Source of the DNA: Anoxybacter fermentans
GTDB lineage: Bacteria; Bacillota; Halanaerobiia; DY22613
Assembly: GCF_003991135.1 (NCBI RefSeq)
Contig: NZ_CP016379.1
Span: 3,410,001 to 3,474,000 of the forward strand
Direction: 5' to 3'
Length of the DNA stretch: 64,000 nt
In this document: positions 1 to 64,000 of the stretch, one piece after another
How positions within the stretch are numbered: position 1 is the stretch's first letter
How the letters are laid out: each line of letters starts with the position of its first letter
Made by a program: the position numbers and the translations under genes
The notes under the pieces: model-generated
What the model was told of the DNA's origin: nothing
Seen by the model: the letters and a program-made list of their open reading frames with translations, nothing else
The model's database searches: none

Positions 1-474
1 TCTTTTGCTGGTGGAAGTATGGGTTCTGCTGTAGGTGAAAAAGTTACCTCTTTAATAGAATATGCACTAAGCAAACGTTTGCCACTTATAATAATCTCCA
101 CTGCTGGTGGCGCCAGAATGCAGGAAGGAATGCTTTCTTTAATGCAGATGGCCAAGACAAGTGCTGCTCTGGCCAAATTTGATAGTGCGGGTTTACTCTA
201 TATTTCCATTTTAACAGATCCGACCAGTGGTGGGGTAACAGCGAGTTATGCCATGTTGGGTGATATTAACTTAGCAGAACCTGGTGCTTTGATAGCCTTT
301 GCCGGTCCGCGGGTGATTAAGCAAACTATTAGACAGGAATTACCAGAAGGATTTCAGAAAGCAGAGTTTTTACTCGAACACGGAATGATAGATCGGGTTG
401 TACATCGGCATAAGTTGCGGGATGAATTGTTCAGAATTCTTCAAATGCATAGATTGGTAGGTGAAGTAAGTTGA
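1..474 (+). CDS. accD: Acetyl-CoA carboxylase carboxyltransferase subunit beta, 3' part
   Basis: This is the C-terminal part of AccD; the reading frame is open from base 1, so the 5' end lies outside the window. With AccA it forms the carboxyltransferase that moves CO2 from carboxybiotin to acetyl-CoA, giving malonyl-CoA for fatty-acid synthesis in the cytoplasm. The visible sequence carries the crotonase-like core, with [24 protein letters not shown] and FAGPRVI, as in the family. The zinc-finger N-terminus is missing because of the window edge. It ends with TGA at 472-474, overlapping the candidate start of accA by four bases, so the subunits are probably translationally coupled. Identification is very secure. 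Confidence 0.95.
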
Positions 475-1454
475 CAATGAATATTTTAGAATTTGAACGC
501 CCGATCTATGAGCTGGAGAAGAAGATTGAGGAATTAAGGGCCTTTATGGAAGAACAGAATATTGATCTTTCAGAGGAGATTCAACGGTTGGAAGAAAAAT
601 TGGTAGGGATAAGTGAGAATATTTATAATAATCTCCATCCATGGCAGATATTGCAGATTGCCCGTCATCCGGAACGTCCTCTCACCAGTGATTATATAGA
701 GCTGATCTGTGATGATTTTATCGAGTTGCACGGAGATCGTCGATTTGGTGATGATCCGGCTATTATAGGCGGGATTGGCTTAATTGAAGGTAATCCTGTC
801 ACCATTATTGGGCATCAAAAGGGAAAAACTACCAAAGAAAATCTTAAGCGCAATTTCGGGATGGCTCATCCTGAAGGTTATCGGAAGGCTTTACGACTAA
901 TGAAGCAGGCTGAGAAATTCAATCGTCCTATTATAACTTTTATTAATACTCCGGGTGCTTATCCGGGGATAGGAGCTGAAGAGAGAGGACAAGCAGAGGC
1001 AATTGCAAGAAATCTTTTTGAAATGTCTAAGTTGAGAGTTCCAATTCTGGTTTATGTGATTGGTGAAGGAGGTAGCGGTGGCGCTCTGGGAATTGGTGTA
1101 GGGGATAAGATTATTATGTTTCAATTTAGTTATTACTCTGTCTGTTCACCTGAAGCCTGTGCATCAATTCTCTGGAGAAATGCTGCAGAAGCAAAAGCTG
1201 CTTCAGAAGCATTGCGTCTGACCGCTTCGGATCTTTTAGAATTGGGAATTGTGGATGATGTTTTAATAGAGCCCCGCGGAGGTGCTCATAAAGATCCGAC
1301 TGGTATGGCTAAAACTTTAAAAGAATCAATCCTTAAAAACTTAAATGACTTAAGAAAACTTTCTAGAGAAGAATTGTTGGCTAGAAGGTATAATAAGTAT
1401 AGAAAAATAGGTCAATTTTTGATGCAGCAACTCAATAAGAATAAAATGGAATAA
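471..1454 (+). CDS. accA: Acetyl-CoA carboxylase carboxyltransferase subunit alpha
   Basis: AccA is the alpha subunit of the acetyl-CoA carboxylase carboxyltransferase and partners AccD immediately upstream. The protein (327 aa from TTG) has the family's N-terminal coiled-coil segment (about residues 10-55), the LHGDR motif near residue 85, and the crotonase-fold oxyanion region [12 protein letters not shown] near residue 200. The length is normal for the family. The start is either TTG at 471, overlapping the accD stop, or ATG at 477; an AGGTGA ribosome site at 459-464 fits either. It appears to be co-transcribed with accD and followed 13 bases later by pfkA, linking fatty-acid synthesis and glycolysis genes in one operon. 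Confidence 0.95.
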
Positions 1455-1467
1455 AGGGGTGGTATAA

Positions 1468-2469
<1,002 letters not shown>

Positions 2470-2559
2470 ATTATTTTAATTTAAACTCTTTATTGAAGTG
2501 ATATATTATCTTTTTATAAGGTTAATATATTAAAAAGAGTGGTGGGAGTGATTAAAAAG

Positions 2560-4308
2560 ATGAGAAGGACTAAAATTGTTTGTACTATTGGACCTGCTAG
2601 TGAGAGTAAAGAAGTTTTAAAGGAATTGATAAAAGCTGGTATGAATGTTGCCCGTTTGAATTTTTCTCATGGTAGTCATGAAGAACACGGAAGAAGAATT
2701 AAAAGAATCCGTGAGGCTGCTAAGGAGTTGGGTGTTAATGTTGCAATTATGCTGGATACCAAAGGTCCGGAGATTCGGAGCGGTATCCTGAAAGAAGATA
2801 AGGTAGAACTTGTAAAAGGACAGAAGTTGATTCTTACTACTGAGGAGATTGAAGGAGATGCTAATCGGGTTAGTGTAAGTTATAAGAATCTGCCTAATGA
2901 TCTTTATGAAGGAGCACGAATTCTGGTTGATGATGGATTGATTGAGCTTAAAGTTGAGAAGATCTACGAAAATGAGATCCATACTGTTGTTATTAATGGA
3001 GGAATTTTAGGTTCCCGTAAAAGTATTAATCTGCCGGGAGTTAAGATAAATCTGCCTGCTTTAACTCAAAAGGATATTGATGATCTTAAGTTTGGAATTG
3101 AACAGGGTGTAGATTTTATTGCAGCATCTTTTGTGCGTAAAGCTGCAGATGTTTTAGAAATTCGCCGTATTTTAGAGGAAGCAGGAGCTGATATTCATAT
3201 TATTTCTAAAATTGAAAATGCTGAAGGTGTAGAAAATATTGATGAAATCATTAAAGTATCTGATGGAATTATGGTTGCCAGAGGAGATCTGGGGGTTGAA
3301 ATTCCTGCTGAACAGGTACCAATTGTTCAGAAGATGATTATTCGTAAGTGTAATAAAGCAGGTAAACCGGTTATTACTGCTACTCAGATGCTGGATTCCA
3401 TGATCCGTAATCCGCGTCCGACACGTGCAGAAGCCAGTGACGTAGCTAATGCAATTTTTGACGGTACAGATGCTACAATGCTTTCTGGTGAAACTGCTGC
3501 TGGTTCTTATCCTGTTGAGGCAGTTAAAATGATGGCACGAATTGCTGAACGGACTGAGTCTTCTCTCAGTTTCGAGGAAATTCTTGCTAATTTTGATACT
3601 CCTGAAGCAACTACTACTGATGCCATCAGTTATGCTACCTGTAATATTGCATTAGACTTAGGTGCTGCTGCTATAATAACTTCTACCCGTTCCGGTTATA
3701 CTGCACGGGCGGTTTCCAAATATAGACCTAAGTCACCTATTATTGCAGCTACTCCGAATGAATCAGTTTTGCGTAAATTATTACTTGCTTTTGGAGTTTA
3801 TCCGATTCTTGTTCCGGAAACATCTACAACTGATGAAATGATTGAAGTTTCTGTAAATGGAGCTTTAGAACAGGGATTAATTAACGAGGGTGACCTTGTG
3901 GTTATCACTGCTGGTACTCCAGTAGGTGTACCGGGAACTACTAATTTATTAAAAGTACATGTTGCAGGAAAAGTATTGGTACGCGGTACCGGTATTGGTA
4001 AAACAGCAAAAACTGGGCGTGTGGTTATTGCCAATAATGCCAAGGAAGCTATTGAAAAGGTGAAAGAAGGAGATATTCTGGTTGCTTATGAAACAGATCG
4101 GGAATGGATGCCTGCTATTGAGAAGGTAGTGGCAATTATTACCGAACGGGGCGGTCTGACTTCCCATGCGGCTATTGTGGGTCTTAATCTAGGAATTCCA
4201 GTAATTGTCGGTGCAGAAGATGCAATGTCAATTCTTGAAGATGAGATGGTTGTAACGGTAGATTGTATTCGCGGCCAGGTCTATAGAGGTAAAGCAACAG
4301 TTTTATAA
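2560..4308 (+). CDS. pyk: Pyruvate kinase with C-terminal PEP-utilizer domain
   Basis: Converts phosphoenolpyruvate and ADP to pyruvate and ATP. The 582-aa protein has the TIM-barrel catalytic core (LNFSHG near residue 35, [10 protein letters not shown] near 70, [12 protein letters not shown] near 240, TATQMLDSM near 270), the alpha/beta allosteric domain, and an extra C-terminal phosphohistidine-type domain ending in [11 protein letters not shown]. That extra domain is typical of Bacillales and Clostridia pyruvate kinases. Upstream GTG codons are open in frame from 2539, but the GGTGGGAG ribosome site at 2541-2548 points to ATG at 2560. It is followed by a clear intrinsic terminator that closes the acc-pfk-pyk cluster. 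Confidence 0.96.
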
Positions 4309-4319
4309 TCTTCAGTTCT

Positions 4320-4360
4320 GCCCTTTCTGTAAGTAATTGCAGAAAGGGCTATTTTATTTT
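4320..4360 (+). terminator. Intrinsic terminator after pyk
   Basis: Perfect 10-bp inverted repeat GCCCTTTCTG / CAGAAAGGGC (4320-4329 and 4340-4349) with a 10-base loop, followed by TATTTTATTTT. It lies 12 bases after the pyk stop. Confidence 0.9.
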
Positions 4361-4425
4361 AATTCTATTTAACCGTTCCATAGCATAAAATAAAAGAAGG
4401 TGGATTAGCGAAAGGGGGCATTTTT

Positions 4426-4890
4426 GTGTTTATACGCTTGTTATTAATCTTTTCGATTATTCCACTGATAGAATTGGCTTTGTTAATAAAGGTAGGTGGT
4501 TATCTTGGAATTATACCTACCATTATTTTAGTAGCAGGTACTGGTGTGGTTGGGGTATCTCTGGCCCGTTCTCAGGGGTTTCAATTAATTCAGGAGTTAA
4601 AATTAACTCTTAAAAGAGGGGAGCTACCAGCAGATCACCTTATTCAAGGGTTATTAATCTTGATAGGAGCAGCTATGCTTCTTACCCCAGGTTTACTGAC
4701 TGATACTGTTGGATTTCTTTTGATTATCCCACCAACTCGTCGTTTCACTGCCAGTTATGTTAGAAGAAAAATACGTAAATGGATTGAAAAGGGTAAGCTC
4801 CATATCAGTTATGATGAATATCGGAATCCTTATGGAACCGATGATTATAATTATGAGGATTCAATTGATGTCGATTTTGAGGAAAAATAA
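4426..4890 (+). CDS. fxsA: FxsA family membrane protein
   Basis: A 154-aa protein of the FxsA (suppressor of F exclusion of phage T7) family. The N-terminal two thirds contain three to four hydrophobic segments, with the family's LIELALLIKVGGYLG start and LLTPGLLTDTVGFLLIIPP in the third segment. A charged cytoplasmic tail rich in Asp, Tyr and Glu follows. The role outside phage exclusion is unknown for the family. Start is GTG at 4426, supported by AAAGGGGGC at 4411-4419; there is no good ATG. It stands alone between the pyk terminator and a palindromic repeat, so it is probably monocistronic. Confidence 0.88.
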   Translation: MFIRLLLIFSIIPLIELALLIKVGGYLGIIPTIILVAGTGVVGVSLARSQGFQLIQELKLTLKRGELPADHLIQGLLILIGAAMLLTPGLLTDTVGFLLIIPPTRRFTASYVRRKIRKWIEKGKLHISYDEYRNPYGTDDYNYEDSIDVDFEEK

Positions 4891-4893
4891 AAA

Positions 4894-5060
4894 GATTAAA
4901 CTGCAAAAATTTAATTTTGAATGACATAGAAATTTTTCGTTAAACCATCTTAGTGAGATTTCAGTCGAAATCAGGCCTCATCACGGGATGTGATGGGGCC
5001 TGATTTCGATTGAAATTGAACTTTAGATGGTTCGAAAAATTTCTTCTGACATAAAAAAAG
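4894..5060. repeat. Palindromic interspersed repeat, copy A (right end truncated)
   Basis: Copy of the window-wide element. It begins GATTAAACTGC and continues through the inner stem (CATCTTAGTGAGATTTCAG with its complement at 5000-5035). The final AAAATTAGCTTTTTGCAGT arm is lost just before the 5064-5453 gene, leaving only traces. It separates fxsA from the convergent gene downstream. Confidence 0.85.
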
Positions 5061-5063
5061 AAA

Positions 5064-5453
5064 TTAAGCACTCAAAGTACGGATTTCTTTGGGAGAGAGT
5101 TTTCGTAAGATGAATTCAAATCCACAGGTTTCTATTGAGACATTTTTACGGAGAAAATGTGCATCCATTGTGTCAAATCCCAGCTTAAAGGGGATATTTA
5201 AACAATCTACCACTTGACCGTTTTCAGTATGGCTTCCTTTAATAACAATTGAACCAAGCTTTTCTTTGCGCTTTAATCCCAGACGGCGACAAAGGCCTTT
5301 ATCTTCTAAAGGTCGGATTTGTAAATCTTTGACCTGAACTGAAAAATTGGAGAGGATTAGGCCATCTTTTTTTACCTGGATTTGAATCCATTTGCCTTTA
5401 TATAAATGATGAAGCTGATCAAAAATCTCATCAAAAGTTTTTGTGATTTTCAT
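5064..5453 (-). CDS. Hypothetical protein, 129 aa
   Basis: I do not recognise this protein. It is soluble, mixed alpha/beta in appearance, with no signal peptide, membrane segment or cysteine cluster beyond three scattered Cys. The frame is open to 5489. However, on the minus strand AGGAG is followed by TGATGCAT and then ATG at 5453, which gives ideal spacing, so I place the start there (MKITKTFDEIFDQ). The remote possibility of a small beta-barrel (PilZ-like) fold cannot be tested by eye. It is monocistronic, convergent with fxsA, and flanked on both sides by copies of the palindromic repeat. Confidence 0.7.
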   Translation of the reverse strand: MKITKTFDEIFDQLHHLYKGKWIQIQVKKDGLILSNFSVQVKDLQIRPLEDKGLCRRLGLKRKEKLGSIVIKGSHTENGQVVDCLNIPFKLGFDTMDAHFLRKNVSIETCGFEFILRKLSPKEIRTLSA

Positions 5454-5571
5454 ATGCATCACTCCTGTTATAAAAATATGTCCTGACACATATCAGTATT
5501 ACCCCAAATAGTTTTATCTAAACATTGAATCCAAAAAAATTTTGTTCATTGTTTAATTTTTTTAATGTGAT

Positions 5572-5791
5572 GGTTAAACTGCAAAAAGCTAATTTTCGCT
5601 TCTTGAAAAATTTTTCGAACCATCTAAAGCTTGGTTTCCACCGAAATAAGGTTTCCTAATCAAAGGGCCCTTCTGGCCTTTGATTAGCTCATCACCTCCT
5701 GTGATGAGGCCTTATTTTATCGGAAATCTCGCTAAGATGGTTTGGCGAAAAATTTCTATGTCGCTCAAAATTAGCTTTTTGCAGTATAATT
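5572..5791. repeat. Palindromic interspersed repeat, copy B
   Basis: Full-length copy (about 220 bp) from GGTTAAACTGCAAAAAGC to GCTTTTTGCAGTATAATT. The outer arms pair over most of their length. The centre holds two small hairpins, TCAAAGGGCCC..GGCCTTTGA and CTCATCACCTCCTGTGATGAG. It occupies most of the 445-bp gap between two divergent genes. Confidence 0.9.
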
Positions 5792-5897
5792 TTATTGTTA
5801 TAAAAATGTCGATTAAATTTCTATAATAATGCAGGAACCCAAAAAATTATATTTAATATATTTAATAGTACTTACAGGAAAAATGGAGGGTTAGATT

Positions 5898-7004
5898 ATG
5901 GAAAGGAATATACTGAAAATAGATTTGGCAGATGATGCAGATGTAAGTAATCTTTCAAAAATAAAAACCTTATTGTATCATCATTTACAGCATAAACCCA
6001 GTCCTCCGCTGATTGGAAAACTATATTTGAACCAGGGCCTGGTTTATTGCAAAATTAAAAATTACCCTCTAGCTCATGAAGCCTGGGAAAAAGCCGCCAG
6101 TTATTTTAAAGATTTCAGTGATCCCTTTAATCTTGCATTAACCTATTATTATCAAGGACTCCTTTTTTCAGAAGAAGAGGAGGTAGTTAAGGCTCTTGAA
6201 AAATGGAATCAGGTGTTGGTACTTTTATCTGATGACCAGGAAGAGAAGGCTCTGCTCAAATGTCAAACTCTTTATCAGATTGGTAAAACTTTGCTGGAGA
6301 TTGGTGAGCTGGAGCGGGCAAATGAATATTTAAAAAAAGGGGCCAGAATCGCAAAACAGGGGAAGTATATCTATGAGGAGGCATTGATAACCCAGGAACT
6401 GGCCCGGGTTTGGGTTAAGATGGGAGAATGGAATAGGGCTTTGCAATTATATTATAAAACTATTGCTAAGTGGAAAGAATTAAAGGAAGAACGGCGGATT
6501 GGGATGGTATTAGATGATCTGGGTTATTTATATTGCCAGCTGGGAGATGTTAAAAAAGCGATTAATGCTTTTAAATATAGTTTACGGATACAAAAAAAAT
6601 ATCAGGATGAAGATTTGTCTCAAACTTTACTTCAACTGGGAAGGTTATATCTAAGGATTGATCCAGAGAAAACTAAATATTATTGTCAGGAGATTATTAA
6701 AATTCTTTTAGAGGAATTGGGTTATCGATTTACAGAAGCCCAGGAAAAACAACTTGCCCATGTTTTTTTTCTGATGGGATTGTATTGTCGGGAGAAAAGT
6801 GATAGAAAGAATATGCTTATGTTTTTAAAGCAAAGTCTTTCTATTTATAAAAAATTCCACATGGAAGCTCAATGGTATGAAGTATATAAAATTTATAAAA
6901 AATATGCTCAGTCAAAGATAGAAGAAAGATTTAACGAAGCAAAGGAACTGGTGAATCAATTGGTCCATCATGAAAAACTTCGTTTACATAAATTTATTGG
7001 TTAA
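5898..7004 (+). CDS. TPR-repeat protein
   Basis: A 368-aa cytoplasmic protein made almost entirely of tetratricopeptide-type helical hairpins (for example residues 40-75, 85-120, 125-160, 170-200 and 205-240), with repeated A-x-x-x-Y and G-x-L-Y features such as LDDLGYLYCQLGDVKKAINAF. There is no signal peptide, no catalytic domain and no N-terminal HTH, so it is not a Rap/PlcR-type regulator that I can prove. It may be a scaffold for protein-protein contact. Start ATG 5898 follows a GGAGGG ribosome site with good spacing. It is isolated between palindromic repeats B and C, so the context gives no functional hint. Confidence 0.8.
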   Translation: MERNILKIDLADDADVSNLSKIKTLLYHHLQHKPSPPLIGKLYLNQGLVYCKIKNYPLAHEAWEKAASYFKDFSDPFNLALTYYYQGLLFSEEEEVVKALEKWNQVLVLLSDDQEEKALLKCQTLYQIGKTLLEIGELERANEYLKKGARIAKQGKYIYEEALITQELARVWVKMGEWNRALQLYYKTIAKWKELKEERRIGMVLDDLGYLYCQLGDVKKAINAFKYSLRIQKKYQDEDLSQTLLQLGRLYLRIDPEKTKYYCQEIIKILLEELGYRFTEAQEKQLAHVFFLMGLYCREKSDRKNMLMFLKQSLSIYKKFHMEAQWYEVYKIYKKYAQSKIEERFNEAKELVNQLVHHEKLRLHKFIG

Positions 7005-7009
7005 TATAT

Positions 7010-7139
7010 GATTATACTGCACAAAGCTAATTTTGAGCGGTATAGAAATTTTTCGCTAAACTATCTTAAGTGAGATCGAACTTTAGATGGTTCGAAAAAT
7101 TTCTTCTGAAGCGAAAAATTAGCTTTGTGCAGTAAAATA
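7010..7139. repeat. Palindromic interspersed repeat, copy C (short form)
   Basis: A 130-bp version. The outer arms (ACTGCACAAAGCTAATTTT ... AAAATTAGCTTTGTGC) and the second stem are kept, but the two apical hairpins are deleted. The arm variant GCACAAAGC/GCTTTGTGC and the right flank AAAATAAGATTA are shared with copy E near 22.5 kb, so C and E form a subfamily. Confidence 0.85.
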
Positions 7140-7212
7140 AGATTACATGTCCGGAGGGCATTTTGAGCTTGTTGACAAACCTTTCTTTTTTAAAGATTTG
7201 CCTGTGCACTGC

Positions 7213-7349
7213 CAGAAAAACTAAATATAATTTCTGAAGCGTATAAGTCAAGGCTTAAAGCCAGGAGGGCAGAAGCCTTGACTTTTAAGGACGCGTAGCC
7301 AGGATGGCGGAGCGTCCGGTAGCGGAGAAAATTATATTTAGTTTTTCTG
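7213..7349. repeat. Large cloverleaf-like inverted repeat of a different sequence family
   Basis: The outer stem is a perfect 21-bp inverted repeat (7213-7233 with 7329-7349). Inside lie two further perfect hairpins: AAGTCAAGGCTT/AAGCCTTGACTT (7245-7256 with 7273-7284) and GGACGC/GCGTCC (7289-7294 with 7312-7317). The plan of an outer stem plus two inner hairpins matches that of the abundant palindromic repeat, but the sequence differs. It is flanked at about 7145-7160 and 7402-7418 by two near-identical GGGCATTTTG hairpins. No credible reading frame crosses it, and it fills the 420-bp gap between the TPR gene and sspH. Confidence 0.75.
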
Positions 7350-7424
7350 TTCCTCTGTGGGAGTAAGTTATGTGCACCTCTTCTTTTTCAACAGCCTGAC
7401 ATGCCCGAAGGGCATTTTGTTTTA

Positions 7425-7607
7425 TTATCCCTCTTCCACCAACTGATCAACCGGAACTTCAATGATGTTGTTTGATGTAGCAGGCATTTTTACCTGTGCT
7501 GTATTTTTGCTAGCATTTAAATTGGTAATCCAGACCTTTGTTCCTTTGTAAGTAACATCAATTGTTTCAGGGGAATTTAAAATCTCCTGTGCTCTTTCAA
7601 ACTTCAT
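7425..7607 (-). CDS. sspH: H-type small acid-soluble spore protein
   Basis: A 60-aa protein matching the SspH family along its whole length. It starts MKFERAQEILNSPE, has the central VTYKGTKVWI and ends VPVDQLVEEG. H-type SASPs are minor proteins made in the forespore during sporulation. The presence of the gene indicates that the organism descends from, or still belongs to, an endospore-forming lineage. On the minus strand an AAAGGAGATG ribosome site precedes ATG. It is monocistronic; no sigma-G promoter could be assigned with confidence. The family match is clear despite the small size. Confidence 0.9.
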   Translation of the reverse strand: MKFERAQEILNSPETIDVTYKGTKVWITNLNASKNTAQVKMPATSNNIIEVPVDQLVEEG

Positions 7608-7751
7608 TTATTTACATCTCCTTTCTATCTTTATATTTAGTTTGTCTTAATTTAGAAAAAAAATTCACTCCTAATATTTACCATCTATTTTTGCAAGGTA
7701 AAACTGTCCTCTTTGGTGAATTTATAAGCAGGGTAGAAAGGAGGGGTTACA

Positions 7752-8645
7752 ATGCGTGAAATATTAATTAGTTTACTTATGGTAATAGTATTGGCGTTAA
7801 CTGGTCCTGTAGAGAAGGTTATAGGATCAATTGAGGTAAAGGTTAATGATATTAACCAGGTTCAGGGAGAAGTTTTAATGGTTCAGGTATCTGGTGAAAC
7901 CTCTCCACCTTATGGGACATTTCTAGGAAGAGAATTAAATTTTCAGTCTTATCAAGATGGATGGATTGCTCTTATCGGAATCTCTTACTGGACTGAACCT
8001 GGAACATATCCTTTATGGATTAAATTATCTAATGGTAAGGAGATTGAACAGTCAATCCGGGTTCATAAAGGGGATTTTAAAGAAAGCCATTTGACCATTT
8101 CAAAAGAAAAAGCAAAATTAGTCAACCCGTCTTTTAAAGATAAGGCTATAATTGAGCGGAAAGCTAGAGATAGGGAACGGATAAAAGAAGCCTATAATCA
8201 GAGTGAGCCTTTCCCTTTGTGGAATGGGCCATTTATTCGGCCAGCGGAGGGACGGATTACTACAGGTTATGGTTATACAAGATATGTAAATGGTAAGTTA
8301 AGTAATCGTCATTCGGGTTTGGATATAGCTAATGCTGTTGGAACTCCTATATATGCTGTCAATGATGGAATTGTCCGGCTTGCAGAAGAGTTATTGGTTA
8401 CCGGGAATACAATTATAATTGATCATGGAGCGGGTTTATATTCCAGTTATAGTCATCTTAGTGAACTGTTAGTTGAAGAAGGTGAGATGGTGAAAAAAGG
8501 ACAAATTATCGGTAAAATGGGCAGTACAGGGTTTTCTACCGGTAGTCATCTCCATTGGGTAATGAAAATTGGTGATGTTTATTTAAATCCGGAGCAATTT
8601 GTAGGGACAGATCTTTTTCAGGAGCTAGATTTTGTTATTCCGTAA
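7752..8645 (+). CDS. M23 family metallopeptidase (LytM/peptidoglycan endopeptidase type), secreted
   Basis: A 297-aa protein with an N-terminal hydrophobic signal segment (residues 1-20), an Ig-like or linker region (25-110), a charged helical stretch (115-150) and a C-terminal LytM/M23 domain. The zinc ligands are visible as HSGLD (His187, Asp191) and HLHW (His266, His268), so the enzyme should be catalytically competent. It is expected to cut peptidoglycan cross-bridges outside the cytoplasmic membrane, in cell-wall remodelling, sporulation or germination. An AAAGGAGGGG ribosome site supports ATG 7752. It is divergent from sspH, with palindromic repeat D directly downstream. Confidence 0.9.
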   Translation: MREILISLLMVIVLALTGPVEKVIGSIEVKVNDINQVQGEVLMVQVSGETSPPYGTFLGRELNFQSYQDGWIALIGISYWTEPGTYPLWIKLSNGKEIEQSIRVHKGDFKESHLTISKEKAKLVNPSFKDKAIIERKARDRERIKEAYNQSEPFPLWNGPFIRPAEGRITTGYGYTRYVNGKLSNRHSGLDIANAVGTPIYAVNDGIVRLAEELLVTGNTIIIDHGAGLYSSYSHLSELLVEEGEMVKKGQIIGKMGSTGFSTGSHLHWVMKIGDVYLNPEQFVGTDLFQELDFVIP

Positions 8646-8684
8646 CCTGATATATTGATGAAGAGCAGTTATAATTTAATGTAT

Positions 8685-8906
8685 GATTTTACTGCAAAAA
8701 ACTAATTTTGAGTACCATAGAAATTTTTCGTTTAACCATATTAGTGAGATTTCAGTCGAAATAAGGCCTCATATGAGGATGTGATGAGCTAATCAAGGGC
8801 CAGGAGGGCCCATTGATTAGTGTGTCTTATTTCGACTGAAATCGAACTTTAGATGGTTCGAAAAATTTCTTTTGAAGCGAAAAATTAGCTTTTTGCAGTT
8901 TAATCA
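8685..8906. repeat. Palindromic interspersed repeat, copy D
   Basis: Full-length copy (222 bp), GATTTTACTGCAAAAAACTA to GCTTTTTGCAGTTTAATC, in the opposite orientation to copy B. ATGTAT occurs on both sides, directly at the left boundary and directly after the right boundary, as expected for a 6-7 bp target duplication. Confidence 0.9.
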
Positions 8907-8930
8907 TGTATTAAAAGTAAGGATTGAAAG

Positions 8931-8965
8931 CAGTTTCCATATGGAAGCTGCATTTTTATTTTTTT
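8931..8965 (+). terminator. Intrinsic terminator upstream of the aminopeptidase gene
   Basis: Hairpin GCAGTTTCC(atat)GGAAGCTGC followed by ATTTTTATTTTTTTC. It lies after repeat D and may end transcription from the M23 gene before the next promoter. Positions are accurate to a base or two. Confidence 0.75.
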
Positions 8966-8986
8966 CATTAAAATGTCATTTTTATA

Positions 8987-9015
8987 TTGACAAGTATCTA
9001 AATGAATGATAAAAT
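8987..9015 (+). promoter_or_regulatory. Sigma-A type promoter for the ArsR-M28 fusion gene
   Basis: TTGACA (8987-8992), 17-bp spacer, TAAAAT (9010-9015), about 85 bases before the start codon. Confidence 0.65.
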
Positions 9016-9097
9016 TTAATTAGATAATTATATAAATAAATTATTCGAGTCAGTTTGATGTGAGCAGGATGTAAATTTACTCAAGAGGGGTGGTTTG

Positions 9098-11671
9098 ATG
9101 GAATTGAAAAAACTTGAGGATATCTTTAAGGTTTTGGGTAATGAATCGAGGCTTAAAATTCTTAGCCTTTTGTTAAAGAAAAATTATTGTGGTGAAGAGC
9201 TGGCGCAGATGTTAAATCTTTCATCTGCGACTATATCCCATCATATGAAAAAGTTAGAGGATGCGGGATTGGTGATAGCCAGAAAAGAGCAGTATTATAC
9301 TTATTACTTTGTAAATGATCAGATTCTATCGGAACTTAACTTATCTGAGGTTCTTAAGACTCAAGGCTTAAGGGATGAAGAGGTAGATAAATGGCATTCT
9401 GAATATCAGCAAAAGATTATTAAAGATTTTTTTGATTCACAGGGGAAGTTGAAGTCTATCCCAAGCCAACGTAAAAAAAGGGAAGTTATTTTACAGAAAA
9501 TTGTCGAAGCTTTTGAGCCTAACCGGAGGTATTCAGAACAGGAAGTTAATTTGATACTGGCCCGATTCCATGATGATTTTTGTACTTTAAGGCGGGAACT
9601 TATCGGGTATAAATTGATGGAGCGGAAAGATGGTCATTACTGGAGAGTAATAACTGAAATAAATAGGTCAAAAGAAGAGTTTACTTTAGAAGATTTAATT
9701 CGTGTGATGAAGGCTGAAAGAGATAAGTTGAAGCCTGATGAAAAGGTTAAAAAAATTGCTTCTTATCATCGAATTCAGAATTCTCCGGGTATTGATGCTG
9801 CTATTAATGAGATGGCCAATGAACTTTCAAAATATGGAATAACCACCCAAATTAAGTGTTTTAAATCAGATGATCGAACCTTTTACCAAGACTATCTGGC
9901 CCCTGGTGGCTGGCTTGCTCATAAAGGGCAGTTACGTTTAAAAGAAACCGGTGAAGTTCTGGCTGATTATGAAATAAATCCGATTCAACTGATTCAGCGT
10001 AGTTGTTCAACCGATGGTAAAGAAGAGTTGGAAGTTTATGTAGTTGATGATCTAGAGCAGGTACTTAAAGAGAAACCTGATTTAACCGGTAAGATTCTTC
10101 TTACAGATCAGAATGTGCATAAGATTAAAGATCTGGTTCATGATCCACTAGGAGCCAGGGGAATTATTTTTGATGGAATGCGTCCGGTGCCTGGGCGTAA
10201 CTTAGAAGAGATGAAAGATGCACGTCAATATACATCTTTCTGGTGGAGTGGAGATGAAAAACGTACTTTTGGATTTGTTATCTCTCCTGCACTTGGTAAA
10301 AGGTTGAGAGACCAGATTAGAGCAGGAAAGCAGGTTAAAGTAGAATGTGAGGTTGAGGCTCAGTTTTTAGATCAACCTTTAAAAGTACTCCATGCGCGGA
10401 TCCCTGGTAAAACTGATGAAAACCTGCTTATGGTTGCACATATTTGTCATCCGTATCCTTCCGTAAATGATAATGCTTCAGGTGCAGGAGCAGCAGTAGA
10501 AGTAATGCAGTTTTTGAATAGAATGATTCAGGAGAAAAAGATTCCCAGGCCGGATCGGGGAATTGAGTTATTGTTAGTACCTGAGTTTAGTGGTACCTTT
10601 GCCTTTCTGGATCATTACTTAGAGACCGGTAATTATCTGGCTGGAATTAACCTGGATATGGTAGGAGAAAACCAGGATAAATGTGGTAGTACGCTCCAGG
10701 TAGTAGCTCCACCTATAAGTTTGCCAGGACTAACTGGAGATTTACTATACTATATTTTAAAACAGGTAACAGATGAAGATAAAATTCGTTTGAAAAAAGT
10801 TCCTTTTATGGGTGGCAGTGACCATGCAATTCTTTCAGATCCTACAGTTGGAATTCCATGTCCTATGTTAATTCAGCAGCCTGATAGGTATTACCATACA
10901 GATCAAGATACTCTGGATAAGCTTGATCCGATAATTTTAAAAGATGTTACTGTTGCGACAGCAATTTACCTCTACTATTTGGCTAATGCTCATCTGGCTG
11001 AGGTTCAAGAGATTATGGAAATTTATAAACAGGGCTTTCTTGAAATGGTTAAATCCCAGATTGAAGAAGTGCTTCAGCGGGCCCAGGAAGAAAATTTACC
11101 CAACAATGTTTTTGCTTACTGTAACCGTTGGGTTATTAAAATTTCAGATTGCTATATTCAGGCTATAGATTATTTTAAAAAATATATTAAGGCTGACGAG
11201 TTTAATTATTTCCAGAAACTTAATGCAGAATGGCAGAAAAGTTATCAGGTTGAACGGAGTAAGTTAATGAAAGAGATGAACAAAGCTTTAAGGGAATTGG
11301 TTAAAGTCAAACCTGAGTTGGCGAAGAACATGTGCCAGCGTAATTTAAGTCAACTAGAGCGGAAGTTGACTCAATTGGTTCCAGAACGTAAGTACTGGGG
11401 ATTTAGTACATTGACTCAGAAGCGCCATTTAGTAGAAAAGAAGCGATTAATTGATCTCTGGCGGATAATAGAGAAAGATAACTTAGATATTCCTGTTCTG
11501 GCACAGTATTGGGCAGATGGTCAACGAAATCTCTTTGAAATTATGGAGTTAGTGGAGCTAGAGACAGGACAGCGTGAAGTAGAATTTATTTACGATTTCT
11601 TTAGATTTTTAAAAGATGTAGGTTCTATTGAACTTCATGAACGGAGAAAAAATAGAAGGTTAGATAGCTAG
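9098..11671 (+). CDS. ArsR-type HTH / DUF2087 / M28-like aminopeptidase (DUF4910) fusion protein
   Basis: An 857-aa fusion. Residues 1-90 form an ArsR-family winged helix (NESRLKILSLLL, LSSATISHHMKKLEDAGLV). Residues about 125-190 resemble DUF2087, normally attached to such regulators. Residues about 215-645 are an M28/DUF4910-type zinc aminopeptidase, with metal ligands visible as VAHICHP (His448) followed by VNDNASG, LLLVPEFSG, MVGEN and GGSDHA (His576). Residues 645-857 are an alpha-helical tail with another winged-helix look. A DNA-binding regulator joined to a complete peptidase is unusual and suggests a peptide-responsive regulator or an intracellular peptidase controlling its own gene. 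ATG 9098 is favoured by AAGAGGGGTGG; a TTG lies just before it. It is monocistronic with its own promoter and terminator. Confidence 0.8.
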   Translation: MELKKLEDIFKVLGNESRLKILSLLLKKNYCGEELAQMLNLSSATISHHMKKLEDAGLVIARKEQYYTYYFVNDQILSELNLSEVLKTQGLRDEEVDKWHSEYQQKIIKDFFDSQGKLKSIPSQRKKREVILQKIVEAFEPNRRYSEQEVNLILARFHDDFCTLRRELIGYKLMERKDGHYWRVITEINRSKEEFTLEDLIRVMKAERDKLKPDEKVKKIASYHRIQNSPGIDAAINEMANELSKYGITTQIKCFKSDDRTFYQDYLAPGGWLAHKGQLRLKETGEVLADYEINPIQLIQRSCSTDGKEELEVYVVDDLEQVLKEKPDLTGKILLTDQNVHKIKDLVHDPLGARGIIFDGMRPVPGRNLEEMKDARQYTSFWWSGDEKRTFGFVISPALGKRLRDQIRAGKQVKVECEVEAQFLDQPLKVLHARIPGKTDENLLMVAHICHPYPSVNDNASGAGAAVEVMQFLNRMIQEKKIPRPDRGIELLLVPEFSGTFAFLDHYLETGNYLAGINLDMVGENQDKCGSTLQVVAPPISLPGLTGDLLYYILKQVTDEDKIRLKKVPFMGGSDHAILSDPTVGIPCPMLIQQPDRYYHTDQDTLDKLDPIILKDVTVATAIYLYYLANAHLAEVQEIMEIYKQGFLEMVKSQIEEVLQRAQEENLPNNVFAYCNRWVIKISDCYIQAIDYFKKYIKADEFNYFQKLNAEWQKSYQVERSKLMKEMNKALRELVKVKPELAKNMCQRNLSQLERKLTQLVPERKYWGFSTLTQKRHLVEKKRLIDLWRIIEKDNLDIPVLAQYWADGQRNLFEIMELVELETGQREVEFIYDFFRFLKDVGSIELHERRKNRRLDS

Positions 11672-11697
11672 AAGAATTTTCTTCTAGCGTTTTTTTA
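11667..11697 (+). terminator. Intrinsic terminator after the ArsR-M28 gene
   Basis: Perfect 8-bp stem GCTAGAAG/CTTCTAGC (11667-11674, 11681-11688) followed by GTTTTTTTAT; the stem begins in the stop codon region. Confidence 0.9.
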
Positions 11698-11774
11698 TAT
11701 TCAAGATGAAAAGAAATTAACTTATAGAACTTATTTTTACCCAGATAAATCTATGTTCTCAAAAAAAGTGCAAC

Positions 11775-11804
11775 TTGACACAAAATGAAACAGTTTGTTA
11801 TAAT
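11775..11804 (+). promoter_or_regulatory. Sigma-A promoter of prdR
   Basis: TTGACA (11775-11780), 18-bp spacer, TATAAT (11799-11804). It lies about 130 bases upstream of the prdR ATG, indicating that the activator has its own housekeeping promoter and a leader of about 120 nt. Confidence 0.75.
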
Positions 11805-11931
11805 AAATTGAAAAATTAAACATAGATTTAATAAAGATGTATCTATTTTTTGTTCTAAAAGTTAAATGGGGATGGAATAATGATAGAGGAACTAAATGTC
11901 ATTCTATGTTAAAGCCTAAGGGGTTGGTTAA

Positions 11932-13689
11932 ATGTTATCTGGTCAATTAAATAATAGTGTCAAAGATATTATGAATACTGATGTATTGACGGTAACTGCT
12001 GATACCATTTTGAGAGATTGTATAAAATTGATGCTTATAAATAATAAAGGTGAAATACTTGTAATTGATGAAAAAAGACATTTAAAAGGGCTTTTGACAT
12101 TTACTGATGTTGCCAGGATTATGAAGGAGGAAAAAAATGGATTTGATAAAAGTGTTAAATATTATATGCGAAAAGATATTTTAACCATTGGGCCTAATGA
12201 AAAGGCTATCAAAGCCAAGAATATAATGAAAAATCGGGGAATTGGGAGACTTCCTGTTGTTAAAAATAAAAAATTAATTGGTATTATCAGAATTATTGAT
12301 ATTTTGGATAAAATTTATAGTAGGATTGAGGAAGAAAGTGCTAGTCTTGCTTTAATTTTAAACAACTTACATGAAGCAGTATGTGTGGTAAATACAGAAG
12401 GAATTGTAGTGTTATGGAGTAAAAAATCGGAAAAACTTTATGGCGTCAAAGCTGAGCAGATTGTAGGAAATAAACTAGAAGATTTTTTCCCAAATGCTCT
12501 TTTACTCAAAGTTCTCAAGGACAAAAAACCTATAGAAAATATTTATCATAGTCCCAGGGAAGGAAGTTATGTGATAATTAGTGCTATCCCCTTATTTATA
12601 AATGGAGAATTTGTGGGAGCTGTATCTACTGATAGAGATGTAACAGAAGTGACAAATTTAACTCTTGAATTAGAAAAAACAAAGGACAAGTTAGAATTAT
12701 TACAGGAAGAGGTAAATAAAATTAATGAAGATAAATATTCCTTTGGCATTATACTTGGTAAAAGCAAAGTGATAAAAGAAAAAATAGCCAGGGCCAGAAG
12801 AGTTGCACGAACTAATAGTAGTGTTTTAATTACTGGAGAGAGTGGAACTGGAAAGGAAGTATTTGCTAGAGCAATTCATCAGGCAAGTGGAAGAAAAGGA
12901 CCTTTTGTAGCTGTAAATTGTAGTGCAATTCCTGAAAACTTATTTGAGAGTGAAATGTTTGGATATGTAGGAGGAGCTTTTACTGGAGCTTTAAAAAAAG
13001 GTAAAGTAGGAAAGTTTGAATTAGCTAATGGAGGTACTTTATTTTTAGATGAAATTGGAGATATGCCTATGTATATGCAGGTGAAACTCCTCCGGGTACT
13101 TCAGGAAAAAAAGATTGTACGAGTGGGAAGTGAGAAAGATATTGATGTCGATGTAAGAATTATTTCTGCAACACATCGTGATTTAAGAGCTATGGTAAAG
13201 GAAAATCTTTTTAGAGAGGACCTTTATTATAGGCTTAATGTGGTAAGTATTGAATTACCTGCTTTAAGAGAAAGAAAAGAAGATATTCCCATTCTGTTAA
13301 GACATTTCATTTGTGAATTTTGTAAAGAAAATAATATATCTGTTCCTAAACTTAAGCCCGAAGTGTTAGCGGTGCTTATGAGTTATAGTTGGAAAGGAAA
13401 TATAAGAGAATTGAAAAATACAGCAGAACATCTGGTTGTATTTTCAAAAAATGGTGAAATAAGATTGGATAGTGTGCCTGAATATATACTTGAGCAGACA
13501 ATTGGGGAAGATGATAGAGAACCAGTTTTTGATTTGCAAAAAGCAGTTGAAAGGACAGAAAAAGAGATAATAAGAAAAGTTATGAAAATGGTGGAAGGTA
13601 ATAAAAGTAAAGCAGCAAAATTGCTTAATATACCTAGAAGTACTTTATATTACAAATTAAAATATTATAATATGAAGGATTTATTGTAA
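11932..13689 (+). CDS. prdR: Sigma-54-dependent activator of proline reductase genes, PrdR
   Basis: A 585-aa enhancer-binding protein. Two CBS domains (residues about 8-130) probably sense a nucleotide or metabolite. A PAS domain (140-245) follows. The AAA+ sigma-54 interaction domain (270-495) has Walker A GESGTGKE near 302, the sigma-54-contacting GAFTGA motif near 348, and FLDEIGDM. The C-terminus is a Fis-type HTH ([20 protein letters not shown]). This architecture and the position directly before prdC match PrdR of Clostridioides difficile, which activates the prd operon with proline. A consensus sigma-54 promoter lies in front of the next gene. Start ATG 11932 follows AAGGGGTTGG. Function is assigned with high confidence from motifs and neighbours. 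Confidence 0.92.
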
Positions 13690-13727
13690 ATTTACTGATA
13701 CTATATTTTTTATTTATTTAATTTCAG

Positions 13728-13776
13728 TGTCAGTGTAATGACAAAGTGTCATTATGCTGACATTTTATTTTTTTTA
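13728..13776 (+). terminator. Strong hairpin after prdR (terminator and possibly PrdR site)
   Basis: 16-nt arms TGTCAGTGTAATGACA / TGTCATTATGCTGACA (13728-13743, 13747-13762; two mismatched positions, loop AAG), followed by TTTTATTTTTTTTATCC. This is a good intrinsic terminator for prdR. The TGTCA/TGACA half-sites are also like those of the palindrome at 13856, so the DNA could double as an activator site. Confidence 0.75.
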
Positions 13777-13855
13777 TCCAAATATAAGCGCTAATTATTG
13801 AAATAACAAGAATTTTGAGAATATATGTTTATAAATAGATATTATAAATGCTAAA

Positions 13856-13879
13856 TTAGTGTCAGTACATTAACACTAA
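13856..13879 (+). promoter_or_regulatory. Candidate upstream activating sequence for PrdR
   Basis: Inverted repeat TTAGTGT (13856-13862) ... ACACTAA (13873-13879), 10 bases apart, centred about 145 bp upstream of the sigma-54 promoter. Such a dyad at this distance is typical of enhancer-binding-protein sites. Assignment to PrdR is inference from position. Confidence 0.5.
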
Positions 13880-14003
13880 ATAATATTTGCTTATTTTTTA
13901 TCTGTTAAACAGATATATTATAAAAAAATTATGATGTTTATCAACTTTAGGATATCAACAATTTTTGAAGCAAAATCAAATTTTAATCATTTAAAATATT
14001 AAG

Positions 14004-14020
14004 TTGGCACACTCCTTGCA
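14004..14020 (+). promoter_or_regulatory. Sigma-54 promoter of the prd operon
   Basis: TTGGCACACTCCTTGCA matches the sigma-54 consensus TTGGCAC-N5-TTGCA exactly, with -24 GG and -12 GC dinucleotides correctly spaced. It lies 43 bases before the prdC start. Together with the adjacent PrdR gene it gives a complete activator-promoter pair. Confidence 0.93.
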
Positions 14021-14062
14021 AATAAATTTAAGTGAAAGGTTTTTAGGCAAGGAGGTGAACAA

Positions 14063-15349
14063 ATGGAAATTAAAATTCTGTTAAAGCAACATGTAGGTGT
14101 CCCTTGTAAGCCAATAGTTGCAGTAGGTGATGAGGTTAAAAAGGGGCAGTTGATTGCAGAACCTCAAGGGTTGGGGGCTAATATACATTCCAGTGTTTAT
14201 GGATTAATTACTGAGGTAAGTGAAAATTTTATCAAAGTAAAACCTCATGAAAATCAGCCCGATGAATATGTAAAGTTAAAAGAAAGTGATAATAAATTAG
14301 AACTTATCAAAGAAGCAGGTATTGTAGGAGCAGGTGGGGCTGGATTTCCGACTCATGTGAAATTAGATGTAAATTTGCAGGGTGGGTATGTAATAGCAAA
14401 TGGAGCTGAATGTGAACCTTTGTTGGCACATAATTTAAAGTTAATGGAAGAACACCCTGAGATTATAGTAAGAGGATTAAAGTATATAAAAGAGATTACA
14501 AATGCTTCTAAGGGTTATATTGCAGTAAAAGAAAAATATAAAAAAGCTGTTAAGGCTCTAAAAAAAGCATGTTCATTAGAAAAGGATATTGAACTAAAGC
14601 TTTTACCTGACATGTATCCTGCAGGAGATGAAAGGGTTATTGTCCGGGAGATTTTAGGAGTTGAATTGAAACCTGGACAATTGCCTTTAGAGGCTAATGC
14701 TGTGGTTCAAAATGTAGAAACTTTAAAGCATATTGTTAATGCCATTGAAAAAAGAAAGCCCTTTATAACAAAAGATTTGACTGTTGCAGGAAGAGTTAAA
14801 GATGCAAGAAATGGTAAGGTATTTTTTGATGTACCAATTGGTGAGCCTGTAGGAAAGTATATCAATCTCTGTGGAGGGTATATTGAACCCCATGGAGAGA
14901 TTGTGTTGGGTGGACCTTTTACAGGAAAATCTGGAACTGAACAAACACCAGTTACTAAAACTCTTGGTGGAATTTTAGTTGCGATGCCGTTCCCTCAGGA
15001 AACAAGAAAGATGGGACTTTTGGTTTGTGAGTGTGGAGCCTCTGAAGAGCGACTTAGAGAAATCGCTGAATCTATGGGTTCTGAAGTAGTTGCGGTGGAA
15101 AAATGTAAAAGAATGGTTGAGGTAAATGGAAGATTTAGGTGTGAAAAGCCTGGAGTATGTCCGGGTCAGGCTGAAAAAGTTCTTGCTTTGAAAAATAAAG
15201 GGATAGAGGTTCTTTTGGTCAGTACCTGTGGTGACTGAACTAATACAGTTATGAATATCGCTCCTCGTGTAGGAGTGCCAGTTTATCATTGTACAGATCA
15301 TGTGCTTAGAGCTGCAGGTATGAGACTTGTAAGAAGGCTTAATAAATAA
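14063..15349 (+). CDS. prdC: Proline reductase-associated electron transfer selenoprotein PrdC
   Basis: An RnfC-like protein thought to deliver electrons to D-proline reductase. The frame is open for 391 codons to TGA at 15236-15238, where the context CGD-UGA-TNTVMN matches the selenocysteine site of PrdC. Beyond it the same frame continues for 37 codons (APRVGVPVYHCTDHVLRAAG...) to TAA 15347-15349. I therefore read UGA as Sec392, total 428 aa. RnfC-like features include GIVGAGGAGFPTHVKL near residue 90, GAECEPLLAHN and GGPFTGKSG. The AAGGAGGTG ribosome site is strong. It is the first gene behind the sigma-54 promoter. Reading the UGA as a stop would cut off the redox-active end. Confidence 0.92.
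15236..15280 (+). promoter_or_regulatory. Selenocysteine UGA and candidate SECIS hairpin in prdC
   Basis: UGA at 15236-15238 is followed 22 bases later by hairpin CTCCT(cgtgt)AGGAG (15261-15275). Bacterial SECIS elements lie just downstream of the Sec codon with a small apical loop. The exact SelB-binding loop cannot be verified by eye. Confidence 0.6.
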
Positions 15350-15385
15350 ATTATCAGCTTTATATAAAATAGGGAGGGAAGATAA

Positions 15386-17272
15386 ATGTCTATTACTCCA
15401 GAAACAGCACAACAGCATAAAAATGATCCAGCTATTTTATGCTGTAGAACAGAAGCAGGAACAATTATTGAACCTGCTAACCTGGAGGATCCTGCAATTA
15501 TTCCAGATTTAGAGGATTCCGGATTGCTGAAAGTTCCTGAAAACTGCTTAAAAATTGGACAGGTTTTAGGTGCTAAATTGGTTAAAACTGTTGATTCTTT
15601 AACTCCATTAACTCCAGACTTGCTGGAAGGAGTTAAAGATATTAAAGAAGAGAAAATAGAAGAAAAAGCTGTAGCAGAAGAAGTAGTAGAAAATGATGTT
15701 AATAAAGAGGCAGCACCAGTTATACAGACCACAGGCGGTATGGTCAAAATTTATATTGGTGAAGGTAAAAATATCAATCTTGAGTTTCCACTTGGACTGG
15801 TTGGTGGTAATATTCAGACTCCAGAATTTAGGACTTCAAAAGTTGAGCCAGTTCAGAGTGCAGAGCCTATAAAAGTTGAAGAAAAACCAAAAGAAGAACC
15901 AAAAGTAGTAAGAAAGCTTGTTAAAAAGTATTTCAAAATTGATAAAGTAGAGTTTGGTCCAGAAACAAAAATTGATGGAACTACCCTTTATATCAGAGAA
16001 GATATTTGTGACGATGCTGTGAAAGCTGACGAATTAGTTTGTTCAATTAAAGTAGATATTATTACCCCAGAAGATTATGGCAAATATAGTGAAACCATTA
16101 TGGATGTTCAACCAATTGCTACCAAAGAAGGAGACAGCAAACTTGGTAGTGGTGTTACCAGAGTAATTGATGGTGTAGTAATAGTAGTTACTGGAACTGA
16201 TGAAAATGGAGTCCAGATTGGTGAATTTGGTTCTTCTGAGGGTATTCTTGAAAGAAATATTATGTGGGGTAGACCAGGTGCACCAGATAAAGGTGAAATT
16301 TTCATTAAGACTGAGGTAGTTATCAAAGAAAATACAAATATGGAAAGGCCAGGACCTCTAGCTGCTCATAAAGCTACCGACTATATCACTCAAGAAATCA
16401 GAGAAGCTTTAAAGAAAGCTGATGAGAGCCTGGTTGTGAAAGAAGAAGAGTTTGTTCAATATAGAAGACCTGGTAGAAAGAGAGTAGTAATAATTAAAGA
16501 AATTATGGGCCAGGGTGCTATGCATGATAATATTATTCTGCCTGTAGAGCCAGTAGGAATTGTCGGTGGTAAGCCAAATGTTGACCTTGGTAATATACCT
16601 GTAGTCTTGTCACCATTGGAAGTATTGGATGGTGGAATTCATGCTCTAACATGTATTGGTCCTGCATCCAAAGAAACTTCTAGACATTACTGGAGAGAAC
16701 CTCTTGTACTTGAAGTTATGAATGATCCAGAATTGGATCTTGTAGGAGTTATCTTTGTTGGTTCACCTCAGGCTAATTTAGAGAAATTCTATGTATCTGA
16801 AAGATTAGGTATGTTGGTTGAAGCATTGGATGTAGATGGAGCTTTCATTACTACTGAGGGTTTTGGAAACAACCATATAGATTTTGCAAGTCACCATGAA
16901 CAGGTAGGTAAAAGAGGCGTAGCTGTTGTAGGTATGTCTTTCTGCGCTGAACAAGGTGCACTGGTTGTTGGTAATAAATATATGAAGAATATGATTGATT
17001 TGAACAAATCAGAGCAAGGTATTGAAAATGAAATTCTGGCGAACAACACATTATGTCCAGAAGATGCAATTAGAGCTGTTGCAATGTTAAAAGCAGTTAT
17101 GGCTGGAGAAGAAATTAAGGCTCCAGAAAGAAAGTATAATCCAAATGTTAAAATGAACAACATTGATCTAATTGAAAGCCAAACTGGTAGAAAAATTGAT
17201 CTGGTACCAAATGAGCAGATATTGCCAAAGAGCAAGAAAAGAAGAGAAATTTATGAACCTGAAGATGAATAA
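15386..17272 (+). CDS. prdA: D-proline reductase proprotein PrdA
   Basis: Proprotein of D-proline reductase, which reductively opens D-proline to 5-aminovalerate in Stickland fermentation. The 628-aa precursor is cleaved before a cysteine that becomes the pyruvoyl cofactor. The candidate site is ALTCIGPASKET with Cys423, giving an N-terminal alpha chain and a C-terminal catalytic beta chain. The sequence VKIYIGEGKNINLEFPLGLVGG (about residues 119-140) and an acidic/lysine-rich linker precede the core domain, which starts near residue 180. PrdD and PrdE downstream repeat its two halves as separate proteins. A GGGAGGG ribosome site precedes ATG 15386. Glycine-rich GFGNNHIDFASHH near 490 is conserved in the family. 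Confidence 0.94.
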   Translation: MSITPETAQQHKNDPAILCCRTEAGTIIEPANLEDPAIIPDLEDSGLLKVPENCLKIGQVLGAKLVKTVDSLTPLTPDLLEGVKDIKEEKIEEKAVAEEVVENDVNKEAAPVIQTTGGMVKIYIGEGKNINLEFPLGLVGGNIQTPEFRTSKVEPVQSAEPIKVEEKPKEEPKVVRKLVKKYFKIDKVEFGPETKIDGTTLYIREDICDDAVKADELVCSIKVDIITPEDYGKYSETIMDVQPIATKEGDSKLGSGVTRVIDGVVIVVTGTDENGVQIGEFGSSEGILERNIMWGRPGAPDKGEIFIKTEVVIKENTNMERPGPLAAHKATDYITQEIREALKKADESLVVKEEEFVQYRRPGRKRVVIIKEIMGQGAMHDNIILPVEPVGIVGGKPNVDLGNIPVVLSPLEVLDGGIHALTCIGPASKETSRHYWREPLVLEVMNDPELDLVGVIFVGSPQANLEKFYVSERLGMLVEALDVDGAFITTEGFGNNHIDFASHHEQVGKRGVAVVGMSFCAEQGALVVGNKYMKNMIDLNKSEQGIENEILANNTLCPEDAIRAVAMLKAVMAGEEIKAPERKYNPNVKMNNIDLIESQTGRKIDLVPNEQILPKSKKRREIYEPEDE

Positions 17273-17287
17273 GAAAAAGGTGATTTA

Positions 17288-17551
17288 ATGAAATATGGTG
17301 ACAAAATTATAGATATGCGAGGCATAGTGGTAGAGGTCCATGAAGGTTCCATTTCCATTGATTTAAAAGGAAGATTAGGATTTTTAAAAGTTCCTCTGCG
17401 GATGGTCATATCTGATCACCCGATTAAGGTGGGCCAGGAAGTCGGATTTAAGATGAGTTTTATTGAAGTGTTGGGACCTGAGATCAATGAACACTATGTG
17501 AGCAATATTGAAAAACGAAATAGGAAAATGAAAAAGAAGGAGGATGAATAA
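17288..17551 (+). CDS. Small proline reductase cluster protein (CBO2463/CBO2479-type)
   Basis: An 87-aa soluble protein lying between prdA and prdB, a position held by a conserved small protein in other prd operons. The N-terminal 65 residues look like a small beta-barrel (IVVEVHEGSISIDLKGRLGFLKVPLRM) and the C-terminus is a Lys/Glu-rich tail. Its biochemical role is unknown to me. The stop overlaps the prdB start by one base (17551), showing tight coupling with the catalytic selenoprotein. Start ATG 17288 has the weak site AAAAGGTG. Confidence 0.8.
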   Translation: MKYGDKIIDMRGIVVEVHEGSISIDLKGRLGFLKVPLRMVISDHPIKVGQEVGFKMSFIEVLGPEINEHYVSNIEKRNRKMKKKEDE

Positions 17552-18279
17552 TGGCAGATTTAACAGTAGTTAAAGGTCTTCAGTCTGAGATTTATGTGCC
17601 TATAACTCCCCCGCCGGTTTGGGCTCCAGTTACAAAAGAGCTTAAAGATATGACCGTGGCACTGGTTACTGCAGCTGGTGTTCATTTAAAGTCTGATAAA
17701 AGGTTTAATCTTGCTGGTGATTTCACTTTCAGAAAAATTCCTGGGGATGTGTCATCCAGTGAGCTGATGGTGTCTCACGGTGGTTATGATAATGCTGATG
17801 TAAATAAAGATATAAACTGTATGTTCCCAATTGATCGACTCAGAGAATTAGCTGAGGAAGGATTCATTAAAAGTATAGCATCCACCCATATTGGTTTTAT
17901 GGGCGGAGGTGGTGATCAGCAAAAATTCAAAGAAGAGACTGGTCCTGAAATTGCTAGAATCTTAAAAGAGGAAGGTGTAGATGCAGTTATACTGACTGCT
18001 GGCTGAGGTACTTGCCACCGCTCTGCCGTGATTGTGCAGAGAGCGATTGAGGAAGTTGGTATTCCTACTATCATTATTGCTGCTTTGCCTCCAGTAGTTA
18101 GACAGAATGGTGCTCCAAGAGCAGTTGCTCCAATGGTACCAATGGGTGCAAATGCAGGTGAACCAAACAATCCTGAAATGCAAAGAGGGATTGTCAAGGA
18201 TGCATTAAAACAATTAGTAGAAATTGAGTCTCCTGGCAAAATTGTGCCATTACCTTATGAATATAATGCAAAAGTTTAG
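17551..18279 (+). CDS. prdB: D-proline reductase selenoprotein subunit PrdB
   Basis: Selenocysteine-containing catalytic subunit of D-proline reductase. The frame runs 151 codons to TGA 18004-18006 in the context LTAG-U-GTCHRSAV, i.e. a U-x-x-C redox motif, and continues in frame to TAG at 18277-18279, giving 242 aa with Sec152. That is the normal PrdB length. The start is ATG 17551 with AAGGAGGATG upstream. The fold is shared with glycine/betaine/sarcosine reductase B subunits (GGYDNADVNKDINCMFPIDRL). A naive gene caller would split it into two pieces at the UGA. Confidence 0.95.
18004..18048 (+). promoter_or_regulatory. Selenocysteine UGA and candidate SECIS hairpin in prdB
   Basis: UGA at 18004-18006 is followed after 12 bases by CGCTCTGC (18019-18026), a 9-base loop CGTGATTGT, then GCAGAGAGCG (18036-18045). 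This is a strong stem at the distance expected for a bacterial SECIS. Confidence 0.7.
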
Positions 18280-18334
18280 GTTGGTTTATCAAAATTGAGT
18301 CTACCTCTCCATTGAGGTAGACTCTAACCAACCT
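18278..18334 (+). promoter_or_regulatory. Two-tier intercistronic hairpin between prdB and prdD
   Basis: A perfect 11-bp stem GAGTCTACCTC/GAGGTAGACTC (18297-18307, 18314-18324) sits inside a perfect 9-bp outer stem AGGTTGGTT/AACCAACCT (18278-18286, 18326-18334). No U-tract follows, so it is not a clean terminator. It may stabilise or separate the prdCAB part of the transcript from prdDEF. Confidence 0.6.
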
Positions 18335-18354
18335 CATTAATTAGGTGGTGGACT

Positions 18355-19119
18355 ATGAGTAATGAAGAAAAAATTTTAAGAAGATTAGTAATAAAGACAT
18401 TTCATATTAATGATGTGAGGTTCGGTGAAAAATTTTCCATTGATAAACAAATTCTCACTATTTCTTTAGGTATGCTTGATAAAATTATCACAAATGAGGA
18501 GTTAATAAAGGATATTCAGGTTGAAATTATTCCACCTGGTGAACATGATAGATGGACAAATAGCATTATGGATATTATTCCTATCTCAACTAAGGTATTG
18601 GGTAAATTGGGTGAAGGGATAACTCATACACTTACTGGAGTTTATGTTATGCTAACTGGAGTTGATGAGGCAGGAAATCAAGTGGCTGAATTTGGTTCCT
18701 CAGAAGGAAATTTAAAGGACAAGCTTTATCTTAATCGAGCAGGTACTCCATCAGATCAGGATTTTATCATTTCATTTAATGTTACTTTAAAGGAAAAGGC
18801 AGGTTATAGTAGACCCGGGCCTGCAGCAGCTCATAGAGCCTGTGATATATTTATTCAACAAATTAGAAATGAATTGAAAAAAGTAGATGGACGGGGATGT
18901 ACAGAAAAACATGTTTTCTATGATAAAATCAGGCCGGGTAAGAAAAAGGTTGCTATTGTTAAACAGATTGCAGGCCAGGGAGCAATGCATGATAATCTTA
19001 TTTTACCAAATGAGCCAAGTGGTTTTCAGGGTGGGCGTTCAATAATAGATTTGGGTAATGTTCCTATTATTTTAACCCCTAATGAATATAGAGATGGTGC
19101 CTTACGGGCTATGACTTAA
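18355..19119 (+). CDS. prdD: Proline reductase cluster protein PrdD
   Basis: A 254-aa protein homologous to the alpha-chain part of PrdA (residues about 180-420): both share the pattern LVKKYFKIDKVEFG / LVIKTFHINDVRFG, EFGSSEG, RPGPxAAH and GQGAMHDN. It ends just where PrdA is cleaved. It lies in the prd operon as in C. difficile; the role is not established, with assembly or an alternative reductase subunit possible. GTGGTGG before ATG 18355 is a moderate ribosome site. Confidence 0.9.
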   Translation: MSNEEKILRRLVIKTFHINDVRFGEKFSIDKQILTISLGMLDKIITNEELIKDIQVEIIPPGEHDRWTNSIMDIIPISTKVLGKLGEGITHTLTGVYVMLTGVDEAGNQVAEFGSSEGNLKDKLYLNRAGTPSDQDFIISFNVTLKEKAGYSRPGPAAAHRACDIFIQQIRNELKKVDGRGCTEKHVFYDKIRPGKKKVAIVKQIAGQGAMHDNLILPNEPSGFQGGRSIIDLGNVPIILTPNEYRDGALRAMT

Positions 19120-19133
19120 AGGGGGGTGAATCC

Positions 19134-19607
19134 ATGGGAATTGGCCCATCAACTAAAGAGACTACATTACACCACTTTCGTGATCCACTTTTAGATGTGG
19201 TCTCAGCAGATGACGATATAGATCTGGTTGGTGTGATATTGGTGGGAACTCCTCAAGAAAATGAAGATAAGATGTTTGTGGGTAAGCGTGTTGCCAGCTG
19301 GTTAGAGGCAATGCGAGTAGATGGTGCTATCATTTCAGTGGATGGTTGGGGAAATAGCCATGTAGATTATGCAAATACAATTGAAGAGATTGGTAAACGT
19401 GGAATCCCGGTGGTAGGTCTTAGCTTTATTGGAACCCAGGCTCAGTTTGTAGTTACTAATCAATATATGGATACTATAGTGGATTTTAATAAATCAGAAA
19501 GGGGGATAGAGACAGAAGTTGTGGGCGAAAATAATGTGACAGCTTTGGATGCTAAAAAAGCTCTGGCTTTTTTAAAACTAAAGATGAGGGAGGGAAGTAA
19601 AAAATGA
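19134..19607 (+). CDS. prdE: Proline reductase cluster protein PrdE
   Basis: A 157-aa protein homologous to the PrdA beta chain. It starts MGIGPSTKETTLHHFRDPL, aligning with the CIGPASKETSRHYWREPL that follows the PrdA cleavage point, so the pyruvoyl-forming Cys is replaced by the initiator region (Met-Gly). Hence PrdD plus PrdE look like a split PrdA without cofactor. The AAAGGGGGGTG ribosome site is strong. Its stop overlaps the prdF start (ATGA), indicating translational coupling. Confidence 0.9.
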   Translation: MGIGPSTKETTLHHFRDPLLDVVSADDDIDLVGVILVGTPQENEDKMFVGKRVASWLEAMRVDGAIISVDGWGNSHVDYANTIEEIGKRGIPVVGLSFIGTQAQFVVTNQYMDTIVDFNKSERGIETEVVGENNVTALDAKKALAFLKLKMREGSKK

Positions 19608-20611
19608 AATTTATTAAGAGTATTCATGCTATCGATTCTCATACAATGGGCGAACCAACAAGAATTATTGTAGGTGGATTACCTCCCATTCCGGGGAAGA
19701 CTATGGCAGACAAAAAAAGATATTTAGAAACCAATATGGATCATATAAGAACTGCTGTAATGCATGAACCACGAGGCCATAACGATATGTTCGGTTCAAT
19801 TATTACTCAGGCTACAACCGAAGAAGCAGATTTAGGAATTATCTTTATGGACGGCGGCGGATATCTGAATATGTGTGGACATGGTTCTATTGGAGCTGCT
19901 ACTGTAGCAGTTGAATGTGGTATGGTAGAACCTAAAGAGCCCTATACAGAGATTAAAATGGAAGCTCCTGCCGGTTTAATAAAAGCCAGAGTTAAAGTAG
20001 AGAATGGAAAAGCTAAGGAAGTTTCAATTATTAATGTTCCATCATTCCTCTATAAAAAAGATGTGGAAATAGATTTGCCTGAAGTAGGAAAGATAACTCT
20101 GGATATTTCTTTTGGAGGTAGTTTCTTTGCAATAGTTAATGCAAAAGACCTGGGAGTTAAAGTGGATACAGCTAATATAGAGATTTTAACTAAGTTGGGT
20201 CTTAAGATAAAAGATATAGTAAATAAAACAGTAAAGGTACAGCACCCAGAGAAAAAGCATATCCGGAGTGTTGATCTGGTGGAGATTTATGATGACCCAA
20301 CTAATCCTGAAGCTGATTATAAAAATGTAGTAATTTTTGGACGAGGTCAGGTTGACCGTTCGCCATGTGGAACTGGAACAAGTGCGAAGTTGGCAACTAT
20401 GTTTGCCAAGGGACAAATTAAGGAAAATGAAGATTTCATTTATGAAAGTATTACAGGAACTACGTTTAGAGGTAGAATTATTGGTCAAACAAAAGTTGGG
20501 GAGTTTGATGCAGTTATTCCTGAAATAACAGGAAGTGCATATATTACAGGCTTTAATCACTTCGTTATTGACCCAGAGGATCCATTAAAATATGGTTTCA
20601 GTTTAAAATAA
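19604..20611 (+). CDS. prdF: Proline racemase PrdF
   Basis: Converts L-proline to D-proline, the substrate of the reductase. The 335-aa protein carries both catalytic cysteines of the racemase family: Cys91 in MCGHGS and Cys255 in SPCGTGTS. Two Cys (rather than Cys/Thr) favour racemase over hydroxyproline dehydratase. The substrate-binding DSHTMGEPTR is at residues 11-20. Start ATG 19604 overlaps the prdE stop, so it is co-translated with the prd operon. Together PrdF, PrdA and PrdB make a full L-proline to 5-aminovalerate route. Confidence 0.95.
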   Translation: MKFIKSIHAIDSHTMGEPTRIIVGGLPPIPGKTMADKKRYLETNMDHIRTAVMHEPRGHNDMFGSIITQATTEEADLGIIFMDGGGYLNMCGHGSIGAATVAVECGMVEPKEPYTEIKMEAPAGLIKARVKVENGKAKEVSIINVPSFLYKKDVEIDLPEVGKITLDISFGGSFFAIVNAKDLGVKVDTANIEILTKLGLKIKDIVNKTVKVQHPEKKHIRSVDLVEIYDDPTNPEADYKNVVIFGRGQVDRSPCGTGTSAKLATMFAKGQIKENEDFIYESITGTTFRGRIIGQTKVGEFDAVIPEITGSAYITGFNHFVIDPEDPLKYGFSLK

Positions 20612-20637
20612 AACAATAAAAATAAGGAGGAATGAAA

Positions 20638-21531
20638 ATGGTTAATATAATTTTAGGAATTTTAGCAATTTTAACTGGGTGGTTTGGTATTGAGTTCTCC
20701 CGGGATCTGATCAAGAACAAAGACAAACTGGAAAAGGATACTCAATGGGTAACATCTGGACTGATTGGTTTTGTAACAAACTTCTTTGATACTCTTGGAA
20801 TTGGAAGTTTTGCTCCTACTACTGCATTGGTTAGAGCTTTTAAACAAGTTAGGGACAGAGTAATTCCTGGTACTTTGAATGTTTCCTGTACTATTCCTGT
20901 TATTGTAGAAGCATTTATCTTTATTACTGTAATTAAAGTAGAGCCAGTTACTTTGTTCAGTATGTTGGTGGCTGCTACTATTGGTGCCTGGATTGGTGCT
21001 GGTGTTGTTTCTAATTTACCAGAGAAGAAGATTCAGTATGGTATGTCTATAGCACTTTTTGTAACTGCTTCAATTATGGTTGCAGGTCAAATGGGTTGGA
21101 TGCCTATTGGTGGTGAGGCAATTGGTCTAAGTGGCATTAAACTTATAATTGCTATTGTTGCTAACTTTATCTTAGGTGCTTTGATGACTCTGGGTATCGG
21201 ACTTTATGCTCCATGTATGGCTCTGGTTTATATGCTTGGAATGAGTCCAAGAGTTGCATTCCCAATTATGATGGGTTCCTGTGCATTCTTAATGCCAGTT
21301 GCATCTGTTAAGTTTATTCGTGAGGGTGCTTACAATAGAAAAGCTTCTTTAGCTATTTCTCTGGCAGGACTTGTGGGAGTATTTATTGCAGCTTACCTTG
21401 TTAAATCCTTACCACTGAAAGTATTAACCTGGTTAGTAATTTGTGTAATCTACTATACTTCCATTACTATGTATAAAGCTGCTACCAGAAATATTGAAGA
21501 AAAGTCTATGGCTGTGGTAATGGAAAGTTAA
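20638..21531 (+). CDS. TSUP-family (TauE/SafE-like) membrane permease of the prd operon
   Basis: A 297-aa integral membrane protein with about eight hydrophobic segments and the two-repeat layout of TSUP permeases (FVTNFFDTLGIGSFAPTTAL near residue 45; ILGALMTLGIGLYAPCMALVYMLGMSP near 185). Homologous permeases often accompany proline reductase genes. The substrate is unproven and could be proline, a fermentation product or a sulfur compound. The AAGGAGG site at 20624-20630 gives 7-base spacing to ATG 20638, so I prefer it over ATG 20632. It is the last gene before a strong terminator. Confidence 0.8.
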   Translation: MVNIILGILAILTGWFGIEFSRDLIKNKDKLEKDTQWVTSGLIGFVTNFFDTLGIGSFAPTTALVRAFKQVRDRVIPGTLNVSCTIPVIVEAFIFITVIKVEPVTLFSMLVAATIGAWIGAGVVSNLPEKKIQYGMSIALFVTASIMVAGQMGWMPIGGEAIGLSGIKLIIAIVANFILGALMTLGIGLYAPCMALVYMLGMSPRVAFPIMMGSCAFLMPVASVKFIREGAYNRKASLAISLAGLVGVFIAAYLVKSLPLKVLTWLVICVIYYTSITMYKAATRNIEEKSMAVVMES

Positions 21532-21545
21532 AAAATGTGTTTGAA

Positions 21546-21577
21546 AGCCTCTGTTTGTCTAACAGAGGCTTTTTTTG
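21546..21577 (+). terminator. Intrinsic terminator ending the prd operon
   Basis: Perfect 10-bp stem AGCCTCTGTT/AACAGAGGCT with loop TGTCT, followed by seven T. Confidence 0.95.
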
Positions 21578-21630
21578 TATTAGAATCCCCCAAGAGTCAA
21601 TCTTTAAAAATAATCGGCTATAAATAATTT

Positions 21631-22047
21631 TTAGTCAGCATAGACGGAGCGATGTCCTAAACCGATAACTACGTCATTTAGGTGAACCAGGCCTATAGCA
21701 AAGAAAGCAGCCACACTCAAATGTTCACCTGACCGGGTAATGGCAATTTTACCTCCAACGTCAAAACCTTCTGCTCTCGGGCTAATCTGGGCCAGAGCTT
21801 CTTTAGCTGCGCCGGCTACAGCTCCTTCACCTAAATGAGTATCAGGAATAACTCCTTCTCTTTTAGCAGCAATTATTGCTCGTTCGATAATTTTCCGGAT
21901 AGAACTGAAGTAATCTCCGCCAAAATCAACGGCTGCTGCCTTAATCCCTGATTTTTTTAGTTCTTCTTTTAACTTTTTTTCTTCATCCCGGGTGGAAATA
22001 GCAAGTTTTATAGCAGCTTTTGCTACATCAATACTTTCAATGGTCAC
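21631..22047 (-). CDS. hutP: HutP-family RNA-binding antiterminator
   Basis: A 138-aa protein with the HutP signature: EEKLKKELKKSGIK-like N-terminus, REGVIPDTHLGEGAVAGAAKEAL in the middle and GEHLSVAAFFAIGLVHLNDVVIGLGHRS at the end. In Bacillus, HutP is a histidine- and Mg-dependent RNA-binding antiterminator of the histidine-use operon. No hut gene is present here, so the target may be elsewhere or different. The frame is open from GTG 22056, but the AAAGGA site fits GTG 22047 better. It lies convergent to the prd operon. Confidence 0.85.
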   Translation of the reverse strand: MTIESIDVAKAAIKLAISTRDEEKKLKEELKKSGIKAAAVDFGGDYFSSIRKIIERAIIAAKREGVIPDTHLGEGAVAGAAKEALAQISPRAEGFDVGGKIAITRSGEHLSVAAFFAIGLVHLNDVVIGLGHRSVYAD

Positions 22048-22207
22048 ATAAATCACTTCCTTTCTTCAAATAACTTTTTTACATTATATATCTTCAGGTA
22101 AAAACTTTCAAGTCAGATAAATATTAAAATGAGATAGGAAATCACTAATATTGTCAGAATATTTGACTCTTCCTTTCACAAAACTAAGAATGAAAGGAGA
22201 GATAATA

Positions 22208-22393
22208 TTGGTACTTTACCAGGAACTAATTCTTGCTTTAATTGATCTATGTGAAGAGTTTGGGATGGAATGGCAATGGTTGAAAGATGGAACAGGGATT
22301 CAAATAGATTTGACTTCTACTGATGAGTTCAGTCGTTATCGATTTTTAAAAGAAACCAGAAAAATTAAACAAAATATTTTTGGACCTTTTTGA
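22208..22393 (+). CDS. Small hypothetical protein, 61 aa
   Basis: An unrecognised short protein rich in hydrophobic and acidic residues (YQELILALIDLCEEFGMEWQWLKDGTGIQIDL). There is no signal peptide or membrane helix. An AAAGGAGAGA ribosome site precedes TTG at 22208; earlier in-frame starts (TTG 22151, ATG 22190) lack a ribosome site. It is followed by a long hairpin. It lies divergent from hutP. Coding status is plausible but not certain. Confidence 0.5.
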   Translation: MVLYQELILALIDLCEEFGMEWQWLKDGTGIQIDLTSTDEFSRYRFLKETRKIKQNIFGPF

Positions 22394-22401
22394 TAAAGTA
22401 A

Positions 22402-22445
22402 ACTACAAAGCAGACCGTAGATGAAACAACGGTCTGCTTTGTAGT
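22402..22445 (+). terminator. Long hairpin after the small ORF
   Basis: Perfect 17-bp stem ACTACAAAGCAGACCGT / ACGGTCTGCTTTGTAGT (22402-22418, 22429-22445) with a 10-base loop; only a short TGTTT follows. It probably acts as a terminator. Confidence 0.65.
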
Positions 22446-22483
22446 TGTTTAGGAAATTATACTTTTTCGCAGGTTTATAGATA

Positions 22484-22703
22484 ATTTATCTGCACAAAGC
22501 TAATTTTGAGCGTTATTGAAATTTTTCGTTAAAACATCTTAGTGAGAACGAAGGAGAAATAAGGCCTCATCTGAGGAGTGATGAGCTAATCATGGGCCAG
22601 GAGGGCTCTTTGATTAGGGAGCCTTATTTCGACTGAGATAGGACTTTAGATAGTTCGAAAAATTTCTTTATAAAGCGGAAAATTAGCTTTGTGCAGTAAA
22701 ATA
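22484..22703. repeat. Palindromic interspersed repeat, copy E
   Basis: Full-length copy with the variant arms CTGCACAAAGCTAATTTT ... AATTAGCTTTGTGCAG. Its right flank AAAATAAGATTA and the following GTGCCTGAAAGGCATTTTG hairpin match the flank of copy C at 7.1 kb. Confidence 0.88.
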
Positions 22704-22785
22704 AGATTAAGTGCCTGAAAGGCATTTTGTTCTTATTATGATTATTCTTAAGCCACTGGATCACAGAGTTTTTTTATACACCATC

Positions 22786-22814
22786 TTGACAGGTGCGACA
22801 TAATATGGCATAAT
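22786..22814 (+). promoter_or_regulatory. Promoter of the ileS T-box transcript
   Basis: TTGACA (22786-22791), 17-bp spacer, CATAAT (22809-22814), directly before the T-box leader. Confidence 0.75.
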
Positions 22815-22829
22815 AATAAAAAGTTGAAG

Positions 22830-23116
22830 AAAGGTAAAGGCGTTGAAGGAGAGAGTAGATTCTTCAGAATTCTTCTATAGCGAGTCAGGGATGGTGGAAG
22901 CCTGGCGAAGAATGAAGAATCGAAGATCACTCCTGAGCCGGACACTGAACAATAGGCAGGTAGTGCCTATTAAGTAGGTGTACCCGGGGTGGCTCCCGTT
23001 AATAGGCCTAATGAGTGGGGAATGGCAGATTCTATCATTCTGTCACTCCCAATCAGGGTGGTACCGCGTGAGATTTAAGTCTCTCGTCCCTAACTGGACG
23101 GGAGACTTTTTTAATA
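22830..23116 (+). promoter_or_regulatory. T-box riboswitch leader, isoleucine type
   Basis: A long leader with AGAGAGTA near 22852 (stem I), a GAAG-ATC-AC segment at 22922-22930 offering an AUC isoleucine specifier, and the hallmark T-box AGGGTGGTACCGCG at 23055-23068. A terminator follows: AGTCTCTCGTCC (ctaact) GGACGGGAGACT then T6 (23078-23112). Uncharged tRNA-Ile should pair with the specifier and T-box and permit read-through into ileS. The boundary at the 5' end is approximate. Confidence 0.93.
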
Positions 23117-23240
23117 CCAGGGAAATTATACAGATGTGGATAACATTCATCTTTTGTAAAATATTATGGCCAAAGGGCAATTTGTTTTAGAAAAAATGAC
23201 GGTTCATATAACAAAATTTGGATTAAAGGAGGAAAGTGAA

Positions 23241-26200
23241 ATGCCAAAATTTAAGGAAGTGGATCTAAAAAGTTCTGTTAATGATCGGGAAAATGAAGTT
23301 TTACAGTATTGGCGGGAAAATAATATCGCCGAGAAGAGTGTAACCAGTAGAGAGGGGAAACCGCAATTTGTCTTTTATGAAGGCCCACCGACAGCAAATG
23401 GTAAGCCGGGAATTCATCATGTGCTGGCCCGGACACTTAAGGATTCAGTTTGCCGTTACAAAACCATGCAGGGTTATCAGGTAAAACGGAAAGCTGGTTG
23501 GGATACCCACGGCTTGCCGGTGGAGATTGAGGTTGAAAAACAGCTAGGTCTTTCTTCTAAACAGGAAATTGAAGAATACGGTATTAAAGAATTTAACGAA
23601 AAATGCCGCCAATCTGTCTGGACCTATGAGGGGCACTGGCGGAAGATGACTGAGAGGATTGGCTATTGGCTAGATATGGATAATCCCTATATTACCCTGG
23701 ATAATGATTATATAGAAACCGTCTGGTGGATTTTAAAGAAGTATTTTGATGCCGGATTGATTTATGAAGGTCATAAGATTATGCCTTACTGCCCGCGCTG
23801 TGGAACTCCGTTAGCATCTCATGAAGTTTCTTTAGGTTATAAAGATGAGACTATTGATTCTATCTATGTTAAGATGAAGGTTAAAGGTAAAGAGAATGAA
23901 TATTTCCTTGTTTGGACTACTACTCCATGGACACTGCCATCCAACGTGGCTTTATGTGTTAACCCGGAGTTTACCTATGTAAAAGTCAGAGTAACTACTG
24001 AGCAAGATAGGGAAGAGTATTATATTCTGGTTAAAGAACGGCTTCAAGCTGTATTGGGCGAGCCTGAAAACTATGAAGTGGTTGCTGAGATGACGGGAAA
24101 AGACTTAGAGGGCATTGAGTATGAGCAGTTATTACCATTTCTGAAAGTGGATAAAAAAGCCTGGTATGTAGTCTGTGGGGATTTTGTCTCTCTTGAAGAT
24201 GGTACTGGTATTGTGCATATAGCTCCTGCTTTTGGTGAAGATGACTATCAGATTGGTCAGAAATATGATTTACCACTGCTTCAGCCTGTTGATAAAGAAG
24301 GAAAATTTACAGAAGAGATTACTCCATGGGCTGGTATGTTTGTAAAAGAAGCAGATTCTCATATTACCCGGTATTTGAAAGATCAGGGTTCTCTCTTTTA
24401 TAAAGAACGGTTAACCCACTCTTATCCACATTGTTGGAGATGTGATACTCCACTCCTTTATTATGCACGTAAGTCCTGGTATATTAAGACCACAGCTTAT
24501 AAAGATCGAATGATTGCAGCGAACAAAAAGATTAATTGGTATCCATCTTATGTAGGAGAGGGCCGTTTTGGTAATTGGTTGGAGAATTTGATTGACTGGT
24601 CCTTATCCCGTGATCGGTACTGGGGAACTCCTTTAAATATCTGGAAATGTGAAGAGTGCGGTAAGTTGGTTTCTATCGGTTCCAGAAAAGAACTGGCAGA
24701 ACTTGCTATTGAAGATGTTGATCCGGAAACTATTGAACTGCATCGTCCTTATGTGGATGAGATTCATCTAAAGTGTGATTGTGGACATATTATGAACCGT
24801 ACTCCTGAGGTTATTGATTGCTGGTTTGATTCCGGTTCTATGCCATATGCACAGTGGCATTATCCATTTGAGAATAAAGAGAATTTTGATCAACTCTTCC
24901 CGGCAGATTTTATCTGTGAAGGTATTGACCAGACTAGAGGTTGGTTCTATTCACTTCTAGCTATTTCTACCTTCTTATTTGATGAGCCAGCATTTAAAAA
25001 TGTAATGGTTAATGACCTGGTGCTGGATAAAAATGGTCAGAAGATGTCCAAATCCAGAGGAAATACTGTTGATCCGTGGAAATTGATTGAAAACTATGGT
25101 GCAGATGCTACCCGTTGGTATCTTTTGGCAGTATCTCCTCCCTGGACTCCAACCAAATTTGACGAAGATGGAGTAAAAGAAGTCTTTTTGAAGTTTTTCG
25201 GTACACTGCAAAATGTTTACTCTTTCTTTACCCTGTATGCTAATATTGATAATGTTGATCCTACTGAGTTTGATGTAGCAGTAAAAGAGCGGGAAGAGAT
25301 CGATCGCTGGATTATCTCCCGTCTAAACAGTTTGATTAAATATGTTAATGAATGTATGGAGGTTTATGAGCTTACTAAAGCGGTTCGTGCTATCCAGGAT
25401 TTTGTGGTTGATGAAGTCTCTAACTGGTATGTACGTCGCTGTCGGAGTAGATTTTGGGCACCAGAACTGGATACCAACAAAAAATCAGTATATTTGACTC
25501 TCTATGAAGTACTTCTTACTACTGCAAAATTGATGGCACCATTTGCTCCATTTATATCAGAAGAAATTTATCTGAACTTAACCCATGGTAAAGAGAATTC
25601 AGTTCATCTGGCTGATTACCCAACTCATGATGAAAGTTTAATCGATGAGGAATTAGAAAAGCGTATGGCTCTGGCAATGGATATTGTTTCTTTAGGTCGT
25701 GCTTGCCGGAATAAGGTTCAGATCAAAGTACGTCAGCCTTTGAATAAGATTTTGGTTGATGGCCGGAAAAAAGAGATTCTTAAACCAGTAGAGAATCTGG
25801 TTAAAGAAGAGCTGAATATAAAAGATATTCACTATATTGAAAACTTAGATCAATATGTAAATTATCAGGTTAAGCCTAACTTTAGAATCCTGGGACCCAA
25901 ATACGGTAGTCTGGTCAAATCCATAGCAGCAACCCTGGCGAGAGCTGATGCTAAAGAGATTGTCCAGGCCATCAGGAATGAAGGTGCTGTCACTATTTCT
26001 GTAGAAGATAAGGAGTTATCTTTAACTGAAGAAGATCTGGATATTCGGGTTCAGGAGCGGGAAGGTTTTATTGTAGAGATGAGCAATGAAAACTTTGTGA
26101 TTCTGGATACCGAATTAAATGAAGACCTGATTTTAGAAGGTCTGGCTCGTGAGATGATATCCAAAATCCAGACCATGAGAAAAAATGCTAACTTTGAAAT

Positions 26201-26387
26201 TACCGATCATATTAAAGTCGAATATGTAAGTGATATAGATGTGGCTAAAGGTGTAGAAGCACATTTGAATTATATAAAAGAAGAGACACTGGCACAGGAT
26301 GTAAAACGGGTTGTAGAACCGGGTAATGATTTCGAAGAGTGGGATATTAACGGTCACAAGACATATATTAAGGTTGAGCGGGTGTAA
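23241..26387 (+). CDS. ileS: Isoleucine-tRNA ligase, type 2
   Basis: Charges tRNA-Ile with isoleucine and edits valine. The 1048-aa protein shows the class I signatures: GPPTANGKPGIHHVLAR (HIGH equivalent) near residue 50 and KMSKSRGN near residue 605. It has the editing (CP1) domain between about 190 and 400 and a long C-terminal anticodon-binding region. Its length and HIGH variant point to the eukaryote-like IleS2 group, many members of which are less sensitive to mupirocin. The frame is open from 23166, but AAAGGAGGAAAGTGAA places the start at ATG 23241. It is controlled by the T-box just upstream. Confidence 0.96.
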   Translation: MPKFKEVDLKSSVNDRENEVLQYWRENNIAEKSVTSREGKPQFVFYEGPPTANGKPGIHHVLARTLKDSVCRYKTMQGYQVKRKAGWDTHGLPVEIEVEKQLGLSSKQEIEEYGIKEFNEKCRQSVWTYEGHWRKMTERIGYWLDMDNPYITLDNDYIETVWWILKKYFDAGLIYEGHKIMPYCPRCGTPLASHEVSLGYKDETIDSIYVKMKVKGKENEYFLVWTTTPWTLPSNVALCVNPEFTYVKVRVTTEQDREEYYILVKERLQAVLGEPENYEVVAEMTGKDLEGIEYEQLLPFLKVDKKAWYVVCGDFVSLEDGTGIVHIAPAFGEDDYQIGQKYDLPLLQPVDKEGKFTEEITPWAGMFVKEADSHITRYLKDQGSLFYKERLTHSYPHCWRCDTPLLYYARKSWYIKTTAYKDRMIAANKKINWYPSYVGEGRFGNWLENLIDWSLSRDRYWGTPLNIWKCEECGKLVSIGSRKELAELAIEDVDPETIELHRPYVDEIHLKCDCGHIMNRTPEVIDCWFDSGSMPYAQWHYPFENKENFDQLFPADFICEGIDQTRGWFYSLLAISTFLFDEPAFKNVMVNDLVLDKNGQKMSKSRGNTVDPWKLIENYGADATRWYLLAVSPPWTPTKFDEDGVKEVFLKFFGTLQNVYSFFTLYANIDNVDPTEFDVAVKEREEIDRWIISRLNSLIKYVNECMEVYELTKAVRAIQDFVVDEVSNWYVRRCRSRFWAPELDTNKKSVYLTLYEVLLTTAKLMAPFAPFISEEIYLNLTHGKENSVHLADYPTHDESLIDEELEKRMALAMDIVSLGRACRNKVQIKVRQPLNKILVDGRKKEILKPVENLVKEELNIKDIHYIENLDQYVNYQVKPNFRILGPKYGSLVKSIAATLARADAKEIVQAIRNEGAVTISVEDKELSLTEEDLDIRVQEREGFIVEMSNENFVILDTELNEDLILEGLAREMISKIQTMRKNANFEITDHIKVEYVSDIDVAKGVEAHLNYIKEETLAQDVKRVVEPGNDFEEWDINGHKTYIKVERV

Positions 26388-26420
26388 ATTAAAAGGTACT
26401 TTTTTAAACTGCTAATTGCT

Positions 26421-26452
26421 AACCCCTATCCTTACAGGATGGGGGTTTTTTT
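26421..26452 (+). terminator. Intrinsic terminator after ileS
   Basis: AACCCCTATCC (ttaca) GGATGGGGGTT followed by T-rich sequence. Confidence 0.9.
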
Positions 26453-26467
26453 AAAATTAAATAAGAT

Positions 26468-26684
26468 GATTAAACTGCAAAAAGCTAATTTTAAGCGATA
26501 TAAAATTTTTCGTTAAACCATCTTAGTGGGATTGAAAAGAATGGCTTCATCACAGAATGTGATGAGCTAATTAAGGATCACAAGGACCCATTGATTAGTG
26601 TGCCTTATTTTGACTGAAATCAAACTTTATATGGTTCGAAAAATTTCTTTATGAAGCGAAAAATTAGCTTTTTGTAGTAAGATC
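26468..26684. repeat. Palindromic interspersed repeat, copy F, with perfect 7-bp flanking duplication
   Basis: GATTAAACTGCAAAAAGCTA at the left and GCTTTTTGTAGTAAGATC at the right. It is bordered on both sides by ATAAGAT (26461-26467 and 26685-26691), a perfect 7-bp direct repeat as left by transposition. Confidence 0.93.
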
Positions 26685-26729
26685 ATAAGATATAAAGAAA
26701 ATTAAAGAGTAAAATTTATAAAATTTTTA

Positions 26730-28124
26730 GGGTCTATAATTAATGTTGTGAAGAAAAAATTATAAAAAATAAAAAGGCATTTGCTGGCCCCGTTGAATTA
26801 ATTAGTTGCGAACTAAAAACCAAAGAAAGGAGTCCAGCAAATGCAATATAATAATATCATAAAATTTCTTGATTTGCCAGACATTATTGCAACTGAAATT
26901 ATTTCAACGGAGGACAGATATATTTTTATCGCTGAAGCAAAGAAAAATCACATTGTGTGTCCTCAGTGTGGTAATATCACTAATAAAATCCATGATACAA
27001 AATGGCAAAATATTAGAGACATCCCCATAAGAGGTAAACTAGTAATCATTAGACTTCTAAAGAAAAGATATCGTTGTCCTTATTGTCATAAGAGGGGTAT
27101 CCCTGAAAAATATGAAAGTATTGATAAATATGCCCGTAAAACCAAACGCTTTGATAAATATCTTGCTAAAGAAACTGTCAGCAAGGATTATTCTAAAGTT
27201 GCTAGAGAAAACGGGTTAAGTTATACAGCTGTTAATAATGCAGTTAAAAAAGTAGTTGACCCTCTCATTAAACAACAAGTTTCAAAACTTAGTCAATTAA
27301 AAGCCATCAGTATCGATGAATTTGCAGTTTTAAAACGCCATAAATATGGAGTTAGCATTACAGATCCAATTAATCGGGAGTTAATTGACATTTTACCTAC
27401 TCGCAAAAAGGATGATTTAATTGACTACTTTAATTGTTGGGAAGATGAACAAAGACGACAGATTCAATCGATCTCTATGGATATGTGGCGGCCGTTCAAA
27501 GCAGTAGCAGATGCAGCATTTACTCATGCAAAAATTGTTATAGATAAATTTCATCTTGTAACTTTAATGAACAGAGCCCTTGATGAAGTTAGAAAACAAG
27601 TTCAACAAACAGTAAATAATCATCAGAGAAGAAAGTTTTTTCAAAGTCGTTTATTACTCCAAAAACGAGCTGAAGAATTGACAGATGAAGAACATGAAAA
27701 GCTCATCAAATTATTTGAACTCAGTCCAGCTCTAGAAAAGGCCTGGGAATTAAAAGAGGAATTCAGAGACCTATTGCAGCTAGATGATGTGAAAGAAGCC
27801 ACCAGAGCTCTAAAAAGGTGGTATAAAGAAGTAATAAAAAGCAAGCTGATGCCTTTTTACCAGGTAAAAAAGATAATACAAAGATGGGAAGAAAAAATAC
27901 TAAATTATTTTAAGACTAAGATAACCAATGGCTTTGCTGAGGGTATCAATAACAAGATTAAATTGATCAAAAGGATTGGATATGGTGTTCCAAATGTTAT
28001 GAATCTAAGGAGAAGAGTATTTAATGCAATGTTAAGTTATTAAATTTAAATGTTTATTTCAAAATCAATTTACCAATCAATTCAACGGAGCCAACTTATC
28101 TTTCACAACATTTGACGGAGAGCC
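26730..28124 (+). mobile_element. Intact ISL3-family insertion sequence
   Basis: A 1395-bp element. The left end GGGTCT...AATGTTGTGAAG and the right end (complement GGCTCTCCGTCAAATGTTGTG) form imperfect terminal inverted repeats. Inside them a second inverted repeat CCGTTGAATT is found at both ends. It is flanked by a perfect 8-bp target duplication AATTTTTA (26722-26729, 28125-28132), the size typical for ISL3. The intact target repeats suggest a fairly recent insertion. Confidence 0.95.
26841..28043 (+). CDS. ISL3-family transposase
   Basis: A full-length 400-aa DDE transposase. An N-terminal zinc ribbon (CPQCGN ... CPYCHKRG, residues about 39-80) is followed by an HTH region and the DDE domain: SIDEFAVLKRHKYGV near 155, SMDMWRPF near 215, and ITNGFAEGINNKIKLIKRIGYG near 365, the classic ISL3 C-terminal signature with the catalytic Glu. 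AAAGGAG precedes ATG 26841. No frameshift or stop is seen, so it is probably active. Confidence 0.95.
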   Translation: MQYNNIIKFLDLPDIIATEIISTEDRYIFIAEAKKNHIVCPQCGNITNKIHDTKWQNIRDIPIRGKLVIIRLLKKRYRCPYCHKRGIPEKYESIDKYARKTKRFDKYLAKETVSKDYSKVARENGLSYTAVNNAVKKVVDPLIKQQVSKLSQLKAISIDEFAVLKRHKYGVSITDPINRELIDILPTRKKDDLIDYFNCWEDEQRRQIQSISMDMWRPFKAVADAAFTHAKIVIDKFHLVTLMNRALDEVRKQVQQTVNNHQRRKFFQSRLLLQKRAEELTDEEHEKLIKLFELSPALEKAWELKEEFRDLLQLDDVKEATRALKRWYKEVIKSKLMPFYQVKKIIQRWEEKILNYFKTKITNGFAEGINNKIKLIKRIGYGVPNVMNLRRRVFNAMLSY

Positions 28125-28178
28125 AATTTTTATCATTTATTTTAGAAGGAATTTAAAAAAAAATGTAGAAAGTATTTA

Positions 28179-28196
28179 TTGTTAAAAAATTCACAA
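28179..28196 (+). promoter_or_regulatory. Rex-like operator upstream of alcohol dehydrogenase
   Basis: TTGTTAAAAAATTCACAA closely matches the redox repressor Rex consensus TTGTGANNNNNNTCACAA / TTGTTAANNNNTTAACAA. It lies 35 bases before the start of an NAD(P)H-linked dehydrogenase, the usual kind of Rex target. Regulation is inferred; no rex gene is in the window. Confidence 0.6.
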
Positions 28197-28230
28197 AGTC
28201 TTCGCTATTCAATAATAAGGGGGATTTATT

Positions 28231-29382
28231 ATGAGTTATCAGGCTTTTAGAATTCCTAACAACATTTTATTTGGTGAAGGTGCCTTCGAGTATCTGGGGA
28301 CTTTAAAAGGAGAACGAGCTGTTATTGTTACTGGTGGAAGTTCTATGAAGAGGCTGGGGTTCTTGGACAAAGCAAAAGAGATTTTAGAAAAGGCAGGTAT
28401 GGAAGTCGAGATAATTGAAGGTGTTGAGCCCAATCCTTCTATTGGGACAGTAAATCGCGGTGCTGAAAAAATGCGCCAATTTAAACCTGATTGGATTATA
28501 GCTTTGGGTGGGGGTTCTGCACTGGATGCGGCTAAGATTATGTGGGTTTTTTATGAGTATCCTGAACTAAAGTTTGAAGATATTTTAGAAATTAACTCCA
28601 TCCCAACTTTGAGAAAAAAAGCACAATTTGTAGCTATACCTTCAACCAGTGGTACCGCATCAGAAATTACTGCTGCTTCAGTTATTACCGATACAAAGAA
28701 ACATATCAAATACCCAATTATTTCTCAAGAAATCATACCTGATATTGCAATTGTTGACCCGGCACTTCCTGCCAAAATGCCTCCGCATATTACTGCAAAT
28801 ACCGGTATGGATGTTTTAACCCATGCTATTGAGTCCTATGTTTCTACTGGGGCCAACAGTTATACTTCGCCTCTGGCAATGGAAGCGATTAAACTGGTCT
28901 TTGAATATCTGCCCAGAGCTTATAAAGATGGTAATGATATGGAAGCCCGTTATCATATGCATAATGCTTCTACTATTGCTGGAATGGCCTTCAACAATAG
29001 TTTTTTAGGGCTTGTTCACAGTCTTGCCCATAAGATTGGTGGAATGTTTGGAATTACTCACGGTCTGGCCAATGCGATTCTTCTACCTTATATCTGTAAA
29101 TACAATATGAAAAATACTGATAGATATGCTGAGATTGAAAAAGTACTGGGAGTTTCTGATCTGGTTGAAACCCTCAAGGAGTTCAACAGAAAGTTAGATA
29201 TTCCTTTAAATTTTGCTGCCTTAGAAGAGGTTCAAAGAGAAAAGTTTGAAGAGGTTTTGAGTAAGATGAGTGAAAATGCCTATAAAGATCCATGTACTTT
29301 GACCAATCCACGTCCAACCAGTCCTGAGGATATAGAGAAGATTTACCGATATGCTTTCGAGGGTAAAGATATAGATTTCTAA
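28231..29382 (+). CDS. Iron-containing alcohol dehydrogenase
   Basis: A group III iron-dependent alcohol dehydrogenase, 383 aa. The NAD(P) site is GGGSALDAAK near residue 92. Metal ligands are visible as GMDVLTHAIE near 195 (Asp, His) and GLVHSLAHKIGGMFGITHGLANA near 262-285 (two His). The dinucleotide-binding GGSSMKRLG near 33 is also family-like. It probably reduces aldehydes (acetaldehyde or butyraldehyde) to alcohols to re-oxidise NAD(P)H in fermentation; the exact substrate cannot be told. A Rex-like operator upstream and a terminator downstream make it a single-gene unit. AAGGGGGAT precedes the ATG. The ISL3 element sits just upstream, ending about 55 bases before the operator. Confidence 0.92.
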   Translation: MSYQAFRIPNNILFGEGAFEYLGTLKGERAVIVTGGSSMKRLGFLDKAKEILEKAGMEVEIIEGVEPNPSIGTVNRGAEKMRQFKPDWIIALGGGSALDAAKIMWVFYEYPELKFEDILEINSIPTLRKKAQFVAIPSTSGTASEITAASVITDTKKHIKYPIISQEIIPDIAIVDPALPAKMPPHITANTGMDVLTHAIESYVSTGANSYTSPLAMEAIKLVFEYLPRAYKDGNDMEARYHMHNASTIAGMAFNNSFLGLVHSLAHKIGGMFGITHGLANAILLPYICKYNMKNTDRYAEIEKVLGVSDLVETLKEFNRKLDIPLNFAALEEVQREKFEEVLSKMSENAYKDPCTLTNPRPTSPEDIEKIYRYAFEGKDIDF

Positions 29383-29405
29383 AAAGATAATAACTCGGGA
29401 AATAA

Positions 29406-29436
29406 AACCTGTCCTTATTATGAGGACAGGTTTTTA
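29406..29436 (+). terminator. Intrinsic terminator after the alcohol dehydrogenase
   Basis: AACCTGTCCT(tattatg)AGGACAGGTT followed by TTTAATTTTCTT. Confidence 0.92.
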
Positions 29437-29635
29437 ATTTTCTTAATGAAATTAGGAATTGTTAAAGTTTATGATGGACTTCGGGCTATGGACAAGATTT
29501 TTTGATAGATAACTAATAATAGTTTCATTATACCTTCCACTTTAATTTATTAAAGTACGCTTTTAATTAAAAGAAGTATTTTGATCTATAATATGAATTT
29601 TTTTAATTAAAATATCAAAAAAATTAATTTTAATA

Positions 29636-29664
29636 TTGACATATTTAAGAATAGTACTTATAAT
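29636..29664 (+). promoter_or_regulatory. Promoter of the ABC-2 exporter operon
   Basis: TTGACA (29636-29641), 17-bp spacer, TATAAT (29659-29664), 39 bases before the ATPase start. Both hexamers are consensus, predicting strong sigma-A transcription. The rest of the 320-bp gap is AT-rich without other features I can name. Confidence 0.85.
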
Positions 29665-29702
29665 ATAAATATAACAACTTTTAAAAAAAGGAAGGGATTG
29701 TT

Positions 29703-30758
29703 ATGAGTTATGCTTTAATTGTAGAAGATTTACGGAAGGAGTTTCCAAGACGCCAAAAATTGGGATTAGGTGAGCGATTTAAAAGGTTATTACATAATAA
29801 AAACGAAAGCATGGAAGATGGACGGATGATAAGAGGTGGAAGGACTTTTGTAGCAGTAAAAAATGTAAATTTTAAGGTTAAGCGGGGTGAGATTTTTGGA
29901 TTGCTTGGCCCAAATGGAGCAGGGAAAACTACAACTATTAAAATGATCTCTACTTTGTTGGAGCCGACTCGAGGTAAGGTATTGGTTAATGGATATGATG
30001 TGGTTAAAGATGCGCGGAAAGTACGTCAATCTCTGGGAACTGTTTTATCGGGGGAACGGAGTATTTATTGGAAATTGACTGGTCGGGAAAACCTTGAATA
30101 TTTTGGGGCATTGTATGGAATGAAGCGGAAAGAAGCAAAAGCCCGGGCCCAGGAATTGTTAGAACGGCTGGATTTGAGCAAGCGGGGAGATGAGTTAGTT
30201 GAGAATTATTCTTCAGGAATGAAGCAGCGGATTGCTCTTGGCAAAGCTCTAATGGCTGATCCTCCAATTTTACTCTTAGATGAACCTACAGTTGGTCTTG
30301 ATCCACAGGCAGCATTAAGATTGCGGGAGATTATCATGGAATTAAAAGAAGAGGGAAAAACCATTCTTTTAACAACCCACTATATGGAAGAGGCAGATAT
30401 TCTTTGCGATCGGATTGCTATCATTGATCAGGGAGAAATTATTGCTTTAGCACCGCCTTCCCAATTGAAAGCTCAGCTCTCAGAAAAAAGGATGATTCAA
30501 TTAACTGTAAGGGGGCTTTCAGATGAGGTACAGAATAAATTAAATAAGGTTTCACATGTAGAACGTGTTTTAGCCCATTATGATGATGAAAAGGAGAATT
30601 GGCAGATAACCATTCATTCTTCTAATGGTGAGGAGACTATTACAGATATTATACAGACTTTAACTAAAGAACAGGTACAGATTCAAAATGTGAATGTAAA
30701 AGAACCAACTCTGGAAGATGTCTTTATTCATTTAACAGGGAAATCTCTAAGGGAATAA
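29703..30758 (+). CDS. ABC-2 type exporter, ATP-binding protein
   Basis: A 351-aa ABC ATPase with Walker A LLGPNGAGKTTT near residue 70, signature YSSGMKQR near 165, Walker B ILLLDEPTVGLDP near 185 and H-loop TTHYMEE. An unusual feature for the family is an insert between the first strand and Walker A (residues 15-48, GERFKRLLHNKNESMEDGRM), which places it with the DrrA/NatA-like group having an extended N-terminus. It forms an operon with two permease genes and would energise export of an unknown compound (drug, lipid or sodium). Confidence 0.9.
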   Translation: MSYALIVEDLRKEFPRRQKLGLGERFKRLLHNKNESMEDGRMIRGGRTFVAVKNVNFKVKRGEIFGLLGPNGAGKTTTIKMISTLLEPTRGKVLVNGYDVVKDARKVRQSLGTVLSGERSIYWKLTGRENLEYFGALYGMKRKEAKARAQELLERLDLSKRGDELVENYSSGMKQRIALGKALMADPPILLLDEPTVGLDPQAALRLREIIMELKEEGKTILLTTHYMEEADILCDRIAIIDQGEIIALAPPSQLKAQLSEKRMIQLTVRGLSDEVQNKLNKVSHVERVLAHYDDEKENWQITIHSSNGEETITDIIQTLTKEQVQIQNVNVKEPTLEDVFIHLTGKSLRE

Positions 30759-30780
30759 AGATAAGAGGAGGGAGTTTTTG

Positions 30781-31683
30781 ATGAGTGAATATGGTTTAAC
30801 CATATCTGGTCCTGAGCAGGAAACTGTTAGTGAAGTAACCATAGAAAATTATAGTTTATCCTGTATGTTACGGGCATTATGGGCAGTAGTTAAGCGGGAG
30901 CTTATCATTTTTATTAGATATCCAACGTGGGTAGTAGCAATTTTTATCTGGCCTGTATTGTTTCCGCTGCCGTATATTTTTGGTGGAAAAGCGTTGGCCG
31001 GTCCAAACCAGGTTGGGATGGTTACTTTTTCCAGGTTGACAGGCATGTCTGATTATGTAGGGTTTGTGGCAATCGGTTCTTTGCTCTGGATGTGGATGAA
31101 TATGGTATTATGGTCTTTTGGTAACCATCTTAGAAATGAGCAGGTCAGGGGTACTCTGGAATCTAACTGGCTTTCACCTTTGCCCCGGATCTTTCTTTTG
31201 GCAGGGGCAGGTATTAGCAATTGCCTGATTCAGAGTGCAGTAATCTTTATCAGTCTGTTGGAATTTTATCTGTTTTTGGGTGTAAAAATTCAGGGTAATC
31301 CTCTTTTGATTTTGTTGGTTTTACTTTTCATTATCCCTTCAATTTATGGAATCGGTCTTTTGTTTGCCAGTCTGGTTATCTGGGCTAAAGAGGTTAATAC
31401 TATGGTATTTCTGGTTCGGGGTATTATGATGATTTTCTGCGGTGTAAGTTTTCCTCTGACTGTTATGCCGGAATGGATGCAGGTTGTCTCTAAATGGATT
31501 CCTATAACCTATGGAATAAGAGCATTCCGGCTGGCCTATTTAACCAAAAAAGGATTTGAGGCGATTAAAGGTGATTTATTGATATTGGGAATTTTCGGAT
31601 TGATATTTTTTATCCTGGGAATTTTGGCTTTTGCTTTGAGTGAAAGATTTGTTAAAAGGAAAGGAACTCTGGGAGTTTATTAA
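30781..31683 (+). CDS. ABC-2 type permease 1
   Basis: A 300-aa membrane protein with six predicted transmembrane segments and the ABC-2 pattern (VRGTLESNWLSPLPR between segments, MMIFCGVSFPLTVMPEWMQ near residue 220, IPITYGIRAFR). A TTG at 30778 is possible, but AGGAGGG at 30765-30771 gives proper spacing to ATG 30781. It pairs with the next permease, with which it shares the IGVLESNWL/VRGTLESNWL and PLTYG/PITYG motifs, suggesting a heterodimeric channel. Confidence 0.88.
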   Translation: MSEYGLTISGPEQETVSEVTIENYSLSCMLRALWAVVKRELIIFIRYPTWVVAIFIWPVLFPLPYIFGGKALAGPNQVGMVTFSRLTGMSDYVGFVAIGSLLWMWMNMVLWSFGNHLRNEQVRGTLESNWLSPLPRIFLLAGAGISNCLIQSAVIFISLLEFYLFLGVKIQGNPLLILLVLLFIIPSIYGIGLLFASLVIWAKEVNTMVFLVRGIMMIFCGVSFPLTVMPEWMQVVSKWIPITYGIRAFRLAYLTKKGFEAIKGDLLILGIFGLIFFILGILAFALSERFVKRKGTLGVY

Positions 31684-31705
31684 AAGATGATTGGGGTGAT
31701 ATTAG

Positions 31706-32542
31706 GTGTCAAAAAATTTGCAAATTCAGTTACGGGCTATGGCAGGAATGTTCAGACGGGATTATAAAATCTTTTTTCGCTATCCAATGAATGCTATCTT
31801 TCGGATTGTAGAGCCGGTTGCGTGGTTAACGCCGATCTATTTTATGGGTAAAGGGTTTGCTATCAATGGTGAAAATGTGGGTTTTGCTGCTTATACCGGA
31901 AATGGAGATTATATGGCATTTATCATCTTAGGAGTTATTCTTTCCAGTTACGTGAGTGCAGTTTTATGGGGAATTGGTTATTCTTTGAAACAGCAGATGG
32001 ATATTGGGGTTTTAGAGTCCAATTGGCTGACGCCCATTCCGCGAATTACCCATCTCATTGGGCAGACTCTCTTTAATGTATTGATTACAACGCTAAACTC
32101 TATTGGAGTAGCACTGATAATCTGGTTGTTATTTGGTTTTGAATTGAATTTTGAGAAAATATTGCTGGCTATTTTGACAGCTCTTCCTATGATAATTGCT
32201 ATTTATGGATTTGGCTTTGGTTTTGCTGCCCTGGTAATGCTAATGCGTGATGCCAATACCTTAGTAGATACCGGTAATTTTATTATCAATCTATTGAGTG
32301 GGGCCAATTTTCCAATTACTGTATTGCCGCGTTTTTTATTGGTAGTATCTTTAAGTATTCCATTAACTTATGGATATGATGCCATCAGGGGTATGCTCCT
32401 TGGAACCAGGACAGTATTACCAATTCACCAGGAACAGATGATTTTAGTAGTATTTATGGGAGCAATGGTGGTACTGGGAGTACTTGTCTTTAAGTGGTTG
32501 GAACGGCGATGTAAAAAACTGGGGACAATTGGGATGCATTAG
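31706..32542 (+). CDS. ABC-2 type permease 2
   Basis: A 278-aa membrane protein, paralogous to the preceding permease, with six hydrophobic segments and the motifs IGVLESNWLTPIPRITH and LLSGANFPITVLPRF. The start is GTG 31706 behind TTGGGGTGAT. It is the last gene of the three-gene exporter operon; no clear terminator follows before palindromic repeat G, whose long hairpin may itself end or stabilise the transcript. Substrate unknown. Confidence 0.88.
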   Translation: MSKNLQIQLRAMAGMFRRDYKIFFRYPMNAIFRIVEPVAWLTPIYFMGKGFAINGENVGFAAYTGNGDYMAFIILGVILSSYVSAVLWGIGYSLKQQMDIGVLESNWLTPIPRITHLIGQTLFNVLITTLNSIGVALIIWLLFGFELNFEKILLAILTALPMIIAIYGFGFGFAALVMLMRDANTLVDTGNFIINLLSGANFPITVLPRFLLVVSLSIPLTYGYDAIRGMLLGTRTVLPIHQEQMILVVFMGAMVVLGVLVFKWLERRCKKLGTIGMH

Positions 32543-32624
32543 TTAAATGTTCTTGCTATTTGGATAACAACAAATTTTTGGGCCAAGAAGGATTTTTACA
32601 TTTTTATATAGAAAATTATATTAG

Positions 32625-32816
32625 GATTAAATTGCAAAAAGCTAATTTTGAGTTGTTTAACCATCTTAGTGAGATTGAAGGAGAAATAAGGCTTCATCAC
32701 AGTATCTGATTAATCAATTCATGGGTTGAAGCCCCATAGATTACCCTGAAATCTAACTTTAGATGGTTCAAAAAATTTCTTTATGAAGTGAAAAATTAGC
32801 TTTTTGCAGTAAAATC
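32625..32816. repeat. Palindromic interspersed repeat, copy G, with perfect 7-bp flanking duplication
   Basis: A 192-bp copy from GATTAAATTGCAAAAAGCTA to GCTTTTTGCAGTAAAATC, flanked on both sides by ATATTAG (32618-32624, 32817-32823), a perfect 7-bp direct repeat. The left arm has lost the segment present in full-length copies between AATTTTGAG and GTTTAACC. Confidence 0.93.
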
Positions 32817-32842
32817 ATATTAGTAAATTGAATATATGCATA

Positions 32843-33092
32843 GATTGGTGTTCTTATGAACTTAAATGGGAAAGTGGTGAGAATCCACTACAGCCCCCGC
32901 TACTGTGAGTGTGGATGAAACTGGCTTAAAACCACCGGGATGGTTCCGGGAAGGTGCCAGGAGTAAGAGGAAACACGAGTCAGGAGACCAGCCAGTCTAT
33001 GAGATGGGTCGCCTTCGGAGGGGAGGAGAGGACTCACTTTATGTGAAAAGATACTCAAACCTCGACGGGAAGGTCGAGGTTTTATTTTTTTA
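32843..33092 (+). promoter_or_regulatory. Cobalamin (adenosylcobalamin) riboswitch with terminator
   Basis: GGTGAGAATCCACTACAGCC and CCCGCTACTGTGAG at 32877-32911 are the standard core of the B12 aptamer, with AGTCAGGAGACC near 32978-32990 as the second conserved segment. An intrinsic terminator AACCTCGAC(gggaag)GTCGAGGTT plus T-rich tail (33058-33091) follows, 31 bases before cobU. Cobalamin binding should terminate transcription of the cob genes. The 5' boundary is approximate. Confidence 0.95.
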
Positions 33093-33122
33093 TAAAAATA
33101 AAATTATATGGAGGCGAGAGGG

Positions 33123-33698
33123 ATGGGGCTAACTCTGGTGACCGGTGGGGCTAGAAGTGGGAAGAGTAAATTTGCTGAGAAATTGGTAAGTCACTACTTA
33201 GCATTAAATAAAGAAGAGTCTGTTCTTTATATTGCCACTGCTGTTGCTTTTGATGAGGAAATGAAAGAAAGAATTAGGCGTCATCAGGCCCAGAGACCTG
33301 CCCATTGGCGAACGGTGGAGCAGTATCGAGGTCTTTCAGAGGTTTTTAAAAGGTCAAAGGAAAAGGTGATTTTACTGGATTGTATAACCTTAATGATCTC
33401 TAATCTTCTTTTTGAAGCTGGTCTTAATGAAGAAAGACCTAATTTAAAAGAAGTAGAGTTAGTAGAAAAGGCCATTGTCAACGAGATTAATGAAATGCTT
33501 AGGGAGATTAAGAAGTTAAAGGATAGAGAAATAATTCTGGTAACCAACGAACTGGGAATGGGGCTGGTTCCAGCTTATCCATTAGGGCGAATTTTCCGTG
33601 ATATTGCTGGACGGGTAAATCAAAGAATAGCGGAGGTGAGTGATAGGGTTTATTTTATGATTTCTGGAATTCCGACTTTGATTAAAGGAGGTGGATAA
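33123..33698 (+). CDS. cobU: Adenosylcobinamide kinase / adenosylcobinamide-phosphate guanylyltransferase
   Basis: Phosphorylates adenosylcobinamide and transfers GMP to it, the first step of nucleotide-loop assembly in cobalamin synthesis. The 191-aa protein has the P-loop GGARSGKS at residues 8-15, ATAVAFDEEMKERIRRHQAQRP near 42 (catalytic His), LLDCITLMISNLL near 85, and VTNELGMGLVPAYPLGRIFRD near 145. ATG 33123 is set by the GGAGGCGAGAGG ribosome site; an upstream ATG at 33108 overlaps that site. It is controlled by the cobalamin riboswitch and followed at 3 bases by cobS. Confidence 0.95.
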   Translation: MGLTLVTGGARSGKSKFAEKLVSHYLALNKEESVLYIATAVAFDEEMKERIRRHQAQRPAHWRTVEQYRGLSEVFKRSKEKVILLDCITLMISNLLFEAGLNEERPNLKEVELVEKAIVNEINEMLREIKKLKDREIILVTNELGMGLVPAYPLGRIFRDIAGRVNQRIAEVSDRVYFMISGIPTLIKGGG

Positions 33699-33701
33699 CA
33701 G

Positions 33702-34454
33702 TTGAAGAATTTCATTTTAATGACTCAATTGATGACCCGGATTCCGATTCCCATTACTATTGATATAAAAAATGAAGAGTTGGGGAAGGGGAATATATAT
33801 TTCCCTTTGATTGGAGGACTAATTGGGTTGTTTCTTGCTGCTATCTATAAAATATTTTTTCATCTCTATGGAGATGGATATCTCTTATCTGTTCTGGTGG
33901 TAGCGGCATATCTCTGGATTAGCGGTGGATTGCATATGGATGGACTAAGTGATACCTTTGATGGATTATGGAGTAATCGTTCCCGGGAGAAGATACTGGA
34001 GATTATGAGAGATAGTAGGGTTGGGGTATATGGAGTTTTGATCTTAATTTTGACTATTTCCATTTTGATAGGTGGAATTCAAAAGCTTCATGGCCAATGG
34101 CAGTGGTTGATTTTAATACCTATGGTGGCCCGTTATGGCTGTGTGGTGGGAAATGCAATTTCTGAGTATGCACGGCCGGAGGGGATGGGTAAATATTTTG
34201 TTAAGGATTGCGGGCTTAAAGAACTTTTGGTGGCATCTCTTTATACCTGGCCTTTAGCTTTCTGGTTAAGGGGTATTCAAGGAATTATGGTTGTGATTTT
34301 TGTTCTAGCTTTTACATATCTTTTCACCCACTGGGTGCAGGCCAAAATAGGTGGAATTACTGGGGATGTGATTGGTGCTGTCATCGAACTGAATCAATTA
34401 TTGGTATTACTTCTGGCAGTTTTATTTATAAACTTAAACTTAGAGGGGTTTTAG
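33702..34454 (+). CDS. cobS: Adenosylcobinamide-GDP ribazoletransferase (cobalamin synthase)
   Basis: A membrane enzyme joining alpha-ribazole to adenosylcobinamide-GDP to give adenosylcobalamin. The 250-aa protein begins with the family motif MTQLMTRIPIPI and carries GGLHMDGLSDTFDGL near residue 75 and GGITGDVIGAVIEL near 225, the acidic Mg-binding motifs, plus five to seven membrane segments. The start is TTG 33702, supported by AAAGGAGGTGG at the end of cobU. Part of cobU-cobS-cobC. Confidence 0.95.
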   Translation: MKNFILMTQLMTRIPIPITIDIKNEELGKGNIYFPLIGGLIGLFLAAIYKIFFHLYGDGYLLSVLVVAAYLWISGGLHMDGLSDTFDGLWSNRSREKILEIMRDSRVGVYGVLILILTISILIGGIQKLHGQWQWLILIPMVARYGCVVGNAISEYARPEGMGKYFVKDCGLKELLVASLYTWPLAFWLRGIQGIMVVIFVLAFTYLFTHWVQAKIGGITGDVIGAVIELNQLLVLLLAVLFINLNLEGF

Positions 34455-34455
34455 T

Positions 34456-35064
34456 ATGGAATTAATTCTCGTAAGACACGGTCATACTGAAGCTAATCAT
34501 AAAAGAGTATTTCAGGGTTGGCTGGATTTATCTTTAAGTGAAAAGGGACGTAAACAGGCGATTCGATTGAGGGAAGAGCTTAAAAATTATCAGTTTGAGA
34601 AAATATATGTAAGTCCATTAAAACGGGCGTTGGAGACTGCTGAAATCATTAAAGAAGGATTAAAAACTCCTTCCGAAATAGTAAAGGCAGGAGCTTTAAA
34701 AGAGATGAACTTTGGTTTCTGGGAAGGGTTATCCTCAGATGAAATTCAGGCCCGATACCCGGAAGATTTTCAGAATTGGCTGAAAAATTGGCAGCGGGTT
34801 CGGGTGCCAGGAGGAGAAAGTGCAATACAGATGTTTGAGAGGGTAAGAAATTGGGTGGATAAAATATTGAAGAAGCATGATGAAGATACTACTTTGTTAA
34901 TCGTTTCCCATGAAGGGGTAATTTTGCAGATGATAGCTTATTTATTAGGTTTTGATCTGGCTTCAAGCTGGCATTTTCGGGTTGATCCTGGAAGTTTATC
35001 AGTCATAGAGATTATTCAAGGCTTTTCAATTTTGATAAAATTAAACCATGTTGTGGAAGTATAA
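34456..35064 (+). CDS. cobC: Alpha-ribazole phosphatase / histidine phosphatase family
   Basis: A 202-aa histidine-phosphatase superfamily protein with RHGHTE at residues 7-12 (catalytic His8) and FGFWEG..., PGGES and VSHEGV later, as in CobC/PhpB. In this operon it should dephosphorylate alpha-ribazole 5'-phosphate, or cobalamin 5'-phosphate, the last step of the lower-ligand branch. Its ATG overlaps no gene but follows the cobS stop by two bases with GAGGGG upstream, so it is translationally coupled. On sequence alone a phosphoglycerate mutase-like role could not be excluded; the neighbours decide it. Confidence 0.88.
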   Translation: MELILVRHGHTEANHKRVFQGWLDLSLSEKGRKQAIRLREELKNYQFEKIYVSPLKRALETAEIIKEGLKTPSEIVKAGALKEMNFGFWEGLSSDEIQARYPEDFQNWLKNWQRVRVPGGESAIQMFERVRNWVDKILKKHDEDTTLLIVSHEGVILQMIAYLLGFDLASSWHFRVDPGSLSVIEIIQGFSILIKLNHVVEV

Positions 35065-35078
35065 TTTTTAAAATATAT

Positions 35079-35302
35079 GATGAAACTGCAAAAAGCTAAT
35101 TTTTCGCTTCTTGAGAAATTTTTCGAATCATCTAAAGCTCGATTTCCGTCGAAATAAGGCTTCCTGACTCAAAGGGTCCTCCTGGCCCTTAGAACTAGCT
35201 CATTACCTCCTGTGATGAGGTCTTATTTCGTCGGAAATTTCGCTAAGATGATTTGGTGAAATATTTCTATGTCGCTCAAAATTAGCTTTTTGCAGTATAA
35301 TC
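35079..35302. repeat. Palindromic interspersed repeat, copy H
   Basis: Full-length copy (224 bp) inserted between cobC and cobT, thus inside what would otherwise be one cob operon. ATATAT occurs directly at both borders, consistent with a target duplication. Confidence 0.9.
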
Positions 35303-35336
35303 ATATATCAAATATCAAAAAGTGAGGTAGATAAAA

Positions 35337-36392
35337 ATGAGTAAAAGATTAGAAGAAACAGTTAAGGCCATTAAACCCCTGGATAAAGTTATGATGGAAG
35401 AAGTACGAAAATATCAAGACACTTTGACCAAGCCGACCGGGAGTCTCGGTAGGTTAGAGGAGATTTCTATTCAGGTTGCTGGAATAACCGGTAAAAAAAC
35501 ACCTGATTTTGGCAAAAAAGCTGTTGTTGTGATGGCTGGAGATCACGGAGTAGTTGCTGAAGGAGTGAGCGCATTTCCCCAGGTAGTAACTCAACAGATG
35601 GTTTATAACTTTGCTAATGGTGGTGCTGCTATTAATGTTTTAGCCCGTCAAGCTGGTGCTGAGGTAAAGGTAGTTGATATTGGAGTAGCCGGTGATGTGG
35701 AGGTGCCAGGGGTCTGGGTAAGGAAAGTAAAATACGGAACGAATAATTTCTGTCAAGGCCCGGCAATGTCAAAAGAAGAAGCTATTCAGGCTTTAGAAGT
35801 AGGAATAGATGTAGCTGAAGAGCTGATTGAGGATGGTTTTAGTATATTGGCTACAGGTGAGATGGGGATTGGAAATACTACTGCAAGTAGTGCTATTGTC
35901 AGTTTGCTTACTGGATGTACGGTTGAAGAGGCAGTTGGCCCGGGAACAGGTGTGGATAATGAAGGTATTAAGAGGAAGATAAATGCCATTAAGCGCGGAA
36001 TTGAGGTAAACAAGCCTGATGTTAATGATGCTTTGGACGTACTTATGAAAGTGGGTGGCCTTGAGATTGCAGGAATAACTGGTTTGATTCTGGGGGCTGC
36101 TGCAAATAGAGTACCTGTGGTTATTGACGGTTTTATCAGTACAGCTGCTGCTCTTGTAGCTAAAGGACTGGCTCCTGAGTCTGTAAATTATATGATTGGG
36201 TCTCATTGTTCTGCTGAACCTGCTCATCGTCGGAGTCTGGAAATTCTGGGGATTAAGCCGGTACTGGATTTAAAGATGCGGTTGGGTGAAGGTACAGGTG
36301 CAGTATTGACTTTTTATTTAATAGAATCAGCCGTACGGATTGTTAAGGAGATGGCTACTTTTGAATCGGCTGGAGTGGCTACAAAGGAATAA
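35337..36392 (+). CDS. cobT: Nicotinate-nucleotide--dimethylbenzimidazole phosphoribosyltransferase
   Basis: Makes alpha-ribazole 5'-phosphate from the benzimidazole base and nicotinate mononucleotide. The 351-aa protein shows KPTGSLGRLEE near residue 32, MAGDHGVVAEGVSAFPQVVT near 68, GEMGIGNTTASSA near 175, the PGTGVD motif near 200, and the catalytic glutamate region RLGEGTGA near 318. It completes the lower-loop pathway with cobU, cobS and cobC. It is separated from cobC by palindromic repeat H. A GAGGT ribosome site precedes ATG 35337. A terminator follows. Confidence 0.95.
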   Translation: MSKRLEETVKAIKPLDKVMMEEVRKYQDTLTKPTGSLGRLEEISIQVAGITGKKTPDFGKKAVVVMAGDHGVVAEGVSAFPQVVTQQMVYNFANGGAAINVLARQAGAEVKVVDIGVAGDVEVPGVWVRKVKYGTNNFCQGPAMSKEEAIQALEVGIDVAEELIEDGFSILATGEMGIGNTTASSAIVSLLTGCTVEEAVGPGTGVDNEGIKRKINAIKRGIEVNKPDVNDALDVLMKVGGLEIAGITGLILGAAANRVPVVIDGFISTAAALVAKGLAPESVNYMIGSHCSAEPAHRRSLEILGIKPVLDLKMRLGEGTGAVLTFYLIESAVRIVKEMATFESAGVATKE

Positions 36393-36400
36393 GGTATTTT

Positions 36401-36448
36401 AAAAGGCTTTAAGGAATAAGGAATTATATTTCTTAAAGCCTTTTATTG
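36401..36448 (+). terminator. Terminator after cobT
   Basis: Perfect 13-bp stem AAAAGGCTTTAAG / CTTAAAGCCTTTT (36401-36413, 36432-36444) followed by ATTGTTT. The loop is 18 bases. Confidence 0.8.
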
Positions 36449-36810
36449 TTTGCGTTATAATGAGACCCAAAGGAAAAGGAATTATTACAGAGGAATCACT
36501 GGTTATTGGCTATAAAGTAAAGCAAGATTGATTCATCGGGGTGGCTATAAAGATTTTTTAATGAAGATGGGACTTTTATTTTAGAGATGATTGTATTTGA
36601 ATTATTGAGGAAATTATATTTGTTGAAACCATTTATTGTTTGTGTTATAATATAATATGTTGGACTTTAATGGAAAACTTTTAATGAATCTGATAGTGAT
36701 TGGAATACTAAAGTATGTCAGTATTTTAAGGATGAGCTAAATATACATGTAAAAAACCGTAAATAGACTCTTGCTGATGAATTGATTATATAGAAAAAGG
36801 CGGGATAAAA
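36449..36810 (+). promoter_or_regulatory. Gap with duplicated promoter-like segment before the HExxH protein gene
   Basis: A good sigma-A promoter is at TTGAAA (36623-36628), 17 bp, TATAAT (36646-36651). The segment AATTATATTTGTTGAAACCATTTATTGTTTGTGTTATAAT-like is a diverged direct copy of 36422-36462 in the cobT terminator region. Between them is non-coding sequence with only short broken frames; 36700-36780 looks like a decayed peptide-coding remnant. I see no other gene here. Confidence 0.55.
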
Positions 36811-37710
36811 TTGATTAATTTTAAATCTGACTTATTAGAACTCATGCTGAATAATTCAGAACAGGTATTCAGCTTAAAACATAAAGAACTTGAACTGATA
36901 GAATCTTATATTAATAGTTTTGGAACAGAAGAAACCATACCACCTATATCTCAATTGAAAGATAAAGAAAAATTAGAAGAGTATTACTCTTATTTAAGTT
37001 TTCTGAAATATAAAGATGATATAAAGGATCTGGCTTTTAGAATTCAAAATCTACCTCCTAATAAATTATTATCTTTTGTCTCCCAATTATTTGATCTCGA
37101 TCAGGAGCCGATTACTATTTATCTTACTCCAATCGGAAATCCAATTGGTGAGGCATATGTACGGAATGTGGATGGCAGATTTGTTGCATTTGTAAATCTT
37201 TCTGCCATAATGCGGTATAGTAATAATAGTGATGAAAGAATTGCTAAATTAATTCCGGTCCTAGAACATGAAATATTTCATATATTATTTGGCCGTTTTT
37301 ATACCCACTCATCGTATTGGAAAATTTATCAGAAAGATTTAACTCAGTTAAAGAAAGCGAAATTATTGATTCTTGATGAGGGAATTGGGCATTTTATTGG
37401 AGATAGAGTCAAGATTGAAGAATATCTTGATACAAGATATGAGATTCTGCGCAAAACTTTTATAAATTATCAAAAGGTAATTAATAAATTAACTCAAGGA
37501 GATTTACCTTTAGATGAAGCAAAAAAGTTGTTTATAAAAGGGATAGCTGGTCCGTATTTTGAAAAATATTTTGCAATTCCGGGTATGATAGCAGTTCATA
37601 TAATTTATAAGGAATATGAAATAGAAGGTATCAAAAGATGTTTAAAAGACATGTCTTTTTTTGAAGAATGTGGTCTTAAGAAACTAAATATTTTGTTTCA
37701 GAGCTCTTAA
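36811..37710 (+). CDS. Putative zinc metallopeptidase (HExxH protein), hypothetical
   Basis: A 299-aa soluble protein I cannot place in a named family. It has a gluzincin-like active-site arrangement: VLEHEIFHILFG with His153, Glu154 and His157, and about 33 residues later LDEGIGHF with Glu190 as possible third zinc ligand. No signal peptide or membrane segment is present, so it is probably cytoplasmic. The start is TTG 36811 after AAAAAGGCGGGAT; no ATG fits. Codon use is more AT-rich than the flanking cob and pho genes. It is a single gene behind its own promoter. The peptidase assignment rests only on the motif. Confidence 0.65.
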   Translation: MINFKSDLLELMLNNSEQVFSLKHKELELIESYINSFGTEETIPPISQLKDKEKLEEYYSYLSFLKYKDDIKDLAFRIQNLPPNKLLSFVSQLFDLDQEPITIYLTPIGNPIGEAYVRNVDGRFVAFVNLSAIMRYSNNSDERIAKLIPVLEHEIFHILFGRFYTHSSYWKIYQKDLTQLKKAKLLILDEGIGHFIGDRVKIEEYLDTRYEILRKTFINYQKVINKLTQGDLPLDEAKKLFIKGIAGPYFEKYFAIPGMIAVHIIYKEYEIEGIKRCLKDMSFFEECGLKKLNILFQSS

Positions 37711-37747
37711 TATTACCCGCCATATCTGGTGGGCTTTTATTGTTTAG

Positions 37748-37780
37748 TGTAACAAAATTGTAATACTTCTCGGCTATAAT
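37748..37780 (+). promoter_or_regulatory. Pho-box-like direct repeat and -10 upstream of the PhoB-like regulator
   Basis: TGTAAC (37748-37753) and TGTAAT (37759-37764) are direct repeats 11 bp apart, as in PhoB/PhoP boxes, and stand 10 bp upstream of TATAAT (37775-37780), replacing a -35 element. This suggests autoregulated, phosphate-starvation-type control. Regulator assignment is inference. Confidence 0.45.
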
Positions 37781-37790
37781 CTAATATAAT

Positions 37791-38011
37791 GATTAAACTG
37801 TAAAAAGCTAATTTTGAGTGCTATTGAAATTTTTCGTTAAATCATCTTAGTGAAATTTCAGTCGAAATAAGGCCTCATCTGAGGATTGATGAGCTAATCA
37901 AAGGTCATGATGACCCTTTGATTAGTGTGCCTTATTTCAACTGAAATCGAACTTTAGATGGTTTGAAAAATTTCTTTATGAAGTAAAAAATTAGCTTTTT
38001 GCAGTAAAGGC
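37791..38011. repeat. Palindromic interspersed repeat, copy I
   Basis: Full-length copy (221 bp), GATTAAACTGTAAAAAGCTA to GCAGTAAAGGC, with ATAAT at both borders. It begins only 10 bases after the -10 box of the response-regulator gene, so it would be transcribed as a long hairpin 5' leader. Confidence 0.9.
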
Positions 38012-38039
38012 ATAATTAAAACTAAAGGGGGCATTGGTA

Positions 38040-38729
38040 GTGAAGATTCTCGTCGTCGATGACGATCCCAATATTCGTCAACTTTTGCAGATGACTTTCC
38101 AGGTGGAGGGTTATGAAGTTATCCTTGCAGAAGATGGTAAAAAAGCCTTAGAACAGTTTAAAAAAAATCCTGTAGATCTGGTGGTTCTGGATTTGATGCT
38201 GCCAGAGATTGATGGTTGGCAGGTCTGCCGCAAATTAAGAGAAGAGAGTGATATTCCCATAATTATGCTTACAGCAAAAGATGATGAGGTTGACACCATC
38301 CTTGGTTTAAAACTGGGGGCGGACGATTATGTCACCAAACCTTTTAGCCCCCGGGAGCTTTTGGCCCGGGTGGAGGCGGTATTGCGCCGTGTCAATCAAA
38401 CTGATGGAAATTCCAAATATATTCTCACATATCCTGGAATTACCATTGACCAGATGAAACGTCAAGTAAAAGTAGATGGTAAAGAGGTTGAGCTATCTCC
38501 CAAAGAGTTTGATATACTCTGGGAACTAGCTCATCGACCCGGTCAAGTCTATAGTCGTGAAAAACTTCTGGACAGGGTTTGGGGATATGATTATTTTGGA
38601 ACGACCAGAACAGTAGATGTACACATTAAAAGGCTTCGTGCCAAATTAGAAGAAGTTCAGCCCAGGTATAACTATATACAGACTGTCTGGGGAGTGGGTT
38701 ATAAATTTGAGGTGGTACCCATTGATTAA
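38040..38729 (+). CDS. OmpR/PhoB-family response regulator
   Basis: A 229-aa two-component response regulator. The receiver domain (residues 1-120) has the acidic pocket VDDDPN, phospho-acceptor Asp in LVVLDLMLPE near 51, MLTAKDD, and GADDYVTKPF with Lys near 100. The winged-helix effector domain (128-227) is typical (VELSPKEFDILWELA, VDVHIKRLRAKL, VWGVGYKF). It is PhoB/PhoP/ResD-like; the following kinase is PhoR-like and a Pho-box-like repeat lies upstream, so phosphate response is the best guess. TTG 38034 opens the frame, but AAAGGGGGC spacing favours GTG 38040. Confidence 0.9.
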   Translation: MKILVVDDDPNIRQLLQMTFQVEGYEVILAEDGKKALEQFKKNPVDLVVLDLMLPEIDGWQVCRKLREESDIPIIMLTAKDDEVDTILGLKLGADDYVTKPFSPRELLARVEAVLRRVNQTDGNSKYILTYPGITIDQMKRQVKVDGKEVELSPKEFDILWELAHRPGQVYSREKLLDRVWGYDYFGTTRTVDVHIKRLRAKLEEVQPRYNYIQTVWGVGYKFEVVPID

Positions 38730-40488
38730 GACACTTTTTGGAAAAATTTTATTGATGTCATTGGTCATAATTTTGGTGGTTTCGGGAGTAACCGGGGTTG
38801 TTATGGATTTTTTTATTAAACGATTTATTCTCTATAGCAAAGAACAAGAGATGATCCGGCAAGGAGAGAGGGTAATAAATAGTATTGTTCGCTATATGAA
38901 GCAGCGTGATAATATAATGGTGGGGATGATGCATGGTAGAGGGATGTGGGTCATGCGGATTGCTGGAATGATTCGTGAGTTGGAAAAAGTTTTGGGTGCC
39001 AGGATCTGGTTAGTTGACAGGAATGGCCTTATATATGCTGAATCAGATCTGGTTCGTGAACTTAATGAAAATGAACTAAAGCAGTTACTGAGTGGGAAAA
39101 AAATTACCAAGTTCAATTGGAATGATGAATTAAATCAGCCAATTTTGGCTGTTGCTCTTCCAATAAATATTAACAATGAGGTTATTGGGGGATTATTTAT
39201 CATCACACCGATGGAAGAAGTTCATATAGCCCAGAGTAGGATTAGGCGACTTATGATTGGTTCTACACTGATTGGTACTTTAGTAGCTGTGTTTTTAGCA
39301 ATTTTATTTTCCCGTCATCTGACGCGTCCTTTATTGGCAATGCAAAATTTAATTCATAAGATGCGGAAGGGGGATTTTAGCGGTCAATTAGAAATTAAGC
39401 GGGGAGATGAATTGGGTGATCTGGCGCGCCATATTAATGATTTAAATCGGGAATTAGATAAAACCATAGATCTTTTGCGCACTGAACAGGAACAAACCCA
39501 GCGAATTATTAACAGTATGGCAGAGGGGGTAATATCTTTAAACCAAATGGGAGAAGTGGTGGTGATTAATCCCGCGGCCAGACGGATTTTGAAAATACCC
39601 GATTCCGGGCCAGCAGATTTACAGGATGTTTTTGAAAAATTGCCAGGTTTAGAGGAACAGGTTATAAAGGTGCAGCAGGAAAGGGCGCCATTAATGCGGG
39701 AAATAGAACTAAATAATCAGGTCTTCCTTTCCATTGTATCACCTATCTGCACTGGGGAAGATCAGGTATTGGGTGTAGTCATTGTTTTGCAGGATATTAC
39801 CAATCGCTGGCGTCTGGTTCAGTTGCAAAAAGAGCTAATAGCCAATGTTTCCCACGAATTTAAAACTCCCCTCACATCAATTAAAGGATTTGTCGAACTT
39901 ATGTTAGATCATAAAATTAAAGATGAAGTAGCGGTTCAGAACTCCCTTAAAATCATTCATTCCGAGACTCTTCGTTTAATTCGCATGGTCAATGATCTAT
40001 TGAAAATGGCTAGAATGGAATCTCTACGTCTAAGAAAAGAACCTACAGATTTGCTGGAATTGGTTCAGAAAGTTGTGGATAGTTTGGCATTGAGGCTTGA
40101 GGAAACCGGTGTTACAGTCCAGTTGGATTCATCCCTGAAAAGAAAAATGGACTTAGATCCTGATCGGATGGAACAAGTTTTTTATAATCTACTGGATAAT
40201 GGAATTCGCTTTTCACCACCCGGTGGTATTATTGAGATTAAAGCGATAGAAGATAATGGGAAAGTAAAAATTCAGATCCGTGATCAGGGCCCGGGAATTC
40301 CAGAGGAAGAAAAGGAGCTGATCTTTGATCGGTTCTATAAAGTAGAAAAAGCCCGTTCTACCAATGAAGCTGGTTCAGGGTTGGGATTGGCTATCGTTAA
40401 AAGTATTGTTGAAGAACATGGAGGACAAATCTGGGCTGATAATTATCCAGAAGGTGGAGCTGTCTTTGTAATTGAAATGCCAAAATAA
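38722..40488 (+). CDS. PhoR-like sensor histidine kinase
   Basis: A 588-aa membrane kinase partner of the preceding regulator. Two transmembrane segments (about residues 8-30 and 170-195) enclose a periplasmic or extracytoplasmic sensor domain. A HAMP domain follows (195-250), then a PAS domain (258-370), HisKA with NVSHEFKTPLTSIKG (phospho-His near 380) and HATPase (DNGIRFSPPGG, RDQGPGIP, GSGLGLAIVKSIV). The start TTG 38722 is favoured by GAGGTGG at 38709-38715 and overlaps the regulator's stop by eight bases. The architecture is that of PhoR/WalK; no pst phosphate transport genes are adjacent, so the signal is not proven. Confidence 0.9.
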   Translation: MIKTLFGKILLMSLVIILVVSGVTGVVMDFFIKRFILYSKEQEMIRQGERVINSIVRYMKQRDNIMVGMMHGRGMWVMRIAGMIRELEKVLGARIWLVDRNGLIYAESDLVRELNENELKQLLSGKKITKFNWNDELNQPILAVALPININNEVIGGLFIITPMEEVHIAQSRIRRLMIGSTLIGTLVAVFLAILFSRHLTRPLLAMQNLIHKMRKGDFSGQLEIKRGDELGDLARHINDLNRELDKTIDLLRTEQEQTQRIINSMAEGVISLNQMGEVVVINPAARRILKIPDSGPADLQDVFEKLPGLEEQVIKVQQERAPLMREIELNNQVFLSIVSPICTGEDQVLGVVIVLQDITNRWRLVQLQKELIANVSHEFKTPLTSIKGFVELMLDHKIKDEVAVQNSLKIIHSETLRLIRMVNDLLKMARMESLRLRKEPTDLLELVQKVVDSLALRLEETGVTVQLDSSLKRKMDLDPDRMEQVFYNLLDNGIRFSPPGGIIEIKAIEDNGKVKIQIRDQGPGIPEEEKELIFDRFYKVEKARSTNEAGSGLGLAIVKSIVEEHGGQIWADNYPEGGAVFVIEMPK

Positions 40489-40520
40489 ATTATCAAAACC
40501 TTATTTTAAAATTGATAAAA

Positions 40521-40655
40521 GGCTAAACTGTAAAAAGCTGATTTTTCGCTTCTTGAGAAATTTTTCGAACCATCTAAAGCTCGACTTCAATCTTGCTAAG
40601 ATGGTTTAGCAAAAAATTTCTATGTCGCTCAAAATTAGCTTTTTGCAGTTTAATC
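40521..40655. repeat. Palindromic interspersed repeat, copy J (short form)
   Basis: A 135-bp version, GGCTAAACTGTAAAAAGCTG to GCTTTTTGCAGTTTAATC, lacking the two apical hairpins like copy C. It lies between the kinase gene and the convergent mgtE terminator. Confidence 0.88.
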
Positions 40656-40708
40656 ATTATTATTTATTTCATACAATTAAATCAGTTTACTATTTTACAT
40701 TTTGTTTA

Positions 40709-40738
40709 AAAAGACCACCCTTATAGGATGGTCTTTTA
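40709..40738 (-). terminator. Bidirectional terminator after mgtE
   Basis: AAAAGACCACCC(ttata)GGATGGTCTTTT. On the minus strand it directly follows the mgtE stop and is followed by TTTTTAAAC. Confidence 0.85.
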
Positions 40739-40742
40739 TCAT

Positions 40743-42086
40743 TTAAATCATAAATTTCAGGAATAAACTAGACAATAATAGAAAGATAAGGAAACCGAAG
40801 GTATCAGTGGTAGCAGTTAAAAAGATGGATGAAGCAAGAGCCGGGTCGATTCCTACAGCTTTTAATCCTAGAGGAATAAGAGAACCCATTAAAGCTCCAA
40901 TAACCATATTGATTACCATAGCCAGAAAGATTACCAGACCGATAAAGAAATTTCCCCGCCAGAAATAGGCGATTAAGCCAGTAACAATTCCGATAGCAGT
41001 ACCATTGATCAGACCGATGAGAATTTCTTTAAAAAGAGTTTCTTTACTGTTTTTGAAATCAATTTCTCCTAGAGCCAGTCCACGGATCATAACTGCCAGA
41101 GACTGTTGTCCTGAGTTACCTCCAAGACCAGCAACAATAGGAAGAAAAGTAGCCAGAATAACCACTTGAGCTATTACATCTTCAAAAAGTCCGATAGTAA
41201 AAGAAGCAGTAAAAGCAGTAATTAAATTGACATATAACCAGGGTAGACGTTTACGAATAGAAATTCTCACCGGACTGATCACCTGTTCTTCATCATTGAT
41301 ACCTACCATCTTGAACATATCCTCAGTATTTTCAGCTTCAATAACATCAATGATATCGTCAACGGTAATAATTCCGATTAAAACTCCTCTCCGATTGACA
41401 ACAGGGATAACCGTCAGATCATACTTAGAGACAATCATTGCTACTTTTTCCTGGTCAGTTCCAGGAAGGACAGAGATGACATTATAATCGGTAATCTCTT
41501 TTAAAGGTTGATCATCAGGAGCTACCAAAATATCGCGTAAGTCCACAGTTCCTACCAGACGTTTGGATTCATCTACAACAAAGATGGTTTCAATAATCTC
41601 AGTTTTGGGGCCGATCTGTTTAATTTTTAATAATGCCTCAGTAGTAGTAAGATTTTCTTTTAGTGCGATAAATTCTGTGGTCATTAGACCACCGGCAGTA
41701 TCGGAATAATATCCTAATAAATGGCGGATGGTTCCAGCATTTTCTTCTTTCATCATTTTAAGAAGTTGTTTAGTTTCATTAAAAGGTAAATTACCCATAA
41801 TATCTGTAATATTATCAGCGGACATATATGAAAAAACTTGAATAATTTCATCTAAATCTAACAATTTCAGAAGTCGGATTTGGGCTTTTTCATCAGCTTC
41901 TTCGATCATTTCAGCAAGTTGTTCATAATCCATTAGTTCATAGATGGCAAGAATTTCTTCATCTTTCAATTCGGTTAATATTTCGGCTAAGTCCACTGGA
42001 TGAACAGTATCTAACCAGGTTTTAATTTTGTCAAAATTTTTGGTTTTAAGATTGTCTAGCAAGTTATTTAGCTGTTTATTAGCCAT
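40743..42086 (-). CDS. mgtE: Magnesium transporter MgtE
   Basis: A 447-aa Mg2+ channel/transporter. The N-terminal superhelical domain (residues 1-120, VHPVDLAEILTEL) is followed by tandem CBS domains (about 125-245, with TVDLRDILVAP and VVNRRGVLIGIITVDDII) that sense Mg2+. Five transmembrane helices (275-447) include the family motifs LGGNSGQQS and ALMGSLIPLGLKAVGIDPALASS. The frame is open from 42134, but AAAGGAGGG followed by TATTCTC places the start at ATG 42086 (MANKQLNN). A structured leader with terminator lies upstream, indicating transcription attenuation, probably by Mg2+. Confidence 0.95.
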   Translation of the reverse strand: MANKQLNNLLDNLKTKNFDKIKTWLDTVHPVDLAEILTELKDEEILAIYELMDYEQLAEMIEEADEKAQIRLLKLLDLDEIIQVFSYMSADNITDIMGNLPFNETKQLLKMMKEENAGTIRHLLGYYSDTAGGLMTTEFIALKENLTTTEALLKIKQIGPKTEIIETIFVVDESKRLVGTVDLRDILVAPDDQPLKEITDYNVISVLPGTDQEKVAMIVSKYDLTVIPVVNRRGVLIGIITVDDIIDVIEAENTEDMFKMVGINDEEQVISPVRISIRKRLPWLYVNLITAFTASFTIGLFEDVIAQVVILATFLPIVAGLGGNSGQQSLAVMIRGLALGEIDFKNSKETLFKEILIGLINGTAIGIVTGLIAYFWRGNFFIGLVIFLAMVINMVIGALMGSLIPLGLKAVGIDPALASSIFLTATTDTFGFLIFLLLSSLFLKFMI

Positions 42087-42114
42087 GAGAATACCCTCCT
42101 TTCTATGCGATAAA

Positions 42115-42245
42115 TCAAAAAAGCTTTTCTCCAACGAAAAGAGAAAAGCTGCTTAATAGTAAATGAGTAAATTTCCTTTCGTTGAGTTTTATTACTTATC
42201 TGACACTCCGGTTCAGTAGCACTTTCGTGATAGGAGTTCACTTAA
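42115..42245 (-). promoter_or_regulatory. Attenuator leader of mgtE, M-box-like magnesium riboswitch candidate
   Basis: On the minus strand the leader holds GTGAACTCCTATCACGAAAG and GTGCTACTGAAC, resembling the start of M-box aptamers (GTGAGGCTCCT...GCTGCTGCCC). It ends in a clear intrinsic terminator AGCTTTTCTC(ttttcgttg)GAGAAAAGCT-TTTTTT (42122-42150 on plus coordinates). The sequence CAACGAAAGG upstream can pair with the terminator loop and 5' arm, giving an antiterminator. The attenuator is well supported; the M-box identity is only moderate. Confidence 0.6.
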
Positions 42246-42321
42246 AAAAGATATTTTGCTTTTTTTTATATTATATCAAAAATCAAAAAGTCGTCAACTA
42301 GCGGAAGTATTTTGCTCTGTT

Positions 42322-42489
42322 GGTAAACTACAAAAAGCTGATTTTGAGTTGTTTAACTATCTTAATAAGATGGAAAAGAATGGTCTTATATGAGGATGTG
42401 ATAAGCTAATCGAGCTACTGAAATTGAACTTTAGTATGGTTCGAAAAATTTCTTTATGAAACGAAAAATTAGCTTTTTACTGTAAAATC
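42322..42489. repeat. Palindromic interspersed repeat, copy K (diverged, internally deleted)
   Basis: A 168-bp diverged copy, GGTAAACTACAAAAAGCTG to AGCTTTTTACTGTAAAATC, keeping outer arms and part of the inner stem. Confidence 0.82.
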
Positions 42490-42580
42490 TTTATTGTTAA
42501 ATTAAAAAACTTAGCAGGAATTTTGGGTTATCATATGGAAATATTATCGATTAAATACTGAAGAGGGTGGTAAGAGAAGG

Positions 42581-43003
42581 ATGAGGATTAGAGAAATGAC
42601 CATTAATGATTATGAAGAGGTTTATAGGTTATGGGCCAGTGCTGGTATAACTCTTAAAAAATCGGATGAACGGGAAGAGATTGAGAAGATGCTTAAACGC
42701 AATCCTAATACCTGTCTGGTTGGAGAAAAGGATGGAAAAATTATTGCTGCAGTTATGGGAGGATTTGATGGGAGAAGAGGTTATATCCATCATCTGGCAG
42801 TTCAGCCATCGTTGCAGGGCCAGGGTTATGGTGGTCAACTACTTAAAGAATTGGAACGAAGATTTACCCAGATGGGTGTAAAAAAAGTTCACCTTTTTGT
42901 TGTAGATACCAATAAAGAGGTAATCGGTTTTTATGAAAAAAACGGTTACATTCAGCGAGATGAATTAATTCCTATGAGTAAAACTTTACTTGATGAAATT
43001 TAA
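42581..43003 (+). CDS. GNAT family N-acetyltransferase
   Basis: A 140-aa acyl-CoA N-acyltransferase with the GNAT fold throughout. Motif A is visible as IHHLAVQPSLQGQGYGGQLLKELERR (residues about 67-95, the Q/RxxGxG/A acetyl-CoA loop) and motif B as FYEKNGYIQRDELIPM near the end. The sequence resembles the YpeA-type subgroup; the acceptor (amino acid, protein N-terminus or small amine) is unknown. GAGGGTGG precedes ATG 42581. It stands about 100 bases upstream of lysA and may be co-transcribed, but no functional link is evident. Confidence 0.88.
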   Translation: MRIREMTINDYEEVYRLWASAGITLKKSDEREEIEKMLKRNPNTCLVGEKDGKIIAAVMGGFDGRRGYIHHLAVQPSLQGQGYGGQLLKELERRFTQMGVKKVHLFVVDTNKEVIGFYEKNGYIQRDELIPMSKTLLDEI

Positions 43004-43103
43004 TCATTAATATAAATTGGAAGTTAGGTAGTGTTACAAATCTCTTCACTCAGGATGTAGTAAGAAATTTGATGGAACTTATGCCAGGGGGTAAGGGAAG
43101 ATA

Positions 43104-44420
43104 ATGAGATTACACGGAACGATGCAAATTAATGAAAATGGTCATCTGATGATAGGTGGATGTGACACAGTAGAATTGGCCAGGGAATTTGGTACGCCCT
43201 TGCTAATTATTGATGAGGCAGAAGTGCGGAGGAGATGTTTTGAATACCGTACTGTTTTTAGAGGTACAGGTATTGAAGCAGAAACTATTTATGCTTCTAA
43301 AGCTTTTTTGACTATGGCTCTATGCCGGATTCTAAAAGAAGAGGGTTTAGGTCTGGATGTAGTATCGGGTGGAGAGCTGTTTATTGCCCAATCAGCCGGG
43401 TTTCCAATGGATAGAGTATATTTTCACGGTAATAATAAAACCCCAGAGGAAATAAAACAGGCTTTAGAAGCTGGGATTGGTCGTTTTGTAGTTGATAATA
43501 TGCAGGAATTGCAGCTTTTAAATTACCTGGCCGAAGAACAGGGAGTAACAGCTAATGTACTGTTCAGGGTAACACCGGGTATTGAAGCTCATACTCATGA
43601 ATATATCCAGACTGGTCAATCTGATTCTAAATTTGGTTTAGGGCTTGCTAATGGTATAGCTATGGAAGTGATTCGCATAGCTTCCAGATTGCCTCGGATA
43701 AATATTTGCGGTTTACACTGCCATATTGGTTCCCAGATCTTTAACCTGGAATCTTTTAGAAAAGCAGGGGAAGTAATGATGGATTTTTGTAATGAAATCC
43801 GCAGGGAATTAGGCATTGAGATAAGGGAGTTAAATTTGGGTGGAGGTATTGGTATTCCCTATACCGAAAAGGATCCGGAAGTTTCTATAAGAGATTATGC
43901 TCTGATTGTTGCTGATACTTTAAAAAAGAAGGCTTTTCAACTAAATTTGCCTCTTCCAAAGGTGATCAATGAACCCGGACGTTACATTATTGGCCCTGCT
44001 GGTACAACCTTATATACTATTGGCGTAATTAAAGAGATTCCGGGAATTCGTACTTATCTTTCCGTAGATGGAGGAATGACTGATAATATTCGGCCTGCTT
44101 TATATAATGCCAGGTATGAAGCTATTGTTACCAACAAAGCTTTTAAAGATCCGATTAAGACCGTGACCGTAGTTGGTCGTTGTTGTGAATCCGGTGACAT
44201 GCTTATCCATGATCTTAAGATTCCTGAGGTAGAACCAGGAGACATTTTGGCTGTCTTCTGTACTGGTGCTTACACTTATTCTATGGCCAGCAATTATAAT
44301 GGATTACCCAGGATAGCAGTTGTATTGGTTAATGATGGAGAAGCAGAAGTAATAGTTAGACGTGAAACTTATCGTGACCTGATTAGTCGGGATCAGATTC
44401 CTGCCCGCCTAAATCTATAG
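43104..44420 (+). CDS. lysA: Diaminopimelate decarboxylase
   Basis: Last enzyme of lysine synthesis, converting meso-diaminopimelate to L-lysine with pyridoxal phosphate. The 438-aa fold-type III enzyme shows the PLP lysine in YASKAFLT (near residue 66), HGNNKTPEEI near 110, CGLHCHIGSQIF near 203, NLGGGIGIPY near 247, EPGRYIIGPAG near 293 and CESGDML near 363 (active-site Cys). The length is normal. GGGGGTAAGGGA serves as ribosome site for ATG 43104. It is followed by a transposase remnant and palindromic repeat L. Confidence 0.95.
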   Translation: MRLHGTMQINENGHLMIGGCDTVELAREFGTPLLIIDEAEVRRRCFEYRTVFRGTGIEAETIYASKAFLTMALCRILKEEGLGLDVVSGGELFIAQSAGFPMDRVYFHGNNKTPEEIKQALEAGIGRFVVDNMQELQLLNYLAEEQGVTANVLFRVTPGIEAHTHEYIQTGQSDSKFGLGLANGIAMEVIRIASRLPRINICGLHCHIGSQIFNLESFRKAGEVMMDFCNEIRRELGIEIRELNLGGGIGIPYTEKDPEVSIRDYALIVADTLKKKAFQLNLPLPKVINEPGRYIIGPAGTTLYTIGVIKEIPGIRTYLSVDGGMTDNIRPALYNARYEAIVTNKAFKDPIKTVTVVGRCCESGDMLIHDLKIPEVEPGDILAVFCTGAYTYSMASNYNGLPRIAVVLVNDGEAEVIVRRETYRDLISRDQIPARLNL

Positions 44421-44424
44421 TTGC

Positions 44425-44530
44425 AAAATTACAGGTTTTCGAATTTTTAAACTGCCATATACCGTCGACCTTGATGTATGTTTCATCACCGCAGAAAGAG
44501 TTAGAGAGTTCATAAAATGTCCAAGTTGTT
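44425..44530 (-). pseudogene. Remnant of a DDE transposase
   Basis: Translation of the minus strand gives ELSNSFCGDETYIKVDG followed by IWQFKNSKTCNF. GDETYIKVxGxW is the first-aspartate motif of IS6/IS240-like and related DDE transposases. There is no start, and the frame is lost beyond about 35 codons on either side. It indicates an old insertion downstream of lysA. Confidence 0.6.
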
Positions 44531-44623
44531 GGTAATATACCAGAGGTTTATGTTTAACAGGAAAATGTTATGGAATTGCCAATCAAGACTATGGTATTCC
44601 CATTACTTCTAAAAGCATAAAAT

Positions 44624-44844
44624 GGTTAAACTGCAAAAAGCTAATTTTTCGCTTCTTGAGAAATTTTTCGAATCATCTAAAGCTCGATTTCCGCCGAAAT
44701 AGGGCTTTCTAATCAAAGGGCCCTCCTGGCTCTTGATTAGCTCATCACCTCCTGTGATGAGGCCTTATTTCGTCGGAAATCTTGCTAAGATGATTTGGCG
44801 AAAAATTTCTATGTCATTCAAAATTAGCTTTTTGCAGTATAATC
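44624..44844. repeat. Palindromic interspersed repeat, copy L
   Basis: Full-length copy (221 bp) nearly identical to copies H and P, GGTTAAACTGCAAAAAGCTA to GCTTTTTGCAGTATAATC. CATAAAAT precedes it at 44616-44623 and recurs at 44850-44857, five bases beyond the right end, a possible disturbed target duplication. Confidence 0.9.
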
Positions 44845-45021
44845 ATAATCATAAAATTTATCTTGAAAATTAGGTGAGTTTAATGGTAACATGATAATTA
44901 GGAATGTTTGCATTTTATTGGGAAATATTAAGTTTATTCAAAGAATATAGGAGGTGTTCCTCTTTTTTAGCCCAGGAAATTGGTGGTGGAGTATGAATAT
45001 TTTATGAGAGGTGAATTTAAT

Positions 45022-45549
45022 TTGCTCGGTTTAAAGAGAGGTATTGTAAAACTTCATCCATATACAAATGAATGGAAGAGGCTTTATGAAGAAGAGAAAA
45101 ATTTGTTGTGGTCTTCAATCGGTAATTATGTAGTGGATATTCAACACATAGGAAGTACTTCAATTCCTGGAATTGAGGCAAAACCGATAATTGATATAAT
45201 GGTAGGGGTTCGAAATCTAGAAGATGGAGAGAAATGTGTTGAGTTCCTTGAGAAACTGGGATATGAATACAAAGGGGAACACGGGATACCAGGAAGACTA
45301 TTTTTTGCAAAAGGGGATTCAACGATGAGAACTCATCATTTACACATGGTTGAATGGAACAGTGATTTCTGGAGGAACCATTTATTGTTTCGGAATTATC
45401 TTAGAAAACATGAGGATGTGGCTGAGGAATACTTAAAGCTTAAAAGAGAATTGGCAGAGAAATTTGCAAAAGATCGTGATGCTTATACAGCAGGAAAAGC
45501 CGATTTTATTCAGAGGGTCTTGAAGAAGGCTGATATTTCCGGTGAATGA
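45022..45549 (+). CDS. GrpB family (UPF0157) nucleotidyltransferase-like protein
   Basis: A 175-aa protein of the GrpB family, which has a nucleotidyltransferase-like fold and is sometimes fused to dephospho-CoA kinase; its activity is not established. Family motifs are VDIQHIGSTSIPGIEAKPIIDIMVGV (residues about 34-60), with GSTS and D-x-D-like metal ligands, and HHLHMVEW near 103. In-frame TTG 44980 and ATG 45004 are possible, but AGAGGTGAA at 45007-45015 supports TTG 45022 (MLGLKRGIVKLHPY). It is isolated, with an amidinotransferase-type gene 80 bases downstream. Confidence 0.8.
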   Translation: MLGLKRGIVKLHPYTNEWKRLYEEEKNLLWSSIGNYVVDIQHIGSTSIPGIEAKPIIDIMVGVRNLEDGEKCVEFLEKLGYEYKGEHGIPGRLFFAKGDSTMRTHHLHMVEWNSDFWRNHLLFRNYLRKHEDVAEEYLKLKRELAEKFAKDRDAYTAGKADFIQRVLKKADISGE

Positions 45550-45628
45550 AAGATTCAGGTTTTCGGTCAGGGATGGGGTTGAGATTGAGGCCAAATGGAT
45601 GGTAATTACTTAAAGGGGGGGTTATTAT

Positions 45629-46438
45629 ATGTTAAGAAATGAAGGTGACAGATTAACACGGGTTGTTGTTTGTAGTCCTAAAATAGAATACTTCCGTGTT
45701 GATGATCTTAAATTACATAATATTACGGAACTTTCTGATCCAGCTAAAGCGATAGAGCAGCATGATAAATTAAAGTCAACCATGTCAGAGTTTGGCTGCC
45801 AGGTTATAGACATCCCTGAACTTTCAAATCACCCGAATTCTGTATTTACCATGGATACTGCATTATGTACTCCGCAGGGATATATTAAATTAAGAATGGG
45901 GTTGAAAACTAGAGAAGGAGAAGAAGAGTGGATGGCTCAGCATTTAGAAACATTGGGAGAGCCATATGCTGGCTGTATTGAACCACCTGGTACGGTAGAA
46001 GGTGGGGATGTCATATTAGCAGGTTCGGTTGCCTTTGTAGGATGTTCTAGAAGAACGAACAGAGAGGGAGTAAGACAGATATCTGATCTGCTAAAACGTA
46101 TGGGGTATGAAGTGAGGGTAACAACAGTTCCAGAACCTTATTTGCATATAGGTGGCGCCATGAGCATGATTGGTCCAGAACGCGTACTTTGCTGTAAAGG
46201 AGTTTTTCCAGATGATTTTTTCAATGGATTTGAGAAGATTGAAGTTTCCGGTGATACATTTATCAGTGGAAATGTAATAAATCTAGGTGAGAATGAAGTT
46301 ATTGCAGATATTAGAAATAAAGAGGCTATTGAAAAACTGGAACAGGCTAATTTTACTATTCATGCTTTGGATTTATCAGAGTTTGTAAAGGGAACTGGGG
46401 GGCCTAGCTGTCTTATAATGCCGGTTGAAAGAAAATAG
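45629..46438 (+). CDS. Dimethylarginine dimethylaminohydrolase / amidinotransferase family protein
   Basis: A 269-aa guanidino-modifying enzyme of the pentein fold. The catalytic triad can be seen: acidic EGGDV near residue 128, His173 in YLHIGGAMS, and nucleophile Cys261 in GTGGPSCLIMPVER near the C-terminus. Family members hydrolyse methylarginines or arginine to citrulline. Whether this one acts on dimethylarginine, arginine or another guanidine is not clear from sequence. A GGGGGGG ribosome stretch precedes ATG 45629. No arginine deiminase pathway genes (arcB, arcC) adjoin. Confidence 0.85.
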   Translation: MLRNEGDRLTRVVVCSPKIEYFRVDDLKLHNITELSDPAKAIEQHDKLKSTMSEFGCQVIDIPELSNHPNSVFTMDTALCTPQGYIKLRMGLKTREGEEEWMAQHLETLGEPYAGCIEPPGTVEGGDVILAGSVAFVGCSRRTNREGVRQISDLLKRMGYEVRVTTVPEPYLHIGGAMSMIGPERVLCCKGVFPDDFFNGFEKIEVSGDTFISGNVINLGENEVIADIRNKEAIEKLEQANFTIHALDLSEFVKGTGGPSCLIMPVERK

Positions 46439-46457
46439 TAGAGAGTAGAAATGATCT

Positions 46458-46605
46458 AAAGTTTGATTTCAGGGTAATCCATGGATCTTCGATCCATGGA
46501 TTAATTTATCAGATACTGTGATAAGACTTTACTTTTCTTTCAATCTTACATGGATAAACGAAAAATTTCTCAAGAAGCGAAAAATTAACTTTTTGCAGTT
46601 TAACC
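46458..46605. repeat. Palindromic interspersed repeat, copy M (left end lost)
   Basis: A degenerate copy: the inner segment AAGTTTGATTTCAGGGTAATCC...GGATTAATTTATCAGATACTGTGATAAG and the right arm GCGAAAAATTAACTTTTTGCAGTTTAACC are recognisable, but the left arm is gone. Confidence 0.75.
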
Positions 46606-46669
46606 ATAATTAGTTTTTAAAAATATTAAAGAATGGTTTACAAGTTAGCACATATCATGTTATTATATA

Positions 46670-46885
46670 AACGGAAATCTACTCGTTGGAGAGATTATCC
46701 GTTTTACAAATATTTTTTTATTTAATCACATACGCCTGGATCTGTTTATGGACCGGGACGGAAGAATAAAGTACTATGCTTTAACTTTTCCCAGTAATGA
46801 TTATTGGGAAAAGAGTTTCAACCTGGGCGTTGTAACTTTAGCATATCTATGCCTTCCTGACTGGTTCGGAGGGCTTTTTTATTAT
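46670..46885 (+). promoter_or_regulatory. Structured leader with terminator upstream of the pan operon
   Basis: Three structured parts precede panG. The first is a hairpin AACGGA-AATCT...AGATT-TCCGTT (46670-46705). The second is a roughly 100-nt domain closed by ACGCC (46732-46736) with GGCGT (46827-46831) and containing hairpin CTTTTCCCA(gtaatgatta)TTGGGAAAAG. The third is GCCTTCC(tgactggttc)GGAGGGC-TTTTTT (46851-46880), an intrinsic terminator. The arrangement is that of an aptamer plus attenuator. A 'Pan' RNA motif is known upstream of pantothenate genes in Firmicutes, but I cannot verify the match. Confidence 0.6.
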
Positions 46886-46919
46886 CCAGAATACTTAAGA
46901 GAATTGAGGTGCATTTTCC

Positions 46920-47798
46920 ATGGCCAGGAAAAGTTTTGCCTTGATTGGCCCTGGTAGGGTGGGTACGGCCTTATCGTATCTTTTACAGGAGAGGGGGTAT
47001 ATTCTTAGAACGGTGGTAGGCCGTTCTGATAAATCTCTTAACCGGGCCAAATTATTTTTGCGCGGAGAAATTACATTTACAAAAGACCTGGCTGAATTAC
47101 CCAACGATTTGAATTTTATTATCCTCGGTGTTAAAGATGATGGGATTGAAGAAGTGGTACACAGCTTATGGTATAAAAATTTGCTCAAAACCCAACAAGT
47201 TTTAATCCATTTAAGTGGAGTCCTTCCATCAGATGTAGGTCAGCTTTCTGAAATGCCAGAAATTGGCCGCCTATCCCTTCACCCTCTGCAAGCAGTGGCA
47301 GATGTGGAAACGGGAATCGGTAAACTAACCCAATCTGTCTGGAGTATGGAAGGTAATGATAAGGGAATTATTTTGGGAGAAGAGTTACTTGGGGTTCTAT
47401 CGGTCAGGTGGCTTAAAATTAGTAAAGAACAAAAGCCACTATATCATGCAGCAGCCTGTGTGGTTTCTAATTATCTTGTAACCCTTATGCAACAGGGGAT
47501 TGAAATGCTAAAAAAGGTGGGTTTTTCACCTGAGCTGGCCCAGGAAGCTCTCTTTCCTCTAATTGAAGGGACTGTCCTTAATTTAAAAGAAAAGCCACCT
47601 TGTGAAGCTTTGACAGGTCCCATTGCCAGAGGGGATAGTTATACTATTGCTAAACATATTCAGGCCATTTCTAAAGTAAATCATCAATGGTTGGAACTTT
47701 ATCGCATATTGGGCAGTGCCACTTTGCAATATGCCCCTCTATCTGAGAATGAAGTTAAGCTTTTATCAAAAATTTTTTCCGGGGAGGAGTATCAATGA
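46920..47798 (+). CDS. panG: Ketopantoate reductase, PanG type (Rossmann-like / DUF2520)
   Basis: A 292-aa NAD(P)-binding protein with an N-terminal Rossmann motif [16 protein letters not shown] (residues 7-22) and a C-terminal DUF2520 helical domain ([15 protein letters not shown] near 180, [10 protein letters not shown] near 237). Proteins of this class next to panB and panC were shown in Francisella and some Firmicutes to replace PanE as ketopantoate reductase. Here no panE is present and the gene heads panB-panC-panD, so that role is likely. GAGGTG precedes ATG 46920. Its stop overlaps the panB start. It is controlled by the structured leader upstream. Confidence 0.85.
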
Positions 47799-48661
47799 AA
47801 AATAAAATTACAATTAAAACCTTGATTGAAATGAAAGAGAGAGGGGAGAAAATAACTGCCCTCACCGCTTACGATGTTCAGACTGCTAGACTTGTAGATG
47901 AAGCGGGTGTAGAGCTTATTTTAGTTGGTGATTCATTGGGCATGGTGGTTTTAGGGTATGAGAACACTTTACCTGTTACGATGGAGGAAATGGTCCATCA
48001 TACAAAAGCAGTGGTTCGGGGAACTGAACGTGCGCTGGTGATTGCAGATATGCCTTTTATGTCTTACCAGACCGGGGTAAAGGATGCCTTAGTAAATGCA
48101 GGTCGATTGATGAAAGAAGCAGGAGCACATGGTGTTAAACTGGAAGGTGGACGGGAAGTTTTGCCACAGGTTGAAACCCTTGTTAAAGCTGGAATCCCAG
48201 TCTTAGGCCATCTCGGACTTACACCCCAATCGGTTCATCAATTGGGAGGATTTAAGGTTCAGGGGAAGGATCAGCTTCAGGCAGAACGTTTGAAAAGAGA
48301 GGCTAAAGAGCTAGAAGATGCAGGGGCATTTGCTATTGTCTTAGAGTGTATTCCAGCAATACTGGCCCGTGAAATCAGTGAATCTTTAACTATACCTACC
48401 ATTGGTATTGGTGCTGGCCCTTACTGTGATGGGCAGATTCTTGTGACCCAGGATCTATTAGGAATGGATGCTAATTTTAAGCCCAGATTTGTCCGCCGTT
48501 ATGTAAATCTTCATCAGATAATCACCCAGGCAGTAAAGGAATATATCACAGATGTAAAAATGCAGAATTTCCCTGATGAAAAGGAAAGTTTCAGTCTGTC
48601 TGACTCAGTAAATAAAACCCAACTGTATTCAGGAGGAGATAGTAAAGATGAAAATTCTTAA
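47795..48661 (+). CDS. panB: 3-methyl-2-oxobutanoate hydroxymethyltransferase
   Basis: Adds a hydroxymethyl group from methylenetetrahydrofolate to 2-oxoisovalerate, giving ketopantoate. The 288-aa protein has [30 protein letters not shown] at residues 23-52 (Mg ligand Asp), ADMPFMSYQ near 88, [10 protein letters not shown] near 112 and [20 protein letters not shown] near 137. The start ATG overlaps the panG stop (ATGA), and the stop overlaps panC by 14 bases, so the operon is tightly coupled. GGGGAGGAG is the ribosome site. The C-terminal 25 residues are an extra polar tail. Confidence 0.96.
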
Positions 48662-49496
48662 AACCAAAGCTGAGGTTCGTAAAGAGGTATGCAATGCCAG
48701 ACGTGAGGGTAAAACTATTGGCTTTGTTCCAACGATGGGCTATCTTCATAAAGGTCATCTGTCTTTGATGGAAAGGGCAAAGAAAGAAAATGATCTGGTG
48801 GTGGTAAGCATTTTCGTAAATCCTACTCAATTTGGCCCCAATGAAGATTATGCTACCTATCCCCGGGATCTTGAACGGGATGCTAAATTAGCTGAATCGG
48901 TAGGTGTAGATATTATCTTTGTGCCGGAAGTAGATGAGATGTATCCAGAAAACTTTCAGAGTTATGTAGAAGTTACTGAATTGACTCAGAATCTCTGCGG
49001 AGCCAAAAGGCCTGGACATTTTCGAGGAGTCTGTACAGTTGTGACCAAGCTTTTTAATATCGTTCAGCCTGACAGGGCTTATTTCGGCCAGAAAGATGCT
49101 CAACAGGCTATTATCATTAAACGTATGGTTAAAGATCTGGATTTTCCTATTGAGATAATAACCTGTCCCATAGTACGTGAAGAAGACGGTTTGGCCATGA
49201 GTTCTAGAAATACCTATTTAAATCCCGAAGAAAGAAAAGCAGCATTGGTTCTAAATCGTTCCTTGAAGAAAGCGAAAGAGATGATAGAGGGCGGTGAAAG
49301 GGATGCGGCTTTGATTCAGGCAGCAATGATTGAAATGATCGAAAAGGAACCATTAGCAAAAATTGATTATGTTTCCATTGTTTCAACAACTACTTTAAAG
49401 CCGGTACAGCGACTTTCTGGTCCAATTTTGATTGCACTGGCTGTATTTATAGGTAAAACCCGTTTAATTGATAATATTATGCTGGAGGTGGAGTAA
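48648..49496 (+). CDS. panC: Pantoate--beta-alanine ligase
   Basis: Condenses pantoate and beta-alanine with ATP to pantothenate. The 282-aa enzyme shows [20 protein letters not shown] at residues 25-44 (HxGH nucleotide motif), [18 protein letters not shown] near 58, [29 protein letters not shown] near 125 and MSSRNTYL near 185. AGGAGGAG lies in the end of panB. The stop is immediately before panD. All residues expected for activity are visible. Confidence 0.96.
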
Positions 49497-49497
49497 A

Positions 49498-49851
49498 ATG
49501 TATTTAGAGATGATGAAAGCGAAATTACATCGGGCCCGGGTAACTGATGCTAACTTAAATTATATGGGAAGTATTACCATTGATCAGGATTTGCTGGATG
49601 CTGCTGGTATTCTGCCGAATGAAAAGGTACAGGTAGTAAATAATAATAATGGTGCTCGTTTTGAAACCTATGTAATTTCAGGCGAAAGAGGGTCAGGGGT
49701 TATCTGTTTAAATGGAGCCGCAGCACGATTAGTTCAGCCGGGTGATGAAGTAATCATTATTGCTTATGTTTATATGACACCAGAAGAAGCAAGAGACTGG
49801 CAGCCAAAGGTTATCTTTCTCAATGAAAAGAATGAGATAATAACCGATTGA
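49498..49851 (+). CDS. panD: Aspartate 1-decarboxylase proenzyme
   Basis: Produces beta-alanine from aspartate, feeding PanC. The 117-aa proenzyme contains the self-processing site YMGSITID with Gly24-Ser25; the Ser becomes the pyruvoyl group. [20 protein letters not shown] near residue 72 is conserved. The frame is open from 49468, but GGAGGTGG at the end of panC sets ATG 49498. It completes the route to pantothenate from oxoisovalerate and aspartate; coaX at the right end of the window then phosphorylates pantothenate. Confidence 0.95.
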
Positions 49852-49857
49852 CATAAC

Positions 49858-49886
49858 TTGACAAATTCGCAGAAAAGGGATAGAAT
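49858..49886 (+). promoter_or_regulatory. Promoter of the nadA-nadB-nadC operon
   Basis: TTGACA (49858-49863), 17-bp spacer, TAGAAT (49881-49886), 36 bases before nadA. A second TTGACA just upstream (49848) is not at promoter spacing but could be part of an operator. Confidence 0.75.
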
Positions 49887-49922
49887 AGGATTGATAAAGT
49901 CATTATAATGAGGGGGTTTATT

Positions 49923-50837
49923 ATGCCTACTGCTGAAGTAGCCAAAAGAATTAAGGAATTGAAAGAAAAGCATAATGCTATTATTCTGGCTCATAATTAT
50001 CAAATTGAAGAGGTTCAGGATATTGCTGATTATGTTGGCGACTCCTTCGGACTTAGTCAGATTGCTGCAGAAACTGATGCAGATGTAATAGTATTTTGCG
50101 GAGTTCATTTCATGGCAGAAAGTGCTAAGATTCTATCTCCAGATAAAAAAGTCATCTTACCGGTATTGGATGCAGGATGTCCGATGGCTGATATGGTGGA
50201 TGTAGAGGGTTTACGGGAACTTAAGGCTAAACATCCGGGAGTACCGGTGGTTACTTATGTAAACTCATCTGCTGCCGTAAAAGCTGAGAGTGATGTCTGT
50301 TGCACTTCTTCTAATGCTGTAGAGGTTGTTAATTCTATAGATTCTGATACTGTTATCTTTACACCTGACAAGAATTTAGGTTCTTATGTTGCCAGTAAAA
50401 CCAATAAAAATGTAATCATTTGGGAAGGATATTGTATCACTCATCATCGGGTTGAACCTGATGAAGTGAGAAAAGTAAAAGAAGCTCATCCTGATGCTTT
50501 GGTGCTGGTTCATCCTGAGACTAGACCGGAAGTAGTAGCTTTAGCTGATCATGTGGATAGTACAGCAGGAATTTTACGTTATGTTCGCGAAAGTAATCAT
50601 AAAAAGTTTATTATAGGAACTGAGATGGGAATTCTCCATAGACTTAAGAAAGAGAATCCAGATAAAGAATTTTATATTCTAACTCCCAAATTGATCTGTG
50701 CAAACATGAAAAAGACCCACTTATCTCATGTGCTTGAAGCTCTGGAAACTTTGAGTCCGGAGATTCATGTACCTGAAGAGATTCGCATAAAAGCCAAACG
50801 GGCTTTAGAAAGAATGTTAGCTATTAAGGGAAAATAA
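49923..50837 (+). CDS. nadA: Quinolinate synthase
   Basis: Condenses iminoaspartate with dihydroxyacetone phosphate to quinolinate in NAD synthesis. The 304-aa enzyme has the three cysteines that hold its 4Fe-4S cluster: in [16 protein letters not shown] near residue 60, [10 protein letters not shown] near 125 and [13 protein letters not shown] near 260. [21 protein letters not shown] near residue 23 binds substrate. The frame is open from ATG 49908, but the AGGGGG site that follows it fits ATG 49923. It is the first gene of nadA-nadB-nadC. Confidence 0.96.
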
Positions 50838-50857
50838 AATGGATTGGTGATTAGAGA

Positions 50858-52489
50858 ATGAAAACCCCTCGATATTTGTTAGATTATTCAAACATTAATT
50901 TTGAGAAAGTTTACATTGATTTTCTAATCATCGGAACGGGAATTGCTGGTCTTTATTCTGCTATTCATGCTCATAAGTGGGGTAAAGTACTGATTGTGAC
51001 TAAAGAAAAGCTGGAAGATAGTAATACTGAACATGCCCAGGGCGGAATAGCTGCTGTATTTGATAAAGAGGACAGTACAGAGCTGCACTTAAAAGATACA
51101 TTGGTGGCAGGAGCAGGATTATGCAACCGGGAGGCAGTTCAAGTATTGGTCAATGAAGGTCCTGCCCGGGTTCGGGAATTGATTGATATGGGGACCAATT
51201 TTGACCGCCATCATGACCAGATTGCTCTGACCCGGGAAGGTGCTCACAGCAGACGTCGGATTCTCCATGCAGGTGGTGATGCTACCGGTGAAGAAGTCCG
51301 GCGTGCTCTTACCAATGTGGTAGTTAATCAATTAGGCATTCCTGTTCATGAAAAAACTTTTATTCTTGATTTGATTACTCATGAAGGCCGTTGCTATGGA
51401 GCATTGGCCTATTGTCATCATTATAAGAAATTTGTAGCATATTTGGCACCTATTACAATTGTAGCTACTGGAGGTTGTGGCCAGCTTTATCGGACAACCA
51501 GTAATCCAGATGTAGCTACCGGTGATGGAATGGCCTTTGCCTATCGGGCAGGTGCAGAATTAATGGATATGGAATTTATTCAATTCCATCCCACTACTCT
51601 TTATATTCCCGGTTTGCCTGCGTTTCTTGTTTCAGAAGCAGTTCGGGGAGAGGGAGCGGTTTTACGCAATGCCAATGGGGAACGATTTATGCATAAATAT
51701 CATCCTATGGCTGAACTGGCTCCCCGGGATGTGGTAGCTAGAGCCATAGTCGATCAGATGAAAAAAGATGGTAAACTTCATGTCTGGCTGGATATTACCC
51801 ATAGGGATGCAGAATTTTTAAAGAATCGTTTTCCAACCATCTATAAAACCTGCTTGAAGAACGGAATAGATATGGCAAAAGATTGGCTTCCAGTTGCACC
51901 TGCAGCCCATTATATGATGGGCGGAGTGAGAACCGACCTTTATGGAGCTACCCGGATTCCCGGTTTATTTGCCTGTGGTGAGGTGGCCTGTACCGGTGTT
52001 CATGGTGCTAATCGGCTAGCCAGTAATTCTCTTTTAGATGGATTGGTCTTTGGCTACCGGATTTTTGAAAAGGCGATTCCTGAATTTAAAAGTTTTAATG
52101 AGGATTTAGACAAAATTCCTCTTTTTATACCAGAACCTAAATATAAGAAGCGGCGTTCACTTTGTAGCACATATCGGAAGCGCTTACAACTGTTGATGTC
52201 TGAGAAGGTTGGTATTATAAGGGATGAAGAGGGTTTAAAATCTGCATTAGAGACCCTTGAAGATTGGAGTAAATGTCTTGAGTTTGAATTTTCCAGTATG
52301 GAAGAATGGGAAACTCAGAATATGATACAGATAGCATATATTATGGTACGGAGTGCATTGGTTCGTAAGGAAAGTCGAGGTGCCCATTATCGGAGAGATT
52401 ATCCGGAATCTATCTTAAGTTATAAGGGACGGCATTTTGTTTTTCAGCGTGAAAGCCAGGAGAGTGATAGTGTTGAACTGGAATCATGA
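50858..52489 (+). CDS. nadB: L-aspartate oxidase
   Basis: FAD enzyme oxidising L-aspartate to iminoaspartate; in anaerobes fumarate serves as electron acceptor. The 543-aa protein has the dinucleotide fold FLIIGTGIAGLYSAIHA near residue 22, EHAQGGIAAVF near 50, REGAHSRRRILHAGGDATG near 127, IVATGGCGQLYRTTSNP near 202, and GRHFV at the end. The flavoprotein C-terminal helical domain is present. The ribosome site is weak (TTAGAGA). The 3' end overlaps nadC by 20 bases. Confidence 0.95.
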   Translation: MKTPRYLLDYSNINFEKVYIDFLIIGTGIAGLYSAIHAHKWGKVLIVTKEKLEDSNTEHAQGGIAAVFDKEDSTELHLKDTLVAGAGLCNREAVQVLVNEGPARVRELIDMGTNFDRHHDQIALTREGAHSRRRILHAGGDATGEEVRRALTNVVVNQLGIPVHEKTFILDLITHEGRCYGALAYCHHYKKFVAYLAPITIVATGGCGQLYRTTSNPDVATGDGMAFAYRAGAELMDMEFIQFHPTTLYIPGLPAFLVSEAVRGEGAVLRNANGERFMHKYHPMAELAPRDVVARAIVDQMKKDGKLHVWLDITHRDAEFLKNRFPTIYKTCLKNGIDMAKDWLPVAPAAHYMMGGVRTDLYGATRIPGLFACGEVACTGVHGANRLASNSLLDGLVFGYRIFEKAIPEFKSFNEDLDKIPLFIPEPKYKKRRSLCSTYRKRLQLLMSEKVGIIRDEEGLKSALETLEDWSKCLEFEFSSMEEWETQNMIQIAYIMVRSALVRKESRGAHYRRDYPESILSYKGRHFVFQRESQESDSVELES

Positions 52490-53342
52490 AATTATTATAG
52501 ATATCATTCGGATAGGATTGAAGGAAGATTTAGGAACAGGGGATGTAACTACAGATTCGGTAGTACCCGAAGATCATTGGAGTGAAGCTTATATTACCGC
52601 TAAAGAAGAGGGGGTAGTGGCTGGTTTACCTCTGGCTCAGAAGATATTTGAGTATATAGATCCCCATTTGCGTTTTGAAGCTATTCGTAAAGATGGAGAC
52701 CGGGTAAAATTTGGTGACCATCTGGCTAAAATCACCGGAGCTACCCGGAGTATTCTTAAAGGTGAAAGGCTTGCTTTGAACTTTTTACAGCGACTTTCTG
52801 GAATTGCTACCAAAACAGCTTATTATAAGAGTCTGGTTGAAGATTACTCTGTCCGGATTGTTGATACCCGTAAGACTACTCCTGGTTTAAGAATTCTTGA
52901 GAAATATGCGGTAAGAGTTGGTGGTGGCCATAATCATCGGATGGGTTTATATGATGCGGTGATGATTAAGGACAATCATATTGAGGCAGCGGGAGATATC
53001 CGCACTGCTGTAGAACTGGCACGCAAAGCTATACCTCATACGATGAAGATTGAGGTAGAGGTAGAGGATTTAGAAGGGGTTAAAGAAGCTTTGGAGGCTG
53101 GCGCAGATATAATTATGCTGGATAATATGAGTTTAGAGATGATGAAAAAAGCTGTAGAGATGATCAATGGTCGTGCCATCATTGAAGCTTCGGGTGGTAT
53201 AACTGATGAGAATATTAAGGATGTGGCTGCTACAGGTGTTGATGTGATTTCTATGGGTGCTTTGACTCATACAGTAAAATCTCTGGATATAAGTTTGAAT
53301 ATTAATCCTGAAAAAATTAAAGATCTTACTGGCCGGCATTAA
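52470..53342 (+). CDS. nadC: Nicotinate-nucleotide pyrophosphorylase (carboxylating)
   Basis: Quinolinate phosphoribosyltransferase, turning quinolinate and PRPP into nicotinate mononucleotide. The 290-aa protein has LKEDLGTGDVTTD near residue 17, RLALNFLQRLSGIAT near 98, DTRKTTPGLRILEKYAVRVGGGHNHRMGLYDAVMIKDNH (about 130-170) with the substrate-binding Arg/Lys/His cluster, and IEASGGI near 240. GTG 52470 (or TTG 52473) is chosen because AGGAGA at 52458-52463 lies inside the nadB end at good spacing. The NMN product is also the CobT donor, a metabolic link to the cob genes. Confidence 0.95.
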   Translation: MLNWNHEIIIDIIRIGLKEDLGTGDVTTDSVVPEDHWSEAYITAKEEGVVAGLPLAQKIFEYIDPHLRFEAIRKDGDRVKFGDHLAKITGATRSILKGERLALNFLQRLSGIATKTAYYKSLVEDYSVRIVDTRKTTPGLRILEKYAVRVGGGHNHRMGLYDAVMIKDNHIEAAGDIRTAVELARKAIPHTMKIEVEVEDLEGVKEALEAGADIIMLDNMSLEMMKKAVEMINGRAIIEASGGITDENIKDVAATGVDVISMGALTHTVKSLDISLNINPEKIKDLTGRH

Positions 53343-53371
53343 CCAATCCTTTTCTGGGATTGGTTTTTTTT
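53342..53371 (+). terminator. Intrinsic terminator after nadC
   Basis: AACCAATCC(ttttct)GGGATTGGTT followed by TTTTTTTATT. Confidence 0.93.
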
Positions 53372-53383
53372 ATTTTAAGATAT

Positions 53384-53605
53384 GGTTATACTGCAAAAAG
53401 CTAATTTTTCGCTTTTTGAGAAATTTTTCGAACCATCTAAAGCTCGATTTCAGCCGAAATAAGGCTCCCTAATCAAAGGGCCGTCCTTGGCCCTTGATTA
53501 GCTCATCACATCCTGTGATGAGGCCTTATTTCGTCTGAAATCTCGCTAAGATGGTTTAACGAAAAATTTCTATGTCGCTCAAAATTAGCTTTTTGCAGTA
53601 CAATC
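53384..53605. repeat. Palindromic interspersed repeat, copy N
   Basis: Full-length copy (222 bp), GGTTATACTGCAAAAAGCTA to GCTTTTTGCAGTACAATC. Flanks AAGATAT (53377-53383) and AGGATAT (53606-53612) are a 7-bp direct repeat with one difference. Confidence 0.92.
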
Positions 53606-53673
53606 AGGATATTTATTATATGGGGTTTGGTTGATTAAAAAGGTGAAGTTGATTTTTCATTAAAATGATAAAT

Positions 53674-53891
53674 GGTTGCACTGTAAAAATCTAATTTTTC
53701 GCTTAAAAGAAACTATTCTAACAATATTTAAAGTTCAATTTTGGTTAAAAGTTTCCAGACTTAAAAGGTTGTTAAGGTGCTGTTGATTAGCTTATTGCCT
53801 GTGATGAGGACATATTTAGACTGAGGTCTTGCCAGGATGTTTTAGTGAAAAAGTTCTATGCTGCTCGAAATTAGCTTTTTGTAGTATATAA
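53674..53891. repeat. Palindromic interspersed repeat, copy O (diverged)
   Basis: An older copy only 70 bp after copy N: GGTTGCACTGTAAAAATCTA to TTAGCTTTTTGTAGTATATAATT, with many mismatches between arms. The different decay states of N and O show that the family spread at different times. Confidence 0.82.
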
Positions 53892-54114
53892 TTATAAATA
53901 TTATAAAATTAACATATTGGCCGCATTAACGGTTAATTTGTTGTTTTATAGAAAAAAAGAAGGAACACGAATAAAAACTGACGAATAATAGTTTGTAAAT
54001 GTTAGTGATTTTTTGGAGGTGAAATATTGAAGATATAGTATATTGAAAAATTTTTGATTTATTCAGATTCAAATTGTTTTTTGAGGAAATGTAATTTTAA
54101 AGGAGGGTATGATT

Positions 54115-54561
54115 ATGAGTAAAATTCTAACAAGTCATCAGATACCAGGTGCGGTTATAGATTTAATTGAAGAAACTAAGGAGTTTTGTTTTTTAATAAC
54201 TCCTTATTATAAACCATGGAATTTGTTAGAAAGAGCTTTAGAGAAAGCTGCAAATTTGGAAAAAAAGATTGTTTTTATTTTCAGAGCAAGGGATAGTTTA
54301 ACTAATGAGATGAAATTGTTAAATGAAAAATTTGGGTTTGATGTAGTTATGGTGGAAAATTTGCATACAAAACTATATATGAATGAAAGAAAAGTAATTC
54401 TTAGTTCTATGAACTTATATGATAGTTCAAAAGAAAACAATTATGAATTAGGTTATATTTTAGAAGGAAAAAGACAGGCACAAGAATTTAAAGAAAAGAT
54501 TATTGGTGGAGATATACTCTGTGTATCTGGCAATGTAAAAATGGAGCATTTGGCCTGGTAA
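54115..54561 (+). CDS. Single-domain phospholipase D-like protein
   Basis: A 148-aa protein resembling one half of a PLD/nuclease-like enzyme. The HxK motif appears as NLHTKLYMNERKVILSSMNLYDSSKENNYELG (about residues 81-112), followed by the SSMN and E residues usual for PLD-like nucleases; the aspartate of a full HKD motif is replaced by Asn/Glu. Activity would need dimerisation, as in Nuc-type PLD enzymes. There is no signal peptide. ATG 54109 is too close to AGGAGGG, so ATG 54115 is chosen. It is flanked by repeats and looks accessory, perhaps a phage-defence or DNA-processing remnant; this last point is conjecture. Confidence 0.7.
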   Translation: MSKILTSHQIPGAVIDLIEETKEFCFLITPYYKPWNLLERALEKAANLEKKIVFIFRARDSLTNEMKLLNEKFGFDVVMVENLHTKLYMNERKVILSSMNLYDSSKENNYELGYILEGKRQAQEFKEKIIGGDILCVSGNVKMEHLAW

Positions 54562-54587
54562 TTATACAAAAAATATTCAAATTATAG

Positions 54588-54687
54588 CTTTACATGGAGA
54601 AAAGAGTATGATAGGCTAAATTAGCCTGGCAAATTAACTTCTACCCGCATTTGTCTTAAATTATACCCTTAGAGGTTCCATGTCAAG
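54588..54687. repeat. Second inverted-repeat family, copy 1
   Basis: A roughly 100-bp segment with ends TTTACATGGAGAAAAGAGTA ... TACCCTTAGAGGTTCCATGTCAA that are imperfect complements. It matches, in reverse orientation, the segment at 57451-57549. The two copies bracket the first CPBP gene and the broken tolC. Confidence 0.65.
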
Positions 54688-54717
54688 CTGTAATTTGAAT
54701 CACATTTGATGAATAAA

Positions 54718-54848
54718 TATACGGCCAAATGCGTGATTTTTATATGGTCAAAAACAGTTGTTTTTGGTAAAACAAAAATGGGGCAAACGGCAACATAAAA
54801 AACCAGCAGTTGAACTGAAAAGTATATGGCCAAATGCAGGATTTTTAT
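54718..54848 (+). repeat. Short direct repeat pair in a non-coding stretch
   Basis: TATACGGCCAAATGCGTGAT and TATATGGCCAAATGCAGGAT (from 54718 and 54823, each extending to TTTTTAT, 26 bp) are direct repeats 105 bp apart. The surrounding 54690-55100 holds no gene I can support; a 61-codon frame at 54758 lacks a ribosome site. Confidence 0.5.
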
Positions 54849-55105
54849 CTTGCAAACATAATTTAGTTGGAAGAACAGATTTTAATTCATCATTTTGGGT
54901 CCTGGTATCTTTAAATTATAAATTATTTGAAAAAATTCTTTAATCAAATTAGTTAACAAACTAATTAAATTTTCTTGACTTGCCAATAATTTTTGTGATT
55001 TATAAGTGGAATCTTCTTTTAAGTTGAGATTTTTGTTGGATAAACAGTTATGTTGATCGCTCAAAGAGGATTCCTTTTAAAATATTTTTTAGGAGGTGTA
55101 ATGCA

Positions 55106-55927
55106 ATGAAATTCTTCCTTGAACATTTTAAGAAATTAATCTGGTTAATAAGAGAAAATAAAGCAGTTTGGTTTTATTTGCTGCTAGTAGTGATTGGTTT
55201 TCCATTTTTGCAAATCTATTATTACCAAAAGTCTATTTTCTCAGCAATGTTACTTTTAGTAATATATTTATTTTCTATGCTAATAATGCTGGCTTTAATT
55301 TATTTTCCTACAGCAAAGATTTCAGTTGAAGAAAAAAAGATAGCAGCTTATAAACTTTCCCCATACTTGACATTATTTCTACTTTTATTATATCAAATTA
55401 TGGTAAGATTTATAATTAGGAATTTCTCGTTTATGTATAGAAAGTTGGTTTTAAAAATAATCTGGGTTATAGGATTAAACCTATTAGTAATTCTATATGG
55501 TCATATCGTTTTAAAGATAAAATTTAAAGATTTGGGTTTTGGATGGCGCCATATATATATAATTGTTCCCCTTTGTTTGGTAGGTACGCTTGATGTAGTT
55601 TTTAAAGGTTTTAAAGATTTTAGTGATGGGGTGCTACTTGTTATTTTTCACAAGTTCATAGCTGCTTTTTATGAAGAAATTCTTTATCGGGGTTATCTTT
55701 TTACAACTTTGCGACGTATATTTAAAAAGCCAGTTAATGCAATAGTAATTAGTGGTATTTTATTTGGTTTTTCCCATGTCAGTGTTTTGAGTAACGAACC
55801 AATTTTAAAGCAAATTTTAATACGTATTGAAACATGTTTTTTTGGAATGATTTTCTCCTTTATCTATTACAAAACAAAAAGTTTAATTCCATCTACAGTT
55901 TATCATGCTGTAATAAATCTGCTTTAA
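55106..55927 (+). CDS. CPBP family intramembrane metalloprotease, copy 1
   Basis: A 273-aa polytopic membrane protein with about eight hydrophobic segments and the CPBP (CAAX/bacteriocin-processing) active site: AAFYEEILYRGYLF with Glu190, Glu191 and Arg195, FGFSHV with His224, and YHAVINLL at the C-terminus. Such proteases process or confer immunity to peptides in bacteriocin systems. It is a close paralogue of the gene at 59181, sharing the first 40 residues almost exactly. AGGAGG with TGTAATGCA precedes ATG 55106. Directly downstream is the tolC-like pseudogene. Codon use is very AT-rich compared with the nad and pan operons, consistent with transfer. Confidence 0.88.
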   Translation: MKFFLEHFKKLIWLIRENKAVWFYLLLVVIGFPFLQIYYYQKSIFSAMLLLVIYLFSMLIMLALIYFPTAKISVEEKKIAAYKLSPYLTLFLLLLYQIMVRFIIRNFSFMYRKLVLKIIWVIGLNLLVILYGHIVLKIKFKDLGFGWRHIYIIVPLCLVGTLDVVFKGFKDFSDGVLLVIFHKFIAAFYEEILYRGYLFTTLRRIFKKPVNAIVISGILFGFSHVSVLSNEPILKQILIRIETCFFGMIFSFIYYKTKSLIPSTVYHAVINLL

Positions 55928-55954
55928 AATTTGGTGTATTAAAAGGAGGTTACT

Positions 55955-57272
55955 ATGAAAGAAAAAAATCATTATTCTAATTCTTTTATTAATTATTCAA
56001 ATATCAACTAAAATTTTAGCTTTAGAGATAGACGAGCCCCTGAATATGAAACAATGTATTCAAATTGCATTAGAAAATCATCCGGACGTTATTGTTGCTC
56101 AAAATGAAATTATGGAAGCACAATTAAAATATGAAGAAGTTACCTGTGGTTCTGTCAATGACCAGTCACCATATCAAATTCAAAAGTTAAAGCAAGAAAT
56201 TGATGATAAAAAATCTGCTTTAAATTTAAAAAATATAAATAATTATAAATGTATATACAACTTACTATGATTGGGTTAAAGCGGTAAAGCTATATGAACA
56301 GAGTTTACTGGCTAAACAAAGGTGTAAATTACAACTAGATGAGGCTAAAATTAAATATCAAGATGGTTTGATTTCACAAATTGAGTTATTGACAGCCAGT
56401 AAGGCCTTAGATCAGTGTATAAGGACAAGTAAAAAATATGAATTTTTAAAACAAGTTACAAAAAGAAATCTATATTTACAAATGAATTATTATACTGAAA
56501 AAGATCTGAATATCCAAATAGAGGAAATTGTTATAGATAAGGAAATACTTCCTGACTTAAAGTCAGGCATTCAGTCAGCATTGAATAACCGGATTGAATT
56601 AAAATCTCTTCAGCGAGATATTGAAAATCAAAAATATATCTTAAATATTTTTGAAAGTACTGATGTTTCTAAATTAGATAAGATCGAGGCTGAGAATAAA
56701 TTAAAAGAACTTGAGACCAATCTTATATACCTTAAAAATAAAATTATTTCAGAAGTATATCAAGCTTATTATAATTTACAGCAGCTAAATTTATCAATTA
56801 AGGATAAAGAAGATAGCTTAAATCTTCTTAAAAAAAATGGGAATCTTTTAAACTTCAATATGAAAATGGGTTAGTATTTTTTCTAGAATTAATAAATATT
56901 AACGAAGAATTAACTAAAGCTGAAAGTGAATATATTGATCTGATTTTTCAGAATCAATTAAGTTTATGATCAAACTGCAAAAAGCTAATTTTTCGCTTCT
57001 TGAGAAATTTTTCGAATCATCTAAAGCTCGATTTCCGCCGAAATAAGGCTTCCTAATCAAAGGGCCCTCCTGGCCCTTGATTAGCTCATCACCTCCTGTG
57101 ATGAGGCCTTATTTCGTCGGAAATCGAGCTAAGATGATTTGGCGAAAAATTTCTATGTTGCTCAGAATTAGCTTTTTGCAGTATAATCAGTTTATTAGAA
57201 TGGAGAAGAGTGACAGGGAAATTAGGATCACTGTTAGAAGAAAATTTAATTAAAGAAAGTGATATTAAATAA
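55955..57272 (+). pseudogene. Broken TolC-like outer-membrane efflux protein gene
   Basis: Piecing the frames together gives a signal-peptide start (IIILILLLIIQISTKILALEIDEP), MKQCIQIALENHPDVIVAQNEI, YYDWVKAVKLYEQSLLAKQ, KIKYQDGLISQIELLTASKAL, FKLQYENGLVFFLEL and LLEWRRVTGKLGSLLEE, the pattern of a TolC/outer-membrane efflux protein. The reading frame is broken three times: a run of seven A near 55965, near 56245, and a run of eight A near 56835. It is also cut by palindromic repeat P at 56968-57188. TolC implies an outer membrane. Clustered homopolymer shifts could be sequencing errors, but the insertion shows the gene is dead in any case. Confidence 0.85.
56968..57188. mobile_element. Palindromic interspersed repeat, copy P, inserted into the tolC pseudogene
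   Basis: A 221-bp copy, GATCAAACTGCAAAAAGCTA to GCTTTTTGCAGTATAATC, flanked by perfect 7-bp repeats AGTTTAT (56961-56967, 57189-57195). Deleting the element and one AGTTTAT joins FQNQLSL to LEWRRVTGKL in frame and restores the TolC C-terminus. This is the clearest evidence that the family transposes with a 7-bp target duplication. Confidence 0.95.
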
Positions 57273-57377
57273 AAAATGCAAGTTGAATATTCGGATAACA
57301 CGGTATAATTACAAATATAAGATCAGGGAAACTAAAAAACCAGGTTATTAAAACTAAACAAGAAGAGACGTGGAGAA

Positions 57378-57425
57378 TGAGAAAATATTTTCATGTATTG
57401 TTTCTGATTTTTTTAATTTGTTAGA
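57378..57425 (+). pseudogene. Truncated start of a lipoprotein or secreted protein gene
   Basis: ATG 57378 begins MRKYFHVLFLIFLIC and stops at TAG. It is preceded by the plausible ribosome site GTGGAGAA. The sequence is a signal peptide or lipoprotein leader with the Cys in lipobox position, cut off where the second inverted-repeat element and IS1595 follow. It lies after tolC, where a membrane-fusion protein would be expected, but too little remains to say. Confidence 0.45.
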
Positions 57426-57450
57426 GACCTCTCATTAAAACCGGTTTGTC

Positions 57451-57549
57451 ATTGACATGGAGCCTCTATGGGTATGGTTATTAGCCTAGGGGCGAAGCAG
57501 TTAGGCTATGCCATTTCAAGGCTATCCTACCCATTTTCTCCATGTCAAT
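57451..57549. repeat. Second inverted-repeat family, copy 2
   Basis: ATTGACATGGAGCCTCTATGG ... ACCCATTTTCTCCATGTCAAT-type ends form an imperfect inverted repeat, with an inner hairpin TTAGCCTAGGGGCGAAGCAGTTAGGCTA. It is the reverse-oriented relative of 54588-54687. Confidence 0.68.
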
Positions 57550-57597
57550 GATTCGCTTCGCCAAACCTAAACTTTGAGGAACTAATATTTATTAACA

Positions 57598-58614
57598 AAA
57601 TATGGCTATGCAGTTAACTCAGCATAGGTAATCGTAGAAGTAGAAGTGCATGCTACTGAAAGCCTGTCAAACAGCCAGTTTTGCATCCAACGACAATTAA
57701 AACAATAACAAAATTCTTCCAAATAAGACTGAAAATGCTTTCTGCTTAATCCATGATAAGTACCTTCTATAAAAGCCTTGGCATTACCAATTACAGTATG
57801 TAGCCATTTGAGAAAATGGGAATCCTCATGAGGATCATAGTGTTGAAACTTGTGCTCAAACTTACCATTTTTCCCAAGCTGTCTGTAGGAATGGTAAGCA
57901 TCACTGGATATCTTCGACCCAGCTTGAATGTTGCGACAGGCAAAATCCCCTAAAGTTGAAGTTTTAATATCAGATACAACTTCCATTTTCAAATACTTAG
58001 GGCGGCCTTCTTCATCAAGAGATATAGCACATATAACTTTAGATTTTTCTGTTCCACGACCACGTTTACCGCCCCTGGTGGGACTCCCAAAAAATGTATC
58101 ATCAATTTCCACAATACCTGATAACATATATCGAGCGTTACGGTCCCTCATAGCCTTTCTGATTTTATGGAGCATAAGCTATGCAGTTTTGTATGTTACA
58201 TCAATTTCTTTAGCTAATGTCATTGCAGATATACCTCTTTTATCCCGAGCAGCAAGATATATAGCTAGAAACCATTTAACCAATGGAGTCCTGGTTCTAT
58301 GCATGATGGTTCCTGCAGTAATTGAAGCCTGATACCGACATTCAGGATTGGCACATTGAATCAATTTGCGGGATACGATATGATAGCCTTTAGGATGAGA
58401 ACATTTTGGGCAAACAAAACCTTCAGGCCCCCGTATGTTATATAGATACTGGTAGCATGCTTCTGTCGGTAGCGAATTTCTTTTGGAAAGCTATAAGAGA
58501 AAGCTTTTGATTTTTCACTGAAACCACTCCCAATCGAATTAGTGTTTGATTATATTATACCAAACATTTGTTCGAATTAGAAGAGGTTGCTGAGTAAAAG
58601 GTATAGCCATATTT
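57598..58614 (-). mobile_element. Degenerate IS1595-family insertion sequence
   Basis: A roughly 1017-bp element with terminal inverted repeats AAATATGGCTATGCAGTTAACTCAGCA (left, given in part: AAATATGGCTATGC) and, complemented on the right, AAATATGGCTATACC...ACTCAGCA. It contains one transposase gene on the minus strand, now inactive. I could not establish a convincing target duplication, so the borders may be a few bases off. Confidence 0.8.
57606..58519 (-). pseudogene. IS1595-family transposase, frameshifted and with an amber stop
   Basis: The minus strand encodes an IS1595 transposase in three pieces. An N-terminal part, NQKLSLIAFQKKFAT, shifts frame near 58470 into TEACYQYLYNIRGPEGFVCPKC (zinc ribbon). 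The middle (AGTIMHRTRTPLVKWFLAIYLAARDK, IDVTYKTA) ends in TAG at 58179-58181. The main ISXO2-like DDE domain (IVEIDDTFFGSPTRGGKRGRG, SDAYHSYRQLG, HFLKWLHTVIGNAKAFIEGTYHG) then resumes in the same frame. The expected residue at the TAG is the Trp of YKTAW, so TGG mutated to TAG. The gene is non-functional. Confidence 0.9.
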
Positions 58615-58734
58615 ATTTTTAATTCTGGAGAGGTATATCAATGTACAGAATTAACCAACGAACAGCTTAAGATCCTTGAAATGATGGGAGTCAAGAAGCC
58701 TCCAGGGTATCCAGAAATTGAACCAAAATCATAG
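58615..58734 (+). pseudogene. Orphan 3' gene fragment at the right edge of IS1595
   Basis: From the IS border a frame reads IFNSGEVYQCTELTNEQLKI, then LEMMGVKKPPGYPEIEPKS and TAG at 58732-58734. It has normal codon-like composition but no start. It may be the tail of the gene whose start lies at 57378, split by the insertions, or of an unrelated protein. No family is recognised. Confidence 0.45.
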
Positions 58735-58968
58735 TAATAAGCCTAAAAGAAGATAAACTGTTCAAAATTGTTGAAATATAAAGCTTTGCAGGAGATTTTT
58801 TTATCTATGCACTATCGAACTCGGGGTTTATACCTGAGATGAAAAATTACCATTATACAAATATCTTTACTGTTATTTTATCAAAAAAACTCAAAGTAGT
58901 TTATAAGTTTAATGCTGTTAAAAAGAAAAAGTGAAATTTCTAAAACTGTAATGAAAGGAGGTGAAAAT

Positions 58969-59153
58969 ATGAGTAATTCATTAAATTCTTAAACTCTGAT
59001 GATGACTGGTTACCACTGGCAGCTTGTTGGTCCAATGACCATGACTGTGACACTGATGATACTTGTGATATCGATGTTTGTGATAGCGATGATGTATGTG
59101 ATGTTGATGAGTGTGTAACAATGGAAGGTGTTGATATTAGTCCTACTTTCTAA
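58969..59153 (+). pseudogene. Cys/Asp-rich repeat peptide gene (RiPP-like precursor candidate), one-base frameshift
   Basis: A perfect AAAGGAGGTGAAAAT site precedes ATG 58969, but that frame (MSNSLNS) stops at TAA 58990. Shifted by one base, the sequence from 58992 to TAA 59151-59153 reads NSDDDWLPLAACWSNDHDCD and continues with cysteines at 6, 5, 4, 5 and 4-residue intervals, each set in Asp-rich context (DTDDTC, DIDVC, DSDDVC, DVDEC), then VTMEGVDISPTF. One extra T at the TCTTAAAC site would fuse leader and core into about 61 aa (MSNSLNSLNSDDDW...). Six regular Cys, a short leader and the CPBP protease gene starting 27 bases later suggest a modified or disulfide-bonded secreted peptide. No known family is recognised. 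Confidence 0.6.
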
Positions 59154-59180
59154 AATATTTTTTTTGGGAGGTGTAATGCA

Positions 59181-60005
59181 ATGAAATTCTTCCTTGAACA
59201 TTTTAAGAAATTAATCTGGTTAATAAGAGAAAATAAAGCAGTTTGGTTTTATTTGCTGCTAGTAGTGATTGGTATGCCATTTTTGCAAATCTATTATTAC
59301 CACAAGTCTATTTTTTCAGCAATGTTATTTTTAGTAATATATTTATTTTCTATGCTAGTAATGCTGGCTTTGATTTATTTTCCCACAGCAAAGATTTCAG
59401 TTGAAGAAAAAAAGCTAGCAGCTCATAAACTTTCCCCATACTTGATATTAATTCTACTCTTATTATATAATATTATGGAAGAATTTATAATTATGAATTA
59501 CTTATTATTTATGTATAGAAAGTTTATTTTAAAAATAATCTTATTTATAGGACGAACCCTATCAGTAATTCTATTTGGTCAAATCGTTTTAAAAATAAAA
59601 ATTAAAGATTTGGGTTTTGGATGGCGCCATACATATGTAATTATCCCCCTTTGTTTGTTAGGTACGCTTGATATAGTTTTTAAAGGTTTTAAAGATTTTA
59701 GTGCTGGGGTGCCGCTTGTTATTTTTTACTGGGTCTTAGTTGCTTTTCGTGAAGAAATTTTTTATCGGGGTTATCTTTTTACAACTTTGCGACGTATATT
59801 TAAAAACCCAGTTAATTCAATAGTAATTAGTGGTATTTTATTTGGTTTTGCCCATGTCAATTTTTGGATTAATGCACCAATTTTAAAGCAAATTTTAATG
59901 ACTATTGAACAATGTTTTTTTGGAATGATTTTTTCCTTTATTTATTACAAAACAAAAAGTTTAATCCCATCTATAATTTATCATACTGTGGTAAATCTAT
60001 TTTAA
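59181..60005 (+). CDS. CPBP family intramembrane metalloprotease, copy 2
   Basis: A 274-aa paralogue of the protease at 55106, about 80 percent alike by eye, with the same active-site set: LVAFREEIFYRGYLF, FGFAHV and YHTVVNLF. The N-terminal 30 residues are identical in both. It has the same GGAGGTGTAATGCA ribosome region, duplicated at the DNA level. It follows the Cys/Asp-rich peptide gene by 27 bases, so peptide processing, export or immunity is the natural hypothesis. After its stop the DNA matches the start of the tolC gene for about 50 bases and is then cut off. Confidence 0.88.
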   Translation: MKFFLEHFKKLIWLIRENKAVWFYLLLVVIGMPFLQIYYYHKSIFSAMLFLVIYLFSMLVMLALIYFPTAKISVEEKKLAAHKLSPYLILILLLLYNIMEEFIIMNYLLFMYRKFILKIILFIGRTLSVILFGQIVLKIKIKDLGFGWRHTYVIIPLCLLGTLDIVFKGFKDFSAGVPLVIFYWVLVAFREEIFYRGYLFTTLRRIFKNPVNSIVISGILFGFAHVNFWINAPILKQILMTIEQCFFGMIFSFIYYKTKSLIPSIIYHTVVNLF

Positions 60006-60055
60006 AATTTTGGCTTTAGAGATAGATGAGCTACTGAATTTGAAACAATGTAACT
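60006..60055 (+). pseudogene. Truncated duplicate of the 5' part of the tolC-like gene
   Basis: AAATTTTGGCTTTAGAGATA and on to GAAACAATGTAA match 56010-56060 (LALEIDEPLNMKQC) of the tolC pseudogene with a few changes. The match ends where an IS21-like remnant begins. It proves that the duplicated block was CPBP gene plus tolC, and that the second tolC was deleted. Confidence 0.8.
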
Positions 60056-60165
60056 GTACGCCAATTAATTTTTAACCTCTTAGCAATTTCTGATATAGAG
60101 CACCTTTCATTTTCTCTTAGTTTTTTGATATAATTTGGGTCATGTTTAACATCCTTTCTATGCAC
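60053..60165 (-). pseudogene. Fragment of an IS21-type (IstA) transposase N-terminus
   Basis: The minus strand reads NYIKKLRENERCSISEIAKR followed by LKINWRTV, the N-terminal HTH of IstA-like transposases. A GTG at 60165 with AGGAG upstream could be the old start. It is truncated at the junction with the tolC fragment and so probably caused that deletion. Confidence 0.6.
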
Positions 60166-60322
60166 CTCCTGAATTGGGCTTCAAGAGGTTATGTTCTGGA
60201 TGCTTAGATGTGTCCCTTTTTTTTAACCATCTCTGTGTTTTAGGTGGCCAAACTATGTATCTTGATTATATTAAAACACATTGTTTTGGAATAACTTATA
60301 ATTTATTGTAATAAGGCATTAA

Positions 60323-60399
60323 TTTGATTGAAAACTTGTCGAGATGGTTTAACTAAAAATTTCTATATTGTTCAATATTAGCCTTTTACAGTTTGATTG
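60323..60399. repeat. Right half of a degenerate palindromic repeat
   Basis: GATTGAAAACTTGTCGAGATGG ... AAAAATTTCTATATTGTTCA...TTAGCCTTTTACAGTTTGATTG corresponds to the right arm of the main repeat family; the left half is missing. It lies upstream of cas6. Confidence 0.7.
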
Positions 60400-60493
60400 T
60401 ACGTATAAAATAATTATTAAATAAAAATTGACAAAAAACCATTTATAGTATATTCGTATTTAAGAAGTATAATATGATAAGGAGGAAATGATA

Positions 60494-61264
60494 TTGCGAG
60501 TGATTTTTGAATTTGTTTCTGAAAATAAATTAGTTTTGCCTATTCATTATAATCATATTCTTCAGGGTTTAATTTATCATTCCTTTTCTGATAGAACTCT
60601 GGCTGATTTTTTACACAATAATGGTTATCAATTGAATAAACGAAAATTTAAGCTATTTTCTTTTTCTCGTTTAATGGGAGATTTTATTATTGATAATCAA
60701 AATAAACAAATTATTTTTGAATCACCTGTGAAGTTTGTTGTCACATCTGTAAAACCTGTAATCATACAGGATATTACTTCAAATATAATTAAAAACAATT
60801 ATGTCCGTATTGGAAAAGAACATTTGTTTTTAAAAGAAGTCAAATTTGAATCTTTTAATGTTGAGAGTAACAAAATGTATATTAAAATGTTATCACCTGT
60901 AGTTACTTATAAGACTTATGAAGCCAATGGAAGCAAAAAAACCCATTATTATTCTCCCTGGGAACCGGAATTTGAAGAACAAATTAAAAATAATCTTTTG
61001 AAAAAATATGAGTTAGTAGAGGGTAAGAAACCAGATAATTTGGAATTTAGTATCAAGCCACTATTTAAAAAAGAAACTGCTAAACCAAATATAATTTTAT
61101 ATCGCGATTTTGTTATTAAAGGTTGGTCAGGAATTTTTGAACTCTCTGGAGACCTTAAACTATTAAAAATTGCATATGACATTGGTATTGGAGCCAAAAA
61201 TTCACTTGGTTTTGGGTGTTTTGAAATTCTTACTAGTAAGTCATCTAAAAATTCTCGAAGATAA
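60494..61264 (+). CDS. cas6: CRISPR-associated endoribonuclease Cas6 (orphan)
   Basis: A 256-aa RAMP-type protein. The C-terminal glycine-rich loop IGIGAKNSLGFGCFEIL (about residues 232-248) is the Cas6 hallmark, and the N-terminal RVIFEFVSENKLVLPIHYNHILQGLIYHSF matches the first ferredoxin-like fold, with His near 17-18 and 25-30 as candidate catalytic residues. Cas6 cuts the CRISPR precursor RNA within each repeat. No array or other cas gene lies within at least 3.5 kb to the right or anywhere else in the window, so it is an orphan or acts in trans. The AAGGAGG site favours TTG 60494 over ATG 60488. Confidence 0.88.
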   Translation: MRVIFEFVSENKLVLPIHYNHILQGLIYHSFSDRTLADFLHNNGYQLNKRKFKLFSFSRLMGDFIIDNQNKQIIFESPVKFVVTSVKPVIIQDITSNIIKNNYVRIGKEHLFLKEVKFESFNVESNKMYIKMLSPVVTYKTYEANGSKKTHYYSPWEPEFEEQIKNNLLKKYELVEGKKPDNLEFSIKPLFKKETAKPNIILYRDFVIKGWSGIFELSGDLKLLKIAYDIGIGAKNSLGFGCFEILTSKSSKNSRR

Positions 61265-61448
61265 AATAGATATTGTAGAGCTTATTTAGTTACAAAAGAA
61301 GATAATACCCTTAACAGGAGGCTATATAGCATGCATTACTACCTGAAAAGTACTGTTTGTTTTTGCTAAAAAATACATTTTACATTCATCAAAAATAGTG
61401 ATAGCATAAACTATAGGGGAAGTATAAATAAAGGAGTTGTTGTAGATA

Positions 61449-61940
61449 ATGAAGCAATTACTTAAGAAAGTGACGACAGTACTGGTACTGATAGTAGTCA
61501 TACTCTTCCTGGCTGCCTGTGGAGAAAGAATGAATCCTGAAGAGATTGAGAAGATGAAGATTGAGCAGACTATCGGAAATTATCTGGATGGTTACGCAAA
61601 AAATAATTCTACTCAGATTATTGAAACTCTTTATCTTGAGGAGAGTAAAAAGGAAGATTTACAGATCATATTAGATCAGTTTTTACAGGTTTTTCATAGG
61701 AATCCCTATACTTTTAAAATCTCTTATCAGATTGAAGACAATCTGATAGAAGGTGATTTTGCTGTTATTGATTTATCTGCGGTTTTGCGAATTTATGATG
61801 AAGAGGATATTGAACTCTTTTCGGTTCGTCTTTTCAAAGATAAAGAACTTATCCTGGTTAAAGATTCAGATGGAGAATGGAAGATTGATGTAAAACAATT
61901 TATCCCTGAAGAACTTTTGAAATTGGATTTTATCTTTTAA
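61449..61940 (+). CDS. Hypothetical lipoprotein
   Basis: A 163-aa secreted lipoprotein: positively charged start, hydrophobic stretch VTTVLVLIVVILF and lipobox LAAC with Cys24. The mature part (residues 30-163) has an alpha+beta layout like a nuclear-transport-factor-2/SnoaL-type domain (IGNYLDGYAKNNSTQIIETLY, DGEWKIDVKQFIP), but I cannot name the family. AAAGGAG precedes ATG 61449. It is monocistronic with a good terminator. A role as envelope binding or accessory protein is a guess. Confidence 0.75.
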   Translation: MKQLLKKVTTVLVLIVVILFLAACGERMNPEEIEKMKIEQTIGNYLDGYAKNNSTQIIETLYLEESKKEDLQIILDQFLQVFHRNPYTFKISYQIEDNLIEGDFAVIDLSAVLRIYDEEDIELFSVRLFKDKELILVKDSDGEWKIDVKQFIPEELLKLDFIF

Positions 61941-61945
61941 GAACT

Positions 61946-61985
61946 AATCCCCACACTTTAAAAACGGGTGGGGATTTTATTTATT
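61946..61985 (+). terminator. Intrinsic terminator after the lipoprotein gene
   Basis: Perfect 9-bp stem AATCCCCAC/GTGGGGATT (61946-61954, 61968-61976) followed by TTATTTATTT. Confidence 0.85.
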
Positions 61986-61988
61986 TAA

Positions 61989-62043
61989 ATTGTTAACCTC
62001 AATAATAGAAAGGTTGACAATCTAGCTTCTTCTATGGTATTAT
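61989..62043 (+). promoter_or_regulatory. BirA operator overlapping the birA-bioY promoter
   Basis: ATTGTTAACC (61989-61998) and GGTTGACAAT (62012-62021) form an inverted repeat with a 13-base spacer, matching the BirA biotin operator. The right half contains the -35 TTGACA (62014-62019); the -10 is TATTAT (62038-62043). Biotin-loaded BirA should repress its own gene and the bioY transporter. Confidence 0.85.
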
Positions 62044-62075
62044 TTTGCTAGATGTTATAAAAGGAGGTGGACGGG

Positions 62076-63050
62076 ATGTCAGAATCGCTGCGCCAGACCA
62101 TTCTTAAGCTGTTATCTGAGCAGGATACATATATATCAGGGCAGGAACTATCAGAAAGATTGGGAGTTTCCCGAACTGCCATTTGGAAGCATATCAGTGC
62201 CCTTAAAGAAAAAGGGTATGAGATTGAATCTATACCCAATAAAGGGTATCGGTTATTAAATACCCCGAATAGATTGATTCCTGAAGAAATTTTGAGAAAT
62301 TTAAAAACTACTACTTTGGGAAAAAAGATTGTATTTTTTGAAGAGATTGATTCTACTAATACTCAGGCCAAAGAATCTGCCTTAGATTATCCTGAAGGAA
62401 CCATCTTTTTAGCTGAAGCCCAGACTAAGGGTCGGGGCCGACTTGGGCGTAGCTGGAGTTCAATACCAGGAAAGGGTATCTGGTGTTCGGTACTGTTAAA
62501 ACCATCTCTTGACCCAACCTTTGCCGGTCAATTTCCACTGCTTACAGCTGTTGCTATTGCTGAAACGTTCCATAATCTAGGAGTAGATGCAAAGATCAAA
62601 TGGCCCAATGATCTTTTGGTGGATGGAAAAAAAATTTGCGGTATTTTAACGGAAATGGGGGCAGAATTGGACAGGATAAATTATCTGGTTATCGGCTTTG
62701 GGATAAATGTCAAACATAAGCTTGAAGACTTTCCGAAAGAGATTCGAACTATTGCTACATCGTTGGAAATGGTACTTAAAAAGGAAGTTGATCGGGTTCA
62801 ATTGCTTTGCGATATCCTTTTAAAATTGGAAAAATACTATTTCCAACTCTTAAAAGAAGGGTTTGAGCCAATTCGAAAGCTATGGAAAGAATATACCTGC
62901 ACTCTAGGTCACGAGGTTAAAATTTCACGTTTTAACGAACTTCCCCTTTTTGGAAAAGCCCTTGATTTAAATCCGGATGGTTCTTTGCTTTTTGAGTTAC
63001 CTGATGGTCAGATAATCAATGTTCATTCAGGAGAAATAGGACTTCAATAA
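62076..63050 (+). CDS. birA: Bifunctional biotin ligase / biotin operon repressor
   Basis: Activates biotin to biotinyl-AMP, attaches it to biotin carboxyl carrier protein (part of the same acetyl-CoA carboxylase as AccA/AccD), and represses biotin genes. The 324-aa protein has an N-terminal winged helix (residues 1-60, LSERLGVSRTAIWKHISALKEKGYEI), a ligase core with KGRGRLGRSW near 117, IKWPNDLLVDGKKICGILTE near 177, and a C-terminal SH3-like domain. The AAAGGAGGTGG site fits ATG 62076 better than GTG 62067. A BirA operator lies upstream. Confidence 0.96.
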   Translation: MSESLRQTILKLLSEQDTYISGQELSERLGVSRTAIWKHISALKEKGYEIESIPNKGYRLLNTPNRLIPEEILRNLKTTTLGKKIVFFEEIDSTNTQAKESALDYPEGTIFLAEAQTKGRGRLGRSWSSIPGKGIWCSVLLKPSLDPTFAGQFPLLTAVAIAETFHNLGVDAKIKWPNDLLVDGKKICGILTEMGAELDRINYLVIGFGINVKHKLEDFPKEIRTIATSLEMVLKKEVDRVQLLCDILLKLEKYYFQLLKEGFEPIRKLWKEYTCTLGHEVKISRFNELPLFGKALDLNPDGSLLFELPDGQIINVHSGEIGLQ

Positions 63051-63070
63051 AACAAAGGAGGAATCTTAAA

Positions 63071-63610
63071 ATGAAAACAAAACAAATTATTTTAACAGGC
63101 TTATTTGCTGCATTAACTGCAGTAGGTGCAATGATTACAATTCCATTGCCTTTTAGCCCAGTACCTATAACTTTGCAAATTCTCTTTACCTTGCTTGCTG
63201 GAATTATTCTAGGTAGCCGTTATGGTGCTTTAAGTCAGCTTATCTATTTGTTTTTGGGTGGAATCGGTCTTCCTGTTTTTGCTGGAGGTAGTGGAGGATT
63301 TCAGGCTCTTGTAGGTCCAACGGCAGGATATCTCTGGGGTTTTGTTTTGGCTGCCTTTGTAGTAGGATTGATTGCCGAACACCGTTCTTCTTTAAAAACT
63401 GATATTTTTGCCATGTTGATCGGTATAATTCTCATTTATTTGCCCGGAATGATGGGGTTACATTGGATTGCAGGATTATCTTTTTCCAAGGCATTTGCCC
63501 TGGGTGTGTTACCTTTTATCCCGGGTGATCTTACAAAAGTATTATTAGCTGCTTTGATTAAAAGGCAACTTAGCAGTAGAGTTCCTTTTATTTTTGGTGA
63601 AGAAGGTTAA
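63071..63610 (+). CDS. bioY: Biotin transporter BioY (ECF substrate-binding component)
   Basis: A 179-aa membrane protein with six hydrophobic helices. Family motifs include ITIPLPFSPVPITLQILFTLLAG near residue 22, GGIGLPVFAGGSGGFQALVGPTAGYLWGF near 75, and FIPGDLTKVLLAALI near the end. It binds biotin and works with an ECF energising module encoded elsewhere. AAAGGAGG precedes ATG 63071, 20 bases after birA, so both are in one BirA-regulated operon. No biotin synthesis genes are seen here, suggesting biotin uptake. Confidence 0.95.
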   Translation: MKTKQIILTGLFAALTAVGAMITIPLPFSPVPITLQILFTLLAGIILGSRYGALSQLIYLFLGGIGLPVFAGGSGGFQALVGPTAGYLWGFVLAAFVVGLIAEHRSSLKTDIFAMLIGIILIYLPGMMGLHWIAGLSFSKAFALGVLPFIPGDLTKVLLAALIKRQLSSRVPFIFGEEG

Positions 63611-63678
63611 AGATTGATTTTTAAATCCAATTCTGTTAAAATAGTTCTGGCAATTGGAAATTGAAGGAGTGAATCAGG

Positions 63679-64000
63679 ATGGTTTTAGTGATTGATGTAG
63701 GGAATACTAATACTGTATTGGGGGTATATCGTGGAGATGAGTTAATTGCCTATTGGCGTGTAGCCAGTGACCGTCAAAAAACCAGTGATGAATATGGAAT
63801 TCTCTTTTATAGTTTACTTTCACATAAGGGAATTAATACCAAAGATATCCGGAGGATTATCATATCAAGCGTTGTACCCCCATTGGTGACAACTTTAGAA
63901 AAGGTCTGCCAGAACTATTTTAACATTCAGCCCCATGTGGTTGGCCCTGGTACCAAAACCGGAATGAATATTAAAATGGACAATCCTAAAGAAGTAGGGG
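63679..64000 (+). CDS. coaX: Type III pantothenate kinase, 5' part
   Basis: Phosphorylates pantothenate, the first step of coenzyme A synthesis, using the product of the panBCD genes in this window. The 107 codons visible begin MVLVIDVGNTNTVLGVY, the DxGNT phosphate motif of CoaX, and include WRVASDRQKTSDEYG and ISSVVPP, as in the family. The gene runs off the right edge. GAAGGAG is the ribosome site. It follows bioY by about 70 bases. CoaX needs a monovalent cation and is not feedback-inhibited by CoA, unlike CoaA; this is family knowledge. Confidence 0.95.
   Translation, partial: MVLVIDVGNTNTVLGVYRGDELIAYWRVASDRQKTSDEYGILFYSLLSHKGINTKDIRRIIISSVVPPLVTTLEKVCQNYFNIQPHVVGPGTKTGMNIKMDNPKEVG

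Follow-up and report, generated by a model that had tools for sequence, protein, structure and literature searches.

What can a single polypeptide do that joins a DNA-binding domain to a peptidase fold? The question is raised by a gene of Anoxybacter fermentans, in the 64,000-nt stretch of DNA analyzed here (the window), which a sequence-only reading had described as an ArsR-type helix-turn-helix fused to DUF2087 and to a complete M28-like aminopeptidase, possibly a peptide-sensing regulator. The gene is one uninterrupted frame from an ATG at 9098 to a stop at 11671, and it is single copy in its 3.56-Mb single-contig genome, where four further matches cover the ArsR part only. The open frame and the Pfam domain search confirm that the three elements lie in one polypeptide (Table 1), and the N-terminal ArsR-type winged helix also scores above the cut-off for NF033788. 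The matches to HTH_5, DUF2087, Peptidase_M28, and DUF4910 all exceed the Pfam gathering scores, the last two covering residues 432–617 (Peptidase_M28, E = 7.9e-13, 49.0 bits against a cut-off of 21.3; DUF4910, PF16254, E = 1.6e-10, 40.7 bits against 26.6). All 20 members of the alignment of the peptidase-like module match the DUF4910 profile.

Table 1. Features of the fused gene and its promoter, in coordinates of the window.
Feature	Position	Strand	Basis
Sigma-70-type promoter of the fused gene, TTGACA-17-TAAAAT	8987..9015	+	Consensus scan, 11/12 matches
Candidate operator, AATTAGAT-AATT-ATATAAAT	9018..9037	none	Agrees with the ArsR-DUF2087 palindrome, AATTAGAT-N4-ATCTAATT, at 14/16 positions
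Fused gene, 857 aa	9098..11671	+	Open frame; ortholog of identical architecture
ArsR-type winged helix, residues 16–59	9143..9274	+	HTH_5, E = 2.6e-13
DUF2087, residues 117–183	9446..9646	+	Pfam, E = 1.8e-26
Fusion junction, residues 184–196	9647..9685	+	Stand-alone regulators stop and stand-alone peptidase-like proteins start about here
M28/DUF4910-like module, residues about 197–632	9686..10993	+	Pfam, model, structural matches
PA-like insert, residues about 265–430	9890-10387	+	Position and model; weak PA match in 4/20 members
HICHPYPSVND: H448, C450, H451, Y453, D458	10439..10471	+	H448, C450, H451, D458 in 49/49
P495-E496, replacing the M28 Glu-Glu pair	10580..10585	+	P in 48/49, E in 49/49
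D520, ligand position	10655..10657	+	49/49
H576 (SDH motif), conserved, outside the ligand positions	10823..10825	+	49/49; alignment with 3k9t
H600, aligned with H324, the last zinc ligand of 3k9t	10895..10897	+	Alignment with 3k9t; 49/49
Helical bundle, residues 633–745	10994..11332	+	Predicted structure
C-terminal winged-helix-like domain, residues 751–847	11348..11638	+	Superposition on 3k9t 348–434

The fusion is not a sequencing error, nor is it unique, because the second genome of the family (G001) has the same fusion in a syntenic position. Its ortholog has 853 aa, the same architecture, and 66% identity over residues 1–850, which puts the fusion in both of the two genomes available for this family. 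The N-terminal, peptidase-like, and C-terminal parts of the two proteins share 64%, 71%, and 58% identity, respectively, so none of them has decayed. Gene order is kept in both genomes, with different genes interspersed: TPR and M23 genes, in that order, precede the fusion, and after it come one gene encoding 143 residues and a long one, aligned over 1060 residues, that we read as IleRS. Upstream of this IleRS-like gene, a strongly conserved stretch at about 23047–23113 (AGGGTGGTACCGCG), which we take to be T-box-like, is common to G001. An Rfam search of positions 4000–20000 gave no match.

At 11932–17272, the window contains genes for a CBS-PAS-sigma54 activator, an RnfC/Complex1_51K protein, and a Gly_reductase-type protein, presumably resembling a proline-reductase (Prd) cluster. 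A link between this cluster and the fusion was rejected: G001 has the fusion but gives no match to the Gly_reductase/PrdA-like protein of the window at E ≤ 1e-20, in a search that had no separate positive control, and its fusion sits among other genes. A peptide-antibiotic context was also discarded, since the GNAT, two-component system, and FtsX-type/ABC transporter genes near the G001 fusion are absent beside that of the window.

The two halves of the protein are usually found apart. Among 59 genomes of the class, the fusion occurs in two, an unfused relative in five, and no match at E ≤ 1e-30 is found in the other 52. A sample of the phylum contains 31 matching genomes out of 398 (E ≤ 1e-40), and these comprise the fusion itself, 3 with the ArsR-DUF2087 part only, and 27 with the peptidase-like part only. 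The 19 relatives recovered by scanning the genome collection all lack the fusion and start at about query residue 180–217. Elsewhere in the Bacillota, and on some plasmids, the ArsR-DUF2087 unit is found by itself: with the whole fused protein as query, seven plasmid records match, all of them through this unit, and with the unit as query, 17 do. From the position of the junction, the fusion is best read as an end-to-end joining of two whole genes. The tree, built from 49 sequences (excluding L007, L088, and L092, which repeat L006, L013, and L021, and the truncated L105), nests the fused pair among unfused proteins; the stem of the pair is long, at 2.06 changes per column, and the fork that holds it is drawn open. 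By this placement, the fusion is derived. Among the 69 columns conserved in unfused proteins, 58 are kept in both fused proteins and 11 are lost. Given these losses and the long stem, the pocket of the fused clade may have changed in function.

If the fusion reflected a functional link visible elsewhere, one might expect its parts to be neighbors in other genomes. In the fetched flanks, a separate ArsR-DUF2087 gene beside unfused peptidase-like genes was not found at E ≤ 1e-3: among 44 loci with the peptidase-like module (three of which repeat others), only the G001 fusion itself gives such a match. An S66 (LD-carboxypeptidase-like) gene adjoins the unfused gene in four loci (L046, L047, L048, and L103), in three of which it is directly upstream and co-directional.

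Does the peptidase-like module hydrolyze peptides? The model of the whole protein has a mean pLDDT of 79, with values of about 85–97 through most of the peptidase-like part and mostly below 70 in the first 190 residues, where the alignment had no relatives. Its best structural match is 3k9t (Z = 30.7, rmsd 3.3, 370 residues), which is also the best PDB sequence match by profile (E = 7e-18). The next matches are 2ek8, the transferrin receptor, LapA, and the Vibrio aminopeptidase (Z of 28–30). The profile alignment places the zinc ligands H189, D195, and H324 of 3k9t on H451, D458, and H600 of the fused protein, and eight residues (H448, C450, H451, D458, E496, D520, H576, and H600) are invariant in the 49 homologs. 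The data fit a pocket in which all five metal-ligand positions are filled, by H451 (or H448), D458, E496, D520, and H600. By its strand position and spacing, on the GCPII numbering, H448 could instead be the M28-type first ligand. E496 aligns differently against different M28 chains in HMMER, and a role as ligand or as base is compatible with this. Of the ligands named in the sequence-only reading (His448, VNDN, and His576), D458 stands, H448 is possible by spacing, and H576 must be given up, as it is not at a ligand position in the alignment with 3k9t. The loss of zinc ligands among homologs, which would have spoken against that reading, is not observed, the candidate ligand residues being kept in 49 of 49.

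The catalytic residues tell a different story. The M28 catalytic Asp is absent from all 49 homologs: position 450 is Cys throughout, and position 453 is never Asp (Q in 19, K in 18, Y in 5, R in 5, and E in 2). The M28 Glu-Glu pair is Pro-Glu in 48 homologs and Ala-Glu in one. Because the canonical M28 Asp and Glu are missing across the family, a canonical aminopeptidase is not supported, and neither is the proposed hydrolysis of peptides by a complete enzyme; nor was anything found that identifies a peptide signal. Conservation supports instead a putative ligand-binding metal pocket. To judge from its residues, the DUF4910 module is thus a conserved metal pocket and not a canonical aminopeptidase.

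The last 200 residues had been taken for a second winged helix. This appears correct for residues 751–847, which superpose on residues 348–434 of 3k9t (Z = 8.1, rmsd 1.6 Å, 70 residues). It does not hold for the ~110 residues before them: structure prediction, which bears out the M28 fold and a C-terminal winged-helix-like domain, gives a helical bundle at 633–745. This bundle occupies the place of the helical domain of the transferrin receptor and GCPII, and taken alone it resembles many bundles. The counterpart in 3k9t is a circularly permuted winged helix that makes trimer contacts (PMC4000134), so that the C-terminal winged helix of the fused protein need not bind DNA. The C-terminal part is also present in unfused proteins. 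HTH_47 of Pfam matches it only weakly, in two of 19 members and with an E no better than 0.11, Foldseek gave no match to it at E ≤ 0.001, and a PDB profile search returned nothing significant.

DNA binding is better approached from the promoter. Taken alone, the promoter match is weak, since 12 such sites turned up over the region scanned where 11.7 were expected; the G001 ortholog, though, is preceded by the same arrangement. The candidate operator lies directly after the −10 box (9010–9015), a position that fits a repressor, and only 3 of 1000 shuffles are as good; in the window, its score of 14/16 is reached by 2 of 636 other 200-bp windows. A site upstream of the ortholog scores 13/16, a level that 17 of 1000 shuffles attain, and a weaker copy, 12/16 as counted by eye, occupies the position equivalent to 9018–9037. 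Conservation of the promoter between the two genomes was considered as evidence of autoregulation and is weakened by the finding that three of five syntenic upstream regions are equally conserved.

The palindrome originates in TCTAATTAGA, found upstream of stand-alone ArsR-DUF2087 genes, near the start, on three Bacillales plasmids and then lengthened with further loci to its present form; a short motif, ATTAGATAAWTAT, was dropped in its favor. It scores at least 12/16 in the 200-bp regions upstream of 20 of 24 stand-alone ArsR-DUF2087 genes, a count in which some of the scored loci had served to draw the consensus by eye and several are congeneric, hence not independent events. In 18 of these 20 regions, at most 2 of 300 shuffles are as good, and in the control, 9 of 672 further 200-bp windows, taken from 23 of the loci, attain 12/16. 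Eleven minus-strand loci had entered the drawing of the consensus in the wrong orientation; read correctly, nine of these score 12 or more. Four genes miss this score, namely L113 (Deinococcus) and L118–L120. The latter three lie directly behind an upstream gene, and farther upstream of them the best palindrome sites score 13, 11, and 12 of 16. L118–L120 are also the closest stand-alone relatives of the regulator, and the gene in front of them is conserved, of ~123–138 aa, and of no recognized function. The operator-like palindrome in its own promoter thus supports the regulatory half of the original description, that of a DNA-binding regulator, and the hydrolytic half is not supported; binding of the fused protein to this site and control of its own promoter are predicted from the sequence.

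As to the signal, ArsR/SmtB metal sensors carry clustered Cys/His metal-sensing residues. Metal sensing of this type is unlikely in residues 1–190, as these hold only two Cys, C31 and C162.

A search for other targets gives 13 sites with at most two mismatches to the palindrome in the genome, the own promoter included, against 3 for a reversed-pattern control. Of the other 12, eleven were viewed with their flanks and the last within the window. Most are inside genes, two precede a frame, at distances of 129 and 160 bp, and one duplicates the own promoter; among these 12 there is no convincing second target and hence no sign of a wider regulon. The duplicate arises from the segment 8915–9037 (a terminator-like hairpin, the promoter, and the operator), found again around the site at 1689807–1689826 of the genome, where it adjoins another copy of a ~235-bp repeat and precedes a small frame that looks decayed. 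This imperfect palindromic, MITE-like repeat also stands directly upstream of the promoter of the fused gene (8675–8915). The window has eight further long copies at 81–88% identity (5560–5790, 22481–22697, 26451–26686, 35072–35313, 37775–38025, 44622–44858, 53373–53606, and 56966–57189), and 40 copies genome-wide, out of 611 first-look candidates, scored 94–100% over 126 bp. Elsewhere in the window, at 54947–54966, the palindrome AATTAGTTAACAAACTAATT, perfect except at its center and matching the operator at 14 of 16 positions, precedes a frame of 273 aa at 55106 by ~140 bp.

These observations suggest to us, with doubt and confidence about evenly balanced, an autorepressor that works in the manner of a "trigger enzyme" and is released from its operator by a ligand of the DUF4910 pocket. 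The N-terminal ArsR-DUF2087 unit would bind the palindrome at its own transcription start and repress its own gene, and the DUF4910 module (M28 fold, metal pocket, PA-like lid, helical bundle, and C-terminal winged helix) would bind an amide-like ligand, such as one of peptide or aminoacyl type. A filled pocket would be signaled to the N-terminal unit and lift repression, with more protein made while the ligand is present. As the genome offered no convincing second target, the module itself would be the output, through chemistry by a non-canonical active site (one without the classical Asp/Glu pair) or through capture of the ligand.

The module might instead be a dead enzyme that only binds its ligand, the protein being a pure sensor that controls other genes through sites not recognized here. 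Regulators built on enzyme folds do exist, such as ROK and MocR, and the loss of the canonical Asp in every homolog, with Glu replaced by Pro in all but the one that has Ala, agrees with this. However, the metal pocket is equally conserved in unfused proteins, which have no regulator, and the other genomic sites are mostly intragenic or, in one case, a copy of the own promoter. If the own gene is the sole target, a substrate-induced enzyme or binding protein is favored over a sensor of this kind, which we regard as unlikely. An active aminopeptidase of M28 type, destroying a peptide signal and binding DNA as a second activity, would account for the fold (Z of 28–30 to several aminopeptidases), for the five apparently filled ligand positions, and for the peptidase genes beside some unfused relatives (S66 in the four loci above, M20 in some). 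It is nevertheless improbable, because the canonical Asp is absent at the catalytic position and Pro-Glu stands for Glu-Glu, replacements that led the authors of the 3k9t structure to doubt its peptidase activity (PMC4000134).

Trimer contacts by the C-terminal winged helix of 3k9t (PMC4000134) and the failed gel shifts of the DUF2087 protein BtmL, for which an mRNA leader was suggested as target (PMC7113386), would suit a protein that is no transcription regulator, with winged helices for protein contacts or RNA binding and a promoter site there by coincidence. The strong ArsR match and the recurrence of the palindrome in the family's own upstream regions both oppose this, and we give it little credence. 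An enzyme that helps to make surface sugars, the role proposed for CA_C2195, would share the DUF4910 fold, and 3k9t is the best structural match; yet no sugar-modification or sugar-biosynthesis genes were recognized near the fused gene, near its ortholog, or among the recurrent neighbors of unfused relatives, which makes this highly improbable. The autorepressing enzyme-like protein is therefore the reading that we retain.

In its most complete form, which is tentative and in our view somewhat more probably wrong than right, this would be a substrate-induced circuit in one polypeptide, made of an ArsR-DUF2087 autorepressor and a non-canonical metal amidase (HxCHP ... PE in place of HxD ... EE), with a family-wide ArsR-DUF2087 operator making targets predictable. 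In the literature searched, whose coverage leaves out most subscription journals, no report of the ArsR-DUF2087/DUF4910 fusion or of its operator was found, nor anything bringing DUF2087, an operator, and ArsR together; a helix-turn-helix and DUF4910 are treated jointly in the 3k9t paper alone. The same literature gave no known reaction for DUF4910, although a structure has been solved since 2009 (3k9t), and no agreed operator or ligand for DUF2087 regulators. If the substrate of the module does release the repressor, a reporter of the fused-gene promoter would become a ligand assay for an orphan enzyme family, and with the candidate operator, DUF2087 regulators of many Bacillota could be tested directly.

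Compared with known systems, the N-terminal unit is closest to the stand-alone ArsR-DUF2087 regulators, which have the same two domains, 33–44% identity over residues 1–187 (20 loci), and the same upstream palindrome, but have about 180–210 aa and lack the enzyme-like module. The sole DUF2087 protein with functional work found in the literature searched is BtmL of the bottromycin cluster, which has an ArsR-like N-terminus; its gel shifts with the region tested were negative, and its mechanism was left open (PMC7113386), which calls for caution in any claim of DNA binding by DUF2087 proteins. CA_C2195 (3k9t; DUF4910 with a DUF2172 insert and HTH_47) resembles the rest of the protein in its M28 fold, its PA-derived insert, by superposition its permuted C-terminal winged helix, and the replacement of the catalytic Asp and Glu, there by Ser191 and Pro225 (PMC4000134). 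The fused protein has no Pfam match to DUF2172 (one relative matches weakly, at E = 0.19), and its insert is PA-like by position and model. In contrast to 3k9t, the fused protein starts with ArsR-DUF2087 and has a helical bundle ahead of the winged helix, and its family appears to fill all five ligand positions where 3k9t keeps three. The order of M28 fold, PA-like domain, and helical domain is that of the transferrin receptor and GCPII ectodomains, eukaryotic cell-surface proteins with 13–16% identity over 406–474 aligned residues in most rows; the transferrin receptor illustrates that an M28 scaffold can lose catalysis (PMC4000134). E. coli PepA, an M17 aminopeptidase that represses carAB as a trigger enzyme, independently of catalysis, is likewise a peptidase-type protein that represses transcription, but it belongs to another peptidase family, has no helix-turn-helix, represses another operon, and wraps DNA instead of binding a small operator (PMC6245113). 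The fused protein is likened to trigger enzymes by its presumed mode of working, not assigned as a member, and by this analogy the fusion would belong, as a kind, to the autoregulating enzyme-regulators.

Follow-up and report, generated by a model that had tools for sequence, protein, structure and literature searches.

The window analyzed here is a 64,000-bp stretch (positions 3,410,001 to 3,474,000) of the single-contig genome of Anoxybacter fermentans (3,557,532 bp). It includes a TolC-like gene interrupted by a 221-bp imperfect palindrome, with the following features at the locus.

55980..57272 (approximate extent), + strand: TolC-like (outer-membrane efflux) pseudogene bearing the insertion; upstream of that, its frame changes at least twice
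56961..56967, + strand: left target-site duplication of the tolC copy, AGTTTAT
56968..57188, + strand: MITE copy in the tolC-like gene, 221 bp, imperfect palindrome with ends GATCAAACTGCAAAAAGC...GCTTTTTGCAGTATAATC
57189..57195, + strand: right target-site duplication of the tolC copy, AGTTTAT

The insertion in the tolC-like gene

A sequence-only reading of this locus had reported that AGTTTAT borders the element on both sides and that excision of the element with one duplicate rejoins the TolC frame. Both statements hold on re-reading, with the repeats at 56961-56967 and 57189-57195 and the joined flanks translating as ...FQNQLSL|LEWRRVTGKL.... An alignment of eight TolC-like proteins, drawn from this genome and related ones, runs through that junction with no gap, and a match to the outer-membrane efflux profile ends, weakly (E 0.029), across it. 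No open reading frame (ORF) in the tolC copy of the element reaches 80 aa.

In the joined-flank reading, the tolC-like gene shifts frame at least twice upstream of the insertion, so the MITE need not have inactivated the gene. Judged by its reading frames, the gene is a pseudogene for reasons besides the insertion, and either lesion may be the older. We note that the window also contains a diverged tandem duplication (55079-56058 and 59154-60052, ∼90 to 95% identical) that takes in a gene for a CPBP (Rce1-like) protease and the beginning of the tolC-like gene; because it stops short of the insertion point, it supplies no empty site.

Copy number and target-site duplications

The 19-bp terminus of the element occurs 30 times in the window with at most 2 mismatches and is absent from shuffled sequence. 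The other copies identified in the window are listed below.

5572..5791, + strand: MITE copy
7010..7139, + strand: MITE copy, internally deleted
8685..8905, + strand: MITE copy, 6-bp duplication ATGTAT
22483..22703, + strand: MITE copy
26468..26684, + strand: MITE copy F, exact duplication ATAAGAT
32625..32816, + strand: MITE copy G, exact duplication ATATTAG
35079..35302, + strand: MITE copy, 6-bp duplication ATATAT
37791..38011, + strand: MITE copy
40521..40655, + strand: MITE copy, internally deleted
42321..42489, + strand: MITE copy, internally deleted
44624..44844, + strand: MITE copy
53384..53605, + strand: MITE copy N, duplication AAGATAT/AGGATAT with one mismatch
53674..53891, + strand: MITE copy, strongly diverged

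Across the whole 3.56-Mb genome, the terminus was found 551 times in forward and 563 times in reverse orientation, for a total of 1,114 occurrences and therefore ∼557 copies, while a reversed-pattern control returned 0. Extrapolation from a 464-kb genome sample (sampling took in 20 stretches of 20 kb), with more mismatches allowed, gave ∼650 copies, and the 85 paired copies of that sample occupy 3.58% of it. The family thus comprises about 550 to 650 copies and ∼3.6% of the genomic DNA. Full-length copies are mostly 219 to 224 bp, many others are internally deleted, and the terminal inverted repeat GRTTAAACTGCAAAAAGCTAATTTT is present, inverted, at both ends. Sampled copies diverge by ∼3 to 30% from the consensus, with a median pairwise identity of ∼88% and 98.6% for the closest pair. 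None of 60 relatives searched with the terminus had more than 11 matches, and the full element had no match in plasmid and phage collections.

Copies F and G had been credited with perfect 7-bp duplications, and copy N with one containing a single mismatch, and we read all three in the same way (ATAAGAT/ATAAGAT, ATATTAG/ATATTAG, and AAGATAT versus AGGATAT). We then examined 103 copies genome-wide with ends set at GRTTAA...WTAATC, using randomly re-paired right flanks as the control. Exact flush duplications of 6 to 8 bp were present in 44 of the 103, against ∼2 expected. The longest flush match was an exact 7-mer in 18 copies (0.36 expected), exact flush 6-mers were seen in 25 (1.5 expected), one copy had an 8-bp duplication, and other registers held little beyond the same repeats shifted. 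A duplication of 7 bp therefore stands for the tolC copy and copies F and G but not as a fixed length for the family, in which it ranges from 6 to 8 bp. The flanks prefer A and then T beside each end, which points to a target of the form AT(N2-4)AT.

About half of the copies now lack an exact duplication, which counts against the transposition model developed below. Among full-length copies, exact duplications were retained in 12 of 21 in the third nearest the consensus, 9 of 22 in the middle third and 7 of 22 in the most diverged third, a modest trend toward loss with divergence. A paralogous empty site was also found for another copy (L049, 6050-6235): the paralogue of the sequence around it (L032, 1894-2002; 78% identical) is free of the element and reads ATTAGAT once, whereas at the occupied site ATTAGAT stands on the right and, with 3 bp inserted, on the left.

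The sequence-only reading had further proposed that the duplications fix the ends of the element and reflect transposition rather than recombination or convergent hairpins. This is borne out by the flush duplications genome-wide, the ungapped TolC homologues, the paralogous single-copy ATTAGAT site, and the intact insertion sequences (ISs) described below, which have the same ends and duplication lengths. Gene conversion or recombination among the repeats, in place of transposition, would fit the high identity of some copies (up to 98.6%) as the means of spread, but it does not create fresh 6- to 8-bp duplications of differing targets flush with fixed ends; with both differing flush duplications and single-copy empty sites in hand, we regard it as exceedingly improbable.

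Related insertion sequences and the probable source of the transposase

We searched the genome for DDE transposases and checked their flanks for the MITE ends. One 1,650-bp IS (L082, 911-2560) is enclosed by the 16-bp ends of the MITE, with 1 mismatch between the two ends, and pieces of its transposase match PF13751, PF05598, and the IS1182 model NF033551. Its reading frame is broken and, in alignment with intact relatives, lacks residues ∼110 to 160, a stretch that we take, from DDE transposases generally, to hold the first catalytic aspartate. A second, more decayed remnant with the same ends is present at L084. Neither of these two source-like ISs has an exact duplication, and searches of the genome with its own transposase piece and with an intact 530-aa relative recovered no further copy. 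The only transposase genes found with matching ends are dead, and the transposase has apparently been lost.

Two other candidate movers were rejected. An IS1595-type transposase ORF (PF12762) lies near the tolC copy in the window at 57606-58175 (− strand), beside a separate palindrome at 57425-57575 (CATTGACATGGAG...CTCCATGTCAATG), but neither IS1595 locus is bounded by MITE ends, and the MITE-type ends seen within these loci belong to separate MITE copies. An abundant 521-aa transposase (∼20 copies) has ends that are instead GGGGCTGTCCCAAAAGT-like.

A scan of genome contigs with the transposase piece from A. fermentans gave no match, and a second scan gave matches in Halanaerobium saccharolyticum and in one Halanaerobiales MAG. 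H. saccharolyticum has two intact 1,870-bp ISs (L087 and L096, the same as L102 and L103); their 16-bp ends, GATTGCACTGCGAAAA, are perfect, and the target duplications read ATAGAT and ATTTTAAT. Other ISs of the L087 branch in Halanaerobiia are flanked by ATTATT, AACTAT, ATATTAT, ATATAT, TTAAACC, and TTTATTT, and the duplications of these relatives, like those of the MITE, fall into classes of 6, 7, and 8 bp. The 530-aa L087 transposase exceeds the cutoffs of both PF13751 and PF05598 and has NF033551 as its best-scoring model (positions 35-487 of 488), but at 172.7 bits it falls short of the curated cutoff of 270, and we therefore refer to it as IS1182-like rather than as a curated IS1182 member. 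D, D, and E motifs are visible in the alignment and are presumably the catalytic residues of the DDE order.

More divergent IS1182-like ISs (L091, L092, L094, L095, and L100) have termini of the G[AG]TT...CAAAAA type, and the exact 6- to 7-bp duplications at all of these except L095 (4 of 5) suggest that they form a coherent subgroup. Another Halanaerobiia genus (G047) harbors an unrelated MITE of ∼100 bp with the same ends as the A. fermentans element (GGTTGYACTGCAAAAAGT) and duplications that include ATAGTAT and ATAAAT; its loci (L105, L107, L110, L111, and L112) have 6- to 7-bp duplications.

The ends of the element, its duplications, the ends and duplication lengths of its IS relatives, and the two decayed source-like ISs are all directly observed, and the best explanation is that the element is, almost certainly, a MITE: a nonautonomous 221-bp foldback element moved by an IS1182-like transposase with duplication of 6 to 8 bp. 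We infer that a DDE transposase of the IS1182-like subgroup recognized ends of the form G[A/G]TTNNACTGCRAAAA, mobilized the MITE in trans, and would have joined it across a 6- to 8-bp staggered cut at AT-rich AT(N2-4)AT targets, giving rise to the 6- to 8-bp duplications. Loss of the transposase would then have ended the burst, and the copies are presumably immobile now.

Folding, genomic placement, and comparison with known elements

The consensus is predicted to fold very stably (about −107 to −110 kcal/mol), with a pair of inner hairpins on a single long stem, and one copy (53418-53572, − strand) matches the TwoAYGGAY RNA family (RF01731) at 51.7 against a gathering score of 43. These properties raise the alternative that the repeats are a structured RNA (TwoAYGGAY or a different cis-regulatory hairpin) whose origin or spread served regulation and whose flanking repeats are due to chance. 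Changes that keep a pair through double substitution are also twice as frequent as in shuffles (62 versus 29.7), but relatedness among copies inflates this count, so that it is no evidence for a selected RNA, and single changes that break a pair are far more numerous (293). In a whole-genome search with RF01731, that one MITE copy alone passed the gathering threshold, so the match is probably due to chance, and we rejected a TwoAYGGAY identity for the MITE. Together with flush duplications at ∼20 times the chance level and MITE ends that match IS ends, this leaves the structured-RNA alternative largely refuted already and very improbable. The match shows that foldback elements call for care in automatic annotation.

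Placement in the genome bears on a second alternative, in which the elements are MITEs by origin and a subset of copies has come to work as RNA-processing sites or as transcription terminators between genes. Well inside ORFs of at least 100 aa (simple longest-ORF calls rather than curated annotation) we found 0 of the 85 sampled copies but 73% of random points, and most copies sit between tandem genes; the strong hairpin is likewise compatible with such a role. Absence from ORF interiors is, however, to be expected if purifying selection removes copies that disrupt genes, and stem mutations are mostly uncompensated. We consider this secondary role improbable. A broader scenario, which we regard as unlikely, is that the family is a stranded burst of ∼550 to 650 copies, making up 3.6% of the chromosome, that was driven by an IS1182-like subgroup with 6- to 8-bp duplications and has outlived its only transposase, with the hairpins perhaps now serving as intergenic transcript ends.

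The element is a MITE and so ordinary in kind, and several independent tests confirm that identity. Bacterial MITEs are seldom this dense, and the Anoxybacter element is unusual in its copy number and in the apparent loss of its transposase. In a 2024 review of prokaryotic MITEs, the highest copy number found was the 711 copies of ERIC in Photorhabdus luminescens, and Correia elements exceed 120 copies in Neisseria gonorrhoeae (PMC10969869); like the Anoxybacter element, both are intergenic, palindromic, high-copy MITEs, but their ends, targets, and hosts are different. Chunjie, a 235-bp MITE in Geobacter uraniireducens (PMC10969869), resembles the Anoxybacter element in having duplications and many deleted copies, with one Chunjie copy inside a gene cluster, but it has ∼38 copies whose ends are conserved and resides in a different host. 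Among the papers covered by our literature search, none described such elements in Halanaerobium or Anoxybacter.

Among IS1182-family systems, the MITEs partnered with ISMac2 in Methanosarcina acetivorans (160 to 169 bp, 7 to 14 copies, duplications of 0 to 4 bp; PMC3852290) are likewise short and nonautonomous, and their terminal repeats are those of an IS1182-type IS, but set against the ∼557 or more copies and 6- to 8-bp duplications here they are few, and their targets are duplicated by 4 bp or not at all. IS1272, also of the IS1182 family, takes the place of inverted-repeat targets without any duplication (PMC5678879); it shares an IS1182-type transposase and 16-bp terminal repeats with the subgroup described here, which makes 6- to 8-bp duplications. 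Our comparisons indicate that one branch of IS1182-like ISs duplicates 6 to 8 bp of its target. The MITE and its likely source IS can now be compared side by side with intact relatives of that IS and with an independent MITE that has matching ends, and an L087-type transposase with the 221-bp element provides a defined pair for asking what limits MITE bursts in bacteria.

As to other features nearby, a Cas6-type protein (PF01881) is encoded in the window at 60488-61264 (+ strand), and near L037 (5240-6130) CRISPR-like repeats occur together with another Cas6-like ORF, recognized by eye.
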